A DNA stretch of 64,000 nucleotides from Sordariomycetes sp. S80-01Y. Its lineage: Eukaryota > Ascomycota > Sordariomycetes. Each line of letters starts with the position of its first letter. Within the stretch, counting starts at the first letter, position 1. Positions 1-64,000 of this stretch are shown in pieces. The notes below the pieces were generated by a model, which saw only the letters and a program-made list of their open reading frames with translations, was not told the DNA's origin and did not search any database. Position numbers and translations under genes: made by a program. The DNA lies in the NCBI GenBank assembly GCA_037042185.1, contig JAXQJY010000029.1, forward strand, positions 1,736,001 through 1,800,000, in the 5' to 3' direction.

Positions 1-1248
1 ACTCTTCACGGAAGAGGGCGAGGAATGTAAGGTTAATGACGGATGGTGAGGGTGGCCATGGCATTGATGAAGGGGAGCCGGAGGTAGCACGATGCCCACC
101 TTGGCGGTGCTCGAGGCTGGGCAGCTGAAAGAGCTGACGCCGTTGTCGGACAGGATGTTTCTCGCGAGGCAAGCGCACACGGGCTCGACTGTTCACGCAA
201 CTGGCAGTTCACGACTGTCTAGGAATAAGATCATGTGGCAGCCAACCGGCCTTTCTTGCCTGCTGACGACGGGTTTCTAGATGCGCCACGAGATTCGAGG
301 CTCCGAATGGGCCGGTCCTGCCTTACCCTGCGCTGTAAGCGCCCGTCGACGACTAAACGCAGCGCGGCGCGGTGACAATGGAGGGAAAAGCAAAGAAGTA
401 TTGAAAGGTTCTCATAGTGAGAAGCCGGTGGTTGGTGCGACTGGGAAAGTATTGGTTCTTTGGCGCCGGTTCGTGCATGACGACTGAGCGTAGCGTATCT
501 TGGGTCGTCGGTTGGTGATCCGAAGGCGACTGAATGACAAGTCACCTTGGAACACGCCGGGATACATTAATTGACTGCTTTTGTGCACACTCTAGGGACA
601 TCGCGAGGGCTTCCTCTACCTAAAGCTCGCAGAGGTCAATCCCCCAAAGCACACGACGATTTTAGCGAAAAAAAGACAATTAGTAGAAGGGCTTCTTGCC
701 TGTGCTCGTTCATGGGTGAAGCTATCCCCAAGCCGCCGTGTAAGTCACAAGAGCCACGATGAAGAGAACAACAGTGAAGTCAGAACAACCACAATTCTTT
801 ACAATTGCGAGCTCGTGGCCAGCTCCCGAGGTGAAGCCCAGACGGCGCTTCAGTATTACTTCACCAACCGGGAAAGGGCCCGGTCCAGACTCCGTCGTCG
901 CCAGCCACAGCGCCGCGGCCGGCGGGAGGGGGACAACGATCCACGTAACACCACGCCAAACCTCGGAGCACAGGGAGGTAGAGAATCGTGACATGCATGA
1001 AAATTCGCAGGACTGGACAAAAAAGAAACACCAGCACGCGCTTTCGCACATCTGCAAGGACGTCCGTGCGCGCCCGCTTCGCACCCTGTTCCTGTGGGAC
1101 CGACATGTCGGTACTCGCCTGGTGGAAACATACTGCGTACGCGCGACTCTGTGCTGCGGCCTGACTAACGAGAAGGGCACCTGCGCGGGTCTCCGGTGGC
1201 GATGCAGCGCTCGAAAGCTCAAGGAGAGGTGGAAAACCTCGAGTCGAT

Positions 1249-1268
1249 GGGGGGGGGGGGGGGGGGGG
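1249..1268 (+). repeat. Poly-G tract, 20 bp
   Basis: An uninterrupted run of 20 G lies in non-coding sequence. Such tracts can form G-quadruplexes and are prone to polymerase slippage, so the exact length may be an assembly estimate. Confidence 0.9.
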
Positions 1269-1505
1269 AAGAGAAAACCACTCAGACGCTCAATGAATCA
1301 CGGTGTCTGTCCGTTGAAACCCGCGGGACCTCGACCCGGAGTCATCCATCAGCATCCCGAAAAACCTCACCACCGCGGGTATCCGCAGCGCGGTGCAGCG
1401 CATCGCCAAAGGACAAGCTCCTGTGGGGCCGGCCGGCCGACCGGTCGAGCCCCGCCGTGGGACCGCTGATTTTCCATCGAAAATTTGAGGCTATCCCGGT
1501 CCATC

Positions 1506-1525
1506 CCAGCCAGCCAGCCAGCCAG
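1506..1525 (+). repeat. CCAG tetranucleotide repeat, 5 units
   Basis: Five perfect tandem CCAG units are followed by a diverged CCGG unit. They lie in non-coding DNA about 240 bp after the poly-G tract. Confidence 0.9.
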
Positions 1526-2190
1526 CCGGCCCTGTCGTCCAGGGCACGAGAAAAGCTCCGTCTTTTCCCCTGGTCCTGATCCACCCGGCCCGCCATCTTT
1601 AAATTTTCATCAAGAAAACTTCATCCCGGCGCGAGACGAGTCTGGACGGGGAATACGTATCTACTTACACCTCGCTTGCCATCGGGAGACGCTCCGTGGG
1701 CAAATACTTCTCGGTGCCACATCATTTGACACATTCGTGACTCAACAATGCTCGGAGCAGCCATGCAAGGGCCCGTTCGACTCCGATCTGGATGCTCGTG
1801 ACGGGCTCTCAGGCAACGACACGGCCAAGGCTCAGTGAGACTCGGTTCCAGCACCGGATTTCAACCCTGGCTGTGCCACACCGCCGCAGCTCTCCCGTCA
1901 AGGTTGAACTTAAGCTGCTTACGACGTACCGGATCCCGCTGTTTTCAATCATGTGCCCACTCACTGATGTATTTCCTAATGCGGTAAGCAGTAGCTGGTT
2001 GGCTGTCGAGGTCAGGGTGCTGCTCAGGACAAGCCTCAATGACGCAAGACGAGGGATGAACTCATAGGCGCGTGTGAACCAGCTGTAGGAACGCAAGCAA
2101 TTCGGGGACAAGAAACGGTCTTAGGTCGATTGCAATGCAAAGTCCGAATTGTAGATAAAGATCGCTGTTCTGTAGATGCTAGAATGCTGG

Positions 2191-2198
2191 TATATAAA
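2191..2198 (+). promoter_or_regulatory. TATA-like box of the SDR gene
   Basis: TATATAAA lies about 125 bp before the start codon at 2323, a usual distance for a fungal core promoter. Confidence 0.6.
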
Positions 2199-2322
2199 CC
2201 CCGGATGCTGAGATGAAGATGAATGCATTCCCAAGCAACGCACCAAACGCCAAGGCTGTCAAAACAACAAAACACCTTATACCCAATCGTGTAACACAAA
2301 ATCTTGTCATAAAGTCATCATC

Positions 2323-3456
2323 ATGTCCTTCAAAGCTCTCCAAGCAGCCCTCTCGATTCCCCGCTACCAATGGCGTAACCAACCCATCCTCCTCTCCGAA
2401 AAAGAATGTACCGGAAAGACGTACATCATCACCGGCGCCAACAGCGGCCTTGGTCTCGAATCCGTAAAACACCTTGTGCGCTTTGGTGCAAAGAAGGTCG
2501 TTTGCGCATGCCGATCTGCCTCGAGAGGTGACACTGCGGTCAAGCAGGTTGAAGCAGAGACGGGGGTGCATGGGGTTGCGGAACTGTGGTTGCTTGACAT
2601 GTCGTCGAGGAAATCGTGCGTCGCATTCGCAGAGAGGTCGAGAAGGGAGTTGAATGAGATCGAGGCGGTGGTGCTGAATGCGACGGCTGCGAATAAGGAC
2701 TGGATCCTATCTGATGGCTGGGAGAGCAGTCTGGCGGTCAACGCCATCAACACAGTGTTCTTGACGCTGTTGATGATGCCACAATTGTCGGAATCAGCTG
2801 AGAAGACTGGTATTAAGCCTCGTGTTCAAATCGTAACGAGCGGACTGGCCTTTGAAGCCAAAGCCGATCTGGACAAGGTTGATCCCAGCAACATCCTCCA
2901 GGACTTCAATACCGAGGCCAGATTTCCGATCAGAGGGGTGAGCAGGTACGACCACCGCATGTCGCTTACCCATAACCTTTTTACTAACCCCAGTCCAGAT
3001 ACAACCTGTCGAAACTCGTCCAAGTCTTCTCAATTAGACACTTGGCCGCCATCGCCCCCGCTTCTCAAACGGGAGTCATTATCAACATCGTCAGCCCCGG
3101 CCTCTGCAAGACAGCTCTGGTACAGTACAGTGACCGGCAGACGCAGGCTCTCGTAGGGATATTGCGGGCAGTCATGGGCCGCAGCGCTGAATGGGGTTCT
3201 CGAGATCTGCTGCACGGCATCGCGGTCGGTGAGGAAAGTCACGGAAGGTATCTCCAATATTGCGAAGTCCACGAGTGAGGCATAGCCCCGGGTATATGAA
3301 TTGAAGAATAATCGCTAACGAATGAGCAGTGATTGGGTGCCCGACTGGGTATCTAATGAAGATGGTACGCGTTGGGGCGAGCGCATCTGGAAAGAGGTTG
3401 CCGCAGAATGCGAGCGTGCTCATCCTGGTGTCGTCAGCGTGGTGGCCAAGTTGTAG
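2323..3456 (+). CDS. Short-chain dehydrogenase/reductase (SDR)
   Basis: A 340-residue NAD(P)-dependent oxidoreductase of the SDR superfamily, encoded by three exons: 2323-2937, 2994-3274 and 3330-3456. The introns are 56 and 55 bp and have good donor sites. The Rossmann cofactor motif TGANSGLG lies near residue 45. The usual NNAG motif is weak (sequence LNATAA). The catalytic motif YNLSK (YxxxK) falls directly after intron 1, so it is complete only when that intron is removed. The C-terminal part is rich in Trp and charged residues, as in the retinol-dehydrogenase-like fungal SDRs. The start is the ATG 125 bp after a TATA box. The substrate cannot be inferred. It stands alone and is convergent with the regulator gene that ends at 3556. 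Confidence 0.9.
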
Positions 3457-3555
3457 CTGGAGAGCGCATACATACCTCAGCGACTGATTAGGTTTTAGTA
3501 CAAGTAATGTATGTTCATAAGGGGTTCATAAAATGTCGTCTTCCCAGAGCCAGCT

Positions 3556-5237
3556 CTAGTGTCCTTCGTCATCTGCGGGGAAGCACAGCTGCCAGAGCTT
3601 GGCGGCCGGCTCGTCGTGCAGGTCGCCGATCCATGGGTACTTGCTGAGGAGACGCTTTGCGAACTTCCAGTCGTCGACACCAAATGCAGCGATGGCTTCC
3701 GACAGGCGAGGCCTGAGCCAGACGCGGTGCTCCTTGGACAGAACGGAGATGCCAGTCATGACCAACAGCCAGAGGTGAGTGGCGGGATCGACAGCAGCTT
3801 GAAACCTAGGGTTGTCGAGGGCCCTCATGAGCTTCTTGGAGAGAAGCTCATAGCGGAGGCGGCGTTGGCGGCCGAACTGAATTAGGAAAGTGGTCATGAA
3901 TGCGAGAAGGGCCAGGTGGATCGCGTTGGCGACGGGGTGCATGTCGCAGCGGGAGCCATCGATGGCACGAATGTCGAGGAGCTGGTAGCAAGTGGTCGTG
4001 ATGATGTCCTGGAACGCGTGCGGACCGAGCTTCTTGGCGGCAACGCCAGAGTTGAAGAGTCGCGAGACCTTCATGATGTCCTCGGTCGCGATGAGGACCT
4101 CCTGATCGGCGTTGCGAACGGCGTTGATGAGCGGGGACCGGACCTCAAAGGCCGGATTCGAGAAGATGGGGACAATTGCATCCAGAGTCTTGGCGGATCG
4201 CCCGAGGCGAGTTGCACAGCCCAGCTGCAGCGCCAAGTCGATGTCGATACTGTACGTACCTCGTCAGCCACATAATCACGAGGGACGCCCTGAACGTCAT
4301 GAAAGAGCCTGGCGACAGTCAGACTTACCGAAGAGCCTTCTCGATGAGAGCTGGGTTGCCCTGGAGCTCGTGCATGCCGCCGCGCACCTCGATCATCTTG
4401 CACAGACCATCGAAATGAATCTTAGTTTGGACGGGCTGCTCACGGAGCGAGGACAGGAGGCACAGGGCAATGACACCGGCGAGGTTGGTGTCGGCGACGG
4501 CCTTGTCGCTGCTCAGCTTGTCGTTGATGAGCTTGAGCGCCATACAGATGTGATGGCGGTACTCGGCCGAAAGAGCTTCCTTGCCCTGGGCAAAGTCCAT
4601 ACATGCTTCAGACAAGGCGACAAAGCAGTGGAAGTCTGGTGACTGTTAGCTGTCGTGTCGCGTGACCGGCGGCGGTTGGCGACGGGGCTGGAGGCATCGC
4701 CACTTACAAGCCTCATCGACCAGCATGTACTGGAACCAGATGGTCAAGTTGGGATCTGGCCTGCTCTTGCAGAACTCTGCGGGGGACAGAGCATCACCGG
4801 CATAGCACAGGACTAAGCCTAAGTCAGCATGTTGAGGGTTGTGAAGTGGTTGAGTGAAACTCACAATCGTGCACGATGCGGCGAGACTGCGCATTCATCT
4901 CGCAGGCAGATGAAAGACCGGAGAGTTCGTTACCAACGTGGGCGTTGAGCTTCGGGCAGACCTTGGGCTGCGCGGGCAGCACAGGCTTCTGCTCGAAGAT
5001 CTCAGGTTGAGCACCATACCGACCATCCAACAAAGGTTGTTGCTTTGACGGGGGCGACGTGTGGACGTTGATGACCTTTGTGGTGACGGTGGCAGCTTGA
5101 GGTGGCTTCCTCGAGTTCCTGGAGGACGAGCGCACCTTGCCGAGGTTCCTGCCTTTCATAACATGGCTGCGGATAGCTCGACGAGACTCCTTGCGATCGA
5201 TAAATGCGTGGTCTATGAAGGCGAAAGTTGCGGCCAT
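3556..5237 (-). CDS. Fungal-type transcription regulator without a zinc cluster
   Basis: A 492-residue protein from four exons: 5237-4865, 4812-4708, 4635-4329 and 4249-3556. The N-terminus is of the kind found in a large fungal family with a fungal-specific transcription factor middle domain. Its marker is IRSHVMKGRNLGK at about residue 22, followed by a basic stretch. The rest is helical, with typical phrases such as YPAEFC-like sequence and DEAYFHC at an exon junction. No Zn2Cys6 motif is present. Such proteins are usually annotated as regulators, but direct DNA binding has mostly not been shown. The ATG at 5237 was preferred over the upstream in-frame ATG at 5354 because family proteins begin just before this motif. 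Two acceptor choices exist for intron 1 (exon 2 from 4812 or from 4818), both in frame. Confidence 0.8.
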
Positions 5238-7416
5238 AGCCTGCGGGTACGTGTCGGGTTGTTGGTAGAGTGAGCTCTTCGCTCGAGTTGTGGCGACGGG
5301 TGTTGAAGCAGCAAGCAACAGTGCTACAAAGCAAGCAAAGGAAGCGGATTGCAAGCGGAGAGGAAGTGTCTGCTGGGCAATTATACGAGCAAAGGGATGA
5401 TGATGTTACTGTAAAAGTCTTTCAGGAGAGCCAGACAGATTCGAGGTGGATGGAGCAGCGCAACCTCAGGCCTTAAGGCTGTCAGGCCAATTTTGGTTTT
5501 GATGACTGCAACTTAATGCGCCGAGTCAGAATGGAAGGAACGATCCTCGGGAATCCATTCGTTTCTCTCTAGGGAGGGAAAGAGCAGCGCATGGCCCCAA
5601 ACATGGGTCATTTGATTACGGGCGCACTGGGCCGGACAGCAAAACACGTTTTTCCTGCCCTGCGACCGACTGAACAAAAAGACGGACGGTGGCTCAGCGG
5701 GTCTCTGCGCTCGCTGCGCTCCAGCAGAGCAGGGCAAGCAGGGGCGCCAGGATGCCGTGTTTGCCGTCCGTGCCAGTCAGGGATTGGTTCCGTCTTAGTC
5801 CCGCCGCGGTCGTGACGGGTAGCTGTACCTTAGCGGCAGGTATTCCCAGAGCAGCGGGCGGAGCGTCTGTACTTCCCCAGACGTCGAGGGACGATCGGCT
5901 CCGGTTTAAAGACTCCTCGCGACAGCGGCTTCATTTACGCGCTGGCGTGCCCAGCTTTTTGGTCGACGGCATATTTGTTTTCGTCCTCTGAAGTGACAGC
6001 GACGAGTGGCACCCGAGGCTTGATCGACTTTGGCTCAGGATCGGAATGAATCAATACCGTCGTCACCCACTGTCGCTGCCGTTTCTTCTGCTGCTTTTCT
6101 CCCCCCGTCTTTTTCTCATGGGTTTGTTGGAGATGCCCAGCTCTGTGCTTACTGCTTACGGCTCTTGGGCGATGTGGCTTGTGTGGCCGCAGCCTTTCCC
6201 AATATATCCATTCGCCACAGTTGGTTGAGATGAGGAGAAACAAAGGACCTCGGGCATGTGACGGTCACCTCGTTGCGGTTGGAGACGACTCCGGACGAGG
6301 AATGAGGATCAGTGGCACGTCTCAGGGTACCCTCCATCATCTCGTCCTAATGCCCTCTGATGTCGTTGCTGCAACCTGGAGTCCTCAGCCGGCGCAACGA
6401 GGCGCAAAGGGCGCCTCTGGTCCCCTTTCTGGCGAGACGTTCGTCATTCGGCCAAATGCCGACCACTCACGAGGACGCCACGTCCGCCCACGACGGGCTG
6501 CCTCCTGAGTAACCATAACCGTCGAGCCGGACTAATTGGCGAGCGGTGCATCGACGTTCCCCTCACTTTGGAGAGGCCTCACTTGGAGGCCCCTTTGGCG
6601 CTGCCACAACGTAATTCGTGGCAGCAGCCCGAGTTGCCGCCGCAGCGACGACCGCTGAGCGCTGAGCGCTGAGGAGCACCACCGTCCGATGTTGTATCGC
6701 TTTACGTGTACCGAATGCAGCCGCTGCATCAGCGCATCGGATGAATGAGATGAAACGGAACGAAACGCAGCGCTTTCCCTTGGACTCGTAATTCTCCATC
6801 TCGGTGATTGACAGCCGGCATGACTCCTGCGCCCTCCTCCTCCAACCGCGGCTGCGCAGCTCGTGCCCAGCGCAAACCACCTTTCGCACAGCGCGCGCGC
6901 GAGCGTGCTGGCGTGCGTGCGTGTCTCCCCACCAACAACAGTTGGAGTAATAAAGTATGTAATAAAGTAACGGCGAGCCCCTCCTGTCAGTCATGGATGG
7001 GGATGCGCGCCCGCTGCAAGGTGAGGTTGGTACTTTTTAGGTGGCATGCGCTGCAATGCGCTGCACGACAGCTGCAGACGGACGGCAGCAAAGTGAGATC
7101 GTCGGCTGCAAGTCTGCTGGAAGAGCTGCGTCTCAGCCATTCAGCCAAGAAAGCAATGGAACGGAGCAATCCCATCATCCCATCATCCCATCATCCCATC
7201 TCGCATCCCCATTCGGCCAGCGCCTCGGGAGCCAGACCGCTTCGCTGACTCTCCGCAAATCGCACGTCGGGAAGAGGACACGCGACTGGACCCCTGGATT
7301 TCACATCGAGGCCTCACCTCACCTCCTCGACTGGGACGTTTGCTTTCATTGTTACAGCTGCTGCTTCACGCAGTATCAATTTAGCTACAGTAATGTGTTG
7401 CTCGTCTGCATCGCTC
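5238..7416. other. Non-coding region of 2.2 kb
   Basis: No gene can be supported. The open frames are short and of low complexity. The region holds the promoter side of the regulator gene starting at 5237 and the 3' side of the amine oxidase gene. It contains a CG-alternating stretch near 6890 and an octamer repeat at 7171-7200. Confidence 0.5.
7171..7200 (+). repeat. CCCATCAT tandem repeat
   Basis: Almost four tandem copies (3.75) of the octamer CCCATCAT lie in non-coding sequence 216 bp past the end of the amine oxidase gene. Confidence 0.9.
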
Positions 7417-9890
7417 TCAATGCCCGTTCCCGGCCCCGTTCACACCGCTCCCGCTCCCGTTCCCATTGCTGTTGCTGTTGCCATTTCTTTGCTCACCGCT
7501 ACAGCATCCCTCGGACTGCTGGTTTCCAAAGGCCAGCCTGCTCATCCCATCAGCGGCCTCCAGCACACCCTTTCCTGCTGCAGCAACCTGGCTCGGCGTG
7601 CTGCAGTAGGAAGGCTTGACATCCATCACCGGGTTGTTCATGAAGAAATTCCTCGGCCGTAGCAACAGCGTGATGGGCTCTACCGGCATCACGGGGAAGT
7701 CCTCCGGGCTCGGAATGTGCGTGACGCCAAAGGTATGCCACAGCACGACGTCCGTGTCCTCGATGGACGTCTTGCCGTCTCCGATCCATTCTGGTAGGCC
7801 CGAGGAGGGCTCGCCAGAGGTTTGGGGCACGTGTCGACCTGCTGGCCAGAGGTGGTCGTCGCGGTCTGTCGATTGGTGACACGACATGGTCAGCATGGGC
7901 GCTCTCATTTTCTGACACCGAATGCGGCAACCCCAGACGCAGCCTTATCTGAGAGATCATCTCTCTGGCTATCAACGTCGCCAAGCGTATCCGCGCGTAC
8001 GATACGCGCGGACACTCACATCAGGGGAAAAGAAATAAGGGTAAACTCACATTTCGTTACGTGCACAGCATGTCTCGCAAAACCAGCCCTCTTCCACACC
8101 AAACTCCCTTCCTTGGGCAGCAGGTTCGGCACCTCGCGGCTCACAAGTTTGTAGCTGCTCGCCTTGCCGCTGTATGGGTGCTTCCGGCTGGTGTTGCATA
8201 TCTCCCAGGTCCGGCTCGTCGCGCCGTTGTAGTCGGTGCGCGATTCGCCCTCGGTGGCCAGCTTGGTGCGCTTTGCGTAGAAGGCGTTACCGTATTTGTT
8301 CTCCGCGCTGCCCACGGGCGCGTCAGATGGGACCGTGTCGGAGACGAAGACAGTGTTATTTGGGCCGTCGACGTTGGCATGCACACGGAGACAGAAGAGG
8401 TGTTGATGGTTGTGAGCGTTCACACCTGTTCATCGTCAGCACTCGTCTGTTTCACACTTCGAGAGACCGTCTACTTACCAGGGTAGACTTGTGTTCCCCA
8501 GCCCTTGGTGTCCTCGCCCTCATTCATAACATACGTGTTCAAGATTCCTGTCAGCTTGATCTCGGGCTGCACCGTCCCGTCCTGGTGGAAAATCCACTGG
8601 ATAGCATACTCGTAGTTCGCCGCGGTGAAGATCTGCTGCACGATTAACTTCCTCGCCCTCGTGACGATGCTCGAGTCATCTCTGAAGTCGGTGTGCTTGA
8701 AGAGAATGCCCGCGTCCTCTTCGTGGATGCAAATTGCGTTCTTGATCTCCCGAATGGTGCCGTCACGACGAGGGAAAGACGCGTCTAGATAGTGGATGCT
8801 GCCCTTGCAATCGCAGCCTAGGGAGAGGGAGTTGGTCATGTAGCCGGCGCCGTATTCGCCGAGATCAAAGGCGTGCTTCCTCTGGTGGGGATGCTCGGGG
8901 TTTCCACTGCGCCTGTCAGCCATGCCCCTTTTTTTTTCGGAAAGGGGTAGACTCACTATGGAACAACCATCTCTGCCAAGCTCAGCCGGTAGAAGATTGA
9001 TCTCTCGACACCCTTTTCAACATAGCGGATGTTGTTCAGCACAATACCTTCCCTGTAGTTGAAGCCAATATGGAACTTCCAGTTCTGCCACTCAATCTCC
9101 CTGCCGTTCAGCTTGAAGCTCACACCTTCCGGCTGCGTAACATAGATCGGCTTCAGATCATTCCTGTACCCACCGCTCTTCTCAACGCCCTCAGGGTGGT
9201 AGTTGATTGCCCTTCCCTCCTTCGGCACCGGTCTTCGCGTCTCCGGAACGTCGATGGCGATGATCTCTTGTTTGTTGGCGTCGAAGATGGGGCAGAAGTC
9301 GAGCGGGTACTGGTACTGGCAGTCATCGATGCTGGGGCGATAGTACATGAGGGCCTGTTGCAGGCGCACGCTGGAGCCGAAGCGTTCGTCGTAGCCGATG
9401 GTCCAAGCGTCGCAGTAGATCTTGTGCATCGAGTCTTCGGGGATGCCGGAGATGCGGCACTGCTCGATGACTCTGGGGTCATTGCGGCAGATATGTTCCA
9501 CGGCCATGAGCTCTTCGAGTGTGATCTGTTCAGCATTGAGCGACTTGCTACTTTTCAACCATTAATGGAATTGCGGCGTCTCACGATGGGTTGTACGCCA
9601 TCCAACATCTCCCACTTCACGATGCTGCCGTTTGACAGATCGACGAATCCATCATATACTTTCCCCTCTGCTCCGATGACGGTCACGTCCGCCATGCGTG
9701 CTGGTCGCGGAGCTTTGGCCTCATCCTCGAGCCACGCGACCATGTCGGCCTTGCGTGGCTCGAGGAGTGAGACAGCTTGGAAAGCGAGGGAGTCTCCATG
9801 GGCTTTCTTGACGATAGAAACGGCGGCGAGGATCTCATCAGAGACCAAGGGATCGAAAGGGTGAGGAGGGGCTGATGTTGCTGACGGCAT
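7417..9890 (-). CDS. Copper amine oxidase
   Basis: Primary-amine oxidase that oxidises R-CH2-NH2 to an aldehyde, ammonia and hydrogen peroxide, using copper and topaquinone. The model has 708 residues in five exons: 9890-9585, 9525-8957, 8906-8479, 8425-8051 and 7865-7417. All key residues are visible: the catalytic-base Asp306 in AFDLGEYG, the topaquinone precursor Tyr390 in TAANYEY, the copper ligands His441 and His443 in HNHQH, and His609 in GVTHIPSPEDFPVMP. The length fits the family. The Ser/Gly/Asn-rich tail is unusual. The protein begins without a signal peptide and ends without a clear SKL signal, so it is probably cytosolic or peroxisomal. Intron 4 is long (185 bp) and contains two perfect hairpins. 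GATA sites upstream suggest nitrogen control, which fits a role in using amines as a nitrogen source. Confidence 0.95.
7951..8012. repeat. Two perfect inverted repeats inside an intron
   Basis: Two hairpins lie in intron 4 of the amine oxidase gene. One has 10-bp arms at 7990-7999 and 8003-8012 with a 3-base loop. The other has 7-bp arms at 7951-7957 and 7959-7965 around one base. The intron is about three times longer than its neighbours. Confidence 0.8.
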
Positions 9891-11050
9891 GGCTACAGTC
9901 GGCTCTTGCCTGGTGGAATTGTTCAATTGAGTCAAATCAGTTGCATCCAAGAGATGAGTTGACGAACGCGTGGACGAAACCTTGAATGGCCATCAAGTTG
10001 TATATCTACTACCCGATCAACGACTCAGCCGCGGATTGTGATAACGCCGGGTTTCCCGTCTCCTCACACCACATCAATTTAGCAATTGCTAATAGTCAAG
10101 AACAGCCCGTCCCAATGTCCGATTCAGGTCATCGGCAAGAGAGCTTGTACAACGATTCGCGCGGTCTCCAACAGTCCGCACCAATTGATGCCCCCACTAC
10201 AGCTTCCCCTCATGATAAGGGTGGTCGCCAAGGGTCCGGTGCTGATAAGGGCGACCCCTCGAACCGACTGCGATAACACCGCGCCGCGGACTTTTAGTCC
10301 GATAGCTGCTAATTGAGTGAGCTCGTGTCGTTATCTGTCATGTGGTTCTGATGTGTCTCGAGCTGCTGGCGTTGATCTGCTTCTCCGGGGGCGGGTCTGC
10401 CATGCATCGGATACTGTTCTCCAAGCTCTCGAGCCACCACAGATTCATGTTGCTTGGTGCTAGCCTTTTGGTGGGATTGGAACATTGAATGCCGTGTCTT
10501 GATCTCATGCGCCCAGCAAATCCTCGGTGTTCTCTTGGTAGCCATGTCTGGTAAGAGACTCACAAAAAGAGCCTATTGGGGCTCAATGCCAATGATCACG
10601 CAAACTTTACCAGATGTCCAGGTGGGGTGTATTGCGGCGTCACAATGAAACGGCAGATCGACCTCGGGAGGAAGCCAAGACGATGCATAGGATACCTTCC
10701 GTTGCACCACCAATAGAATGGAGGGCCCTGGTTCCAGCGATCCCTCACCACTGGCGAAATCACCAGTGCACCTTGATCGTCGCCACGAGCAAAAGTGCGG
10801 TGCCCCAGACAGACTCGTACTTCATTCAACAGCTGTCCATTAGCCCTGGCTGTGCAACGTCATACTGCAACCTTTGCCGCATGTGGTCGCCATGCAAGAT
10901 GCACGGCGCTAGTTCCCAACCATCGAGGGGCACTGCCGACTGCAAGACAAGGACGCCACCCTAAGCCAGTCCGCATCACTGCGGCATTCATGATGACGAC
11001 GTACATGAGCAAACGTAGCTAATACTCCCTAGCGGAAGATTTCCAGTCGC
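9891..11050. other. Promoter side of amine oxidase and 3' side of the Zn2Cys6 gene
   Basis: There is no supportable gene. The half nearer the amine oxidase (to about 10335) is dense in GATA and CGGAC/GTCCG sites, listed separately. In the rest I see only short overlapping frames without motifs. Confidence 0.6.
10039..10335. promoter_or_regulatory. GATA and CGGAC site cluster upstream of amine oxidase
   Basis: Six GATA-type sites are visible: 10040, 10214, 10244, 10272, 10301 and the reverse TTATC at 10331. Two of them continue as GATAAGGGTGGTCGCC (10214) and GATAAGGGCGACC (10244). GTCCG occurs at 10117, 10174, 10234 and 10297, and CGGAC at 10287. The last two form the perfect inverted repeat CGGACTTTTAGTCCG (10287-10301). 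GATA sites bind AreA/NIT2-type nitrogen activators, and CGG half-sites bind Zn2Cys6 proteins. The site lies 150-450 bp before the amine oxidase ATG, which reads leftward. Confidence 0.6.
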
Positions 11051-13449
11051 TCATGACCAGCTGTCCAAGTCGAACATGCCAGGGAATGAGAGCAGCTCGT
11101 CTGCGCTCAGGGTCCCCTCTACGCCAGTGGCATCGCCTCCGTACATCTGCTGGGCTGCAAAGGGAAGTTCAAAACTGACGGGGCCAGGCGAAGCTGTGGG
11201 GATCTGCTGTCGGGTTGCGATTGATGATAAAGGCCGCTCGCGGGCAGGAGTAGCTCGTCTCGAAGCGAATCGCTGCGGCGACTGATTGCCACGCAGACGA
11301 GGGAACTCTTCGTTGATCATCTCTTCTATCATCCGCACGATGGAGCGGTGGACAATGAGTGAGCGAATCTTAGGGAGATGCTCCCGAATGGCCTCCGCTG
11401 AAGCCTCGGATACTTTTGTAGGAGGACGACTCGGCCTGTCCACAAGAGGTACCTCGCGTGCCAGGAGCTCGAAGACGTCCCGAAGGCAGTCTGCCTTGGG
11501 CCAGCGGTCAGCCATAATGGCCAGGATGTTTGAGCATGCCCTCAACGCGTCTGATACGTCGGGTGAGTCGTAGTTGTCTGTACGATACTCGGGCGGAGTC
11601 GCCCAGCAGCAGTAGAGCAACGTCACTCCAGACTGAAACTGCACTAGAAGCTTTGAGGCAGTCAGTATACACAACTCGAGCAACGCAAGGGTTAACGACT
11701 CACCCCAAGCCATGCTTGGGCGATTTGGCGATCCATTTGGCTTTTACGAAACATGAGACACGCTTGGCTGCTAGCTTGTATGGCCCAATCGCCCGCTGGT
11801 CCCAAGACGTTGTCCTTCGTCGGCCGATACAACAGGAGCAAGGTGTAATGGTAGATCATGGCTAGCCATCTTTGCGAAGAGTGGCCTTTGGCCTGGGGAT
11901 CAGAGAAATTCTGAACTCTCGACTTGTAGCTCTCGAGCTCATTCAAGATACGGACGCGCCAGTCGAGGGAGTCTTCGTATAGCTCCTTGTAGTCCCACCT
12001 CAGGGTGTAGTTGCATATCTCTGACTGGATGCGCCGACATTGCAAGATATGCAATGAAGAAGAGACGCAGGTATATACAGGCGCGTCCGGTAGCTCGACA
12101 TCTGCTGGAGTCCTCGCAGCCACTGCCTCAAGATCCTCATCGTCGATATTTGCGTACAGTCGTGATGTGATCATACTATCTGGCAGCGAAGGAGGTAGTT
12201 CATACGATGCCATGACGAGTCGATCTACGCAGTACGCAGACCAGAAGCACCGCCGCCGCACTTGGTTTTCGAGCCTGACCGCAGCATTAACTGGATCAGG
12301 TTCTGTCTCGGCAAGATGGAGTTGAAGTTGGGTGCAATGGCGCATGGTTGTAGAGGCGAGCGAAAGCACGCGAGGCGTCGAACTTCGGTGGAGCGCATGC
12401 ATGCTGAGTAACAGGTATGCCTGTACGTTGAGAATCTCGTCCTGTCGTTTGAAGACATCAGGCAAGAGAGAGACGCCGTTCTTGTAGAAAGTTCTGGCAT
12501 CCGACTGACCGACTCTCGGGAGTGACAGCATTAACAGAGCTGTCGAGTAGACTAGGTTGATGAAGAATCCCTGCCACGACCTAGCTGCAAGCTCCCCTGG
12601 CGGACAGTTCTTCCACTCCGAGTGCCATCTCATAAATGTTGTCCAGTGAAAAAAAGGGTATTGAATCTGGGCTCGGCCACGGTATGCCCCCAGGAGGAGG
12701 TCCTCGACCTCCGGAGGCATCGCCGCAACTAAGCTCTGCGGTAGGAATTCCCCCTCCCGGTAAGAAGCCGCATGCGTACTCGGTGACTTGGTCGATCCTA
12801 ACAAGTTTCCGTCGTCTCGTGCCGAAGGCGACGCCATCAGGCCGTAGAGAAGGTGGTCCAATCCAGAGTCTGAGTCGTCAGCTAGGGACAAGGCGCCTCC
12901 TGGTGATTGCTGAGAGTAGCTTCGCCGCGCATGGGATTGATCTGCTGGTGACACAGAGTTTGCATCCCCGACGCGCGCCATGTCGATGGCGTCCGATTGT
13001 CTGCGGTTTGCCATTGCGTCCCTTTGCATGGAAGAGTAAGCTGCGTTTGCCGCTTGCCGCCCATTGGACCCTTGACCACTGCTGTGAGTGAGGCGTCGTG
13101 CCTGGGCACCCGCTAAAGGGACATTGCTTCCAGCAGGCATGTGGTCCTGGCTCTGACGCGGATCTCGAGACTCGAGCTCAGCTATCCTCTCCTCGAGCGC
13201 CCGGACGTATTCACCCTCGACATGGGGACGCGGAGCAGGCTCTGTGGGAAGACACTCGTCACCGGACTTGAGACAGTTTGAGCATGGTCGTTTGTCTTCG
13301 CACTTCTGCTTGCGACCGCGACAACGGCTTCAAAACGTAAGCATGCGTCGGGGTTCATGCATGAGTGCCATCGCTTACCGACATGCTAGGACCCTTTGCC
13401 TCTTTGGAGGCGGCTCATCGCCATAGGTATCCTGTCGTTCATGATCCAT
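11051..13449 (-). CDS. Zn2Cys6 fungal transcription factor
   Basis: A 764-residue binuclear zinc cluster regulator with three exons: 13449-13379, 13327-11704 and 11650-11051. The zinc cluster is complete only after the first 51-bp intron is removed. Its cysteines are 23, 26, 33, 39, 42 and 49, with spacing C-x2-C-x6-C-x5-C-x2-C-x6-C, preceded by the basic stretch PPPKRQR. A short linker and coiled-coil-like segment follow (about residues 60-80). The fungal-specific transcription factor domain fills about residues 220-500, with the usual YPFFHW and RRRCFWSAYCVDR phrases. It sits between the amine oxidase and the lyase-like gene, both also on the minus strand, which makes it the natural candidate for their local regulator. 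That role is inferred from position only. Confidence 0.92.
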
Positions 13450-13880
13450 TGGGGGCTTGCTGTACCCGCGATGGCCTCGATCGTGAGCGAGTGAGACCCG
13501 TACTCATTTCAGGCAGCCGTAGGAGAACTTTCGGCTTTCAATTAGACGGCATGTGTCGTGCAAAGTGGGCAGTCGGGACATCTCGTGAGCGCAACATTGG
13601 AGGTGTGGTTGAACTCGGAGCCAGGCTGCGGGGATCCGCACATGGCTTAGGTGTACATAGCGTGTTCGGTGCTGTATCTGTAGAGGCGATAAGCCCTGAC
13701 AGCGGCGTCTGAGGCTGCACGCTAATACTCAATGGGAACAGGTCCGCTGCCACTCAGTAATTGGGACATTTTCACCCCAACCTCGTTCATCACATCGCGG
13801 CATATGGACGCACCAGAACATACTGTTCAGTAGTAGCAGTACAAGCACACTGGATGAATGAGTAGATTTACTCTACGTTT
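13450..13880. other. Intergenic region between lyase-like gene and Zn2Cys6 gene
   Basis: This 431-bp stretch must hold the promoter of the Zn2Cys6 gene and the 3' end of the lyase-like gene. I see one GTCCG half-site at 13742-13746 and no other recognisable element. Confidence 0.5.
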
Positions 13881-15508
13881 CTATTGCTTCTCGACAATTG
13901 GTTCCCCCGCCACAGTCTCGAAAAACGCGTCCGCCAGGTAACCTCCGCACCAGCTCAACTTCTCGAAACCATCGGCCATGGGCTTTTGCGCCAACGCAGG
14001 CGTTTGCACCTCGCGAACGTAGCCCGCGATGCCCTCCTCCGCCCAGAGCTTGCCGAACTGATCAGCTACCATGTTCAAGCCCTGCAAGCTCCAGATGGGC
14101 TGGACTTGCCAGACAACGCCCATCTTGGCCAAGTCAAGGTGCATTGTCTTGACCTGCTCCGCTGTGAAGCCGGCCTTGCCGTAGTCATAGTCGCCAGTGT
14201 ATCCGAAGGCGAAGAGGCGTTCGGGGTACACCTTGCGAATGGCAGTATGGAACTCGACTATGTCCTTCCAGACAGGCGCATCCATGCGGGCCCAGGTCAC
14301 ATCACCTAGGGGCGCGGCGGCCAGCGCGCGCTCCACGACGGCCTTGACGCTCGACTTGAACATGTACTGGCCCATTGCTGACCGCGGCAGCTCCCAGTCA
14401 AAGACGACTTCGGCTTTGATGCTCTTCGCAGCAATCGAACGGCGAGCTGCCAAGGAGCGGAACTGCTCCTTGCTTACCTCCGTCTCGTACGCGGCGTACT
14501 CGCTATCCGAGGCCACCGCCCTGGCAGCCTCGTCAAATGTTTTCAGACCAGCCTTTTGCTTCCACTCATTTCGGACAGCTTTGAGATCCTTTCCTTCGGC
14601 CTGAGCCTTGCTGAGGCAGTCCTTCAAGGGCTCGACCTTGGCTGTTGCACCGAGAACGTATTCATGGTCGCGATCATCTATGACGCTGGTGATGAATTCA
14701 GAGTGGTCGGTGTCGCAGCGACAGAGGAGCAGCGTCTCTGCACCCATGATGTCGAACTGCATGCGGACGGTTCGCAGCCTGTCGAGGTATTCACTGGTGG
14801 GCACAACCGTGCGTCCTTGGCCGACGGTGAACTTCTTCATTCCGATGGCCAGGTCGTCGATGTGAATCATGGCAACACCGGCGTCGACAAACTCCTTGGC
14901 CATCTTCATGGTGCTGGTCAAGCTGCCGAAGCCCATGTCGCCGTCGGCCACCACGGGGGCCAAGTAGTCCCAGTGCTCCAGCTGTGCGCGCTGCTCCTTG
15001 GTGTGGCGAAGACGAAATTGGCGCTGTCGCTGATCGTGCCACAGCTGGGACTTGACAATCTTCTGGACGACTTTCGGGACGGTGTCCCAGGGATAGTCGG
15101 CGTGGTCCATGCCTGGGATCGCAACTTCGGAGAACCCACAAAGGGCGCCGGACGCGTACACTGTCTGCTGGTGCTTCGCCATCTGGGATACAACAGTAGG
15201 GTCGGTAGTTCCGAAAGTCAACTCTGTTGTCCCATTCTTGTTGTGCTCGTGAAGCTGGTTCCAAAGCTTGAGAGCTTGGGTAGATGATAAGGAAGACGTA
15301 GCGTCGACGGATGTTCGCAACGCCGCGATTGTCTTCGCATCGTACGGTCTGTAACACGTGTCAATCCTTGTTCTCTTGAGATTCAGAGACGCAAACCTCA
15401 CCTCTTCAAGTGAGCTTGTCTAGGAGAGCTCCATTGTTTCTCGATGGCTGCCACATCCGCTTCAAACTTCTTCTGCTCTTCGTCGAGCGAGATATTGAGT
15501 TTAGGCAT
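13881..15508 (-). CDS. Isocitrate-lyase-like protein with altered active site
   Basis: A 524-residue protein of the long fungal isocitrate lyase type, with two exons: 15508-15402 and 15348-13881. The family N-terminus and the barrel are clear. The metal-site motif DADTG of true isocitrate lyases reads DGDMG here (Asp171, Asp173). The catalytic loop KKCGH reads KKFTVGQ (207-213), so the catalytic cysteine is missing. The substrate motif NLSPSFNW reads GYTGDYDY (418-425). The frame is open and long, and the fungal helical insertion is kept, so this is not a decayed copy. I infer either a lyase for a different 2-hydroxy acid or a non-lyase function, and not the glyoxylate-cycle enzyme. It is divergent from the aminotransferase at 16341, sharing an 832-bp promoter region. 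Confidence 0.85.
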
Positions 15509-16340
15509 TGCTGCTGCTGAGGATGTTCTTTCCGCTCAGTAAAGAGAAACGATCACGATCTGAATCTCGCAAATAACTTGAAAGTGATATAGAAAACTTC
15601 ACGATACAAAGTCAGACAAGGTGTTTCCGGGCGGAAGATAGAGATCTTAAGGGAAGCTTTTTGAAGAGGTCATGGAAGACGCGCCGAGGGGCAACCCAAA
15701 CGCGTCCAACCAACCCCTCTATCCATCGCTGGTCCGGACTTCCTGAGGCATGCAGCTAAGACCCAGTACAGAAATATGGACATTGGGACGCTTTCTCCGG
15801 GTTCCACGCACCGAGTCCGAAGCTTCGGCGTTGTCGCACAACCGCCTCCGATAAGGCTGGGGCGACTTACAATGTCCCCGGAAATGCGGGGCGCGGACCC
15901 CCTTGTAACAGTCCGCCCTGCCGATACCTATCACAGGTAAGTGCGTATCAAGGTTGTTACGAGGGTCATGGTGTAACCTGTAGCCGGTGTTACAAGCAGT
16001 CATGTGGCTCTTTCGCTAGTCGAGGCCGATGGATGCCAATGTTCGTACCATATCGGGTCTGACCCAGACCTACCAACGTCAACCTTGACTCGCATGGCGC
16101 AGTTAGTCGGCATGGTATCTCTTTATGCGCTGCTTGCTTGCACGTGAGGCTGATATCGACTCGATTTCCTTTCGCTAGATAACTCCATTCGCCAAGTTTT
16201 GCCTTTCCGCGTCCCCTCTCCTGCTATCGATCACTCTCTTGTCCTAAGCAGTAGCTGAGCCTGGCCATCCAACCCGCTACAAGTCCAGGCCTAACATCTT
16301 TCAATAAGTCATTCGTTTGATTTTAAAATTCAATCGCAAA
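15509..16340. other. Shared divergent promoter region
   Basis: This intergenic region lies between the lyase-like gene (leftward) and the aminotransferase (rightward). It has no gene. The regulatory cluster at 15732-15915 is described separately, and a further GATA site lies near 16179. Confidence 0.6.
15732..15915. promoter_or_regulatory. GATA and CGGAC/GTCCG cluster in divergent promoter
   Basis: GTCCGGAC at 15732-15739 is two overlapping half-sites. GTCCG at 15815 overlaps the 12-bp palindrome CCGAAGCTTCGG (15817-15828). CGGAC at 15894 and GTCCG at 15911 face each other across 12 bp. GATAAGGCTGGGGCGAC lies at 15850-15866, the same composite as upstream of the amine oxidase. Function is inferred. 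Confidence 0.55.
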
Positions 16341-17705
16341 ATGTCCAGGCATATTAACCTCCAGCTTGGCTGGCCTTCCCCATCGCTATTTCCAGCCACT
16401 CAAATCCTAGATGGCGCTGGCGGAATCTTGCAGTCCCAAAAGAAGACTGCCGCGGCACTCATCTACGGTCCTGACGCTGGCTACGAGCCTCTGAGGACGC
16501 ACATCGCGGAATGGCTGAGCACTGTCTACTCCGGCCAAGCCATTACCGCGGACCGCATCTGCGTCACCAACGGCGCGTCCATGAACTTGGAGAACATTCT
16601 CGCCAAGTTCACGGAGCCGGGTTATACCAGGAACATCTGGATGGTCGAGCCCAGCTACTTCCTCGCTTGTCCCATCTTTACGGATGCAGGCTACACGGGT
16701 CGTCTGCGAGGCGTGCCCGAGGATGATGAAGGACTCGACATTGGCTTCCTGCGCTCGGCTCTGCAGAAGGTCGAGGAGAGTGAGCATCCCAAGGAGCCAC
16801 AGACGAAAACGTTGAAGAGTCGATATCCTAGGCTTTACAAGCACATTATCTATGCTGTCCCGACGTTCGCCAACCCTAGCGCGAAGACCATGTCTCTCAA
16901 ACGGAGACAGGATCTTGTGAGACTTGCTAGGGAGTTCGACGCCCTGGTTGTAACAGATGATGTCTACGACGTCCTACGTTGGCCAGAAGATGTCGAGGGG
17001 GGCGTCAACCGCCTGCCGCCCTCACCACCCAGGATTGTGGATGTTGACCGGACATTGGACGGAGGACCTATGGACGACTTCGGCAACGCCGTCAGCAACG
17101 GTTCCTTTTCAAAGATCATTGCTCCCGGCGTGAGAACAGGTTGGGCAGAAGCCACGCCAGCATTCGCCTTCGCTCTGTCAACAGTCGGCGCGACTAAATC
17201 CGGCGGTTGCCCTTCACACATCGCAGCCACCTTCATAGATGAGATGCTCGCATCGGGCCAGCTGCAATCCCACATCAAGGACGTCCTCATCCCTACGTAC
17301 CGGTCTCGCTACATAGCCCTCTTCAATGCCGTCTCGACGCATTTGTCTCCCCTGGGGTTCACCGTTTCCACCGGTGAGCCGTACGCATACTCAAACGGTC
17401 TTTCCAACGGCGCCCACAGGAACGTCGCCGTTGCAGGTGGGTACTTCACATATCTGACCATTCCAAGCGATCTGCCAGTGGGGTCAGATGAACTTGCGAG
17501 GCTGGGGGCGGAGAAGTATAATTTGAAGTTTGCGTTTGGAGGGATGATGGCAGTTGAGGGGGACGAAGGAAGCATCGAGAGAGGACAGGGGGGATTTGGG
17601 AAGGGGATTAGGCTCTGCTGGGCATGGCATCCTGAGGATGAGATTGTGGAGGGAATTGAGAGGCTGGCTGATCTGGTGAGGGAGGTCAAAGCAAATAAGC
17701 AGTAG
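16341..17705 (+). CDS. PLP-dependent aminotransferase, class I/II (YER152C-like)
   Basis: A single-exon enzyme of 454 residues with fold type I PLP transaminase features. These are an Asn-containing substrate and cofactor region with TNGASMNLE, the cofactor Asp/Tyr pair in DDVYDVL, and the PLP lysine in NGSFSKIIAPGVRTGW. It resembles the fungal group that includes yeast YER152C, relatives of 2-aminoadipate and valine-pyruvate aminotransferases. The exact substrate is open. The ATG at 16341 was chosen over the frame's earlier ATG at 16317 because it has a better context (CAAAATG) and fits the family start. It is divergent from the lyase-like gene. Confidence 0.9.
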   Translation: MSRHINLQLGWPSPSLFPATQILDGAGGILQSQKKTAAALIYGPDAGYEPLRTHIAEWLSTVYSGQAITADRICVTNGASMNLENILAKFTEPGYTRNIWMVEPSYFLACPIFTDAGYTGRLRGVPEDDEGLDIGFLRSALQKVEESEHPKEPQTKTLKSRYPRLYKHIIYAVPTFANPSAKTMSLKRRQDLVRLAREFDALVVTDDVYDVLRWPEDVEGGVNRLPPSPPRIVDVDRTLDGGPMDDFGNAVSNGSFSKIIAPGVRTGWAEATPAFAFALSTVGATKSGGCPSHIAATFIDEMLASGQLQSHIKDVLIPTYRSRYIALFNAVSTHLSPLGFTVSTGEPYAYSNGLSNGAHRNVAVAGGYFTYLTIPSDLPVGSDELARLGAEKYNLKFAFGGMMAVEGDEGSIERGQGGFGKGIRLCWAWHPEDEIVEGIERLADLVREVKANKQ

Positions 17706-18115
17706 CAGAGATATCTAGTGTGGTTCGCTCCTCTGGAACATTTCGGTTCGATACCAGACGCACAATTGAAATATACCACTATCTATCTCAAACATTCTAA
17801 ACATCCAGATCTCGGTGAGCTGCTCCACCTTCATCGTGTCATAAACCCAGGGAGTTTTTGAATACAGCAGTCGGAAGAAAAGCTTCCAATCTCCAAATTT
17901 CCATTAATTGTCTTCAACCTTAGTATGAATAGGCTGACGTGCAAAGATAATAAAAACGGTCTATGGTGGTATATACTCGCAGACGTGCTCAAAACCACGG
18001 AAATCCACTCCAAGAGACCCTGGCCGACTGTAAATTCTGATAAATATAGTCTTCGAGGATTCCTTCAGTCCCCATCAATCCAGCCGGTAGCGAAAAAGAT
18101 GAAGCTAGAATAATC
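17706..18115. other. Intergenic, convergent 3' ends
   Basis: This 410-bp AT-richer stretch lies between the aminotransferase and the amidotransferase genes, which converge. I see nothing else in it. Confidence 0.6.
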
Positions 18116-19033
18116 CTAAGGCTGGACTGGAGGGGTCACCAAGCCTCCGTCTCCCGGCGCAAAGGCAGCCTGTCCACCCATGAAGAATCGAAACACGCAG
18201 TCTGCCCCCATAGGGGCATCATCATCAGCGTCAATGCTCTTCAGTCCTCTGTCCAGCCTCTCCTTGTCCCACTTTGCGCCGAAGACCTTGAGTGTCTCCG
18301 TGTTGATGAAACGATCGAACTCGAAGTGACCTTGGTACGTGAGAAGGCGTTCGGCGTGGTACACACCTTGAATGCGGCAGTGATCGCTGCTGCCGATATT
18401 ATGGAAATTCGTTGGGAGCGTGCCAGAAGCAGGCAGAACGACGTGATCTGCGTGGATCATCTGGAGCTTCATCGACTGTTTCGCCTCGTTGTTGGACCAT
18501 GTAGTCTGCCCGTCCTCGCTTGGCGTCGGAGGGAGAGTCTGCTCAAGAATACCACCTCCGCGTTTGGGTCCTCTGTGTAACAGGTCCTTAACAAACTTAT
18601 CCGTCAGACGGATCTCTTGAACGCCGAGCTCATATCCTCTTGGGTCCTTCTCAACTCTGACACTCGCATCCCTCAGCAAGCTCTGGCAAAGAATCTGATG
18701 GCCAAAGCAGCTCCCAAACATCTTGACCTGCGGGTAATCGTCCCAGATCATCTTGACGTAGCTGTCCAGCTTCTTCGCCCAGGCTAGATCGTCGTACGAC
18801 GAAGCTGCGGCGCCGGAGATGACGATGGCATCGTAGTCTGCTGGGTTGGCGGGATACTGATCCTGGACGACGTCGAATTCATCCGATATGATGCGGGTGA
18901 GGCCATTGGTGATGCGCCCTGCAGCCTGGGAGAGAAGGTTGTGGAAGATGCCGCCATATGTTGGATGAGTTGGGCGGACGGCGGGAACTGGGCTATCGGT
19001 GTTGAACATGGCGATGCGGATTGTGGTGGCCAT
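18116..19033 (-). CDS. Class I glutamine amidotransferase-like protein
   Basis: A 305-residue single-exon protein of the class I glutamine amidotransferase (GATase1) fold. The nucleophile elbow reads GSCFGHQ with the catalytic Cys at about residue 108. The His/Glu region reads YQGHFEF near residue 240. It has no synthase domain, so it belongs to the stand-alone group, which acts on glutamine or gamma-glutamyl compounds. In this group the known reactions include release of glutamate from gamma-glutamyl amides. An in-frame ATG at 19063 would add 10 residues, but the ATG at 19033 starts directly before the first strand and was preferred. It is divergent from the MFS permease gene. Confidence 0.88.
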   Translation of the reverse strand: MATTIRIAMFNTDSPVPAVRPTHPTYGGIFHNLLSQAAGRITNGLTRIISDEFDVVQDQYPANPADYDAIVISGAAASSYDDLAWAKKLDSYVKMIWDDYPQVKMFGSCFGHQILCQSLLRDASVRVEKDPRGYELGVQEIRLTDKFVKDLLHRGPKRGGGILEQTLPPTPSEDGQTTWSNNEAKQSMKLQMIHADHVVLPASGTLPTNFHNIGSSDHCRIQGVYHAERLLTYQGHFEFDRFINTETLKVFGAKWDKERLDRGLKSIDADDDAPMGADCVFRFFMGGQAAFAPGDGGLVTPPVQP

Positions 19034-19550
19034 TGTTGCGGCTATTGTGGGAGATCCCAGCACTGTCTCTGCTGTGCTCTTACCTGCCGTATTCCTTCCA
19101 GTTTGTCTAGGCGTTGTGAAAGTGGAGACGAGAGATCAGTAGACTAGCAAGCCTTCGCACTTGGGGAAGCTTTAATGAAAGAATTGCGGCCACGCTGTTG
19201 ATTGTCAAAGACAAGTAGCCAGGGGAAGTTCAATTTCCAACAACACTCGTTGTATCTGGTCAACCCCTCCTCAGCCATGGGTAAGATTTAGTTGACTCGC
19301 CCACGGGTAGGCGGCCGAGCATCGGAGACTAGCCGGCGTGGCGAGGAGGATTCTGAGGGTCTGTCAAAGACCCTCTTGTTCATAGGGCGCATGGTGAGAG
19401 TCTTAGTGAGGGTCCTGCATATCGATTGAGTAAGCCATGGGTGAGTGGTGTTTGCGCACTTCGGTTTTCGGAATTGCGAAGGTCTAGACGATGAGACCCG
19501 ATGGCATGAGATAGGAGGGCTGGATTGGGGTCGTCAACGTCCCCTAGCGT

Positions 19551-19604
19551 GATAGATAAGATAAGCGATAAGCCCCTTTTGGAACCATCGGACAGCAAAG
19601 TCCG
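19551..19604. promoter_or_regulatory. Overlapping GATA run plus CGGAC-N6-GTCCG
   Basis: Four GATA sites follow each other at 19551, 19555, 19560 and 19567, the last three reading GATAAG. After 16 bp comes CGGAC-AGCAAA-GTCCG (19589-19604). The sites are in the divergent promoter of the amidotransferase and the Dal5-type permease, a typical place for AreA/NIT2 control of nitrogen transport. Confidence 0.6.
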
Positions 19605-19860
19605 ACAGGGACTAGCGGCGCCGACACGAAGCCAAACGCCCCACCACATCATGCTTCGCACATGGCAATCCTTCCATCGGCGCCTCGTTGCCGTCGCTGG
19701 AAAGTCGGAGCGATGCTGCTGATATCCCATAGCCAGTGACAATCTTCACGCACCCCCGGCAGTTAGAAGCACCGTCACAGCGGCAAGCAGCGTTGTGGAA
19801 GCCCCGGGACAACCATCACGATTCAAGACTGCCTCACGCGACTCCACTGATACCAGCATG

Positions 19861-19872
19861 GATAAGGGTCGC
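19861..19872 (+). promoter_or_regulatory. GATAAGGGTCGC element
   Basis: A fourth instance of a GATAAGG element joined to GTCGC, about 300 bp before the MFS start codon. It is a compact form of the elements at 10214, 10244 and 15850. Confidence 0.45.
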
Positions 19873-20170
19873 TAGTCGCGAGGGCGCGCCCGCTTAGAGC
19901 GATAGACTGCTAGACTGACAGGGTAGGCTTCTTGGGTGCTGATACTGGCCCTCGAACCGCATCAAGGGTCCTAGTCACCTACACAGTGTTGCGCCCAGCC
20001 TCGTCCTGTGCGCAAGAACCATGTCAAGGGACATATAACAAGTCTTTGCCGATCCCGTCCTCGACTTGGAGCTTCCGTTCGCAATCACCATTATCGAAGC
20101 TCTTTCTGAAAACCACCCGTCACCCTTCCTGTTTGAGCAAGCCTTTGTCCTCCGACTGGTCACTACCACC

Positions 20171-21779
20171 ATGACCGACCAAAAGGACATCAAGCCATCC
20201 TTCTCGCCTGGCGAGATGGAAGAGTCCAACTCGTCCGTGGCGCCGGGAAAGGTCGAACCCCATGCCGAGCCCACCGATGGCGACGTCGCGGCTCGCTACG
20301 CCAACATGTTTAGCAATGGCGACTCCTACTCCCGTCGTGAGTGGACCAGGCTCCGCTGGAAGCTGGACATGCGCCTCGTGCCCCTTCTGTGGTTCAATGT
20401 CACGCTGGGTGCCATGGACAAGGTCACCACGGCCACTGCGGCCTTGTATGACTTCCGTGAGGATACGAAGCTTCACGGAGATCGGTACAGTTGGGTCGGC
20501 AGTGCCTTCTACGTGGGTTTCTCTCGCTCTGATGGTGCGAATTGGTCATGGCTGACAGATCCTGTAGTTTGGTTACCTGTTCTGGTGTCTCCCTAGCGGC
20601 AGTCTTTTGCAGAAGTTCCCAGTTGCAAAGCTCATGTTCGCCGTGCAGCTCCTCTGGGGCGGCATCCTCATCGCCACCGGCTTCGCAAACAACTTCCCCA
20701 CGCTCATTGCTCTGCGCGTCATCCTCGGTGCTCTCGAAGCTCCGATTGTTCCCGGTAACTTCCTCGTGCTTAGCATGTGGTACACTCGCCGCGAGCAGCC
20801 CATCCGTACCGGCCTCATGTACACTGGTCTCTCTGTGTGTTTTACTGGACCCATCGGCTGGGGCATCGGTTTCATGGCCGGAGAGCATCAGTGGCGGTCG
20901 ATGTTCTGGATCACGGGCGGCATGACCATCGTCTGGGCTTGTGTGATTGGACTCTTCCTGCCTGACAACCCGGTCAAGGCCAAGTTCGTCTCGGAGAGGG
21001 AGAAGGCCATCGTCATTGACCGTCTCCGTGCTGATCAGACTGGTGTTGAGAACAAGCAGTTCAAGAAGGATCAGCTCAAGGAGGCACTCCTGGATCCAAA
21101 GACTTGGCTCATGTTCCTCTTCCACGTCATGATCTCCATTCCCAACGGTGGACTGACCAACTTCGCTCCGCTGGTCATCCAGGGCTTGGGCTACTCTGCG
21201 CAGCGCTCGACACTTCTGATGATGCCCACTGGTATCATTCAAACGCTCTCATCCTATCTCTGCAACGGTGGCGTCTTCCTCACAGCCAAGTACCTGCCCA
21301 AGCGACAATGCCGAACAGCTTGGGTCCTCTTCGGCATCATCGTCGGCCTCATCTCGTCCGTGTTCCTCTACACCCTCCCCCTCGAAGACTACCACAGTCG
21401 CCTGGGAGCTCTCTATATGTCCTACTTCTACCTCGGCCCCTACATCGTCTCCCTCGGTATCAACACCGCCAACACCGCCGGACACACCAAGAAGGTCACG
21501 GTCAACGCCCTGATCTTCATCGCGTACTGCACGTCCAACATCATCGCGCCGCAGTTCTTCAAGACCTCGCAAGCGCCGCTCTATCCGTTGGGCATGGCGG
21601 CCATCCTAGCGAGCTACGTTCTGGCCATGATCATCATGATCCTGTACGCCACGTACTGCTGGTGGGAGAACAAGAGGAGGGATGCTGTTGATGCGACGAC
21701 TGGGGAAGTCCGACACACGGATACGGATTTCAAGGATTTGACTGACAAGCAAAACATTCACTTCAGGTATGTTTGGTAG
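20171..21779 (+). CDS. MFS transporter, allantoate permease (Dal5) type
   Basis: A 517-residue major facilitator of the anion:cation symporter family, with two exons (20171-20512 and 20568-21779). The 55-bp intron falls in the second membrane segment. Splicing gives the continuous segment YFGYLFWCLPSGSLL. About 12 membrane helices are visible, with the family phrases LRVILGALEAPIVPG and YTRREQPIRTG after helix 4. The C-terminal end DLTDKQNIHFRYVW is a family hallmark. Relatives carry allantoate, ureidosuccinate, pantothenate, nicotinate or dipeptides across the plasma membrane. The substrate here is unknown, but an organic acid or amide that supplies nitrogen would fit the neighbours. The first of the four ATGs near 20171 in context ACCACCATG was used. 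Confidence 0.92.
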
Positions 21780-22848
21780 AAATGGTTTCCTCACGGAAAG
21801 GGGGGATGTCAGCCCACTGTGGTACGATCTTGGATTTTCTACAGCTTTCATGGTAGCCTGTCATTTTACACTATATTTACAACGCTCATTTCCTATTGCA
21901 AAGATTTGATTACGCTCTGTATGAAACAACAATCGACTCCTCTCCAAAATTATTGCTCAATACGTAGAGTGCTTTCACATACAAAAGCATGTCTGAGCGT
22001 CTCTCAATAAAGAGCCGGCTACCCGCGGCTTCGCTAAGTGAAGTTTCTCTATGCAGTGACTAAAAGCTTCTGAACCATCTCCCCTTTCAGCCGAGTCCTT
22101 GACTGAGCAGGAATGTCCAGCAGCTTTCCCCAGATTCCCGCCCCTTCGCACCACGAGACCAAACCAGACACGCGAGCCCATGCCGACCAGCGTGGCTAAA
22201 AAGGCACGCCCGCATTGGCGCTGTTTTGGCATTTTGCGGGGAACCCTTGCGCCTCGACACATACACCCCTGTCTGTCCATGACTCGCTATCGGATAGCTG
22301 AGGCCGATGGAGAGGCGGACTCTGTAGTGCGATGGCAAACAAGGGGGGGTGGATGTACGTCACGACAGGAAACGATAGCTCGGATCCCTGGGGCACCGGT
22401 ATCGTCTGGCATATCATGGGAGGGTGTTGAACGATTACTCAAACGCTGACTCGGCTTGTGACTGACTGCAGAGTGGGCTTGAGGGTTGTCCGATGATACG
22501 GGGCCGGTCTTCCGCTCCGGATGCTGAACAGCGGCCAGGTCGGGGTTCCACTGAGTTTGCCGGACGGCGCAGATGCTGTGTCAGTTGGAGATGCATGTCG
22601 TGGTAGTTGTAGACGATGCATGAATTGGTCGTCTTATAGCTACTTGTGCGTGCTGTATGACTTCTAGCTACACCATCTGTCACGATCAATCTTTTCCCAA
22701 GAAACTCCTCAGAGACTCATTCACCCTTGACCTTGGGTCTATCTCATGTCTCTATACAGCACTTCTACCTGAACTTCGCATCTCATGCTCACGTATCATA
22801 TGAACTTCACCCAGACCTGAGCTCCCCTGAAAAGCCACATAACACATC
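21780..22848. other. Intergenic, promoter side of 5-oxoprolinase gene
   Basis: There is no gene in this 1.07-kb stretch. Unpaired CGGAC/GTCCG half-sites lie at 22316, 22488 and 22561, and a few GATA sites (for example 22292), a weaker form of the signals seen at the other promoters of this block. Confidence 0.5.
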
Positions 22849-25800
22849 ATGCCGTACCTCAACGGCAAGGACTCCCCAGAAGGAGGCAAAATCCGCATCG
22901 CCATAGACCGCGGCGGCACGTTCACAGACTGTCTGGGCATCCTCCCCGATGCGCCGCCCATCCTCATCAAGCTGCTCTCGTCGGACCCCTCCAACTACGC
23001 CGACGCGCCGACAGAGGGCATCCGGCGCATTCTCTCGCAGGCAACGGGGCAGGTCATCCCCCGCGGCCAGAAGATCGACACGTCGTGCATTGAGTCCATC
23101 AAGATGGGCACGACGGTCGCCACCAACGCCTTGCTCGAGAGGAGCTCGACGCCCTGCGCGCTGGTCGTGACGAGGGGTTTCAGGGATCTGCTGCGCATCG
23201 GCGATCAAACGCGGCCCAAGCTGTTCGACCTGAACATCAGGAGGCCCGAGACGTTATTTCGGGACGTGCTCGAGGTCGATGAGAGGGTCACGTTGCATGA
23301 TTCCACCGAGGATGCTACGAGTTTAAACGACAAGAGCCGGGAGAGCCTGGGCCTCAAAAAGGGCATCGGCGGCGAAGCCATCAGGGTCATCCAGCCGCTG
23401 GACGTACAAGGCGCGAAACGCGGTCTCCAGGCCCTCTTCGACAAGGGCGTCCGCGCCCTCGCTATAACCCTCCTCCACAGCTACACCTACCCCGAGCATG
23501 AACTCCAGCTCGCGGAGCTAGCTTCGGACATTGGCTTCTCCCAGATCTCCCTCTCCTCTCAGATCTTCCCCATGATCAAGGCCATCTCGCGCGGTTACAG
23601 CGCCACGGCGGATGCATACCTTACTCCCCTGACCCGAGCGTACGTGGACGGCTTCAGGAAGGGCTTCGTTGGCGATCTGGAGGCCGAGGGAGGGGCAAGA
23701 TGCGAGTTCATGCAGAGCGACGGTGGGCTGGTCGGATGGCAGAGCTTCAGTGGCTTGAAGGCCATCTTGTCAGGGCCGGCTGGGGGCGTTGTCGGTATGA
23801 GTAGAACTTGTTTCGACGAGGAGAGACGCACACCGATTATCGGATTTGACATGGGAGGAACCAGCACGGATGTTTCCAGGTTTGCGGGCACGTTAGAACA
23901 TACCTTTGAGTCCATTACGGCGGGCATAACAATTCAAAGCCCACAATTGGAGGTAGACACTGTGGCAGCCGGTAAGCCCCAAAATGCTAGAGGTTTAGCA
24001 CCGCGACTAACACGTAGCAGGCGGCGGCAGTATCCTCTCTTACAAGAACGGTCTTTTCCTGGCAGGGCCTGAATCAGCAAGCGCACACCCTGGTCCGGTG
24101 GCCTACCGAAAAGGAGGTCCTCTTACCGTGACAGACGCCAATCTGGTGCTTGGCAGATTACAGGCCGAGTACTTTCCTAAGATCTTTGGCAAGGAGGAAA
24201 ATGAGGCGCTTGACTACGAGGGAGCAAGGGCTGCCTTCGAAAAGCTGCTGCTTCAAGTCAACGAAGACCTCGTCGCGTCGGGGGCGAAGCCTAAGACAGT
24301 CGAGGAATTAGCACTAGGCTTCCTTCAGGTCGCCAACGAGACCATGTGTCGCCCTATCCGCGCCCTGACTGAGGCCAAGGGGTACCGGACTTCGGATCAC
24401 GAGCTTGCTGTATTCGGCGGCGCCGGTGGCCAGCACGCTTGCGCTATAGCCGCGAATCTAGGCATCGATCGCATCCTGATCCATAGATACTCTTCGATCC
24501 TATCGGCGTACGGCATGGCACTCGCCGACTTGGTCCACGACGTCCAGCAGCCGTGCTCGGTGGACCTCGAGCCCTCACTCGAGGAGCTCGACGCCCGTCT
24601 CAAAGATCTGGAGGGCACTGCAGCCGACAAGCTGGTCGCGGATGGCGCTTCAAGCAGCGCCATCTCGTTTGAGCATTTCCTCAATCTGCGATACGTCGGT
24701 TCCGACACGACCTTCATGATCGCGCGACCGGAGAAGGGATCGTGGGCGGAAGCTTTCACTGCGGAGCACAAGCGCCAGTTCTCCTTCATCATGTCCGGTC
24801 GTGACATCGTGGTCGAGAACATTCGAGTTCGAGCGACAGCTCAGAGCTCGTCAGTCGAGCCAGCATTCAATTTAGAGAAGCAACTATCCGCTTCACCGGC
24901 TGCCGAAGCGTCCGCCGACAAAATCTCGGATCGCGTCAACGTTTACTTTGAGCAGGGCTGGTCAGAGGCTCCGCTGTACTTCCTGAAGGCGTTAACCAAG
25001 GGCGAGATGGTTCGAGGACCAGCCATCATCCTCGACGACACGCAGACCATCGCAGTCAGCCCAGAGTCCAAGGCCATCATCCTGGAGCGCCACGTCGTGC
25101 TCGAGCTGGACCGCAAGACAGCAACGCAGCCGGTTGAGGAGGTCTCGTTGGAATCCAAGAAGGTGGACCCGGTGCAGCTCACGGTAATGGCCCATCGCTT
25201 CATGAGCATCGCCGAGCAGATGGGACATGCGCTTCAAAAGACAAGTGTTTCAGTCAACATCAAGGAGCGCCTTGACTTCAGCTGTGCGCTGTTCAGCCCC
25301 GACGGTCGTTTGGTTGCCAACGCACCACACGTGCCAGTCCATCTCGGATCGATGGAGCAGGCCGTCATGTACCAACACAACAAATACAAAGGCCAGCTGC
25401 GTCCCGGGGATGTCCTAGTAGCAAACCACCCCATCTCAGGAGGAACTCATCTTCCGGACATCACTTGCGTCACGCCCGTCTTCGACGACGAGGGCAAGGA
25501 CGTCATCTTCTACACCGCTTCACGCGGTCACCACCAAGAGATCGGAGGCATTCTGCCAGGTTCCATGCCGGCTGGCAGCGTTGAGCTGTTCGAGGAGGGC
25601 GCAGCAATAATATCTGAGTTCCTGGTCAGAGACGGTGTCTTCAACGAAGAGATGATCACGAGGGTGATGCTCGAGGAGCCGGCCCAGTACCCGGGCTGCT
25701 CCGGCACTCGCAAGCTGGCAGACAACATCAACGACCTGAAAGCACAGGTCTCTGCCAACGCGAAAGGCGCGTCCTTGGTTTCGGAGCTCATCGGCGAGAA

Positions 25801-26887
25801 CGGCCTTGGGACGGTGCACTTCAACATGCACGCGATCACCAACAATGCGGAGGCGTGCGTCCGGGACTTCCTTCTCAAGACACATGCCCAGACGGGCGGA
25901 AAGCCCCTTTTTGCTTTGGACCACATGGACGATGGAACGCCGATCCAGCTGCAAGTGACCATCAACCCAGAGGATGCAAGCGCACACTTCGACTTCAGCG
26001 GGACCGGCGAGGAGGGCTACCATTCCTTCAACGCTCCGCAAGCCATCACTCGCAGCGCAACATTATACGTGCTGCGGTGCCTCATCAACCAGGATATCCC
26101 CCTCAACGAGGGATGTCTGCGGCCCTTAACCTTCACCATCCCCGAGGGCTCGATCCTCAACCCCTCCAACACAGCTGCTGTCTGCGCCGGCAACCCCATT
26201 ACCTCACAGCGCGTGACCGACGTCGTCATCAAAGCCTTCCAAGCGTGCGCCGCCAGTCAGGGCGACTGCAACGTCGTCTCCTTCGGCATCGACGGCAATG
26301 TAGACGAGTCTTCTGGCAAGCTGGTCCCCGGGACTGGATTCGGCTTCTGCGAAACGGTCTGCGGCGGTAGCGGTGCCGGCCCGGGCTGGCATGGCACCAG
26401 CGGCGTGCACATCCACATGACCAACACCAAGATCTGCGATCCCGAGATCGCGGAGAAGAGGTACCCCATCCTGCTCAAGGAGTTCAGCATCCGCGACGGC
26501 AGCGGAGGCAAGGGCCGCTGGAACGGTGGCAACGGCATCCGTCGCGTCTATGAGTTCGGCAGGGACATGGGCTGCTCCATCGTCAGTGAGCGGCGCGTGA
26601 CGAGGCCGTACGGCATGAAGGGTGGCGAGGACGGCAGGTCGGGGGTGAATTACATCGTCAAAGGTGGTGAGGGCGGTAGATGGTGTCGCGTAGGCGGGCG
26701 CAAGGACTTCAAGGTGGCTAAGGGTGACTGGTTTGTTCTTGATACCCCAGGAGGAGGCGGCTGGGGGGCTCCAGGGGCCAGTGAGGGTGAAGGTGAAGGT
26801 GAGGCCGGCGAGGCCGGCGAGAAGAAGATTGCGGCTGAGAGAAGGTTTGTGAGCCAGTTCCAGCTTGCACAGGAGTCGAGCAACTGA
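22849..26887 (+). CDS. 5-oxoprolinase / hydantoinase (HyuA-HyuB fusion)
   Basis: A 1,329-residue ATP-dependent enzyme with two exons (22849-23971 and 24021-26887, intron 49 bp). The first half is the HyuA part, with two ATP-fold motifs: IDRGGTFTDCLG near residue 20 and GFDMGGTSTDV near residue 332. The second half is the HyuB part, from about residue 760, with VHLGSM, NHPISGGTHLPD and the glycine-rich segment near the end. The fused layout and length match eukaryotic 5-oxoprolinase (yeast OXP1, about 1,290 residues), which opens pyroglutamate to glutamate. Fungal genomes often carry several paralogs, and some may act on hydantoins, so the substrate is not certain. Its place beside a Dal5-type permease supports a role in nitrogen scavenging. 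Confidence 0.9.
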
Positions 26888-27426
26888 TCGTGAGGGCGAT
26901 TCCTGGTTGTATGAAACAGGTAGAAACCAACGATCTGAACTTAAAGCAGCTTCGTTCCCGTGAAGGCGTGACGTGACAGTGACAAAGGAAGACAAAAATA
27001 TGACACATCTATTCCGTCCGCCTTCCGGGTCTGCCTAGTCGAATCGCCCACCCTAATTGGCCCATCTAATCTCCGATAACTGAGCTCGGCCCATGTCACT
27101 CATCTCAGTCAACTTCGCCTCCTTCACCACCTCGTTCCATTCCACGTGTCGGGGTTTCGCAAACATCGCTCTCCTCCTCGCTTCAGATATCCCACGCGCG
27201 GGCGCAGAACCCACATAGCGGGGGGATCATTTATCCAACCTTCAAAACTCCCATAGAGCGCCCCTGATCGCCGGTCGATTGACGAGCGCGTATAAGTGAG
27301 AGGTAGCCTGAGACAAACTCACCCCGCTTGCGGTGGTCACTTCCATCAACATACCGGTTTTTCCAGAGTCGGGACGAGTTCCGGAATCGTCCGTCACTCT
27401 TCCTGGATCCCACCAGAATTCCATTC
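26888..27426. other. Intergenic
   Basis: This 539-bp region contains the 5' side of the gene at 27427. I see no other feature. Upstream open frames lack motifs. Confidence 0.5.
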
Positions 27427-28098
27427 ATGTCGACGACGTCCGAAATGCCCGCGTTAACAGTAAACACCGGCAGCAACACCCGCTCGTCCCGCTCCCCAAC
27501 CCCAGATCCACCGCCCATGTCCCCCATGACGCCTACCAACGAAGCTGAAGGCCCCCCCAACACCGGCGCTACACCCAGCGAACCGCCAGCCGCCAGGCTC
27601 ACCCACTCCTCTTATCCGGACCAGGCACCGAGCATGGCGCCCCCGCCGCCAGAGCCCATCGACTTTGACAGCAACACCGACGCCATCGCCCTGCAATCTA
27701 CCCTCTCCATCCTGGCGTTGCAAAAGAAGCGCACCGAGGAGCACATCCGGCTGCTCAATCAGACTAAAGATGAAGCAAAAGCCAACCCGGAACAGACGGC
27801 GGAGTACTTGGCAAAGGGGGACGAGGCACCTTGGAAAGACGCTTTCAAGCCACAAAGTGTAGCGCGAGGTCCCAATATAAACTGGGACAAATACGCCATC
27901 GTGGGTGAGAGCTGGGACAAAATCGCAAAGGAGCAAGAGACTCACCCGCAACGGACGAGGCCTAGTGTTTGGGTTGACGGCAGGTACCAACCTGGTGAGG
28001 CGAGCTCGGACAGGGGTGAGGAGTACAAGGGGGCTTTCGCGGCCGTGAGTCCTTTCGAGTACGCCAAGGAAAAGGGCAAGGAGCAGGCGAAGAAGTGA
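27427..28098 (+). CDS. Conserved fungal protein of unknown function
   Basis: A 223-residue single-exon protein. The first 75 residues are Pro/Ser/Thr-rich and look disordered. From about residue 77 there is a helical segment with DAIALQSTLSILALQKK, then a segment with WDKYAIVGESWDKI, and a Lys-rich tail. The pattern of a leucine-rich helix followed by an INWDKY-type motif is familiar from small conserved proteins of filamentous fungi, but I do not know its function. The ATG at 27427 was chosen; an upstream in-frame start would add a segment of atypical composition. Confidence 0.65.
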   Translation: MSTTSEMPALTVNTGSNTRSSRSPTPDPPPMSPMTPTNEAEGPPNTGATPSEPPAARLTHSSYPDQAPSMAPPPPEPIDFDSNTDAIALQSTLSILALQKKRTEEHIRLLNQTKDEAKANPEQTAEYLAKGDEAPWKDAFKPQSVARGPNINWDKYAIVGESWDKIAKEQETHPQRTRPSVWVDGRYQPGEASSDRGEEYKGAFAAVSPFEYAKEKGKEQAKK

Positions 28099-28508
28099 TT
28101 TGCAATCTGGATATCCACGGCCGATGGCCAGGTCATTATATGATATTTGACAACACACGAGCATGCGAGGCGTTTTGCTTAGAAGGGAAATGGCGCTCAC
28201 GCTGCCGCACATGATCACAAAACCATATGAATCAGGTTTAGGCTCAGGGTAGTGTAGATGATTATGGTATTTTTGTGTCAACCTCCACCACCTCCATGAG
28301 TTATTGACTGTCTGTGCTCGAACGCCTGAGATGATCTGTCCTTCTATAGGATCTGCGTCTCGACTTTGAGCCATTTGTCATGTAAACACCTATGGTAGGT
28401 TCGACCGCCAGGTGCTCGCTACCCTGCCCAGCCGCTTCAACAAAGCTTAAAGTGCTTCGATTCTACTACTCGGGGAAGTCCCTAAACACAGTCAGCTTGC
28501 TTCGGTCA
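28099..28508. other. Intergenic, convergent 3' ends
   Basis: This 410-bp stretch lies between two converging genes. A possible extra 3' exon of the UBE2Z-like gene could lie near 28460, with a good branch point (GCTGAC) but a poor donor (GTTCGC), so I did not include it. Confidence 0.4.
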
Positions 28509-30225
28509 TCAGCCAGGTATGCGAACCCACTCCATGCTTTGCTGTACGGAGCGACGCAAGCGTCGGTTGTACAACTTCTTGTTGTCCTTGCCACCGTTCC
28601 AGTACAGCTGACATGCCTCTGGGTGAACCAGCTTTCGCGGGTCGTAGGCCGGGTCGTCCTCTTCCAGAACACTGAGTACAGCCTCCACGTGTGTCCTGGC
28701 ATCCTCCCTCTTCTCCGGCCGGGGCGTGTAGCAGACTGTGCCATCCGTTGTGATGAGATGGTGGAATATCCTCGTCTCACACTTCACCCGGGGTTGCTCC
28801 TCGGGGAACCGGGGGCTGAAGCTGATCCTGATGCGGAAGAGGCCGCCATCAAGGTTGGTCATCGGACGCCCGAAGTACGTCATGATCCAGACAAAGGGAT
28901 TCCCGTGTTCGAGGGTAATATCGTGGGGGAGGTCGTTGTGTTTCAGATGGCTTGAGACTTGGTCGTACTGATGTCGTAAGTTGGTCGCAACGGTGCTGTC
29001 GAGCGCCACAGCTGCCAGACCCTCCTTGGCCCACGCCTCGGTCTCCTTGTCGATTGCCGCTTTGACGTTGTGAAGTCGTTTCTCCAGCGAAGCCCACTTG
29101 AAAGTTCCCTCCATTGTGTTGCTCCGCGAGGCCTCGAAAGGCATCTGCGTGAATGGGAGGCCATCCTTAGCTTCTTCTTTCTCTCTCGTTTTGTTGATGG
29201 CCATCAGGTACGAATCGTAATACCATAGGAACCTTCGCTTGCAAAGATCCTTAAAGGGCTCGAAAGGGATCGAGGAAACGTCAATGTCTTCGTCCTCCCG
29301 GCTTGGTGTCTCGATCGAGGTGCCGTCAGAATTCATGCCCAAGTACTTCTCCAGTCTGTTGATGATCGTGATTCGTATGGTTTCGTGTTGGATCTATCGT
29401 CAATGAGCATGAAAAGTGGCATGTAATCTCGCACCATCCGAAGTACTGACCTTGTTCACGTATGCGCTTTGGTTCTTTTTGTCCTGAGCACTGTTTGCCG
29501 TGTCGAAGCCCGGTTCATTCTCGTACGGATTCGAAGACATGAGGCTTTGTATCGATAGCAGAATAGACTCGAGACCCTGTGCTGAGGACCACTCCTCACC
29601 GCGCTCGCCTCTCCAGGTCCTGGAAGTTCATCAGCTGTGTGCTCCGCGTATACGGCCCAGAAGCCTTACCCCAGTATTGATCTGCATCGTCAGCGCCATA
29701 TTCTCACAGTTTTGTAATCACACTCACAAGCAAACCTTGCCATTTGCGTAGATGTTTGGGTTGAATCGGGTCATGCCATTGTTTGTCGTGACTGACACAA
29801 CGGCCGGGCTCTTGGACGGGTAATCTGCAACAGGGGATCAACAACAGCTCAACCGTGCGAAGCTGACCGCACGAACCATTTCCGAACTTTATAGCAAACT
29901 CGGCAACGTTAGCAGGTTGTTGTCGCCGGTTACCGACCATATAGACTCACCTCGAAGAATCCGAACTCGTAAGGCGTTTCATGAGGTCCGATTATGATAG
30001 CCCTCACATTTCGAACGTCGATGTCCTTACATGCGACAGCAATTGCTGGGAATACGATGAGTGTTTGTCACGTGCGGTTCTGTTGTTCTTGACGTACAAA
30101 GATCTGAGCCCCGTTGGATGTCGCCAATCTCCTGTTGCATGGATTAGCCTCATAGTGGTCCGTGAGTACGTGGTCGGGAAGGGCCGTACCTTGGAGATGC
30201 GGATGACGGACTGATTGAGCGGCAT
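28509..30225 (-). CDS. UBE2Z-like E2 enzyme with a second UBC-like domain
   Basis: A 449-residue ubiquitin-conjugating enzyme in eight exons: 30225-30190, 30131-30098, 30045-29951, 29898-29877, 29824-29728, 29681-29670, 29619-29451 and 29393-28509. All seven introns are phase-consistent. The first UBC domain (about residues 1-170) has the UBE2Z signature [19 protein letters not shown], with the catalytic Cys94, and the later [10 protein letters not shown] second UBC-like domain lies at about residues 310-440. It has [14 protein letters not shown], a HHLITTDG stretch where an HPN-type motif would stand, and Cys376 in GTVCYTP. Human UBE2Z has only one UBC domain and works with the E1 UBA6. Whether Cys376 is active is unknown. 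Exon 6 is only 12 bp and codes for the residues right after the catalytic cysteine. Confidence 0.88.
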
Positions 30226-31161
30226 CGCGACGGCTCAGTGGCGGTGTCCTGAGCCAGCGATGCGCCACCGTCAATTGCGGCGGATGAGACAACAGTAGAA
30301 GCGAGATTAGGGGTGGGACGTCATGTCAAGGCCAGTCGCGGGGTCGTTCTGGGTCGGCGCGAGCTGCGAGAGGTGCGCAGGTTACACGTCTGCAGGGGAT
30401 GATGGTCAAAGGTTGGAAGAAGAGATCAGTTGTGTGAAGACCAAAAAGGAGATGCTAGGCAGCTGAAAGGGCGATGGTGAGTGTCGGCAGGAGGCACCAG
30501 CAACTCAATGGCCCTGAGGTAACAACGAGTGTCTTGCCTGGCGCCGCGGGAACCAAGGCGGGGCAGTCAAGAATCAAGAATAAGAGTCAATACGGGAGGC
30601 TACAGGCGACAGCACATGACTTTCTCAACAAGACTTAGTGGTAAACGGGATGAAAAAACGCTGTGCGACGCTCCATCCACTGATGCCACGGCATACTTTC
30701 AAATTAAGCACATTCCATGGGCACGTGAAGCCTGCTCCAAGGAGGGGCGCATTGCACGTTGAACCTATGCGCGGGTCGTGAAGTTTCCCTACCCGCCGGC
30801 ATCAATTCCGCGCGACGGCGCTTCGCCCAACAAACCGTATAGAAGGTCGCATGGGCTCTATCAAACACGCACTGGTCATCAAACTCCGGTGATTGAAAGA
30901 CCATGGCTCCGTGCCGCATCCAATTTCGCAGACGGGCACGTGCAGGGTAGCAATCTAGCTGCTGGCTTCCAGTACCCGTAAGTGAGTCGAGAGAAGGAAC
31001 CTGAGGCTGGAACTTGAAGGTGCGCCAATGACGCGGGGTCCAGCATCCCTGCAGCCCAGAGACGCGCCCCGCGCGACGACGCGTTAATGGATTTCTCTGC
31101 TCCAACCTCACCTCTACCTCGATACCCCAACCCGCCAGACACTCCCGCTGATTCCTCCAAA
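30226..31161. other. Divergent promoter region
   Basis: This 936-bp region lies between the E2 gene (leftward) and the rfc2 gene (rightward). Open frames here have no motifs. MCB-like ACGCG(T) sequences near 31078-31086 would suit a replication gene, but the match is short. Confidence 0.45.
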
Positions 31162-32459
31162 ATGGCGAGCTTTTTTGACCTGAAAGCCAGGAAGGCCGCA
31201 GCTGCCGCCAATGGCGTTTCAGAAAAACAGCAAGAGAAGCCATCCGACGGAAGAGTGCAGCCCTGGGTTGAGAAATAGTAAGTTGAGCTCCCGAACAGCC
31301 TGCTGCAGGCCAGGACTTACGCTCGACAGCCGTCCCAAGAGTCTAGATGACGTCGCAGCCCAAGACCATACAGTTACAGTCCTTCAACGAACACTTCAGT
31401 CCTCCAACGTACGTTCGCCTCAAAGCGCCGACATTCGTTGCTAACGACGCATTCAGCTCCCGCACATGCTCTTCTATGGCCCTCCCGGTACCGGCAAAAC
31501 GTCCACCATCCTAGCACTCGCCAAGCAGCTCTACGGTCCCGAAATGATCAAGTCCCGCGTTCTCGAGCTGAACGCCTCCGACGAGCGCGGCATCTCTATC
31601 GTGCGGCAGAAGGTCAAAGACTTTGCCCGCATGCAGCTCACCAACCCGACCACGCCCAACTACAGGTCGAAATACCCCTGCCCACCGTTCAAAATCATTA
31701 TTCTCGACGAAGCCGACAGCATGACGCAAGATGCTCAAAGTGCGCTGAGGAGGACGATGGAGACGTACAGCAAGATTACTCGATTTTGTCTGATCTGCAA
31801 CTATGTTACGAGGATTATCGACCCCCTGGCGAGTCGGTGTAGCAAGTTCCGCTTCAAGAGCCTGGACCAGGGGAATGCCAAGAAGAGATTGGAGCTAATT
31901 GCCGAGAACGAGGGGGTACAGTTGGAGGACGGGGTGATTGACACATTGATCAAATGCAGCGAGGGTGACCTGAGAAAGGCAATCACCTTTTTGCAGAGCG
32001 CTGCAAGGCTAGTGGGCGCCAATGAGAAGAAGGATGCTGATGGGGATGAGGATATGGACGGTGAGAAGAGGGCGGTTACGGTCAAGATCATTGAGGATAT
32101 TGCGGGCGTTATTCCGAACAAAACGATTGACGATCTGGTGGCAGCTATGCGGCCGGCAAGCTCTAGTCAGGCTTATCAAGCCATCGCCACGGTCGTTGAG
32201 GACATGGTTGCGGATGGATGGAGTGCTGGTCAAGTCGTCTCTCAGGTGTGTATCTTTCTCCCTGACCTAAACTAGCGCCAACTAACTCGAACAGCTTTAC
32301 AACGCCGTATTGACAGACGAGTCAATCCCCGACGCGCAGAAGAACAAGATCGTCATGGTCTTCTCTGAGATAGACAAACGGCTGGTGGATGGCGCGGACG
32401 AACATCTGTCCATGTTAGATATGGCCATGAGGATATCATCGATCATGACTGCGCGATAG
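31162..32459 (+). CDS. rfc2: Replication factor C subunit Rfc2
   Basis: A 382-residue clamp-loader subunit that helps load PCNA onto primed DNA in the nucleus. The four exons are 31162-31277, 31330-31408, 31457-32245 and 32295-32459. The AAA+ motifs are complete: Walker A GPPGTGKT near residue 75, Walker B DEAD near residue 140, and the SRC arginine-finger motif in [10 protein letters not shown]. The phrase [19 protein letters not shown] matches yeast Rfc2 (human RFC4) rather than Rfc3, Rfc4 or Rfc5. A small acidic insert ([10 protein letters not shown]) lies near residue 255. It is convergent with the carbamoyl-phosphate synthase gene. Confidence 0.95.
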
Positions 32460-32810
32460 ATTGTAAATTACGCGACGGTAGTCATTGCTCGGAGTTATGG
32501 AAAATTTTGGCGTTGGGTGATGCACATTCTACAGCCGTAGGCAATGGTAAACGAATCATGCATATTGCGGAACGGCGCTTTGGTGAGAACTATTTTCTTG
32601 CTGTGCCAATACTCCACCTATCTAAACAAGTCTCAAGTCAAAGAGCATAGTAAATCTCCAGAAAGTACACTCCCTCACATTCGCCGCTAGCTCCCGTTTC
32701 CTCTGTAAGAGAGGATGGTATCTTATCTCCAATCCCGATCTTAATACGAATAGCCATGGTTTGGACATCTTGCAAAGTCCTTCAAGGCAAGAGACCCTCA
32801 TCTGCCTGCC
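32460..32810. other. Intergenic, convergent 3' ends
   Basis: This 351-bp stretch lies between the rfc2 and carbamoyl-phosphate synthase stop codons. Nothing else is recognisable. Confidence 0.6.
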
Positions 32811-35800
32811 TTACAGCGGCTTGCCGCCGATGAAGTCGGACCATCGGCGGACTTCCGAGGGGATGCCCTCCTTGCGGGGCAGCTTCTCGCTCATACATTG
32901 GGCGAAGAGAATGGCCGTCTGGGCACGGTTAGCGAATAGTCACACAGACTAGAGCGAGGAAGGCTTACCTGGGGCTCCATGAACAGAGGCACGCCAAAGT
33001 CGACGGCATTGCGACGCATGACGTAGTCAACGTCAAGTGTTGTCCTGCCACGCTCCATGGCCAAGTTGAAACATCCGCGGATGTCGTACTTCGCAAACAC
33101 CTCACGGAGGGCACGCTTGTCCTCCTTGGGGAACTCAATGACCTCGACGTTGACCTTATCCTTGCAGCTCGATTCCAAGAACTCCTTGACGTCATCAGCA
33201 GCAGCGTAGAGCTTGTAGCCCATAGGCGACAGGTAGTCGGCGACCTGGGTCAACCAGGGCTTGGTAACGTTGCCTCCGAGGAGGATACCCTCACCAGGCT
33301 CGGGCATGCGGAAGTTCATGGTCGATTGCAGGGACGCCCAGTAGGCCTCGACAAGGTCCTTTCCGAAGCAGGCAATCTCTCCAGTAGACGACATCTCGAC
33401 ACCGAGGAAGGGGTCGGCACCAGCGAGACGAGTCCACGAAAATTGAGGAACCTTGGTAGCAACGTAGTCACGCTTGACCGCCATCAGATCGGTAGGAGCT
33501 GGGACGTCCCTGCCGACGAGAGCCTTGGTGGCGACATCGATGAAGTTCTGGCCGAGGACCTTGCTGACGAAGGGGAAGGATCGGGAGGCACGGAGGTTGC
33601 ACTCAATGACCTTGAGCGCGGGCTCGCTGCCTTCGGCATCGGCCTTGATAATCTGCATGTTGAAGGGACCGGTAATCTTCCAGGCCTTGGCAACCTTCTG
33701 GGCAATCTCCTTGACACGGGCCATGATAGACTCGTCGAGGTTGGCCGGGGGGAGGATCAGAGTAGCGTCACCAGAGTGGACACCGGCTTGTTCGACGTGC
33801 TCGGAGACGGCGTGCACAATGAGCTCACCGTTGGAGGCGACGCCATCGACGTCGATCTCCTGAGCGCCCTCGATAAACTTGCTGATGACGACGGGGTGGT
33901 CAGGCGACACGCTGCTAGCAGCCTCAAGCTTCTCCTTGAGATCCTCCTGGCTGCGGATGACAGTCATGGCAGCGCCGGACAGGACGTAGGAGGGACGGAC
34001 AAGAACAGGGTAGCCAACGTCGGAAGCAAACTTCTCAGCCTCAGCGACGGAGGTAAGCTCCTTCCAAGCAGGCTGATCGATGCCGATGCTGTCGAGGATT
34101 TCAGAGAACTTCTGACGATCCTCAGCCTTGTCGATGTCCTGAGGATTGGTACCGAGAACTTTAGCGCCGCCATCTTCTTGCAGGCGGAGAGCGATGTTCT
34201 GAGGCAATTGCCCACCGACAGATACGACAACACCCTTGGCGGCTTCAAGCTCGTAGATGTCCATGACACGCTCGTAGCTGAGCTCCTCGAAGTAGAGCTT
34301 GTCGGCCTCATCGAAATCGGTAGAGGTAGTCTCGGGGTTGTACTTTGAACTTGGTTAGCATGGTCCAAACAGTCATCAGTTGAGCGAGTGTGAGAAGCAT
34401 TTGATACTTCGGAAACGGGGGCCAGCAACAAGGATTGATAGTGAAGCAGTTCCAAAACCCAGCGGGACGCAAGCGCCTCGAAATCTTTGCAGATTCTTGC
34501 CCCAAGGCTTTTGACAGGACCGTAAGGCCCATGACAGGGGGTAGCGCGAACTTACGTTGATCATGACAGTCTTCTCACCCATCTTGCGGAGAGCCTGGGT
34601 GGCGCTGACGGCACACCAGTCGAACTCCACGGAGCTACCAATTCGGTATACACCACTTCCCAACACAATAGTGCCGTTGTCTTCGAAAGTGACATCGTGG
34701 GAATCGGCATTGTAGGTCGTGTACAGGTAGTTGGTGTCAGCAGGGAACTCAGCAGCTAAGGTGTCAATCTTCTTCACCCAGGGGTGAATGTTGAAGGCCT
34801 TCCTAGCTGCACGGGCCTCGAGCTCAGTGCAGCCAGTCGCGTTGGCGATTTGGCGATCAGAGAAGCCTTGCCTCTTGGCCTTCAGGAGCTGAGCCTTTTT
34901 GAGGTTCTGGATGCCGCCGGCAGCCTCGAGCTCACGGTTGGTGTTGACGAGGTTCTGGAGCTTGCCGAGGAACCACTTGTCGATCTTGGTCAGCTCGTGC
35001 ACCCTGTCAACCGTGTAGTTCTCGTGGAGCATGGCTTGGCCAACAGCTAACCACCGGCGGTCGGTGGGGTTCTGCAGCTCGTAGTCGAGATCCTCAAACT
35101 TGTCGCCCTGGAAACCAACGAACCGGGGGTCAACTTGACGAATGGCCTTTTGGAAAGACTCCTCGAAAGTACGGCCGATGGCCATGACCTCACCGACGGA
35201 TTTCATGGCACTGCCGATGTCGCGCTTAACGTGCTGGAACTTTGACAAATCCCAACGGGGGATCTTTGTCACGATGTAATCCAACGAAGGCTCGAAGTTG
35301 GCGGTTGTGGTCTTCGTAACGGCGTTGGGCAGCTCGGGAAGGGTGTGTCCAAGACCAATCTTGGCGGCCGTGTAGGCCAGGGGGTACCCAGTAGCCTTAG
35401 AGGCCAGAGCAGATGACCGGGAGAGACGAGCGTTGACCTCGATGACTCGGTAATCGAGACCATCAGGCTGGAGCGCATATTGCACGTTACACTCGCCAAC
35501 AACACCGAGATGACGGACGATCTTGATAGCCGCGGACCGAAGCATGTGGTACTCATCGTCACTGAGCGTTTGGCTAGGAGCGACAACAATTGAGTCACCA
35601 GTGTGAATACCGAGAGGGTCGAAGTTCTCCATGTTACACACGGTGATGCAGTTGTTGTTGGCGTCTCTGACGACCTCGTATTCAAGCTCCTTCCAGCCCT
35701 TGAGCGACTTTTCGACCAGGATCTGAGGCGAGAGTGTGAGAGATCGAGCCGCCATGTTGCGAAGCTCCTCCTCGTTGTTCGCGAAGCCAGAACCTAGACC

Positions 35801-36646
35801 ACCCAGAGCGTAGGCAGCACGAACGATGATCGGGTATCCGACTTCCTTGGCGGCGTCTAGAGCCTCCTCAACCGTGCCGACCGCAATCGATTGGGCGATG
35901 GGGATGTTGATCTCCTCGAGAGCCTTGGCGAAAAGATCACGATCCTCGCTGAGCTCAAGAGTGCGCACGCTGGTACCGAGGACCTTGACGCCATACTTCT
36001 CGAACAGTCCCTGGCGCTGCATCTGGACACCCAAGTTCAGGGCAGTCTGTCCACCGAAGGAAAGGAAGATGCCATCGGGCTTCTCCTTCTCGAAGACGTA
36101 CGAGACGTACTCGGGAGTGACGGGAAGGTAGTAGATCTCGTCGGCTAGCGCATGGTTGGTCTGAATGGTCGCGATGTTTGGGTTGATCAGCACGGATTTC
36201 ACACCAGCCTCCCTGAGAGCTTTCAGAGCTTGTGCGCCTGTAGGGAAAAGCGGTCAGCATGTGCTCTGCCATGTAGGATGGGCCGGAAGTTCCGGGGATG
36301 ACCAACCTGAATAGTCGAATTCACCAGCCTGTCCAATTGCAAGACCTCCGGAGCCAATGACAACGACCTTCTTGACGTCGACAGTCTGTTGAGGCTTGAT
36401 GACCCCGCTGTCGATGTAGGCCTTGGGGTTCGGAGCCGACTGGTCAACGCTTGAGCTGTAGTTGCGCACAATGGAGATTGTTCCCAGGCGCTTCTGGCCG
36501 TTCTGCACCGACTTGAGAGGAGAGCTGGAGACCCTCAAGGCGGCATTGGTGAAGGACCTCGTGGGCAGAGTGGTCGCGACTCGTCGTCCGCATCGGAGCA
36601 TAGCCGGAGCCCGGCCAGCGAGCAGCGATGTGTAGGCTGGAAGCAT
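32811..36646 (-). CDS. arg-3: Carbamoyl-phosphate synthase large chain, arginine-specific, mitochondrial
   Basis: A 1,167-residue synthetase that makes carbamoyl phosphate for arginine synthesis from bicarbonate, ATP and ammonia delivered by the small subunit. The four exons are 36646-36307, 36237-34556, 34342-32969 and 32918-32811. The first 75 or so residues are Arg/Ser-rich without acidic residues, a mitochondrial transit peptide. Two ATP-grasp halves follow: the first begins with [21 protein letters not shown] and the second with [15 protein letters not shown]. The allosteric domain ends in [14 protein letters not shown]. The length matches Neurospora ARG-3. It has no fused transcarbamylase, so it is not the pyrimidine enzyme. 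Intron 2 is unusually long (213 bp). The ATG at 36646 is the first one in frame. Confidence 0.96.
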
Positions 36647-38841
36647 TTTGGCGGCGTCTCGGGAAGTCAAGGCTGTTCTGGCGTCGAGCCGCGGGCAGCC
36701 TGGGGCGTGAGAGTCCCAATTGAGTGGTTTGGGCGATCAGAGAGCTCGTGGTGGTCGGGAGGTTTTGAGAGGAGCGATTGTCGGTGACTCTTTTTTCTTG
36801 CCTACCGGTTGCCCGGTGGGGAGATGTCGGGCATCTAGGGTCTGCGTCACCCAATAAGATTACAGCCAACAAAGCGTTCAGTGATAACAATTACTACGAT
36901 AAGCAAACGGCACTGTGTTATCCCAACATTTTAGGCACGCGACACGATATCGGAGCTGCTCCCAGTGTAAGCCAGGAAATACATCAACCCATTTACTTGG
37001 TCCGGCTCAGAGAGAATGATCATGTATACAGCCTGCAGTCAGATACCCCTTTCACAGACGATATAGCTGCCACCGTGAGATTGAGCAAAATAGTCTCAAG
37101 CAGAAAAAAGTTCAGCCGACACCGCAGTTTCCTTTGGAGTCGGTACAACGCTAAGAAAAAGTGACGAAGTGCATGGCCCGAGCGTCAAGTAGCTGTCCAT
37201 ATCCAGGGTGCGTGGAAGGTACCTTGCACTGTTCCTGCAGGTGCAGCCGTGCACGTACCGTGACCCATCTGGCCGCCGCTATCGCAGCCTGCCTCACAGC
37301 TCTGTCATCAGGCGCTCGGCTTCCTTTCTTCCATACCCCCTTTTCATAACAACGAGTCCTCTCGATGACTCAATACTTCGCCGATCCAAACGCCTGGATC
37401 GTTTCTCGAATTGCGGAGTCCGGGACGACAAGAAAAATTGATCAGCCGGGCGCGTTAGGTCACGTTAGTCGCGTCTTTGCGGCTTACACATGGAAGAAAC
37501 ACCTTCAACATTACTTGCTGGGCGCGACACCTCAGGTTGGCTCCGCACAAGTTCTCGATACCAGCTCGAGTGTTTGAAGAGAGGAGCATTTTGTGCATGA
37601 CCACCCTCACGCAATGCTCATCTCACGAACCATCTGTCCATTATCGGTTCGCCTAGCGTTGACACCGCTTGCATGAGATGCCAGCCCTCGAGCCTCCGAG
37701 CGTCCTCACAGTGCTACGGGATACGCCTTTTCGACCTAGCGAAGCGATGGTTCTACCGTTCGCCATTCGCAACAAAAATCCAAGGGCATTTCTCCAGGAA
37801 GCTAGTGCTTGCAGTCCGTCGTATCTCACCACTTGACTGTGTGAGACGGACCAACTCGTCGACGCGGAGCCGACAAGGCCGAGTGATGTCAAGTGATCGC
37901 TTGGAAGGATTCAAGTCGAATGAAAGTTCCTTCTTCGGGCTGGGATAAGGGAATAATTGTACTTCGCGCGTGTATCCCACTTGCTCTGAGGCTCATCCTC
38001 CTCCCTTCAGGCCCGGACAATACCCAGGCATGGAGATCATGATTCATGGTAGGAGTCCAAATGGAGGCAGTAGACTGGAAGGGGTATTGAACTCGAGGAG
38101 ACACGTCGTTTGGGTACACTGAGTCGGGTACTGGAGCCCAGCGGTATGTGGTTAGTGCTGCTCATCCGCGCCAGTCACCACCATCCAGGAAATATCTCCC
38201 TTGAACCGTCCACAACTCATACGATCCGGGTGAGAGGCATCTCCTTCCTTCTTCTTATTCTTTTCAAGGGAGAGGCCTTAGACTATTTCTAATTTCTTGG
38301 CCTTTCTTTGCCCATCCCCCCAGTGGAATGCTTGCACATTCCCGAGCCACCGGGACTCCTTTTTTCAAGGCAAGACAGGAGTCTTGATAAGCCGACTTTT
38401 TGTCACATTCCACACCCCTGACGCTCTTTTCTTGATTTGCTTAATTTCAAAGACACGATCGAAGAATCTGAAGTCCCGCGACAGCGGGACGTTCACGTGC
38501 GGACTCTGCGGGAGGCGGCGAGCTTGGTCCCTCGGTCGCTCTGCGTTCCAAGACGAAGCGCGTCTTCCCGCGAAAGGAGACTCTCCCCTCTGCTGGCGTT
38601 CCTTGGCTGTCCGCTTCGTACGAACCTACCACTCATCTACCGCCGGCTTCCGAGACAGCGTGCTCAGAAGCTCAGAGCGGTAGTTGACCAGATGTCGGAC
38701 ATGCCGAGTATAAGATGAGACCCCAACACCGTGCACGTTGTCGATGTGTTTGCAACGACAGCAGCAAAACTGCATGCGCCAGGCAGTTTCACCTAGTATC
38801 TCGGTTTGTTTTCACTCTTTCACTTACCGCGACCCGACACT
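36647..38841. other. Gene-poor region of 2.2 kb
   Basis: I find no supportable gene. The 3' half is the promoter of the secreted glycine-rich protein, with TATAAG at 38709. A perfect 7-bp hairpin with a GACA loop lies at 38473-38490. The other open frames are short and lack motifs. Confidence 0.5.
38709..38714 (+). promoter_or_regulatory. TATA-like box of the glycine-rich protein gene
   Basis: TATAAG lies 133 bp before the ATG at 38842. Confidence 0.4.
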
Positions 38842-41800
38842 ATGAAGGGCGATACTTCGGCCTTTCTCCTCCTTGCTAGTCTGCTCGGCAGTACCCTGGC
38901 GGCGCCTACAGGCCACCGTGCCTCCGCTGACCAGGAGGAGATTCTCAAGCGGCAGATTGGTGGACTTCTGTCTAACGGCGGCGACATTCGCAACAAGCTT
39001 GCTCAGCTTAACGGCAACGATGAGATCCTGACGCGTCAGCTTGAGGCTGTCCGTAGCATTGTTGAGCGCAGCTCTGGCGGCTCAAGCGGTGGTCTTCTCG
39101 GTGGTGCTCTGATCCCTGGCCTTCTTCGCGCGGCTCAAATAGAAGCCGAGCGCGAGCACATTCAAAAACGGCAGTCCTTCAGCTTTTCAGGAGGCTTGAG
39201 TGGCTCACAGGGTGACGAGGCTGCTCAGAACAACGTCCTCAACATTCCCCTGGGACTCGTCAGCTTCGGTGGTTCAAGCAGCAGCAGCAGCAGCAGCGGC
39301 AGCGATGGCGGCAATGGGATCTTTAGTATCCTCGGCGAGGCGCAGGCCGATGCTCCCACTGGAGGTGCCCTCGATGCTGGCCTTGGAAGTTTTGGCCTTA
39401 GTGACCTTGGCTCCGGTCTTTTTGGTGACGTCGGTGGCAGCCTGAGTGGCATCGCTGGCGGCCTGCTCGGCGGCGGCAGCAACGGTGTTGGCACGAACAG
39501 CGGTGGCGGCAATGGATTCGGCCTCAGCGATCTCGCCGCTGGCGCATTTGGAGGCGGCGATAAGGGCAGCGGAACCAACAGTGGTGGCGGCAATGGTTTT
39601 GGCCTAAGTGACCTCGCAGGTGGTCTTTTCGGAGGCGGCGATAAGGGCAGCGGAACCAACAGTGGTGGCGGCAATGGTTTTGGCCTAAGTGACCTCGCAG
39701 GTGGTCTCTTCGGAGGTGGTGATAAGGGCAGCGGAACCAACAGTGGTGGCGGCAACGGGTTTGGCCTGAGTGACCTCGCAGGCGGCCTCTTCGGAGGTGG
39801 CTCTGGTAATGGCGCAGAAAGTGCTTCAGGCGACCTCGACTTGGGAGGACTCAGCGGAGGGCTCGGTCTTGATGGCGAGGCATCCGGAGATGTTTCTCTC
39901 GACGGCTCCGGTGACTTGGATCTCAGCGGACTCTTTGGAGGGGGTTCTGGCACTGGCTCAGGCGGCCTTGACCTCGATGGACTTGACATCGGAGGGCTCT
40001 TTGGAGGCGGTGCTGACGGAAGCGCCAGCGGCAGTGCTGACGGCGCTGGAAGTCTTAACCTCGATGGACTCAATCTCGGTTCACAGATTGGAGGGGGTAT
40101 TGGCTTGGATGGACTCAATCTGGATGGACTCAACCTCGGTTCCCAGATTGGAGGGGGTATTGACTTGGACGACCTTAACCTAGATGGACTCAACTTCGGC
40201 CAATTGTTTGGCGGAGACTCTGGCAGTGGCTCAGGCGGCCTTGACGTCGATGGACTTGATATCGGAGGGCTCTTTGGAGGCGGTGCCGACGGAAGCGCCA
40301 GCGGCAGTGCTGACGGCGCTGGAAGCCTCAATCTCGGTGCGCAGGTCGGAGGCGGCTCTGGCAGTGGCTCCGGCGGTCTTAATCTCGACGGACTCAACAT
40401 CGGTTCACAGATTGGGGGCGGCTCTGGCAGTGGCTCAGGTGGCCTCAACCTTGACGGACTCGACATCGGTTCACAGATTGGGGGTGGTCTTGGCTTAGAT
40501 GGACTCAATCTCGACGGGCTCAACTTCGGCGGACTGTTTGGCGGGGGCTCCGGCGGCAGCGAAGGAGGTGCTTCTGGTAACTCAGGAGGCCTCAATGGCG
40601 GTCTCAGCGGTGGTATCGGACTTGGCGGTGGCGCGTCTGGTGAAGCATCGAAAGATGTATCCGGAGACGCGTCAGCTTCTGCCAGTGGCTCTGGCAGCCT
40701 TAACCTCGACGGCCTAAACCTGGGTGCACAACTCGGAGGCGGCTCTGGGAGTGGCTCAGGTGGTCTCAACCTCGACGGACTCGACATCGGTTCACAGATT
40801 GGAGGAGGTCTTGGCTTAGATGGACTTAACCTCGACGGACTCAACATCGGCTCACAGATTGGAGGTGGTCTTGGCTTAGATGGACTCAACCTCGACGGGC
40901 TCAACTTCGGCGGACTGTTCGGAGGAGGCTCTGGTAAGGGCTCAGGCGGGCTTAACCTCGACGGACTCAACTTCGGCGGACTATTCGGAGGAGGCTCTGG
41001 TGCCGGAGGCGCTTCTGGCGGCGGTCTCAGCGGTGGGATTGGACTTGGTGGTGACGCCTCTGGTGAAGCATCCGGCGACATATCCGGAGACGCATCTGGA
41101 GACGCGTCTGCTGACGGCTCAGCCTCTGCCAGTGGCTCTGGTGGGCTCAACCTCGATGGCCTCAACTTCGGTGGACTCTTTGGTGGATCTGGCGGCGGCG
41201 CTGACGGACCTGGCAACCTCGGTCTCAACGCCATGTTGCAAGGTGCTGCCGATGGCTCTGGAAGCATCAATCTCAACAATCTCGATCTTGGCAGCCTGAC
41301 TGGCGGCCTCAATCTCGAGGCTGGTGCTGGCGATGTCGACCTCAGTAACCTAGACGGCCTTGACCTAGGCGATCTGGACCTTGGCGGTCTAGACCTGGGT
41401 GGTATTGGTGGCGCTCTCAGTGGTGCTTTAAGCGGTGCTGCTGGTGCGGCTAACGGTATCGCTGGAGCCGGTGCTGGAGCTGGTGCTGGTGCCAGTGCCG
41501 GTGCCGACATCGTTGGGTCTCTTGGTAGTTCTCTTGTCGGCAAGGTCAGCGGATCGTCTGGCGGCGCCCTTGACCTCGGCAACTTCGACTTCGGTGGTGA
41601 TTTCCTGAACAATCTTGACGGCGATGTCAAGACTGGCGGTGTCCTCGATCTCGGTGGGGCTCAGCTCAACGGCGTCACTGATGGTCTCTTTGGAGATCTC
41701 TTTGGTAGCATCTTTGGCGGCCTCTTCGGCGGCATTGGTGGTGGCTTCAACGCTCAGGGTGCCATCGACGGCCTGAATGGCCTCGCTGGCGACTTTGGAT

Positions 41801-42969
41801 CTGCTGCAGGTAACGTTGCCGGCGCTGCCTCTGGCATTTTCGACGGGCTCCTCAATGGTGTAGGCGACGCCTTTGAGGCTGGTGCTAATGGGCTCGCCGG
41901 TCTCGCTGGTGATGTTGCCAGCGGTGCTGCCAACGGTGCTGGCGCAATCCTTGGCGGACTCGACGGCATCTCTGGCGGCGTCAGTGGCGGAATCGGCGCT
42001 GGTGGCAGTGGTGGTGTCGATGTTTCTGGTAGTGGTGATGCCGGCGCCTCAGCCTCTGGATCCAACTCTGGCGGTCTCTTTGGAGACATCTTTGGAGGAG
42101 GCAGTGATGAAGGTGATGCCGATGATGCTGGGGCGTCTGGCTCCTCATCTGGCTCCGCCTCTGGCTCCGTGTCTGGCTCCGGCTCCGATGGAGGTCTCTT
42201 CGGCAGCATCTTTGGAGGAGGCGGTGCTGAGGGTGATGCTGAGGGTGCTGGAGCTTCGGGCTCTGTGTCTGGCTCTGTGTCTGGCTCTGGTTCTGACGGA
42301 GGTGTCCTCGGTAGCATCTTTGGAGGAGGCGGTGCTGAGGGTGGTGCTGAGGGTGCTGGAGCCTCTGGCTCTGCGTCGGGCTCTGGTTCTGAAGGGGGTC
42401 TCCTCGGCAGCATCTTTGGAGGAGGCGGCGCTTCCGCCGATGCCTCTGCTGGCAGTTCTAGTTCCTCTGGTTCTGCTGAAGGCGCTGGCTCCTCATCCTC
42501 TTCTTCTTCTGACGGCGGTATCTTCGGCGCTGGAGGGAGCGGCTCTGGCGAGTCTGGCTCAGGTACTGTCACAGACGGAGTATTTGGCAACAACGCCGAT
42601 GAAAGCCAGGGAGGCTCTTCGAGCGAGGAGGCGTCTTCTGAATCTTCGCAGTCCATCGAATTCGACTCCGATTCCGATTCCGGCTCAGACTCCGACTCAA
42701 GCTCTGGCTCCTCGGATTCCGACTCTAGCTCGTCCAGCTCCATCACCTTCGACTCCGACTCCGACTCCTCCAATTCCGAGTCCAGCAACAGCGATAGCGA
42801 CAGCAAGGGTGGATCCGACTACAGCTTCAGCACCATCTCCTTCGACGAGTCACCGGCTCCCACAGGCACCAGCGACTCCGAAGGATCCTCATACTCCTAC
42901 AGCTACTCCTACCCCGGCCCCACGGGGGATAGCAGCAATGACGACAGCAATGATGATAATGACAATTAA
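38842..42969 (+). CDS. Secreted glycine-rich repeat protein with Kex2-like sites
   Basis: A single-exon protein of 1,375 residues that begins with a clear signal peptide (about residues 1-20, LLLASLLGSTLA). Dibasic or similar sites follow, each before Gln: ILKR|Q (36-37), ILTR|Q (64-65) and IQKR|Q (109-110). The body is Gly/Ser/Asp/Leu-rich and built of several repeat families. Four copies of a 27-residue unit with SGGGNGFGLSDLAGG lie at about 217-323. A long array of LNLDGLN and GSQIGGG units lies at about 390-790, and about four 40-residue units with GSIFGGGGAEG near 1077-1200. The tail is Ser/Asp-rich and Tyr-containing. No GPI signal is visible. I do not recognise a family; a cell-wall or matrix structural protein is the likely class. 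Confidence 0.85.
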   Translation: MKGDTSAFLLLASLLGSTLAAPTGHRASADQEEILKRQIGGLLSNGGDIRNKLAQLNGNDEILTRQLEAVRSIVERSSGGSSGGLLGGALIPGLLRAAQIEAEREHIQKRQSFSFSGGLSGSQGDEAAQNNVLNIPLGLVSFGGSSSSSSSSGSDGGNGIFSILGEAQADAPTGGALDAGLGSFGLSDLGSGLFGDVGGSLSGIAGGLLGGGSNGVGTNSGGGNGFGLSDLAAGAFGGGDKGSGTNSGGGNGFGLSDLAGGLFGGGDKGSGTNSGGGNGFGLSDLAGGLFGGGDKGSGTNSGGGNGFGLSDLAGGLFGGGSGNGAESASGDLDLGGLSGGLGLDGEASGDVSLDGSGDLDLSGLFGGGSGTGSGGLDLDGLDIGGLFGGGADGSASGSADGAGSLNLDGLNLGSQIGGGIGLDGLNLDGLNLGSQIGGGIDLDDLNLDGLNFGQLFGGDSGSGSGGLDVDGLDIGGLFGGGADGSASGSADGAGSLNLGAQVGGGSGSGSGGLNLDGLNIGSQIGGGSGSGSGGLNLDGLDIGSQIGGGLGLDGLNLDGLNFGGLFGGGSGGSEGGASGNSGGLNGGLSGGIGLGGGASGEASKDVSGDASASASGSGSLNLDGLNLGAQLGGGSGSGSGGLNLDGLDIGSQIGGGLGLDGLNLDGLNIGSQIGGGLGLDGLNLDGLNFGGLFGGGSGKGSGGLNLDGLNFGGLFGGGSGAGGASGGGLSGGIGLGGDASGEASGDISGDASGDASADGSASASGSGGLNLDGLNFGGLFGGSGGGADGPGNLGLNAMLQGAADGSGSINLNNLDLGSLTGGLNLEAGAGDVDLSNLDGLDLGDLDLGGLDLGGIGGALSGALSGAAGAANGIAGAGAGAGAGASAGADIVGSLGSSLVGKVSGSSGGALDLGNFDFGGDFLNNLDGDVKTGGVLDLGGAQLNGVTDGLFGDLFGSIFGGLFGGIGGGFNAQGAIDGLNGLAGDFGSAAGNVAGAASGIFDGLLNGVGDAFEAGANGLAGLAGDVASGAANGAGAILGGLDGISGGVSGGIGAGGSGGVDVSGSGDAGASASGSNSGGLFGDIFGGGSDEGDADDAGASGSSSGSASGSVSGSGSDGGLFGSIFGGGGAEGDAEGAGASGSVSGSVSGSGSDGGVLGSIFGGGGAEGGAEGAGASGSASGSGSEGGLLGSIFGGGGASADASAGSSSSSGSAEGAGSSSSSSSDGGIFGAGGSGSGESGSGTVTDGVFGNNADESQGGSSSEEASSESSQSIEFDSDSDSGSDSDSSSGSSDSDSSSSSSITFDSDSDSSNSESSNSDSDSKGGSDYSFSTISFDESPAPTGTSDSEGSSYSYSYSYPGPTGDSSNDDSNDDNDN
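39490..39810 (+). repeat. 81-bp tandem repeat, 4 copies
   Basis: Four near-identical copies of an 81-bp unit encode a 27-residue repeat within the glycine-rich protein gene. The second and third are almost the same at the base level, which indicates recent unequal exchange or correction between copies. Confidence 0.85.
40000..41220 (+). repeat. Array of LDGLN / GSQIGGG coding repeats
   Basis: Some twenty short units of the form LxLDGLN(L/I/F)G alternate with QIGGG or LFGGG and GSGSGG spacers inside the glycine-rich protein gene. Larger blocks (for example 39930-40060 and 40210-40330) are duplicated with few changes. Confidence 0.8.
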
Positions 42970-43419
42970 GTATAACAGAATACGGTTGAAACAGCGGCCT
43001 TTCTATTCCAAAACCTGGGATGGCACCTGCGCGGAAGCCCTAAGGGGAAAATGGAGGCTGTGACGGCAGAGCATACGATTTGTTGACGGCGGGAAGATCT
43101 CTTCCTTTCATTCTATATCTTCTCTTAAATGGAAAAGAAGTTCGTTCCACCAAAGTGTTCATTCGTCTGTGAGAGACATGTGCCTGATTCCTACACTGCA
43201 TGAAGAGCGTGTCACTCAGGCTCGTCGGGGCATCGCTCAGTTTGCGCATGAATCTAACGTGATCGCTGAAAGCTACGTGGCAATCAGAACGTCGTAGTTG
43301 TATGGTCCGCCTAACTTCGATGCAAATGCCACATCTCGCCCTAACGCCTCTACCAAAGCAGCCCGACCACCCTGCCAATGTCCAAAGAGCAACTACCGAC
43401 CATGATTCATTACGAGCGT
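42970..43419. other. Intergenic, convergent 3' ends
   Basis: This 450-bp stretch lies between the glycine-rich protein gene and the npl4 gene. Nothing else is seen. Confidence 0.6.
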
Positions 43420-45414
43420 TTATGAACGACGTTCGTTCAGCCTGACAGCAGCAAACCGTTTAGCTAGTGGCTCACTGGAGGGCGCAAAAGCAGAAGAAGA
43501 AGAAGGAGAGGTGGATTCGCGGCGACGCTTGGGGATTCTCTCACCGGTCGTTTGTAGGATGGCCTTGAGGTTCTGCCAGCCCTCTGTGGACGAGAGCTTG
43601 AAAATCTCGGCGAGGTCGTGTTGGCTTGCTACGCGACAGAGAAGGGCAGCTTCTTCCTGTTCAGTGTTAGTTGGATATGGTCGGAATCAGCTCGTGAGGG
43701 AGTACCTTTGACAGGATGCCCATCTGCAAGACGAAGCAGAGTAGGTGGAAGTTTGACACCTCCTGACCACTGGGCTTCTGTCCGCCGGAGAGCTTCAGCG
43801 CCTTTGCGGCGGCAGATGGCTCCTGGCTCTCGCCGATGAACTCGCGGTTCTCGATAGGGAAGCCTGGCTGGGTGAACATGGGTTTGGGTTGCGCCGGGAA
43901 GCCGTGCGTTAGTGTGACGAAGAGGTATTCAACGGGGAATGAAGGCTTTGCGTTCTCCTGAACCGCGGCCCCATACTCATTTACCTTGCGGTAGAAAACT
44001 TCGGGGATGTATCGTGTCCGGCTAACGGAGCCGTCGTCTTCTTCCTCCTCGCGGACGAGCATCACATTAGGGTCCGCAGATGGCTCGACGATGTCAGCGC
44101 GGACCATTTCAACGGCTGCGTTGGACATTTGGTATGAGGAGATGGCGATCTGTCCTTCCTCGTCGCCGGTGATGATGCAAGTGACGAAGTTGGAGCCGTA
44201 GCGTCCGGTGTCGCTCCATTTTGTGGCCTTGGGGTACTGTGCTTGGAGTCGTGACGAGTAGCAGATCTCAAGGGACGAGAGGAAGTATGAATCAGCGTGA
44301 CGCTTGCAGACGACTGAGCCATCCCCAGCTCCAGCATCCAGTAGGTCCGTCCAGATAACACCAACTGGCTCAAGCCCGCACAGCTTCGCGACATCATCAA
44401 TTTCCTTCCTGTTTTCCCATGGATTTTGTGTAATTCCATCCATTTCATCGACTTGCGGTGGCTCATAGATGGCTTCTACCACAGCCTTGATCCCTAGAGG
44501 GACCTCTGTGTACTCCGCATATCGCCCGTACAGTATCCCTAAACGTTGCGAGCCCGACAGTCGCCATGGGTTGATGAAGTTGTCAACGATGCTCGGTGAT
44601 GCGAACTCGACATGGTCCACCATTCGGAAGCTCTGAGGCTGAAGTGTGATGGCGCTTGGCTGACACTTGCTGCAAATGCCTTCTGGCCAGGGTGGATGGC
44701 CCGAGGGGCACTCGTGCTTGACTCGATAGAAGGGTTCCACCAGCGGTGGGATGTACGATGCTCCTAGCTCGGGCTTGTTCGTTGAGGCATTGACCTTGCG
44801 CAGATGAGAGTGGAATGACGTATACTTGATCTTCTTTTCCTCCAGATAGCTCGCGTCGAATGGATCGAGGGGCTGGCAATAGTCACACATTCCCTTGGGA
44901 CCATGCCGACACATCCTTCCCTTTTGGCGAGGGATCTTGCCATCTTGACGGTCTAGTCGGTCGTCGAGGGCGGACTGTCGAACTACCTCCCATGGTCTCG
45001 AGATGTGCTCGCTCTTCGTATCGATAGGTTTGTCTTCGGTGGGCAATATGGGCTTGCCGTTCAGCCGGGCTGTGGTGGTCGCGGTACCGTTGGAGGTTGT
45101 GTCGGAGGCGCCCCCGTGCTGGTAGTCGACGAAGACGAGATCGCCATGCTTGAGCCCTACTTGTCCGACCTTGAAGTTGGCAACCTCTTGGATGGGCTTT
45201 GCGCTTTCTTTGCTAGGGGAGTTGGCAACGGTGATCGTCTTGGGATCGACGGTAGATGGTAGGTCTGGCAGTAACTGGAGCCTGTTTAACACTCATACAA
45301 ACAAGGGGAAGATAACCTCCTGGCTTATACCTTCTTGATGAGCTCGCCAAACGTAGAGGTTGGCTCTACTGTTACGCGGAACGTGCCATCTGGCCCGCGG
45401 CATCGGAGCAACAT
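43420..45414 (-). CDS. npl4: Npl4, cofactor of the Cdc48 ATPase
   Basis: A 629-residue protein that together with Ufd1 recruits ubiquitylated substrates to Cdc48 for ERAD and other extraction steps. The three exons are 45414-45331, 45274-43706 and 43656-43420. The N-terminus is ubiquitin-like ([21 protein letters not shown]). The zinc-finger region has two Cys/His groups, [13 protein letters not shown] and [18 protein letters not shown]. The long MPN-like Npl4 domain follows, with [21 protein letters not shown] and the IWTDLLDAG segment. The C-terminus is basic with a Ser run. The 56-bp intron 1 uses an acceptor (CTCCAG) a few bases after an out-of-frame AG, chosen because only it keeps the frame. 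Confidence 0.95.
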
Positions 45415-46024
45415 GGTGGCGGGATGGGCGATCTTAGAGACGCGTGCGAGAGCTTCAGACTTGGGAATAGACAAAAGCCGCTTTGCAAACTTTCCCGCAG
45501 GGCCCGAAAAGTTCTCGTGAGGGACGTGAAGGAGTAGGGTTTCGGTAAGGAGTTGGGACGCTGTAATAGTGAGTGAAGTTGGGACGTTGCTTAATCATTG
45601 CACGAAGCTTCCAGCCGCTGGCAATGAGCTCAGGCAAGTGAATGTGGGGTCCTCAAGCTCCAGCAATTGCATCAGCGTCATCAGCGACCAGGTGCCTGGC
45701 ATGGGGCTGACAAAAGAGTTAAGAAGACACTTGCGGCTCTACAGGAGTTTGGAACAGTCGCTAACATTTTGTCACTTCGTGCCCTTCGGAACATTGTCCG
45801 ACCGGCCCGGCATCCCACCTTCAATGCCGACAGGGATCGTCTGGACACGCAGCCACATGCAAGTCGGAGGTCACTCAATGTAAATCGACCACGTACAGGA
45901 CAGCATCCAGAAACAAGCAATCTTCCACTTACCACCCCCTTTTCCTTGCGCAGACACAACACGGCTACTTTTCCTCCAGTGACCGTCAAATTTACTGAAT
46001 AGTTCACGAGGATTTGCAGATAAG
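45415..46024. other. Divergent promoter region
   Basis: This 610-bp region lies between npl4 (leftward) and sec66 (rightward). No gene or clear element was recognised. Confidence 0.5.
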
Positions 46025-46812
46025 ATGGTCTCAATTCCTGAGGTCGACTGGCAGGGCCTCGTCCTGCCCTTCGCCTACGTCTTTGTCCTGGGCGGTGCTC
46101 TGGCAACATTCAGCAGCATTTACCGCAAGCGAAAAGCTGGTAAGCTTCCTCGGCATTTCATTTTATCATAGCTCTTACTGACTCGTTCCCCAGCTCGCAG
46201 CGCAAACCTCGAGCCCTGGTTCGGCCCGCATCTCCAGCGCAACATCTACCACACCCTCCTCCACATGGCCGACGAGCCCACCGAAGGCGACGAGAAGAGC
46301 GAGAAGAAGGAACCCAAAGTACCAGACAGCGTCTTGCGCGCAGCGCTGCTGAGAAGGGCCATTGAAGACCTGCATCGTTTGGTTCAAATAAGGTCGTCTA
46401 AGCAGGCGTGCAGTTCACTGTTGCAGAGGGGCAGCGTTGGAGACGACCTATGGCAGAGGTTTCAAAGGGCTGAGAAAGAGATGGAGGCGGAGTTGCGCGA
46501 CGTTGTTCAAGAGGTCAGTCCCAGCGACGGCGTTTGACTTGACGGACGTAGCTGACACAGTCATCACAGGCCAACGCATTAGCTCCTACCTGGGGCCAGA
46601 CCATATTCCAGTCCGCGAACGAGATTCTCATCAACACAAAGGTCCGCGACAACGTGGCCGAGACCCAGGGCCAGCTCGAGTCTGAGCAAGCGTGGTGGGC
46701 GAAGCGTCGCGATCAGATCCGGGGCGACTTCATGGCGGAGCTTGATGAGTCGGAGAAGAGCTCGACGAAACCCCACAGCGAGGACGAGGCTGTGCTGGTC
46801 GACAAGCAATGA
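46025..46812 (+). CDS. sec66: Sec66, subunit of the Sec62/63 translocation complex
   Basis: A 225-residue protein of the Sec66/Sec71 family, part of the ER complex for post-translational protein import. The three exons are 46025-46139, 46194-46513 and 46570-46812. One membrane segment lies at about residues 11-30 (LVLPFAYVFVLGGALATF), followed by the basic stop YRKRK. The cytosolic part has the family marks LEPWFGPHLQRNIYHTLLH and PTWGQTIFQSANEI, and the tail is acidic. The start codon is the first ATG after the 5' untranslated stretch and directly precedes the membrane segment. Confidence 0.92.
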
Positions 46813-47257
46813 GAGCGCGACATCAGGAGGCGTTAGGTGGCTGTAAAGCTCCTGTTGGTTGGGCTTTGCATTTGGGACACGGGCTGTTTTACGAATGATA
46901 GAGGCGTTGGGAACTGTTGGTGCTATGCGTCTGAAATCTGTGGCCATGATCGTGGTTTTGCCAACTTCTACTCCATACCAGTCAGAAGGTATGCATTCGC
47001 CAACTTTGCCAGTGAGCGTTGTGTTTTACGGGCACGAGGGTCGGGAGGTAGTAAGTTCTCTAGCACACCTGGAGAACAACCCATGAGTTGTAAAAGATCG
47101 GGTATATTAAATCAATGGAGACGACAGAATGCTCAGCATTGTCTGTCCCGCCTTATGCTATGCTGCCAGACGCCAAATACGAACGAGGTGCAAACGCAAC
47201 GCCGTGTTACACCAAGCAATGCAAGTCACGAGAAATCGAACCAGACAACACCACTGC
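46813..47257. other. Intergenic, convergent 3' ends
   Basis: A 445-bp non-coding stretch between sec66 and the small conserved gene. Nothing else is seen. Confidence 0.6.
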
Positions 47258-47752
47258 TTAGTGACCTGAGCCAGACCACGGGCTCATCTTCCTCCTCCAC
47301 ATCTCATCCTCGTCGGCGGAGTTGGCTAGCCTAGCTTCCTCGGCAATCTCTTCCTCTGTCTTGAGCCAAATTGGCGATTCGCATCCCCTCAGACCGATAA
47401 ATCGGCCAATCTTGCGACGCTTGTCCTCGACGGGCAAGCTGGAGTTCCAGTTGACGGGGCACGGGTACTGGCCCGTTAGATGCGAGGGCGTTCGCTGGTG
47501 GTAGAAGTGTGCCAGCTCCTCGAGTTGGTGGTCCGTCAGTAGCCAGAATTGCAGGACTGTTCGGGGAAAGGCTGGGTGGATGTAGCCGGTCGTGATCTGC
47601 ACCAGAGGCGAGAGGTTGAGTCGCATCTGGTCGAGCTTTTGGGCGAACTCGGGGTTCCCTGCGATCTTGCGTTGAATGAAGCTCGCTGAGGCCGGACCCT
47701 GTTCCGACGGACCCTGGGCAGGGCTCTGGGTAGTGATCTCCCGGCGCAACAT
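47258..47752 (-). CDS. Small conserved fungal protein of unknown function
   Basis: A 164-residue protein with helical character. It has a Leu/Val/Phe-rich central part (PAFPRTVLQFWLLTDHQLEELAHFYHQ), then CPVNWNS, a basic RRKIGRFIGLRGCESP segment, and an acidic EEEIAEEA helix before a Trp/Arg tail. I do not recognise the family, though the even spread of hydrophobic and charged residues indicates a real folded protein. A further exon may precede the ATG at 47752: in-frame codons continue upstream to a possible acceptor near 47800, but no phase-matching first exon was found. Confidence 0.6.
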   Translation of the reverse strand: MLRREITTQSPAQGPSEQGPASASFIQRKIAGNPEFAQKLDQMRLNLSPLVQITTGYIHPAFPRTVLQFWLLTDHQLEELAHFYHQRTPSHLTGQYPCPVNWNSSLPVEDKRRKIGRFIGLRGCESPIWLKTEEEIAEEARLANSADEDEMWRRKMSPWSGSGH

Positions 47753-48615
47753 GTTGGCGGCGACTGGAATGTGCAGGTCGTTGGCGTGCTGTCGCTAAGT
47801 TTTGTGGTAGCGTTGTGAAGCTGTTGGCTGCTCCTGAAATTGAGATGTTTCGACTATCGTGGCTTACAGAAGTCCAAAGTCGATAATGTAGGATTGGAAA
47901 AGTTGAAAGGAACCTGTTAAAAAAAGGCTTGACATACGAGCTAGAAAAGTAGTGAGTGAATCAGAGGGCCAGCCGCATACGGGCCTCTTGTATCTGAGCA
48001 AGCATCGCGAACGGGCCTCATCGTCGCCGGACTCGTTTGGCACCTTGACCGCCTCTGGGCCGCAGCCGCCGTCTTTGTCGAATGGGCGTCTGCGGGTTCG
48101 ACATGGGCGCGCTCTTGTTCCAGAAAAGCTCCAAAGCTAAAGACCACATGCGACGGACGCGGACGGGCCAAATGGAACCAGAGCTCTAGTCCTGGGTCCG
48201 CTGGTGAGACAAAGGTCGGAACCGGTAGGGCCCTCCGCGATTGTGTGGTGCGAGAGAGGAGCCGCGCAGCAGCGCTTGGAATGCGCCCGACTGAGACAAA
48301 AAAGCTCAGAGAGACAAAGACCACGTCAACAGGATCCATCCGGGTCATCAGTCCTGACCTAAGACCTTTCTTCCTTGTTGCGCTCAGGTGCTTGGGCCGA
48401 GGTGACCGTTTAAAGCTTGTCATTGGTTCGTCGTGCTCTGCAGGATAAAACGCCTGTCTGGCCGCGTTTCTTTGACGATTGTTTCATTCACCCTCTGTGA
48501 CTGACTGACTGACTGACTGACTGACTGAGTGCGCGCGTGCATGGGATTAACTTGGTCATACTGTTTCTCCTGATTCTACCCGACATGCAACCAACTGAGT
48601 CGATGGAACATCCCA
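47753..48615. other. Intergenic region with TGAC repeat
   Basis: 863 bp without a supportable gene. It contains a (TGAC)7 repeat at 48498-48528. Confidence 0.5.
48498..48528 (+). repeat. TGAC tetranucleotide repeat, 7.75 units
   Basis: Seven perfect TGAC units followed by TGA lie about 90 bp past the end of the orc3 gene, followed directly by an alternating GC stretch. Confidence 0.9.
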
Positions 48616-51062
48616 TCAAAGCCACTTCAACTTGGCGATATGGTCGGCCTTCTTCTTGCTGGCCTTGACGAAACCAAGGGCACGAAGCTCCGCGAGGGCG
48701 CAGTAGAATCGCATCAGCACCTGTCGCTCACCCTCTTCTTGTTGGCTAAACACGCCCTGGAACGCTGTCCACAGATCTGCGACGTTGATCAGGCTGCCAG
48801 TTTCAAGGTAGAGCTGGTAAAGCACGGCTGTTGCTGGCGCGGTTGCTTGCAAACCTTCAGCCTCGGGTTTGCAGCAATCGCAAGCAAGATAGTCATGCGG
48901 TCGAGAAAGGCTGCGCTCGAAGACAATGCGAGGTCGAGGGACAAAGACGTCCTTTGATGGCGACTTCGAATCGTAAAGCCAGCATTCGGACAATGGGACC
49001 TCGTGAGGCGGACAGACTTTAAGATTTGTGACCAGGATCTTGACAAGGTCATCAACAATCCGGGTGAACTGTTTGTCTTCGTCGTTTAAGGCAGCTGAAT
49101 CCTTGCTAAGCTGCACGCGTTGCGCAATAACAGTCGTGCGCACGACCTTGTTCTGCCCGCCATACTTGGTGCGTAGAGGCGTTCCCTTCTCTTCCGCCGC
49201 CTTCTGAAGCGGCCCGAGTTCGTTCAAGGCGTCTCTGAGCTGGGCCTGGAAAGTCTCATGCGCCGGCTCGACCGAGGGCCCAAGCATCAACTCGTGCTCT
49301 CCGTCGCGATAGACCTCGATGACCCTCACGAGAAGCTCTGCCAAAGCCTTGTCATCCATGCGTCGAATGCGCGACGCTAGGACTGAGTCCTGGGATGGGG
49401 CGATACCACTAGCCAGGGCCTCTACGTAAGCCGAAGGAAAGTCGCCTCCCAGCACATCGGCTGCCTGGAGCACGAGCAGAGCCCGCAGCATGCAGCTCAC
49501 CCAGCGACGCCGGTTCACACCTCCTCGGTCGCTATGGCCAGATAGAAAGTCGCTTTCCGCCTCGTGAAACAAATCCTCAGCGCTCTCTGGATTTATATCG
49601 CCCTCGAGCCCTTGGTCAATCATCGTTTCCATTCGGAATCGATATGAATGCGTGTTGCGAAGAGCCTCGATGTGCTCTGTCTGAACTTGATTAGATACCT
49701 CGTCCTCAAGCAGTGGGCTGAGGGCATTGGCATAGAAGTGACACATGTAGGCATACTGTACTGTTAGAAGGCATCCGTAAAGTAGAGTCGAGAAGTTACC
49801 TTCAATGAGCTTACAAAAGCCTGAACACCAGCGACCTGATCTTGTTGTCTCTCCAGTAGATCTCGAAGAAGAGAGGGGCCAACGTGCACAGGAACATCCG
49901 CGGCGGCAACGGCGACCTTGAAGACCGTCTCCAATATGGAGTTGGTTTGGACAGCATCGAACTGTGCCCCATAGATTTGCTGACAGACAGACTTGAGAAG
50001 ACGAGCTTGCAAAAGCTCCACCGACGTCGCCACACCAAAGAGAAGCGTGAAAGGTATTCGAGAGCGCCATGAGCTTTTCAACCATCAGTAAATATGCTTC
50101 TCACGTGGCCACACGTCAACAGGAGTACCTACTTGAAGAGAGGGATCAGATCAGACAGTAGTCCGCTGTCAAAGCCTTCGCTATCTTCAAAAGCAATAAA
50201 AACATGCTCGCAGCGCTGTAGCTTGATGAAGGCATGTAGAGCTTCTAGATCGTAATCAAGATATTGTCGACGAACCTGGGTATAGTTAGCATTGTCTAAA
50301 ATTGCCTACAAGTAACGCACATCCTGTCCACCTAACACCTGAAGACCCTCCTCGTCATCATTTGGAACAGCGTCCGTCACATCCCGAATGACTCGCTTCA
50401 ACGTGGCTTTCAAATTGGTGACCTCTGACGACCGCAGTCTCACGAACTTGCTACGAGAGGTTCGCTGCAACGTTTCGGATAACTGCTCGAACAGAAGATT
50501 TTGAGCAGCGATGTTTGACCCGGTAGTGATGAATGCAGTCGGAATCTTGTCCCCTCTACCAAAAAAGTCAATAAAACCTAACCTTCAGGGTGAAGAAAGC
50601 AACTCACAGCTCGCCCTTGTGTTCACCAACAAATGCTGTGACCTCTTCAAGCGTTGCCGTATTGGACTCCCGCAATGAATTCTGTATCGGTCAGTTCCAA
50701 TCCATGGAGTCGCTATGTTTCTTTGGAAACGCATACTTGAATTCGCCCATCAATCTTCGCCCAACTGGCCTCATAAAGCTTTTCCCTGAGCTTTACAAAC
50801 ACCTGCTTCTCAGCACCATTGAGCAGCGGCACGAATGTCGAGGACTCTTCCGCCTGCTTTGACCCAGAGCTTTTTGGCTGCTTTGAAACTCGGCGTCTCT
50901 TGGATGGTCGCTTTTCTGGGTGGTCTTCATCCTCATTGGGGTCGAAGATGTAGGCGGCCTTTGACACTTCTTAGCTTTAGTCCGCGCCAGTGTGCAAGCT
51001 GCTGATCTTACTTGATGGTCTTCCTGCAGGAAAGTATCGGCCTCTTCGGCGTCTTGAGCCAT
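48616..51062 (-). CDS. orc3: Origin recognition complex subunit 3
   Basis: A 712-residue replication initiation protein with seven exons: 51062-51012, 50958-50737, 50681-50608, 50555-50321, 50275-50133, 50073-49800 and 49755-48616. All junctions fit in phase. The N-terminal region is acidic, then basic (RPSKRRRVSKQP). The AAA-like part contains KIPTAFITTGSN and the family phrase SWRSRIPFTLLFGVATSVELL. Near the C-terminus are RIVFERSLSRPHDYLAC and a winged-helix tail (LRALGFVKASKKKADHIAKL), both typical of Orc3. It belongs to the complex that marks replication origins and loads MCM in the nucleus. The start is the first ATG in frame. Confidence 0.93.
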
Positions 51063-51852
51063 TGCGATGTCTTCGTCTTGTAGTGCCAACCTGTTGAGGC
51101 CCTCTTTCCTTGAGGGAGAGAATGACGGAGTCGAGGAACGCGTCGTAGCTTTGAGACGCGTCTTTTCGCACTGTATAAATGCACTGTATGTACCTTTCCC
51201 TCGAGTCGCACAAGCTCGCTGCTACTACCACGATGTACTACTACAATAGTAGTGCTACCGCTACTGCCTAGCATTTCTATTGGCTACCTGGGCACTGCCT
51301 AGATAGCGGCATTCATCGCTGGTGTACAGTGCCGGCGGCTGTAGACCTACTTGAACCGTCGTTCCAAGGCGCCTATACAGAGTGCGAGCACAGAAGTCAA
51401 AGGGCTTCTTATGAGAACCGCGTAGCAAGAGAACGGTCATTTTGCGCATGAACTAAATAAGTACCGTATACACCGAAAGCCATACCTAGCCTCTCAGCGA
51501 AGACAATCCCCCTGAATCCGCACGCTTGTCTAGCTTGCTCCCAAACCCGCTTTCCATCATATCACCGAGCGAACCCCTCTAGAAGACTAGAACGCGCTCG
51601 GCCGCCCGAGAACTCGTTATGGGCTTTGCCATTTCCTGGGCTCAATATGCAGAGCCGTCGAAGCTGTCCTGCGATAACTCTCCGAGGCTTATAATGATAC
51701 AGAGCCTCCATTGACTGCCTCCTCTGTCCGTCCGGAAAATCAACCAACCAAATCTGTACGCCGTAGTAAAGGTCCGAAATCAAAATGCAACAATTTGGAC
51801 GGCAGCCTGTAATTTAAAGAAGCGAACGATTTGTCCTGCGATGTCCTGCCGT
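51063..51852. other. Intergenic, promoter of orc3
   Basis: 790 bp with the orc3 promoter and the 3' side of the PWWP gene. ACGCGT at 51159-51164 matches the MCB box used by replication genes. No other feature is recognised. Confidence 0.45.
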
Positions 51853-53873
51853 TCATGCTGCAACAGCAGGGGCCTTGAAAAGCGTGTTAGCTACCGTTTC
51901 AAACAGTATTGGACTTGGGGCTCAAGCTCACCTCCTTCGCTGGCTCCTCTGTCTTGGTCTCAGATTCAGCGGGCTTCGCCGGCTCTGTCGACTCAGTCTT
52001 TGTCTCAGGTTTGGGGTCTTCTGCGTCCTTCTTCTCCTCGGGCTTCTGCTCCTCCTCAGCGGCAGCCTCGGGCTTAACCTCAGCGGCAGCCTCGGTTTTT
52101 TCTTCAGCGGGTTCGGACTTCTTCTCCTCAGTCGGCGACTTCGTCCCGTTTACGCCATTGGCGCCATTGGTGGAGGGTGCAGCCGAGGCCGGTGCTGGAG
52201 CGGCACCATCGCTAGCCATGACCTTGTTCCACTTGTTCAAAAGCTCCTGGCTCCGGGACTTGAACTTGAACTCGCTCTCTTTGGGGATGGAGTCGAGCTT
52301 CAGGATCTGCTTCATGACCTTGTTGATTCTCGTCTCGCGAATGATAGCACCCTCAAGATCGGGCATGGCCTCAAGCATGTCGATGAACTTGGACATATTC
52401 GCCATCTCGTCCTCCTGCGGCTTGCCCTCCTTCGAAAGGAGACCACGCTGTAGCTTGTAGCGCAGGTATAGCACTTCTTTCTGCTTGCGCTTGAGAGCTT
52501 CTTCGGGGGTTTCCTGAGGAGCAGTCTCCTTGGGAGTCTTCTTCTTGGGCTTAGCCTTTGCAGGGTCCTTCGCGGCGGACCCGTTGGTGCCCTTTGGTGT
52601 TGAGTTCGTATTCAACTTAATCTTCGGTTTCTTCACGGAATCAGGTCGTTGAGGTGTCTGCGCGTCTAGGTCAGTAATTGCGATCGAGACCGATAACAAC
52701 AGTTGACTCACGTCGCTGCCATCTTCAGCCTTGCGCTTCTTGGTCTTGCTCTTAACACTGGCATCGGCGTCGGCCATGTCAACATCTTCATCTTCCTCTC
52801 CACCCTTGTTTTTCTTCTTGCTTTTCTTGGGTGTAGCCGCTGCCGCTGCCGCTGCTTCTTGCGCGGCGATCCTCTCCTTCTCATGCTCCTCGAGAACACC
52901 CTTGTAGTAATCGATGTCGTGCTGCGCGGTGGCGAGCTCGAAAGCCAGCTTCAAGTCCTTTCGCACCTTGGGTCCTTGCGCCCTCTTCTCGGCAATCTCC
53001 GAGTCAAGCTCAGTGAGCGCGGTGTTGACCACCCAGGCACTTTTTGCGAGTTAGTCCAAGATCGAGAATTGGTCGTGAAAGACTTACAATTCGTTGGTCT
53101 GAAGGAACATGACAGGATAGTTCCGGTCCTGTGCCCTCTTTCCACCGTCGGCGTACGCTTCGGCATACGTTCCGTCAGCCCTCTTCGCCGTAACGGGACG
53201 GGTGTTCAAAAGCGCATGAGGCAGCATCGATTCGTCGCAGATAATGGCAGGCCATTCAGGGAAACCCTTCAGCTTGACCAGAAAGTGATCCCCCGGCTTC
53301 GCGTCAAGATGTGTCATCTTGGCCTTGGATGCTTTCTTGTTGAGACTCTTCCGGTTGCCACCGCCCGCTGATTTACGTCGGTTGTTCTTGGTATTCGACA
53401 GAGGGGTCTTTTCGGCAACCGCGCCAGCCTGGTCGCCATCCACCACAGAAGCATCGGGCGCGTCTGGCATCTCGCTGTCGCCCTCGGTGCTGGGCTTATC
53501 CTTCTCCCCACTCTCTTTTTCAGACTTGTCCTCTGTCGCAGCTGGCTTCGGTTCCTCTGCGGGCTTGGAAGTCTCTGTGCGCAATTTAGTTAGCTGTGTT
53601 ACGGTTGAGTGATGCGACGCGAGGTAAGTGAGGCGACCTGTAGGAACCCAAGGGCACCATCAGCTTGACGTGGTAGCGCAATGCGCAGCTACGACGCGCC
53701 CGCGCCAGCTTTGCCTCGTGTTTGTCATCCCAGATTTGTTCCATACCTTCTTTCTTTGTCTCTCCCTCAGCACTCAAATCTGTTTGCTCCGGCTTGGACT
53801 CGACGATTGCGCCGTCCTGCTCACCAGCGGCAGGCGCCGGGGCATCGGGCTTCTCTGTAGGCTGATCGGACAT
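51853..53873 (-). CDS. PWWP-domain chromatin protein with IBD-like domain
   Basis: A 562-residue protein with five exons: 53873-53747, 53574-53088, 53039-52712, 52657-51932 and 51873-51853. The last exon is 21 bp and codes for APAVAA. The PWWP domain is at about residues 138-210 (DAKPGDHFLVKLKGFPEWPA), and such domains read methylated H3K36. A coiled segment and a Lys-rich linker with several NLS-like runs follow. A four-helix TFIIS-N/IBD-like domain lies at about 380-470 (LRYKLQRGLLSKEGK, with RINKVMKQILKLD). The tail is an extended Glu/Pro/Lys/Thr low-complexity region. The same order is seen in human LEDGF/HRP2 and fission yeast Pdp3. It probably links active chromatin to acetyltransferase or elongation complexes, which is inference. 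Confidence 0.88.
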
Positions 53874-54691
53874 GATGGGCGCAAAGTGACGATGCAAGGC
53901 GTAAGGGCCAGCAGGCAATCACAGTGGCGCTGAGGATCGCGGCGCAGAGGAGCTCCGAAGGCGACGTGTCGGAAGGTGCCCAAAAACGCGGTGCTCGTCG
54001 CGTGTAGCTTGCTCAATGGGCGCGCGAAACGCGATGCAAGATGGGAGAAAGATGAATGGTGATGAGAAGTCGCGCGATTGAAGGAGGAAGACCTTGGCTG
54101 CTGCTCGCGCGATGCTGAGGTGCGAGGTGTGGGTGACGAAAGAAAAACACTGGAGCGGAAACGAAGGATGATGAATGGCTGCCCGTCTGAGGAGGGAGAA
54201 AGGCCTACCAACGTCACCAATGTTTGCATCACGTGATTAGTCTATAGTGTCCTTGTCCTGTCCCCAAGCTCCTTCATCCGAGGAGGATCGAGATGTGATG
54301 ACCACGAGTGCAATTGACTTTCAACATACATCCAAATCTTCCTAAACACCTTGAAGCGCTCCTTTCAAAGCTTCGTCTGTGCTTTTTGTCCTGATCCGAG
54401 CGCGTTCTCCCAACCCAAGCACCTCATTACCTCGCTCTGGTAAATCGGTGATGCGGGGGCTATCCGTCAGCTCCCCCCTCGAAGCTGCTGTTCCACAACC
54501 AGCTGTCCACGCAACCGCATATTAGACCCGACAACTCATGTCATCCAGGAGATCCTCCGCATCATGTTTTCCCGTTGCCCAAGTTGCCCTTTTGTAGTCT
54601 TCCGGAACTCAGGCCAGCGGTCGCAGGCACCACACATATCGTACACAGCCATTACTCGCGAGAGCAGTTGCAAAACGGTCCTTTGGACGCT
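53874..54691. other. Intergenic, promoter of PWWP gene
   Basis: 818 bp, no gene recognised. It includes the promoter of the PWWP gene and the 3' untranslated side of brr2. Confidence 0.5.
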
Positions 54692-57600
54692 CTATTCATC
54701 CTCTTCATCCTCCTCATCGTCGTCAACGTCCATGCCTTCAGCAGCAGTAATCGAAAATTCACGCTCCTGGTCCAGCCCCACGTAGCTGTCACTCATCAAG
54801 AAGAGCTTCAGCTCGTGGTCGCCGGCAGTCGGCACAGTGTACTCCAGCTTTGTCTTCAACTCTCGCCCGATGGTGACGCGCTTGATAGCTAGGAGATTCT
54901 TCGTCTTGTCATCTCCAACGACTAGCCACCAGTTCTCCATCTTCTTGCTTGGATAGAAGGGTGCGTGAACGGTCGTGTCGACATCGCCGTCTTCTTCGTC
55001 AACGTTTCGCGTGATCTTGATGTTGAGGTACGCAGGCTCCCCTGCTTGAATCTCATCTGCCTCGAGGACCTCGTGTTCAAGCTCCAAATCTGGATATTTG
55101 TCGTTGGTGAAATTCGCTGCCTCCGCCAGCTGCTTCTGAGAGAGATTCAGACGTTTCACTAATTTATTGTAGTCGGGGTTCTCATCTGGATTCATGGCTT
55201 CCATGAAGTCGAAGATGTCTTTCACGCTGCGATGACAATTAGTGAAATGTTCGGAGGAATGGGGCTTATAGGGGGCATACCCGAAGTCATTGGCGACCTT
55301 GACCACATCGTTTGAGAAGTGAGGAATCTGCTTGAGAGGGCTGTCGCGATCCCACATAGCCTGAATAACCATTTGCGACATTTCCATGGCGTTCATTGCA
55401 TTGAGATGGCCGTCTGAGGAAAGAATGTCGACCATCGCGCTTAGGAGGCTCAGCACGCGGGAGAGCAGCATTTCCTGGTCTTTAGAGAGATCAATGGGGA
55501 GTGACATCCGCGAAAAATGAGCTTGAAGCAGCACAAATGCCTTGAAATGGGGCGAGTCGTAGGTTGGCTGTGACATTTTGACCGGGACGCGATCGTAGAT
55601 GCGTCGCAGCAGACCAGCCTCGTGCCGGCGTATTTGTATTGTCTCGAACTCGGCAGCAGAGGTGACGATCTCGAGAATACCCTTCAGCTTCGTGCGTGCA
55701 CTGAGGGACAAGAGGAAGGTCTGCATCGTGATGTAGGAGATGTTGTAGTACGCGGCGATCATGGCTGCGTTCTGTGGCTCCACGGTACCGTCGTCTTCAT
55801 CGAAATCTATGATCTTTGACTCACTGAGTTCCTTCAGGGTCGTCTCCACAAGATCTGACATGTAGTTGCTAAGGTCGTCGTGGGTCGTTCCCGTAAGTCC
55901 GTAGTAGCTAGGGTTTGCCAGCAGACGGCGGTAAAAGTATGTGAATGTTACCCAGTTGATAGCATCCTCGCCAGAGTCCATCATTTTAGTGCTGATCTCG
56001 GTAACAAAAGCATCATGGAGGTAGTTCTGAAGATGAGACTCGACTGGAAGAGCCTCGTTCAAGAACTTCTTGTAGTAGTCGCGCTTGACCTGGGGGAGCA
56101 TGAGCACACCCCGGCCACGGCCGTCTCGCGATGGGCGTAGAGCTTTTCCGAACATGTGCAGGACTTCGCTGAGCGGGTAGTCGACATAGCGGTGCTCGCG
56201 ACCCTCAAAGTACTGTGTCCCCATGACGATGACAAGATGCGCCGTGCTTGTGATCTCCCAGCAGGTGTCGCGAGAGGCGATCAGCACTTGGATCGCGCCT
56301 TGATCGTAAAGATACTTGACGATACGTCTATCACTTTGAGTCAACGCTTCGTGATAATATCCAATGCCATGGGACAATGCTTCGGCCAACGCTTCTTCGC
56401 TGATGCGCTCTAGCAGAGGCTGAATCTGCTTGACGTCTGCGTGGAGGAAGCGATCCTCGTCATCGTCAGCAAAGCATGCGGCCAGGAGGTCACGAGCAGT
56501 CTGTCGCGTTTGCTTTCGTGTTGGCACAAAGATCATTGATGGTTTGTCCGGTGACATCTGAGTGACCGCGAGATAGGTGGGCTTAGCCATAGCCAACATT
56601 AGCGACGGGAAATGAGGGTTCGTGAATGATTGAATGTGAAGCTCCAGAGGCACCGGCCTGACAGCAGGACTGAAGTTGTAGATGTCATGCTTTTTGGCGT
56701 CGATCCACTCGCCGACCTCTCGAGCATTGGCAAGAGAAACTCCGAAGGCCACAATTCTCATGGCTGACTCTATTTGCGTTCGGATAGAGTGCATGCGCGA
56801 AACTATGATCTCGTAGACATAGCCTTGCGCCCCCCCTAGCAGATGAATCTCGTCGGCGATGAACAGTCCAACAGTCTGTACATTTTTCCGGCGCCTCCAT
56901 TGTCTGGAGAGCACGTCCCACTGCGTAGGAGTTGCGAGAATAAGATCACCCTTCTCAAGCAGCTTGATGTCGGTGGCCGTCTCGCCGGTCAGCTTGACAA
57001 TCTCCTTGCCACCATTAAGACCACTGAACCTCTCCTGCCAGTCTTGCAATCTGGAATCAACCAGCTCCTGGAAAGGAGCAATGTAGACAGCACGGCCACT
57101 GTCAGCTTGAGTCCAGTGTCGAAGCAAGGCAAATTCAGCGCAGACCGTCTTTCCGCTCCCTGTTGGGGCTCCGACGAAGACGTTGTTGTCGCCCTTGTAC
57201 AAGGACTCGAATGTCTGGCTTTGGATGCGGTTGAATTGGCTCCACTTGGGATAAAGGTCGACGTATTGTTGAATCTTGAGTGCGGAAGTTGGAAGTGCCT
57301 GTAGGTCCAGCAAAGCGGTGTGAGCTGGGAACTTCTCAGGTAGGATGAGTTTATGGAAGGGCACGGCGAGCCTTGTTTCCGCATGCATCCATCTATCCGA
57401 GACGACAGAGACGAAATAGTTGGGGGGCATGGGGTCTGTAATGGGCACGGTGAAATCGACGATGTGCTCGTTCGCCTCAGACTCGACATAGTCTTTACGG
57501 AGCAGGAAGGTGTCGTGGTAGAGAATGTCCTCTCCATCGCTGTCTTCGACAATGATCCAGAAACTCTCAGCTGCTCCGTGGATTTCATCATCCCACTCGA

Positions 57601-60600
57601 AATTCGGGGTGATGCTAAGCTCGACTCTCAGCATCGACCTCGTCATCGGCTGGACCTGCGCTTGAACCTCTAGGCGAGGGAACTTCGCGACTAGACCACA
57701 GACGGTGCGTCCTGCCTTTGGCATTCCCAGCAATTCGCCCATGCGAGGCGGGTCAAGATCGAAGTAGCTGTCCCAAGACACTTCGATTCGTTCTGCTTTT
57801 TGGACAATGTCCCGAGGGCAGCTTGGGAACTGACGCAAAGGGGTCATGGTCGGCCACATGCGCTTCTCGGCCATCTTACAGAGATCCAGGGCGGTCTTGG
57901 TGACAGAAGCCCAGCCCTTCTTTAAGGTGATCTCAAAAATTGCTCGCAGAATGCGACCCGCGCTTTGAGTAACATACACCATATCAGCCATCAGGGCCAA
58001 GCCATCCAATTTTAATCGAGAGATATAGGCTTGAAGAAGAACGTTGATCTTCGCGTGTGGTTCTTCAATGCTTTCCTTGACCGGCACAGGAACTCGTCCA
58101 AGAAGTTTCGCCAGTTCAAGCTTCTCGTCTGCGCGAACAGGGATGTACTTGAACTCGGCACTTAGTGCAAAGACGCGGAACAGCTCAATGGTGGTGATTG
58201 AGGGCTGGATCAGGTTGTTGTACGTCTCCATTGACGTTGCCGTGATGTAGTAGTGGGAGGCGATTCGGCCAAGTTCGGTCGACTGGAGTCTCCCCGTCTT
58301 CTCTTCGTATTTGATCAAGTTGGTCTTGCGCAGTACCATGGCAGCAGAGTGGATGAGATCAACTCGCTTCTGCTCCAAGGCGTCGTCATCCTCGTATTCT
58401 GCGCCGACTTGGTATAAACCGGGAGAGCGGAGCATACGAACGAACAGGTACGTGTAGCCGAGCCACTCCACACCCTCATCCCGAGTCCGCACGTTACCCA
58501 ACACGATTTCGGCGTTGAGATTGTCCACAAGCTTGCTAACAAATTGCGACTCGATCGGTAGTTGCTGGTTGAGTAGCGAAAGGTAGTACTGAATCTCGGT
58601 TTGAGTAGTGATGATAATACCTTCACCATATGTGTCGAACTGGGGCCGACCAGCACGACCCAGCATCTGGAGAACATCCTGGGGACTAAGCTCAACCCAA
58701 CTACCCTTCTCAGGTGAGTAGACTTGGGTGCCCTTGATGACGACAGTGTGTGCTGGCAAATTGACACCCCAAGCCAAGGTAGCGGTACACACCAACACCT
58801 GGATGGCACCTTGTGCGAAGAGATCCTCAACATCTGTCCTATCAGCACGGCTCATACCAGCATGGTGAATGCCGAAACCATATGGTAAAATGTCCTTTAG
58901 ATCCTTGTCGGTTGCTTCGTTCGCAGCATCGTTGAGAATCTCACGGCTGCCGGCATCATGACGCAGGATCTGGTTGATGGTCTCGTTCTCTAGTGCTTGA
59001 TCGCGAATGTAGCGCGCCGTCTTTGCAGTCTCTTTCCGTGAGTGAACGAAAATCAACATTTGGTTTCGGTTCGCCCCAACGTGCTCAATGACCTTGTTAT
59101 AACAAACGTCGTTCATGGTCTTGAGTTGCTTGATGGGTTTGCGGTCGGTAACGCCAATAAACTCCTGCCGCAGGGGACAGGGACGGAAAGATCCATCGAA
59201 ATGGAAGAGCCCGCTTGCAACATCAACGCGCAAGAAGCTTGCGACGTCACGGTAGTTGGGCAGGGTAGCAGACAAGCCCACTATCCGTACAGGCTCGCCG
59301 GTTTGCTCGGTCTTGCGGATTGTACGGCCAACGATGCTCTCGAGAACTGGACCACGGTCGTCATGTAGCAAGTGGATTTCATCGATGATGATGAGGCGCA
59401 CGAGGTTTACGTAGGTAAGGTCGTTCGCTTTGCGCGTGATGACATCCCACTTCTCAGGCGTCGTGACAATGATTTGGGTATCGGCGATTTGTTGCTTGGT
59501 GAGCTGACGATCTCCAGTCAACTCAGAAACCTTTACACCGTAAGGCTCAAGCCGTTTTCCGAAGTTTCCAACTTGCTCCTGCACAAGTGCCTTCAAGGGT
59601 GCGATGTACACAATTTTGAAGGAGTCTAAGTCGATCTCACCCGTCTCCGGGTTGCGATGCTTTCCAAGCTCCCTCAAAATTGTGAGCATGGCAACATTGG
59701 TTTTTCCACTACCAGTGGGGGCGCAGATCAGCATGTTACCATCGTCGCCGAATGCAGATGGGTAGCATTTGGACTGGATCTTGTTGAGCGATTTGGCTGA
59801 GCTAAAAGGCGCACGAGACCATTCCGGCATCTCGGTGATGGGTATTAAGGGGTCGTCGGAGTAGCTGCGCTTCTTGGGTGGAGGCACGTGGATTTCTTCG
59901 TAACCCTTAAAGCTGCGCTTTGTAGAGCCCTCGGGAAGTCTGACCTTGGCGTTGGTCATGAGGTGATTGCCCTGATCAAACACAAGGTTGTTAAGGTTGA
60001 CAACCTTTCGCGGCTGTAGGCCGCCAACCAACTGACCCTCAGCCTTCTCTTGCTTCGGTGCTTCGTTGAAAGACGAGGGAACGTCTATATCCATTTTGAT
60101 GTCCATCTTGCCTTTCTTGTCGCCCGATGCCTTTCCCCTCAGCTCGCTGAGAATCCACTGAAGACCTTCCGAGTTCATTTCACGCTCCACCTCAGCGCGC
60201 TGCTCGTCGCCCTCGGCTCGCGCAAGCTTCGTCAGCCAGAATACCTTCTCTCGGTTTTGAACCAGCTTTTGAACGAGTTCGTGGTGGTCATACTCGAAGA
60301 GCTCCATCAGATCGTTTTCGATATCGCGAAGTGACTTTTCCTCGCCTTCGGGCTCATCGGCTTCTCCGGAGAGGATACGCAGAGCCTCTTTCGTTTTGTC
60401 AGCTTGCTCATGAGCATCTGAGTACAAGGCGCCAATTTGGCGTTGTAGCCAGAAGGCATCAATATCTAGCGCTGGTATTGAATGAGCATCCTTGCTTCTC
60501 TTGCTGCTTCCAGCGGGTTCTGAGTCCAGGACCATCTCGTCCTCCATAGCCATGTTGTCGTCCACGTCGTTGGCTGCGCCATTTTGCGCATCCTCGTCTT

Positions 60601-61339
60601 CCTCCTCATCTTCGGAAGACTCGTCGCGAACCTCATTGACAATAGCGTCTTCATCATCCTCATCCTCATCGAAAGCGACCGCAACGCCTTGACGTTCATC
60701 GATCTCAGCGTCGTCACCATCGGCGCCTCCCATGTTGACATCGTCGTCGTCGTCCTGCGCGTGGTAATCTGTGATCTTCTTGCCCAGGTTTACGAGCTCG
60801 TTGAACTGCTTCGGCTCTGTAGCTCGCCCAAGTAGGTCGTCAATCTCCTTCTTCTTGTCCAGATCCTTCATGTCTTCATCCTTGAGGAATTCAAGTATTG
60901 AGTCTGCCGCACTGAGGACAATCTCATTTGACATGTCCCCCAAATTCGATCGTACGATAGTGAGGATAAGGTCGAAGGTCGCTCGCGTCGCTTGGGTTCG
61001 TGGTCGGTAGTTGATGCCCTCGATCGCCACGTCATTGGCACCAAGAATACCGCTTCCATCGGCCTTTCGCTTCCGCTGTTCTCGCGCGAGAACATCCTCG
61101 CCCTCCTGCACGCCTCCTCTTTGCACATTCGGCATGGATGATTTTCCCTGCCCTGGGGCCTTTTCTCGCGCGACGCGGCCTCCCATATCTGCGATGCTGA
61201 GGCGTCCAGCGATCGACTCGGGGTCACCAGTTGCCTCATCTCCGCGTCGCGTGACGAATCGGCGGTCCGTCTGGAGAACCAGGTTGGACATCGCCGAGTA
61301 CTTGTACTGCGACATGTTGTCGCGATTTTGGTCCGCCAT
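54692..61339 (-). CDS. brr2: Brr2, U5 snRNP RNA helicase
   Basis: A single-exon gene for the 2,215-residue Ski2-like helicase that unwinds U4/U6 during spliceosome activation. The N-terminal region (about 1-480) is acidic with DDDDD and EDEEEDED runs and a plug-like segment. Cassette 1 has APTGSGKTNVAML (Walker A, near residue 540), DEIHLLHDDRG (motif II), GLSATLPN (motif III) and a motif VI QMLGRAGRPQFD, followed by a Sec63 unit. Cassette 2 keeps APTGSGKTVCAEF and DEIHLL but has GVSLANAR instead of a SAT motif and the degraded HMFGKALRPSRD instead of QRxGRxGR, so it is probably not an active helicase, as known for the family. A second Sec63 unit and an acidic tail end the protein. The lack of introns in a gene this long is notable. 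Confidence 0.97.
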   Translation of the reverse strand: MADQNRDNMSQYKYSAMSNLVLQTDRRFVTRRGDEATGDPESIAGRLSIADMGGRVAREKAPGQGKSSMPNVQRGGVQEGEDVLAREQRKRKADGSGILGANDVAIEGINYRPRTQATRATFDLILTIVRSNLGDMSNEIVLSAADSILEFLKDEDMKDLDKKKEIDDLLGRATEPKQFNELVNLGKKITDYHAQDDDDDVNMGGADGDDAEIDERQGVAVAFDEDEDDEDAIVNEVRDESSEDEEEDEDAQNGAANDVDDNMAMEDEMVLDSEPAGSSKRSKDAHSIPALDIDAFWLQRQIGALYSDAHEQADKTKEALRILSGEADEPEGEEKSLRDIENDLMELFEYDHHELVQKLVQNREKVFWLTKLARAEGDEQRAEVEREMNSEGLQWILSELRGKASGDKKGKMDIKMDIDVPSSFNEAPKQEKAEGQLVGGLQPRKVVNLNNLVFDQGNHLMTNAKVRLPEGSTKRSFKGYEEIHVPPPKKRSYSDDPLIPITEMPEWSRAPFSSAKSLNKIQSKCYPSAFGDDGNMLICAPTGSGKTNVAMLTILRELGKHRNPETGEIDLDSFKIVYIAPLKALVQEQVGNFGKRLEPYGVKVSELTGDRQLTKQQIADTQIIVTTPEKWDVITRKANDLTYVNLVRLIIIDEIHLLHDDRGPVLESIVGRTIRKTEQTGEPVRIVGLSATLPNYRDVASFLRVDVASGLFHFDGSFRPCPLRQEFIGVTDRKPIKQLKTMNDVCYNKVIEHVGANRNQMLIFVHSRKETAKTARYIRDQALENETINQILRHDAGSREILNDAANEATDKDLKDILPYGFGIHHAGMSRADRTDVEDLFAQGAIQVLVCTATLAWGVNLPAHTVVIKGTQVYSPEKGSWVELSPQDVLQMLGRAGRPQFDTYGEGIIITTQTEIQYYLSLLNQQLPIESQFVSKLVDNLNAEIVLGNVRTRDEGVEWLGYTYLFVRMLRSPGLYQVGAEYEDDDALEQKRVDLIHSAAMVLRKTNLIKYEEKTGRLQSTELGRIASHYYITATSMETYNNLIQPSITTIELFRVFALSAEFKYIPVRADEKLELAKLLGRVPVPVKESIEEPHAKINVLLQAYISRLKLDGLALMADMVYVTQSAGRILRAIFEITLKKGWASVTKTALDLCKMAEKRMWPTMTPLRQFPSCPRDIVQKAERIEVSWDSYFDLDPPRMGELLGMPKAGRTVCGLVAKFPRLEVQAQVQPMTRSMLRVELSITPNFEWDDEIHGAAESFWIIVEDSDGEDILYHDTFLLRKDYVESEANEHIVDFTVPITDPMPPNYFVSVVSDRWMHAETRLAVPFHKLILPEKFPAHTALLDLQALPTSALKIQQYVDLYPKWSQFNRIQSQTFESLYKGDNNVFVGAPTGSGKTVCAEFALLRHWTQADSGRAVYIAPFQELVDSRLQDWQERFSGLNGGKEIVKLTGETATDIKLLEKGDLILATPTQWDVLSRQWRRRKNVQTVGLFIADEIHLLGGAQGYVYEIIVSRMHSIRTQIESAMRIVAFGVSLANAREVGEWIDAKKHDIYNFSPAVRPVPLELHIQSFTNPHFPSLMLAMAKPTYLAVTQMSPDKPSMIFVPTRKQTRQTARDLLAACFADDDEDRFLHADVKQIQPLLERISEEALAEALSHGIGYYHEALTQSDRRIVKYLYDQGAIQVLIASRDTCWEITSTAHLVIVMGTQYFEGREHRYVDYPLSEVLHMFGKALRPSRDGRGRGVLMLPQVKRDYYKKFLNEALPVESHLQNYLHDAFVTEISTKMMDSGEDAINWVTFTYFYRRLLANPSYYGLTGTTHDDLSNYMSDLVETTLKELSESKIIDFDEDDGTVEPQNAAMIAAYYNISYITMQTFLLSLSARTKLKGILEIVTSAAEFETIQIRRHEAGLLRRIYDRVPVKMSQPTYDSPHFKAFVLLQAHFSRMSLPIDLSKDQEMLLSRVLSLLSAMVDILSSDGHLNAMNAMEMSQMVIQAMWDRDSPLKQIPHFSNDVVKVANDFGYAPYKPHSSEHFTNCHRSVKDIFDFMEAMNPDENPDYNKLVKRLNLSQKQLAEAANFTNDKYPDLELEHEVLEADEIQAGEPAYLNIKITRNVDEEDGDVDTTVHAPFYPSKKMENWWLVVGDDKTKNLLAIKRVTIGRELKTKLEYTVPTAGDHELKLFLMSDSYVGLDQEREFSITAAEGMDVDDDEEDEEDE

Positions 61340-61752
61340 GTTGGGCAGCTGTGTCGGCGTTCGAAGGGATGGTTGAAGGTTGTCGGTTCCCTCGACGGTA
61401 GCTCGGCGAGCTTTGAGTCAGCCTTTACAGCACCATGTATTCGCCACGTGTTGTAGATTCGCGACAGTCTATATCGTCGGCGTTGGCGCGTGTGACTCAC
61501 GTGTCGCGCTCGAGCTTTGTCGTTAAGGCAGATCTTCCTCCACCTCTGTTATGGAGAGCATCATGAAGTCGATAAATTTCAATCAGCCTCCAAGGCTGCA
61601 GCACTAGCTCCGATTTGGATAGCAGCCCCACAACCGCCACTTGCGCCCAACCACTAGCCACACTCGACCGCGACCAAAGTCAACAATGCGGCATCGAGCT
61701 ACCATCGAACGAATACAATCTTAGATTCACATTCCACGAAAATGAGGACGCC
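61340..61752. other. Divergent promoter region with a possible uORF
   Basis: This 413-bp region lies between brr2 (leftward) and the coiled-coil gene (rightward). A short upstream reading frame of 18 codons starts at the ATG at 61551 and ends at the TAG at 61605-61607. The region 61608-61752 stays open in the downstream frame but has no ATG. Confidence 0.45.
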
Positions 61753-63324
61753 ATGAGCGAACTGTCTGAGGCTGCGCAGAAAGTGCAACAAGATCTCGAA
61801 CCATACATCAAACCCCGAGAGCAAGTCAACTACATCAGGCGGATTCTTGCCCTTCATCTCAATTCGTTCTCCGAAGATGCGCCTCTGAACCAACCTTTGC
61901 CGTTGCCGTTGCCGGCTACTTCACATAATACCGTGAAGCCCACAAAGGGCACCCAAGGCCTTCATTCAGAGTATCTGGAAGCTCTGCAGGCGAATATCGC
62001 AGCTCGACATCAGCTAGAAAGCATCTCGCGGACCCGGCCACAGCCCCCAGAACAGCGGTCTATCGACCCGGAGCCAAGCAACGTCAATCATTTGGACGAA
62101 CGTCTAGCTTCCTTAAGACTTGATCAAAAGCGGCAAAGGCTCTCAACAGTTCGGAAGTATCTAGATCAGCTGGTCGATCAACCAGCAGCATCTGCCACAT
62201 TCCTTGAATCAGAGCAGATCTTCGCAGGCTCGGTCAAACTGCCCCCTATCCCGAAGCAAATCGTCGATAGTTTTGCGAACGCATGCAGTGGTAAAGCACA
62301 AGACCTCAACACCCGGGCGAGCCAACTGGAAAAAATAGTCTTGAGAACCAAATTACGTCTTCGGCAAGAGGAGAAGCAACTTGAAGATGCCAAGGCGAGA
62401 GGTCGGAATCGACCAGATGTTGTCAGCAATGGCGTTCGACTTGAAGCGTTGAACGCAACACGCACAGAACTAATTAATTGGATCGAGGCGGAGCTAAGCA
62501 TGGCTTCCGGCGGAGAGCCAGCTGAGAACGAGCACAGTCCAGACGCCCAGGGCGACATTGAGGCCGATCATGCGACAATCACCAGGGGACTGGCAGAGGT
62601 CCGAAGGAAGTACGAACTGTATGTGGTGTCGCGAAAAGAAGTGCTTTCGTTAGTGGCGCATCAGCCAGCTATTCCGACTAAGCCAGATCTTTCACCTCCA
62701 AGCGAGCAGCATGTTCCAGAGCCCTCGCCCGCACCAACAACCCATTTGTTGGTTCCCTACGTCGATAGGCTTCTAGCTCTTTCGAGAGCTCAGCGATCGA
62801 TGATATCGCAAAAAGCCCACATGAATACTTTGCTGAGCAGTCAGCTCAAGGAAACTTGTCAAATACTGGGCCACCTTGCGGAAGAGAGCCAGTTGTTACC
62901 TGCCTACCCGATGAAAGACTCTTTGCGACGCAGATCAGGGCTAGTCAGCGAGCTGACTTCCAAGAAATCAGGAAAGCCGGATATCGCCACTCGAATCAAA
63001 CCTTGGATATTTGCATCTGATGCTGCAAAGATTACTAGTCTAGAATCGGTGGCCGAGACCATTGAAGGCGGCCAGATGTCCCTCGAGGGATCGATGAAGG
63101 CCTTGGAAGAGCTGGAAGACCTGCTTGGTCTCTCCCAAGATCGAGTCAAAGCGCCGGATGATGAGGGGACTACAGAAGTAGATGTTTGGCTAGATGCAGG
63201 TGATACCAAAGACAAAACGAGCAGGAAACACACGGGACCGAAGGCTCAACGGCGGGTATCAGGCGATGTCTGGTCAACTCTGCACGGCAACCTCGGTCTA
63301 ATCGGCCAGGGCGATGGCGCGTGA
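61753..63324 (+). CDS. Coiled-coil-like protein of unknown function
   Basis: A 523-residue protein in one exon, largely helical with heptad-like segments. It begins with MSELSEAAQKVQQDLEP and a conserved-looking KPREQVNYIRRILALHL near residue 20. A charged helix with KAQDLNTRASQLEKIVLRTKLRLRQEEKQ lies near 185-215, and the later part has VVSRKEVLSLV and LLALSRAQRSMI. No enzymatic motif is seen, and I do not recognise the family. A structural role (for example at the spindle pole, kinetochore or cytoskeleton) is possible but unsupported. The frame is open 5' to 61615 without ATG, so 61753 is taken as the start; a missing first exon cannot be excluded. Confidence 0.65.
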   Translation: MSELSEAAQKVQQDLEPYIKPREQVNYIRRILALHLNSFSEDAPLNQPLPLPLPATSHNTVKPTKGTQGLHSEYLEALQANIAARHQLESISRTRPQPPEQRSIDPEPSNVNHLDERLASLRLDQKRQRLSTVRKYLDQLVDQPAASATFLESEQIFAGSVKLPPIPKQIVDSFANACSGKAQDLNTRASQLEKIVLRTKLRLRQEEKQLEDAKARGRNRPDVVSNGVRLEALNATRTELINWIEAELSMASGGEPAENEHSPDAQGDIEADHATITRGLAEVRRKYELYVVSRKEVLSLVAHQPAIPTKPDLSPPSEQHVPEPSPAPTTHLLVPYVDRLLALSRAQRSMISQKAHMNTLLSSQLKETCQILGHLAEESQLLPAYPMKDSLRRRSGLVSELTSKKSGKPDIATRIKPWIFASDAAKITSLESVAETIEGGQMSLEGSMKALEELEDLLGLSQDRVKAPDDEGTTEVDVWLDAGDTKDKTSRKHTGPKAQRRVSGDVWSTLHGNLGLIGQGDGA

Positions 63325-63637
63325 CACACTCCATGGAGTTAACGATCCCATTGTTGTTTGCTTAGAGGCCGGTCACGATTTATATTCTACGATCGAATCA
63401 GTCAGCAAATAGGACAGATATGAATCGATACAAATTGTGTTGATTCTAGATTTAGTCATCTCTTCTCAAGCCTATCGAACCAACTCTCCCGTTTTGCGCC
63501 AAGCATTCTGCGTCGCCGCACACACGCAATCCTTTGTCTTTCCAGTCGAACAGTTCCATAAGCGCATCTTTATTGCGTCTTCTTCAATAGTATTAATAAA
63601 ACCCGCCCTCGCGATCAGAGCCATTGTTGATGAAGGA
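63325..63637. other. Intergenic, convergent 3' ends
   Basis: 313 bp between two converging genes. Nothing else is recognised. Confidence 0.6.
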
Positions 63638-64000
63638 TCAGCACTGGGGGATCACGTCTCCCGTTTCGAAGTCCCTAACAACGGCAGAGAGACCCTCGAA
63701 CTCACGAGGAGCTACGTGGTATGTAACCTCCTTTTTCTCGACTGGTGCCTTTCCGAACTTGACCCATGCACTATCACCAGCTGAAAGGAGAGATAGGTCA
63801 AGCTTGGGGAAGAGCTCGTCCTCGGATTCGTCGTCAAGGTTGAATGCAGAGTCCGCCAGGGACTCACACCACAAGCTGAACTCATTGTCATCTCCAGTCA
63901 GGTGAGAAAGCGCTGGACGCTCGAGCCAGTCGAACATAACAGGCTTGTAATTTCCATTCATGGCCTCGAGGGTGGTACAAACGGCCCAATCAGGCGTAGA
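63638..64000 (-). CDS. 3' part of an unknown gene, cut by window end
   Basis: A frame that stays open to the window end and stops at the TGA at 63638-63640. It reads STPDWAVCTTLEAMNGNYK at the edge and continues with the acidic segment DDESEDELFPKLD and the end FETGDVIPQC. About 120 residues are seen. The start lies beyond 64000. An ATG at 63961 is internal to the open frame and probably not the start. I do not recognise the family. Confidence 0.6.
   Translation of the reverse strand, partial: STPDWAVCTTLEAMNGNYKPVMFDWLERPALSHLTGDDNEFSLWCESLADSAFNLDDESEDELFPKLDLSLLSAGDSAWVKFGKAPVEKKEVTYHVAPREFEGLSAVVRDFETGDVIPQC

Follow-up and report, generated by a model that had tools for sequence, protein, structure and literature searches.

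Gene content of the locus

Do seven adjacent genes with apparent roles in nitrogen acquisition form one catabolic pathway, or do separate functions lie side by side? The question is raised by positions 7417 to 26887 of the window, by which we mean the whole 64,000-nucleotide stretch of DNA that was analyzed. Both ends coincide exactly with the outer genes: 7417 is the stop of a copper amine oxidase gene (CAO) and 26887 the stop of a fused hydantoinase/5-oxoprolinase gene (OXP). Between them lie, in this order, a Zn2Cys6 regulator (TF), an isocitrate-lyase-family protein (ICL-like), a PLP aminotransferase (AT), a class I amidotransferase (GAT) and an MFS permease (MFS). The original prediction had named the same genes in the same order. 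All seven were found intact, and their domains were recovered by Pfam in the main open frames (n = 9), with CAO represented by two of its five exons and GAT only marginal. The two divergent pairs it had described were also present, ICL-like/AT with an intergenic region of 832 bp and GAT/MFS with one of 1137 bp. Judged by the sequences, a pathway for an amine or a gamma-glutamyl compound would be plausible for this gene set.

CAO (7417-9890, minus strand; 708 aa) was assembled by hand splicing with GT-AG introns from five exons (9585-9890, 8957-9525, 8479-8906, 8051-8425 and 7417-7865). The two exons run against Pfam revealed Cu_amine_oxid and N3 domains. Over nearly its full length CAO resembles primary amine and methylamine oxidases (PDB 3sx1 and 1a2v, E 1e-256; we take both to be yeast enzymes), the top match being 'Peroxisomal primary amine oxidase' 3sx1 with E 1.4e-256. 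As expected for a copper amine oxidase, the sequence contains NYEY, HNHQH and a third His. We take NYEY to be the TPQ consensus, and HQH and the third His to be the three Cu ligands. Unlike 3sx1 and 1a2v, CAO has an extra low-complexity C-terminus that ends in NGH, and by eye it lacks an SKL-type peroxisomal signal.

GAT (18116-19033, minus strand; 305 aa) is class I glutamine amidotransferase-like. Its score against GATase PF00117 is marginal (23.9 bits, cut-off 22.8), and the triad of this class was recognized by eye, with the Cys in GSCFGHQ and the His and Glu in GHFEFD. The closest PDB entry is 'Gamma-glutamyl peptidase 1' (9k7i, presumably a plant protein), a relative with the same Cys region; with an E of only 1.6e-7, GAT is possibly an amidotransferase of another specificity. 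MFS (20171-21779, plus strand; 517 aa, exons 20171-20512 and 20568-21779) matched only MFS_1 in Pfam. Its best NCBIfam match, TIGR00893, reached 191.6 bits and stayed below the cut-off of 395, and the earlier label 'Dal5-type' is a guess at the subfamily. At least 91 loci in the genome resemble this permease, a lower bound with 103 of 152 candidates scored.

A three-gene unit is linked in a second fungus

AT (16341-17705, plus strand; 454 aa, single exon) is a PLP fold-type I enzyme with an Aminotran_1_2 domain and the segment NGSFSKIIAPG, which was read from the sequence. TF (11051-13449, minus strand; 758 aa, exons 13379-13449, 11704-13327 and 11051-11632) combines Zn_clus and Fungal_trans. 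Conserved gene order in relatives had been expected, and the only relative reached was a second fungus, L045, in the form of an 81.6-kb contig misbinned in a bacterial MAG, an incomplete bin. There, relatives of AT, ICL-like and TF are adjacent, and for these three genes the expectation held. AT is 52.5% identical to the L045 copy, compared with 39.9% to the paralog in its own genome, and TF aligns with its L045 relative over 756 columns at 32.8% identity (E 8e-115). For the remaining genes it did not hold: CAO, GAT and OXP found no match on the 81.6-kb contig, and at E 1e-4 none of the MFS pieces of L045 matched the permease of the window. On the evidence of this sole relative, one conserved seven-gene cluster was rejected. 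As the CAO promoter also lacks the candidate regulator site described below, the single cluster that had been proposed is so far unsupported, and the seven genes are probably not one conserved cluster. Because the L045 contig has no matches to GAT, OXP, CAO or a window-type MFS, the joining of these genes to the three-gene unit is seen in this genome alone. An aldolase-like gene, recognized by eye only, adjoins the L045 locus; Pfam assigned no family to its two pieces.

That L045 links AT, ICL-like and TF only would also suit two or three unrelated neighbors, namely an AT/ICL-like/TF unit, an OXP/MFS unit and a free-standing CAO, each with its own substrates and with nitrogen regulation mimicking a single pathway. 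The genome holds five further CAO loci, which points in the same direction, and CAO may be an independent nitrogen gene. Linkage of CAO to MFS genes was dropped as evidence, as its outcome depends on the chosen distance (1/6 loci at 10 kb, 3/6 at 12 kb and 4/6 at 15 kb). Against unrelated neighbors speaks the arrangement of all seven genes in a row. In addition, a search of the genome for paralogs of GAT yielded two weak partial matches and none that was close, which argues that this gene was not drawn by chance from a large family.

Recurrence of oxoprolinase/permease loci

OXP (22849-26887, plus strand; 1329 aa, exons 22849-23971 and 24021-26887) was assigned by Pfam, NCBIfam and PDB comparison as a fused hydantoinase A+B/5-oxoprolinase-type protein. 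The N, core and C parts of Hydantoinase_A and Hydantoinase_B are present in one chain, the fusion expected of a 5-oxoprolinase. An excerpt of PMC8453981 gives DxGGTxTD, DxGGT and GxxPGP as the ATP motifs of 5-oxoprolinase. OXP has DRGGTFTD and DMGGTSTD, and its third motif reads SAHPGP with the first G lost. The closest solved chain is named N-methylhydantoinase.

Seven OXP-type loci, the window included, were found in the genome. An MFS gene lies within 10 kb at 4/7 of them (3/6 without the window) against an expectation of 0.065 per locus, which is somewhat too low because the number of MFS genes is a minimum estimate. A TF gene is also present at three of these four loci (the window and two others); at C16:3.446-3.456 Mb, MFS, a fructosyl-amine-oxidase-like enzyme, TF and OXP lie together. 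No AT or ICL-like genes were seen at the three other OXP/MFS loci in the stretches read or by the ICL-family search, an observation that again favors unrelated neighbors. A similar grouping is described in wine yeasts. The excerpt of PMC7212421 places TF, 5-oxoprolinase and a D-galactonate/nicotinic acid-type MFS together in the Zygosaccharomyces bailii-derived region B, as here; unlike the window, the five genes listed in this excerpt include no AT, ICL-like, GAT or CAO.

Promoter motifs

The five cluster promoters contain 22 HGATAR sites in 4,629 bp. The other non-coding DNA of the window, delimited with an approximate gene list, has 31 in 19,621 bp (P 9e-6), and a more stringent control limited to ORF-free DNA has 23 in 9,924 bp (P 0.0017). 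Six sites lie in the CAO promoter (10039-10336; shuffle mean 2.27, with 1.5% of 200 shuffles reaching six), five in the divergent ICL-like/AT promoter (15509-16340) and seven in the divergent GAT/MFS promoter (19034-20170; shuffle mean 2.10, with 0.5% of 200 shuffles reaching seven). Shared promoter motifs had been claimed without being specified; GATA sites bear this out for the pooled promoters, but the TF and OXP promoters taken singly are not enriched. The enrichment supports nitrogen control. Five hand-bounded promoter stretches of three other OXP loci carry 39 GATA sites in 5.6 kb. The nitrogen-catabolic theme of the original prediction thus agrees with the GATA enrichment, with the primary amine and methylamine oxidases as best solved relatives of CAO, and with the MFS genes and GATA-rich promoters of the other OXP loci.

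A second motif, CGG-N10-CCG, occurs once in the ICL-like/AT promoter (15798-15813), twice in the GAT/MFS promoter and twice in the OXP promoter (22291 and 22499, within 22291-22514). In the GAT/MFS promoter, a GATA array (19509-19571) adjoins the palindrome TCGGA-N8-TCCGA, which holds the first copy (19589-19604); the second begins at 19678. The motif was chosen post hoc as the top of 75 classes, with a nominal P of 0.0016 and about 0.12 after correction. It is also found at two other OXP loci, and across the window it is rarer than in shuffles (13 versus 20.2). A CGG-pair spacing common to the promoters overall showed no excess (196/300 shuffles reach it). CGG-N10-CCG may be regarded as a weak candidate for the site of the regulator. 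Its distribution over three promoters of both units argues against unrelated neighbors, and its absence from the CAO promoter argues for them; the TF promoter has none either. We consider unrelated neighbors a serious possibility, if short of probable.

The ICL-like protein has an altered active site

ICL-like (13881-15508, minus strand; 524 aa, exons 15402-15508 and 13881-15348) matches Pfam ICL PF00463 near full length (E 1.1e-112) and passes NCBIfam TIGR01346 (345.8 bits, cut-off 275.9). Its closest PDB entry is the isocitrate lyase 1dqu (E 4e-93; presumably Aspergillus nidulans AcuD), a fungal enzyme of the same Pfam family across 484 residues. We take KKCGH to be the catalytic loop of isocitrate lyase, and SGW and NLSPS to be substrate-binding segments. 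KKCGH is replaced by KKFTV in the window protein and by KKFTN in the L045 copy; in both fungi SGW is changed to SGA and NLSPS to GYTG. In the alignment with 1dqu, SGWQ corresponds to SGAL, IHIEDQ to IHIDDL, IARTD to LCRCD, NLSPSFNW to GYTGDYDY and WQFITLAGLH to WQVQPIWSLQGL. Both lysines of the pair are retained, and so is the Arg within ARTD. The genome's own isocitrate lyase, to which ICL-like is 36.7% identical, and its methylisocitrate-lyase-type copy keep KKCGH, SGW and NLSPS. The latter (C10:2235032, typed as 2-methylisocitrate lyase by eye from a mitochondrial-type N-terminus) is of the same family with 32.8% identity, and ICL-like differs from it in lacking both KKCGH and NLSPS. Because ICL-like has neither the catalytic Cys nor the His, ordinary isocitrate-lyase chemistry appears unlikely.

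The loss of these two residues, of the SGW Trp and of the NLSPS segment could also mean that ICL-like is a non-catalytic or decaying duplicate and that the cluster runs without a lyase. An apparent one-base frameshift in the L045 copy would agree with this, although it lies in a draft MAG contig. The window copy, in contrast, has an intact 524-aa reading frame. Moreover, of the five segments compared between these two diverged fungi, it is the altered loop that shows the highest conservation (34/42 identical, 81%), whereas the other four exon segments are 40-53% identical, and most of the substituted loop residues are the same in both. This conservation suggests a changed function rather than decay, and we regard a decaying duplicate as unlikely. 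Most of the seven genes are ordinary; in this one the catalytic motif has given way to another, common to both fungi, and this suggests an enzyme reaction not yet described. A structure predicted for the main exon and five L045 exon pieces (pLDDT 43.4, pTM 0.26) was not used. Scans of viral_contigs returned no relatives of ICL-like or AT. In the open-licence PMC literature nothing on point was found for a KKCGH-less fungal isocitrate lyase or for this gene combination, which does not imply absence from print.

Two joined modules as the proposed explanation

We favor a nitrogen-regulated catabolic neighborhood composed of two joined modules with an adjoining amine oxidase, at a probability of roughly 0.5. 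The substrates, the reaction order, the division of roles and the action of one regulator over all parts are given as we infer them. The first module would be the divergent AT/ICL-like pair with its own Zn2Cys6 regulator. AT would make a 2-oxo acid out of an amino acid; ICL-like would hold this product in the partly retained Mg/Arg half of its site and break a C-C bond without the Cys general acid. The second module would consist of the permease and a 5-oxoprolinase-type lactamase, with GAT facing the permease. A gamma-glutamyl or lactam compound would be imported and cut, and opening of the ring would yield an amino acid, for example glutamate. CAO would release ammonia from a primary amine. 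Biosynthetic clusters typically carry a Zn2Cys6 gene dedicated to the pathway, along with a transporter and an unusual C-C enzyme. A small cluster of this kind, with MFS as exporter and ICL-like working in the condensing direction toward a specialized amino-acid-derived product, is nonetheless very improbable here: in the frames of the seven genes that were run, Pfam showed no domain of the NRPS, PKS, terpene or oxygenase types, and the nitrogen-releasing CAO, OXP and the GATA-rich promoters agree better with catabolism.

Tentatively, and at slightly less than even odds, we further propose that the KKFT proteins are an undescribed class of the ICL family. In them, both the Cys general acid and the half of the site that binds succinate would have been exchanged, and the 2-oxo acid produced by AT would be their substrate for cleavage or hydrolysis. 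Together with the regulator they would form an unknown fungal amino-acid catabolic pathway, joined here to a permease/oxoprolinase module in which a gamma-glutamyl or lactam compound would give up the amino acid.

Standard profiles still label the Cys-less ICL-like protein as 'isocitrate lyase', so that automatic annotation is easily misled, and such a member of the family may conceal a new reaction. That OXP recurs with MFS, often with a regulator nearby and with promoters rich in GATA sites, suggests several parallel routes for lactam or pyroglutamyl scavenging in this fungus. The AT/ICL-like/regulator unit, present in two fungi, is a compact and testable entry point to an unknown nitrogen source.

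Gene content of the cluster

Gene models were built with GT-AG introns on the window, which covers bases 1736001-1800000 of contig C12 in a genome of 30,874,049 bases and 16 contigs. Its introns, together with Zn2Cys6 and Fungal_trans domains, mark the DNA as fungal. The seven genes noted at 7417-26887 are all intact, with the stop of the first gene at 7417 and that of the last at 26887. They encode, in order, a copper amine oxidase (CAO), a Zn2Cys6 regulator (TF), an isocitrate-lyase-family protein (ICL-like), a PLP aminotransferase (AT), a class I amidotransferase (GAT), a permease (MFS) and a fused hydantoinase/5-oxoprolinase (OXP). The two divergent pairs, ICL-like/AT and GAT/MFS, were recovered. 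None of the open reading frames between the genes was counted as a gene; small ones lie, for example, at 10596-10964, 19380-19745 and 22060-22449. Pfam assigned the expected family to each product, with a marginal score for GAT (23.9 bits against a cut-off of 22.8). The permease had been termed Dal5-type; its matches were MFS_1 and, below cut-off, TIGR00893. CAO matched its best solved relative with an E of 1e-256 and, judged by its sequence, is an ordinary primary amine oxidase. Elsewhere in the window, a single open frame of 1390 residues at 38797-42969 has glycine/serine-rich repeats and, by eye, a likely signal peptide; it perhaps encodes a secreted or cell-wall repeat protein.

The ICL-like protein has an altered active site

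Alignment with the isocitrate lyase 1dqu covers 484 residues of the ICL-like protein (E 4e-93). With 345.8 bits it also clears the NCBI equivalog threshold for isocitrate lyase (275.9 bits), and automatic annotation would accordingly give it that name. Its catalytic loop reads KKFTV where isocitrate lyase has KKCGH. Likewise, SGAL replaces SGWQ, GYTGDYDY replaces NLSPSFNW and WQVQPIWSLQGL replaces WQFITLAGLH. Other positions are retained: both lysines of the pair, the ARTD arginine and the acids of ADxD; the IHIEDQ glutamate has become aspartate. In isocitrate lyase, the cysteine is the general acid and NLSPS the carboxylate clamp, while the lysine pair, the ARTD arginine, the ADxD acids and the IHIEDQ glutamate belong to the half of the active site that handles Mg and the 2-oxo acid. 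Because this half is partly retained, binding of a 2-oxo or 2-hydroxy acid is probably preserved; with the cysteine and the dicarboxylate clamp gone, isocitrate lyase activity is not expected. Both other near-full family copies in the genome carry KKCGH and NLSPS. By eye, the copy on C16 was assigned to the ordinary isocitrate lyase type and that on C10 to the methylisocitrate lyase type. Identity with the ICL-like protein is 36.7% for the C16 copy and 32.8% for the C10 copy; between the two copies it is 45.0%.

AT, ICL-like and TF are linked in a second fungus

The ICL-like protein was searched, by six short peptide patterns that reach close relatives only, against genome_contigs, a collection covering 84,980 species of bacteria and archaea. 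A single locus, L045 (NYXK01000116.1, 39445-53337), was returned, in an 81,565-base contig of a metagenome-assembled genome titled Deltaproteobacteria. Introns in its genes and a Fungal_trans domain make the contig look like misbinned fungal DNA. It also carries a Tc1-like transposase frame seen by eye, without a Pfam match, and contig C153 of the same bin is fungal-looking by eye.

Linkage of the seven genes was compared in this one relative. It held for AT, ICL-like and TF, which lie together at L045; CAO, GAT and OXP were not matched on that contig, C120 of the bin. The AT relative shares 52.5% identity with the window protein, while the closest paralog within the window's own genome reaches 39.9%; the TF relative matched with an E of 8e-115. 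As in the window, AT and ICL-like adjoin each other in divergent orientation, and TF lies beside ICL-like but is reversed. The ICL-like relative has replacements of the same kind (KKFTN, SGAL, GYTG, IHIDDL). Its KKFT-bearing segment is identical at 34 of 42 residues (81%), whereas identity in the aligned stretches of four other exon segments is 40-53%, which suggests, from one relative only, that the changed site is held by selection. An apparent one-base frameshift in this gene may be a draft-assembly error.

The bin measures 7.3 Mb and contains only part of that fungus. Across it, CAO had no match, OXP matched on contigs C102 and C33 only, and GAT matched once, on C164. About 2.5 kb past TF at L045 lie MFS pieces, whose comparison with the window MFS gave no match at E 1e-4. 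The AT/ICL-like/TF unit is flanked by an aldolase-like gene, seen by eye and without a Pfam match, and by a second class I/II aminotransferase assigned by Pfam (flanks at L065 1033-2281 and L064 7484-8815).

OXP and MFS recur together in the window's genome

Including the window, the genome has seven OXP-type loci, one of them a partial match with a stop; three are on contig C9. At least 91 loci resembling the window MFS were counted, after merging of 106 pieces and scoring of 103 among 152 candidates. An MFS gene lies within 10 kb of OXP at four of the seven loci, or three of six without the window. The expected rate is 0.065 per locus, taken from the lower bound of 91, which gives binomial tails of 0.0005 and 0.005, respectively; a fuller MFS count would weaken both. 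At C16 3.446-3.456 Mb (L040 3108-8410, L041 1-3296), MFS, a fructosyl-amine-oxidase-like FAD enzyme, a regulator of the Fungal_trans_2 type and OXP are found. These are the same kinds of parts as in the window, except that the place of CAO is taken by an unrelated enzyme that oxidises amines. The promoters at this locus are GATA-rich. C9 carries MFS, TF and OXP at 0.439-0.450 Mb, and MFS and OXP at 0.237-0.243 Mb. A published 17-kb wine-yeast segment from Zygosaccharomyces bailii likewise has a TF together with a 5-oxoprolinase and a D-galactonate/nicotinic acid type MFS (PMC7212421). Thus the OXP/MFS module is already known in kind.

Promoter motifs

HGATAR is the usual site of the fungal nitrogen regulators. 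The five cluster promoters contain 22 copies in 4,629 bp, against 31 in 19,621 bp of non-coding DNA elsewhere in the window, delimited by a rough gene list (P 9e-6), or 23 in 9,924 bp of a stricter control (P 0.0017). The excess sits in the CAO and GAT/MFS promoters, whose counts were reached by 1.5% and 0.5% of 200 shuffles, respectively. ICL-like/AT was borderline (5.5%), and the TF and OXP promoters were not enriched against shuffles. Three other OXP loci hold 39 copies in 5,575 bp (five promoter stretches, limits set by hand).

Among 75 triplet classes, CGG-N10-CCG was the most enriched in the cluster promoters (nominal P 0.0016, about 0.12 corrected). This class had been spotted before being tested and is therefore treated only as a candidate site of the Zn2Cys6 regulator. 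In the whole window it is scarcer than chance (13 against 20.2). Five of the 13 copies lie in cluster promoters (one in ICL-like/AT, two each in GAT/MFS and OXP), and none in those of CAO and TF. A GATA array stands beside a clean CGG-N10-CCG palindrome at 19550-19604. The AT/ICL-like promoter of the second fungus has two copies, a number reached there by only two classes, and copies also occur at two other OXP loci.

A proposed reading: two joined modules and an amine oxidase

The nitrogen theme of the neighbourhood was supported. The one relative that was reached, in which only AT, ICL-like and TF are linked, gave no support to a single seven-gene pathway. The most likely reading of these sequence comparisons is that two catabolic modules have been joined, together with an amine oxidase. 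CAO may be independent of both. MFS, GAT and OXP would import and then open a gamma-glutamyl or lactam compound, and AT would yield a 2-oxo acid. Superfamily relatives of the ICL-like enzyme hydrolyse C-C or P-C bonds in 2-oxo acids. It is this unusual lyase that is the part of the neighbourhood worth following.
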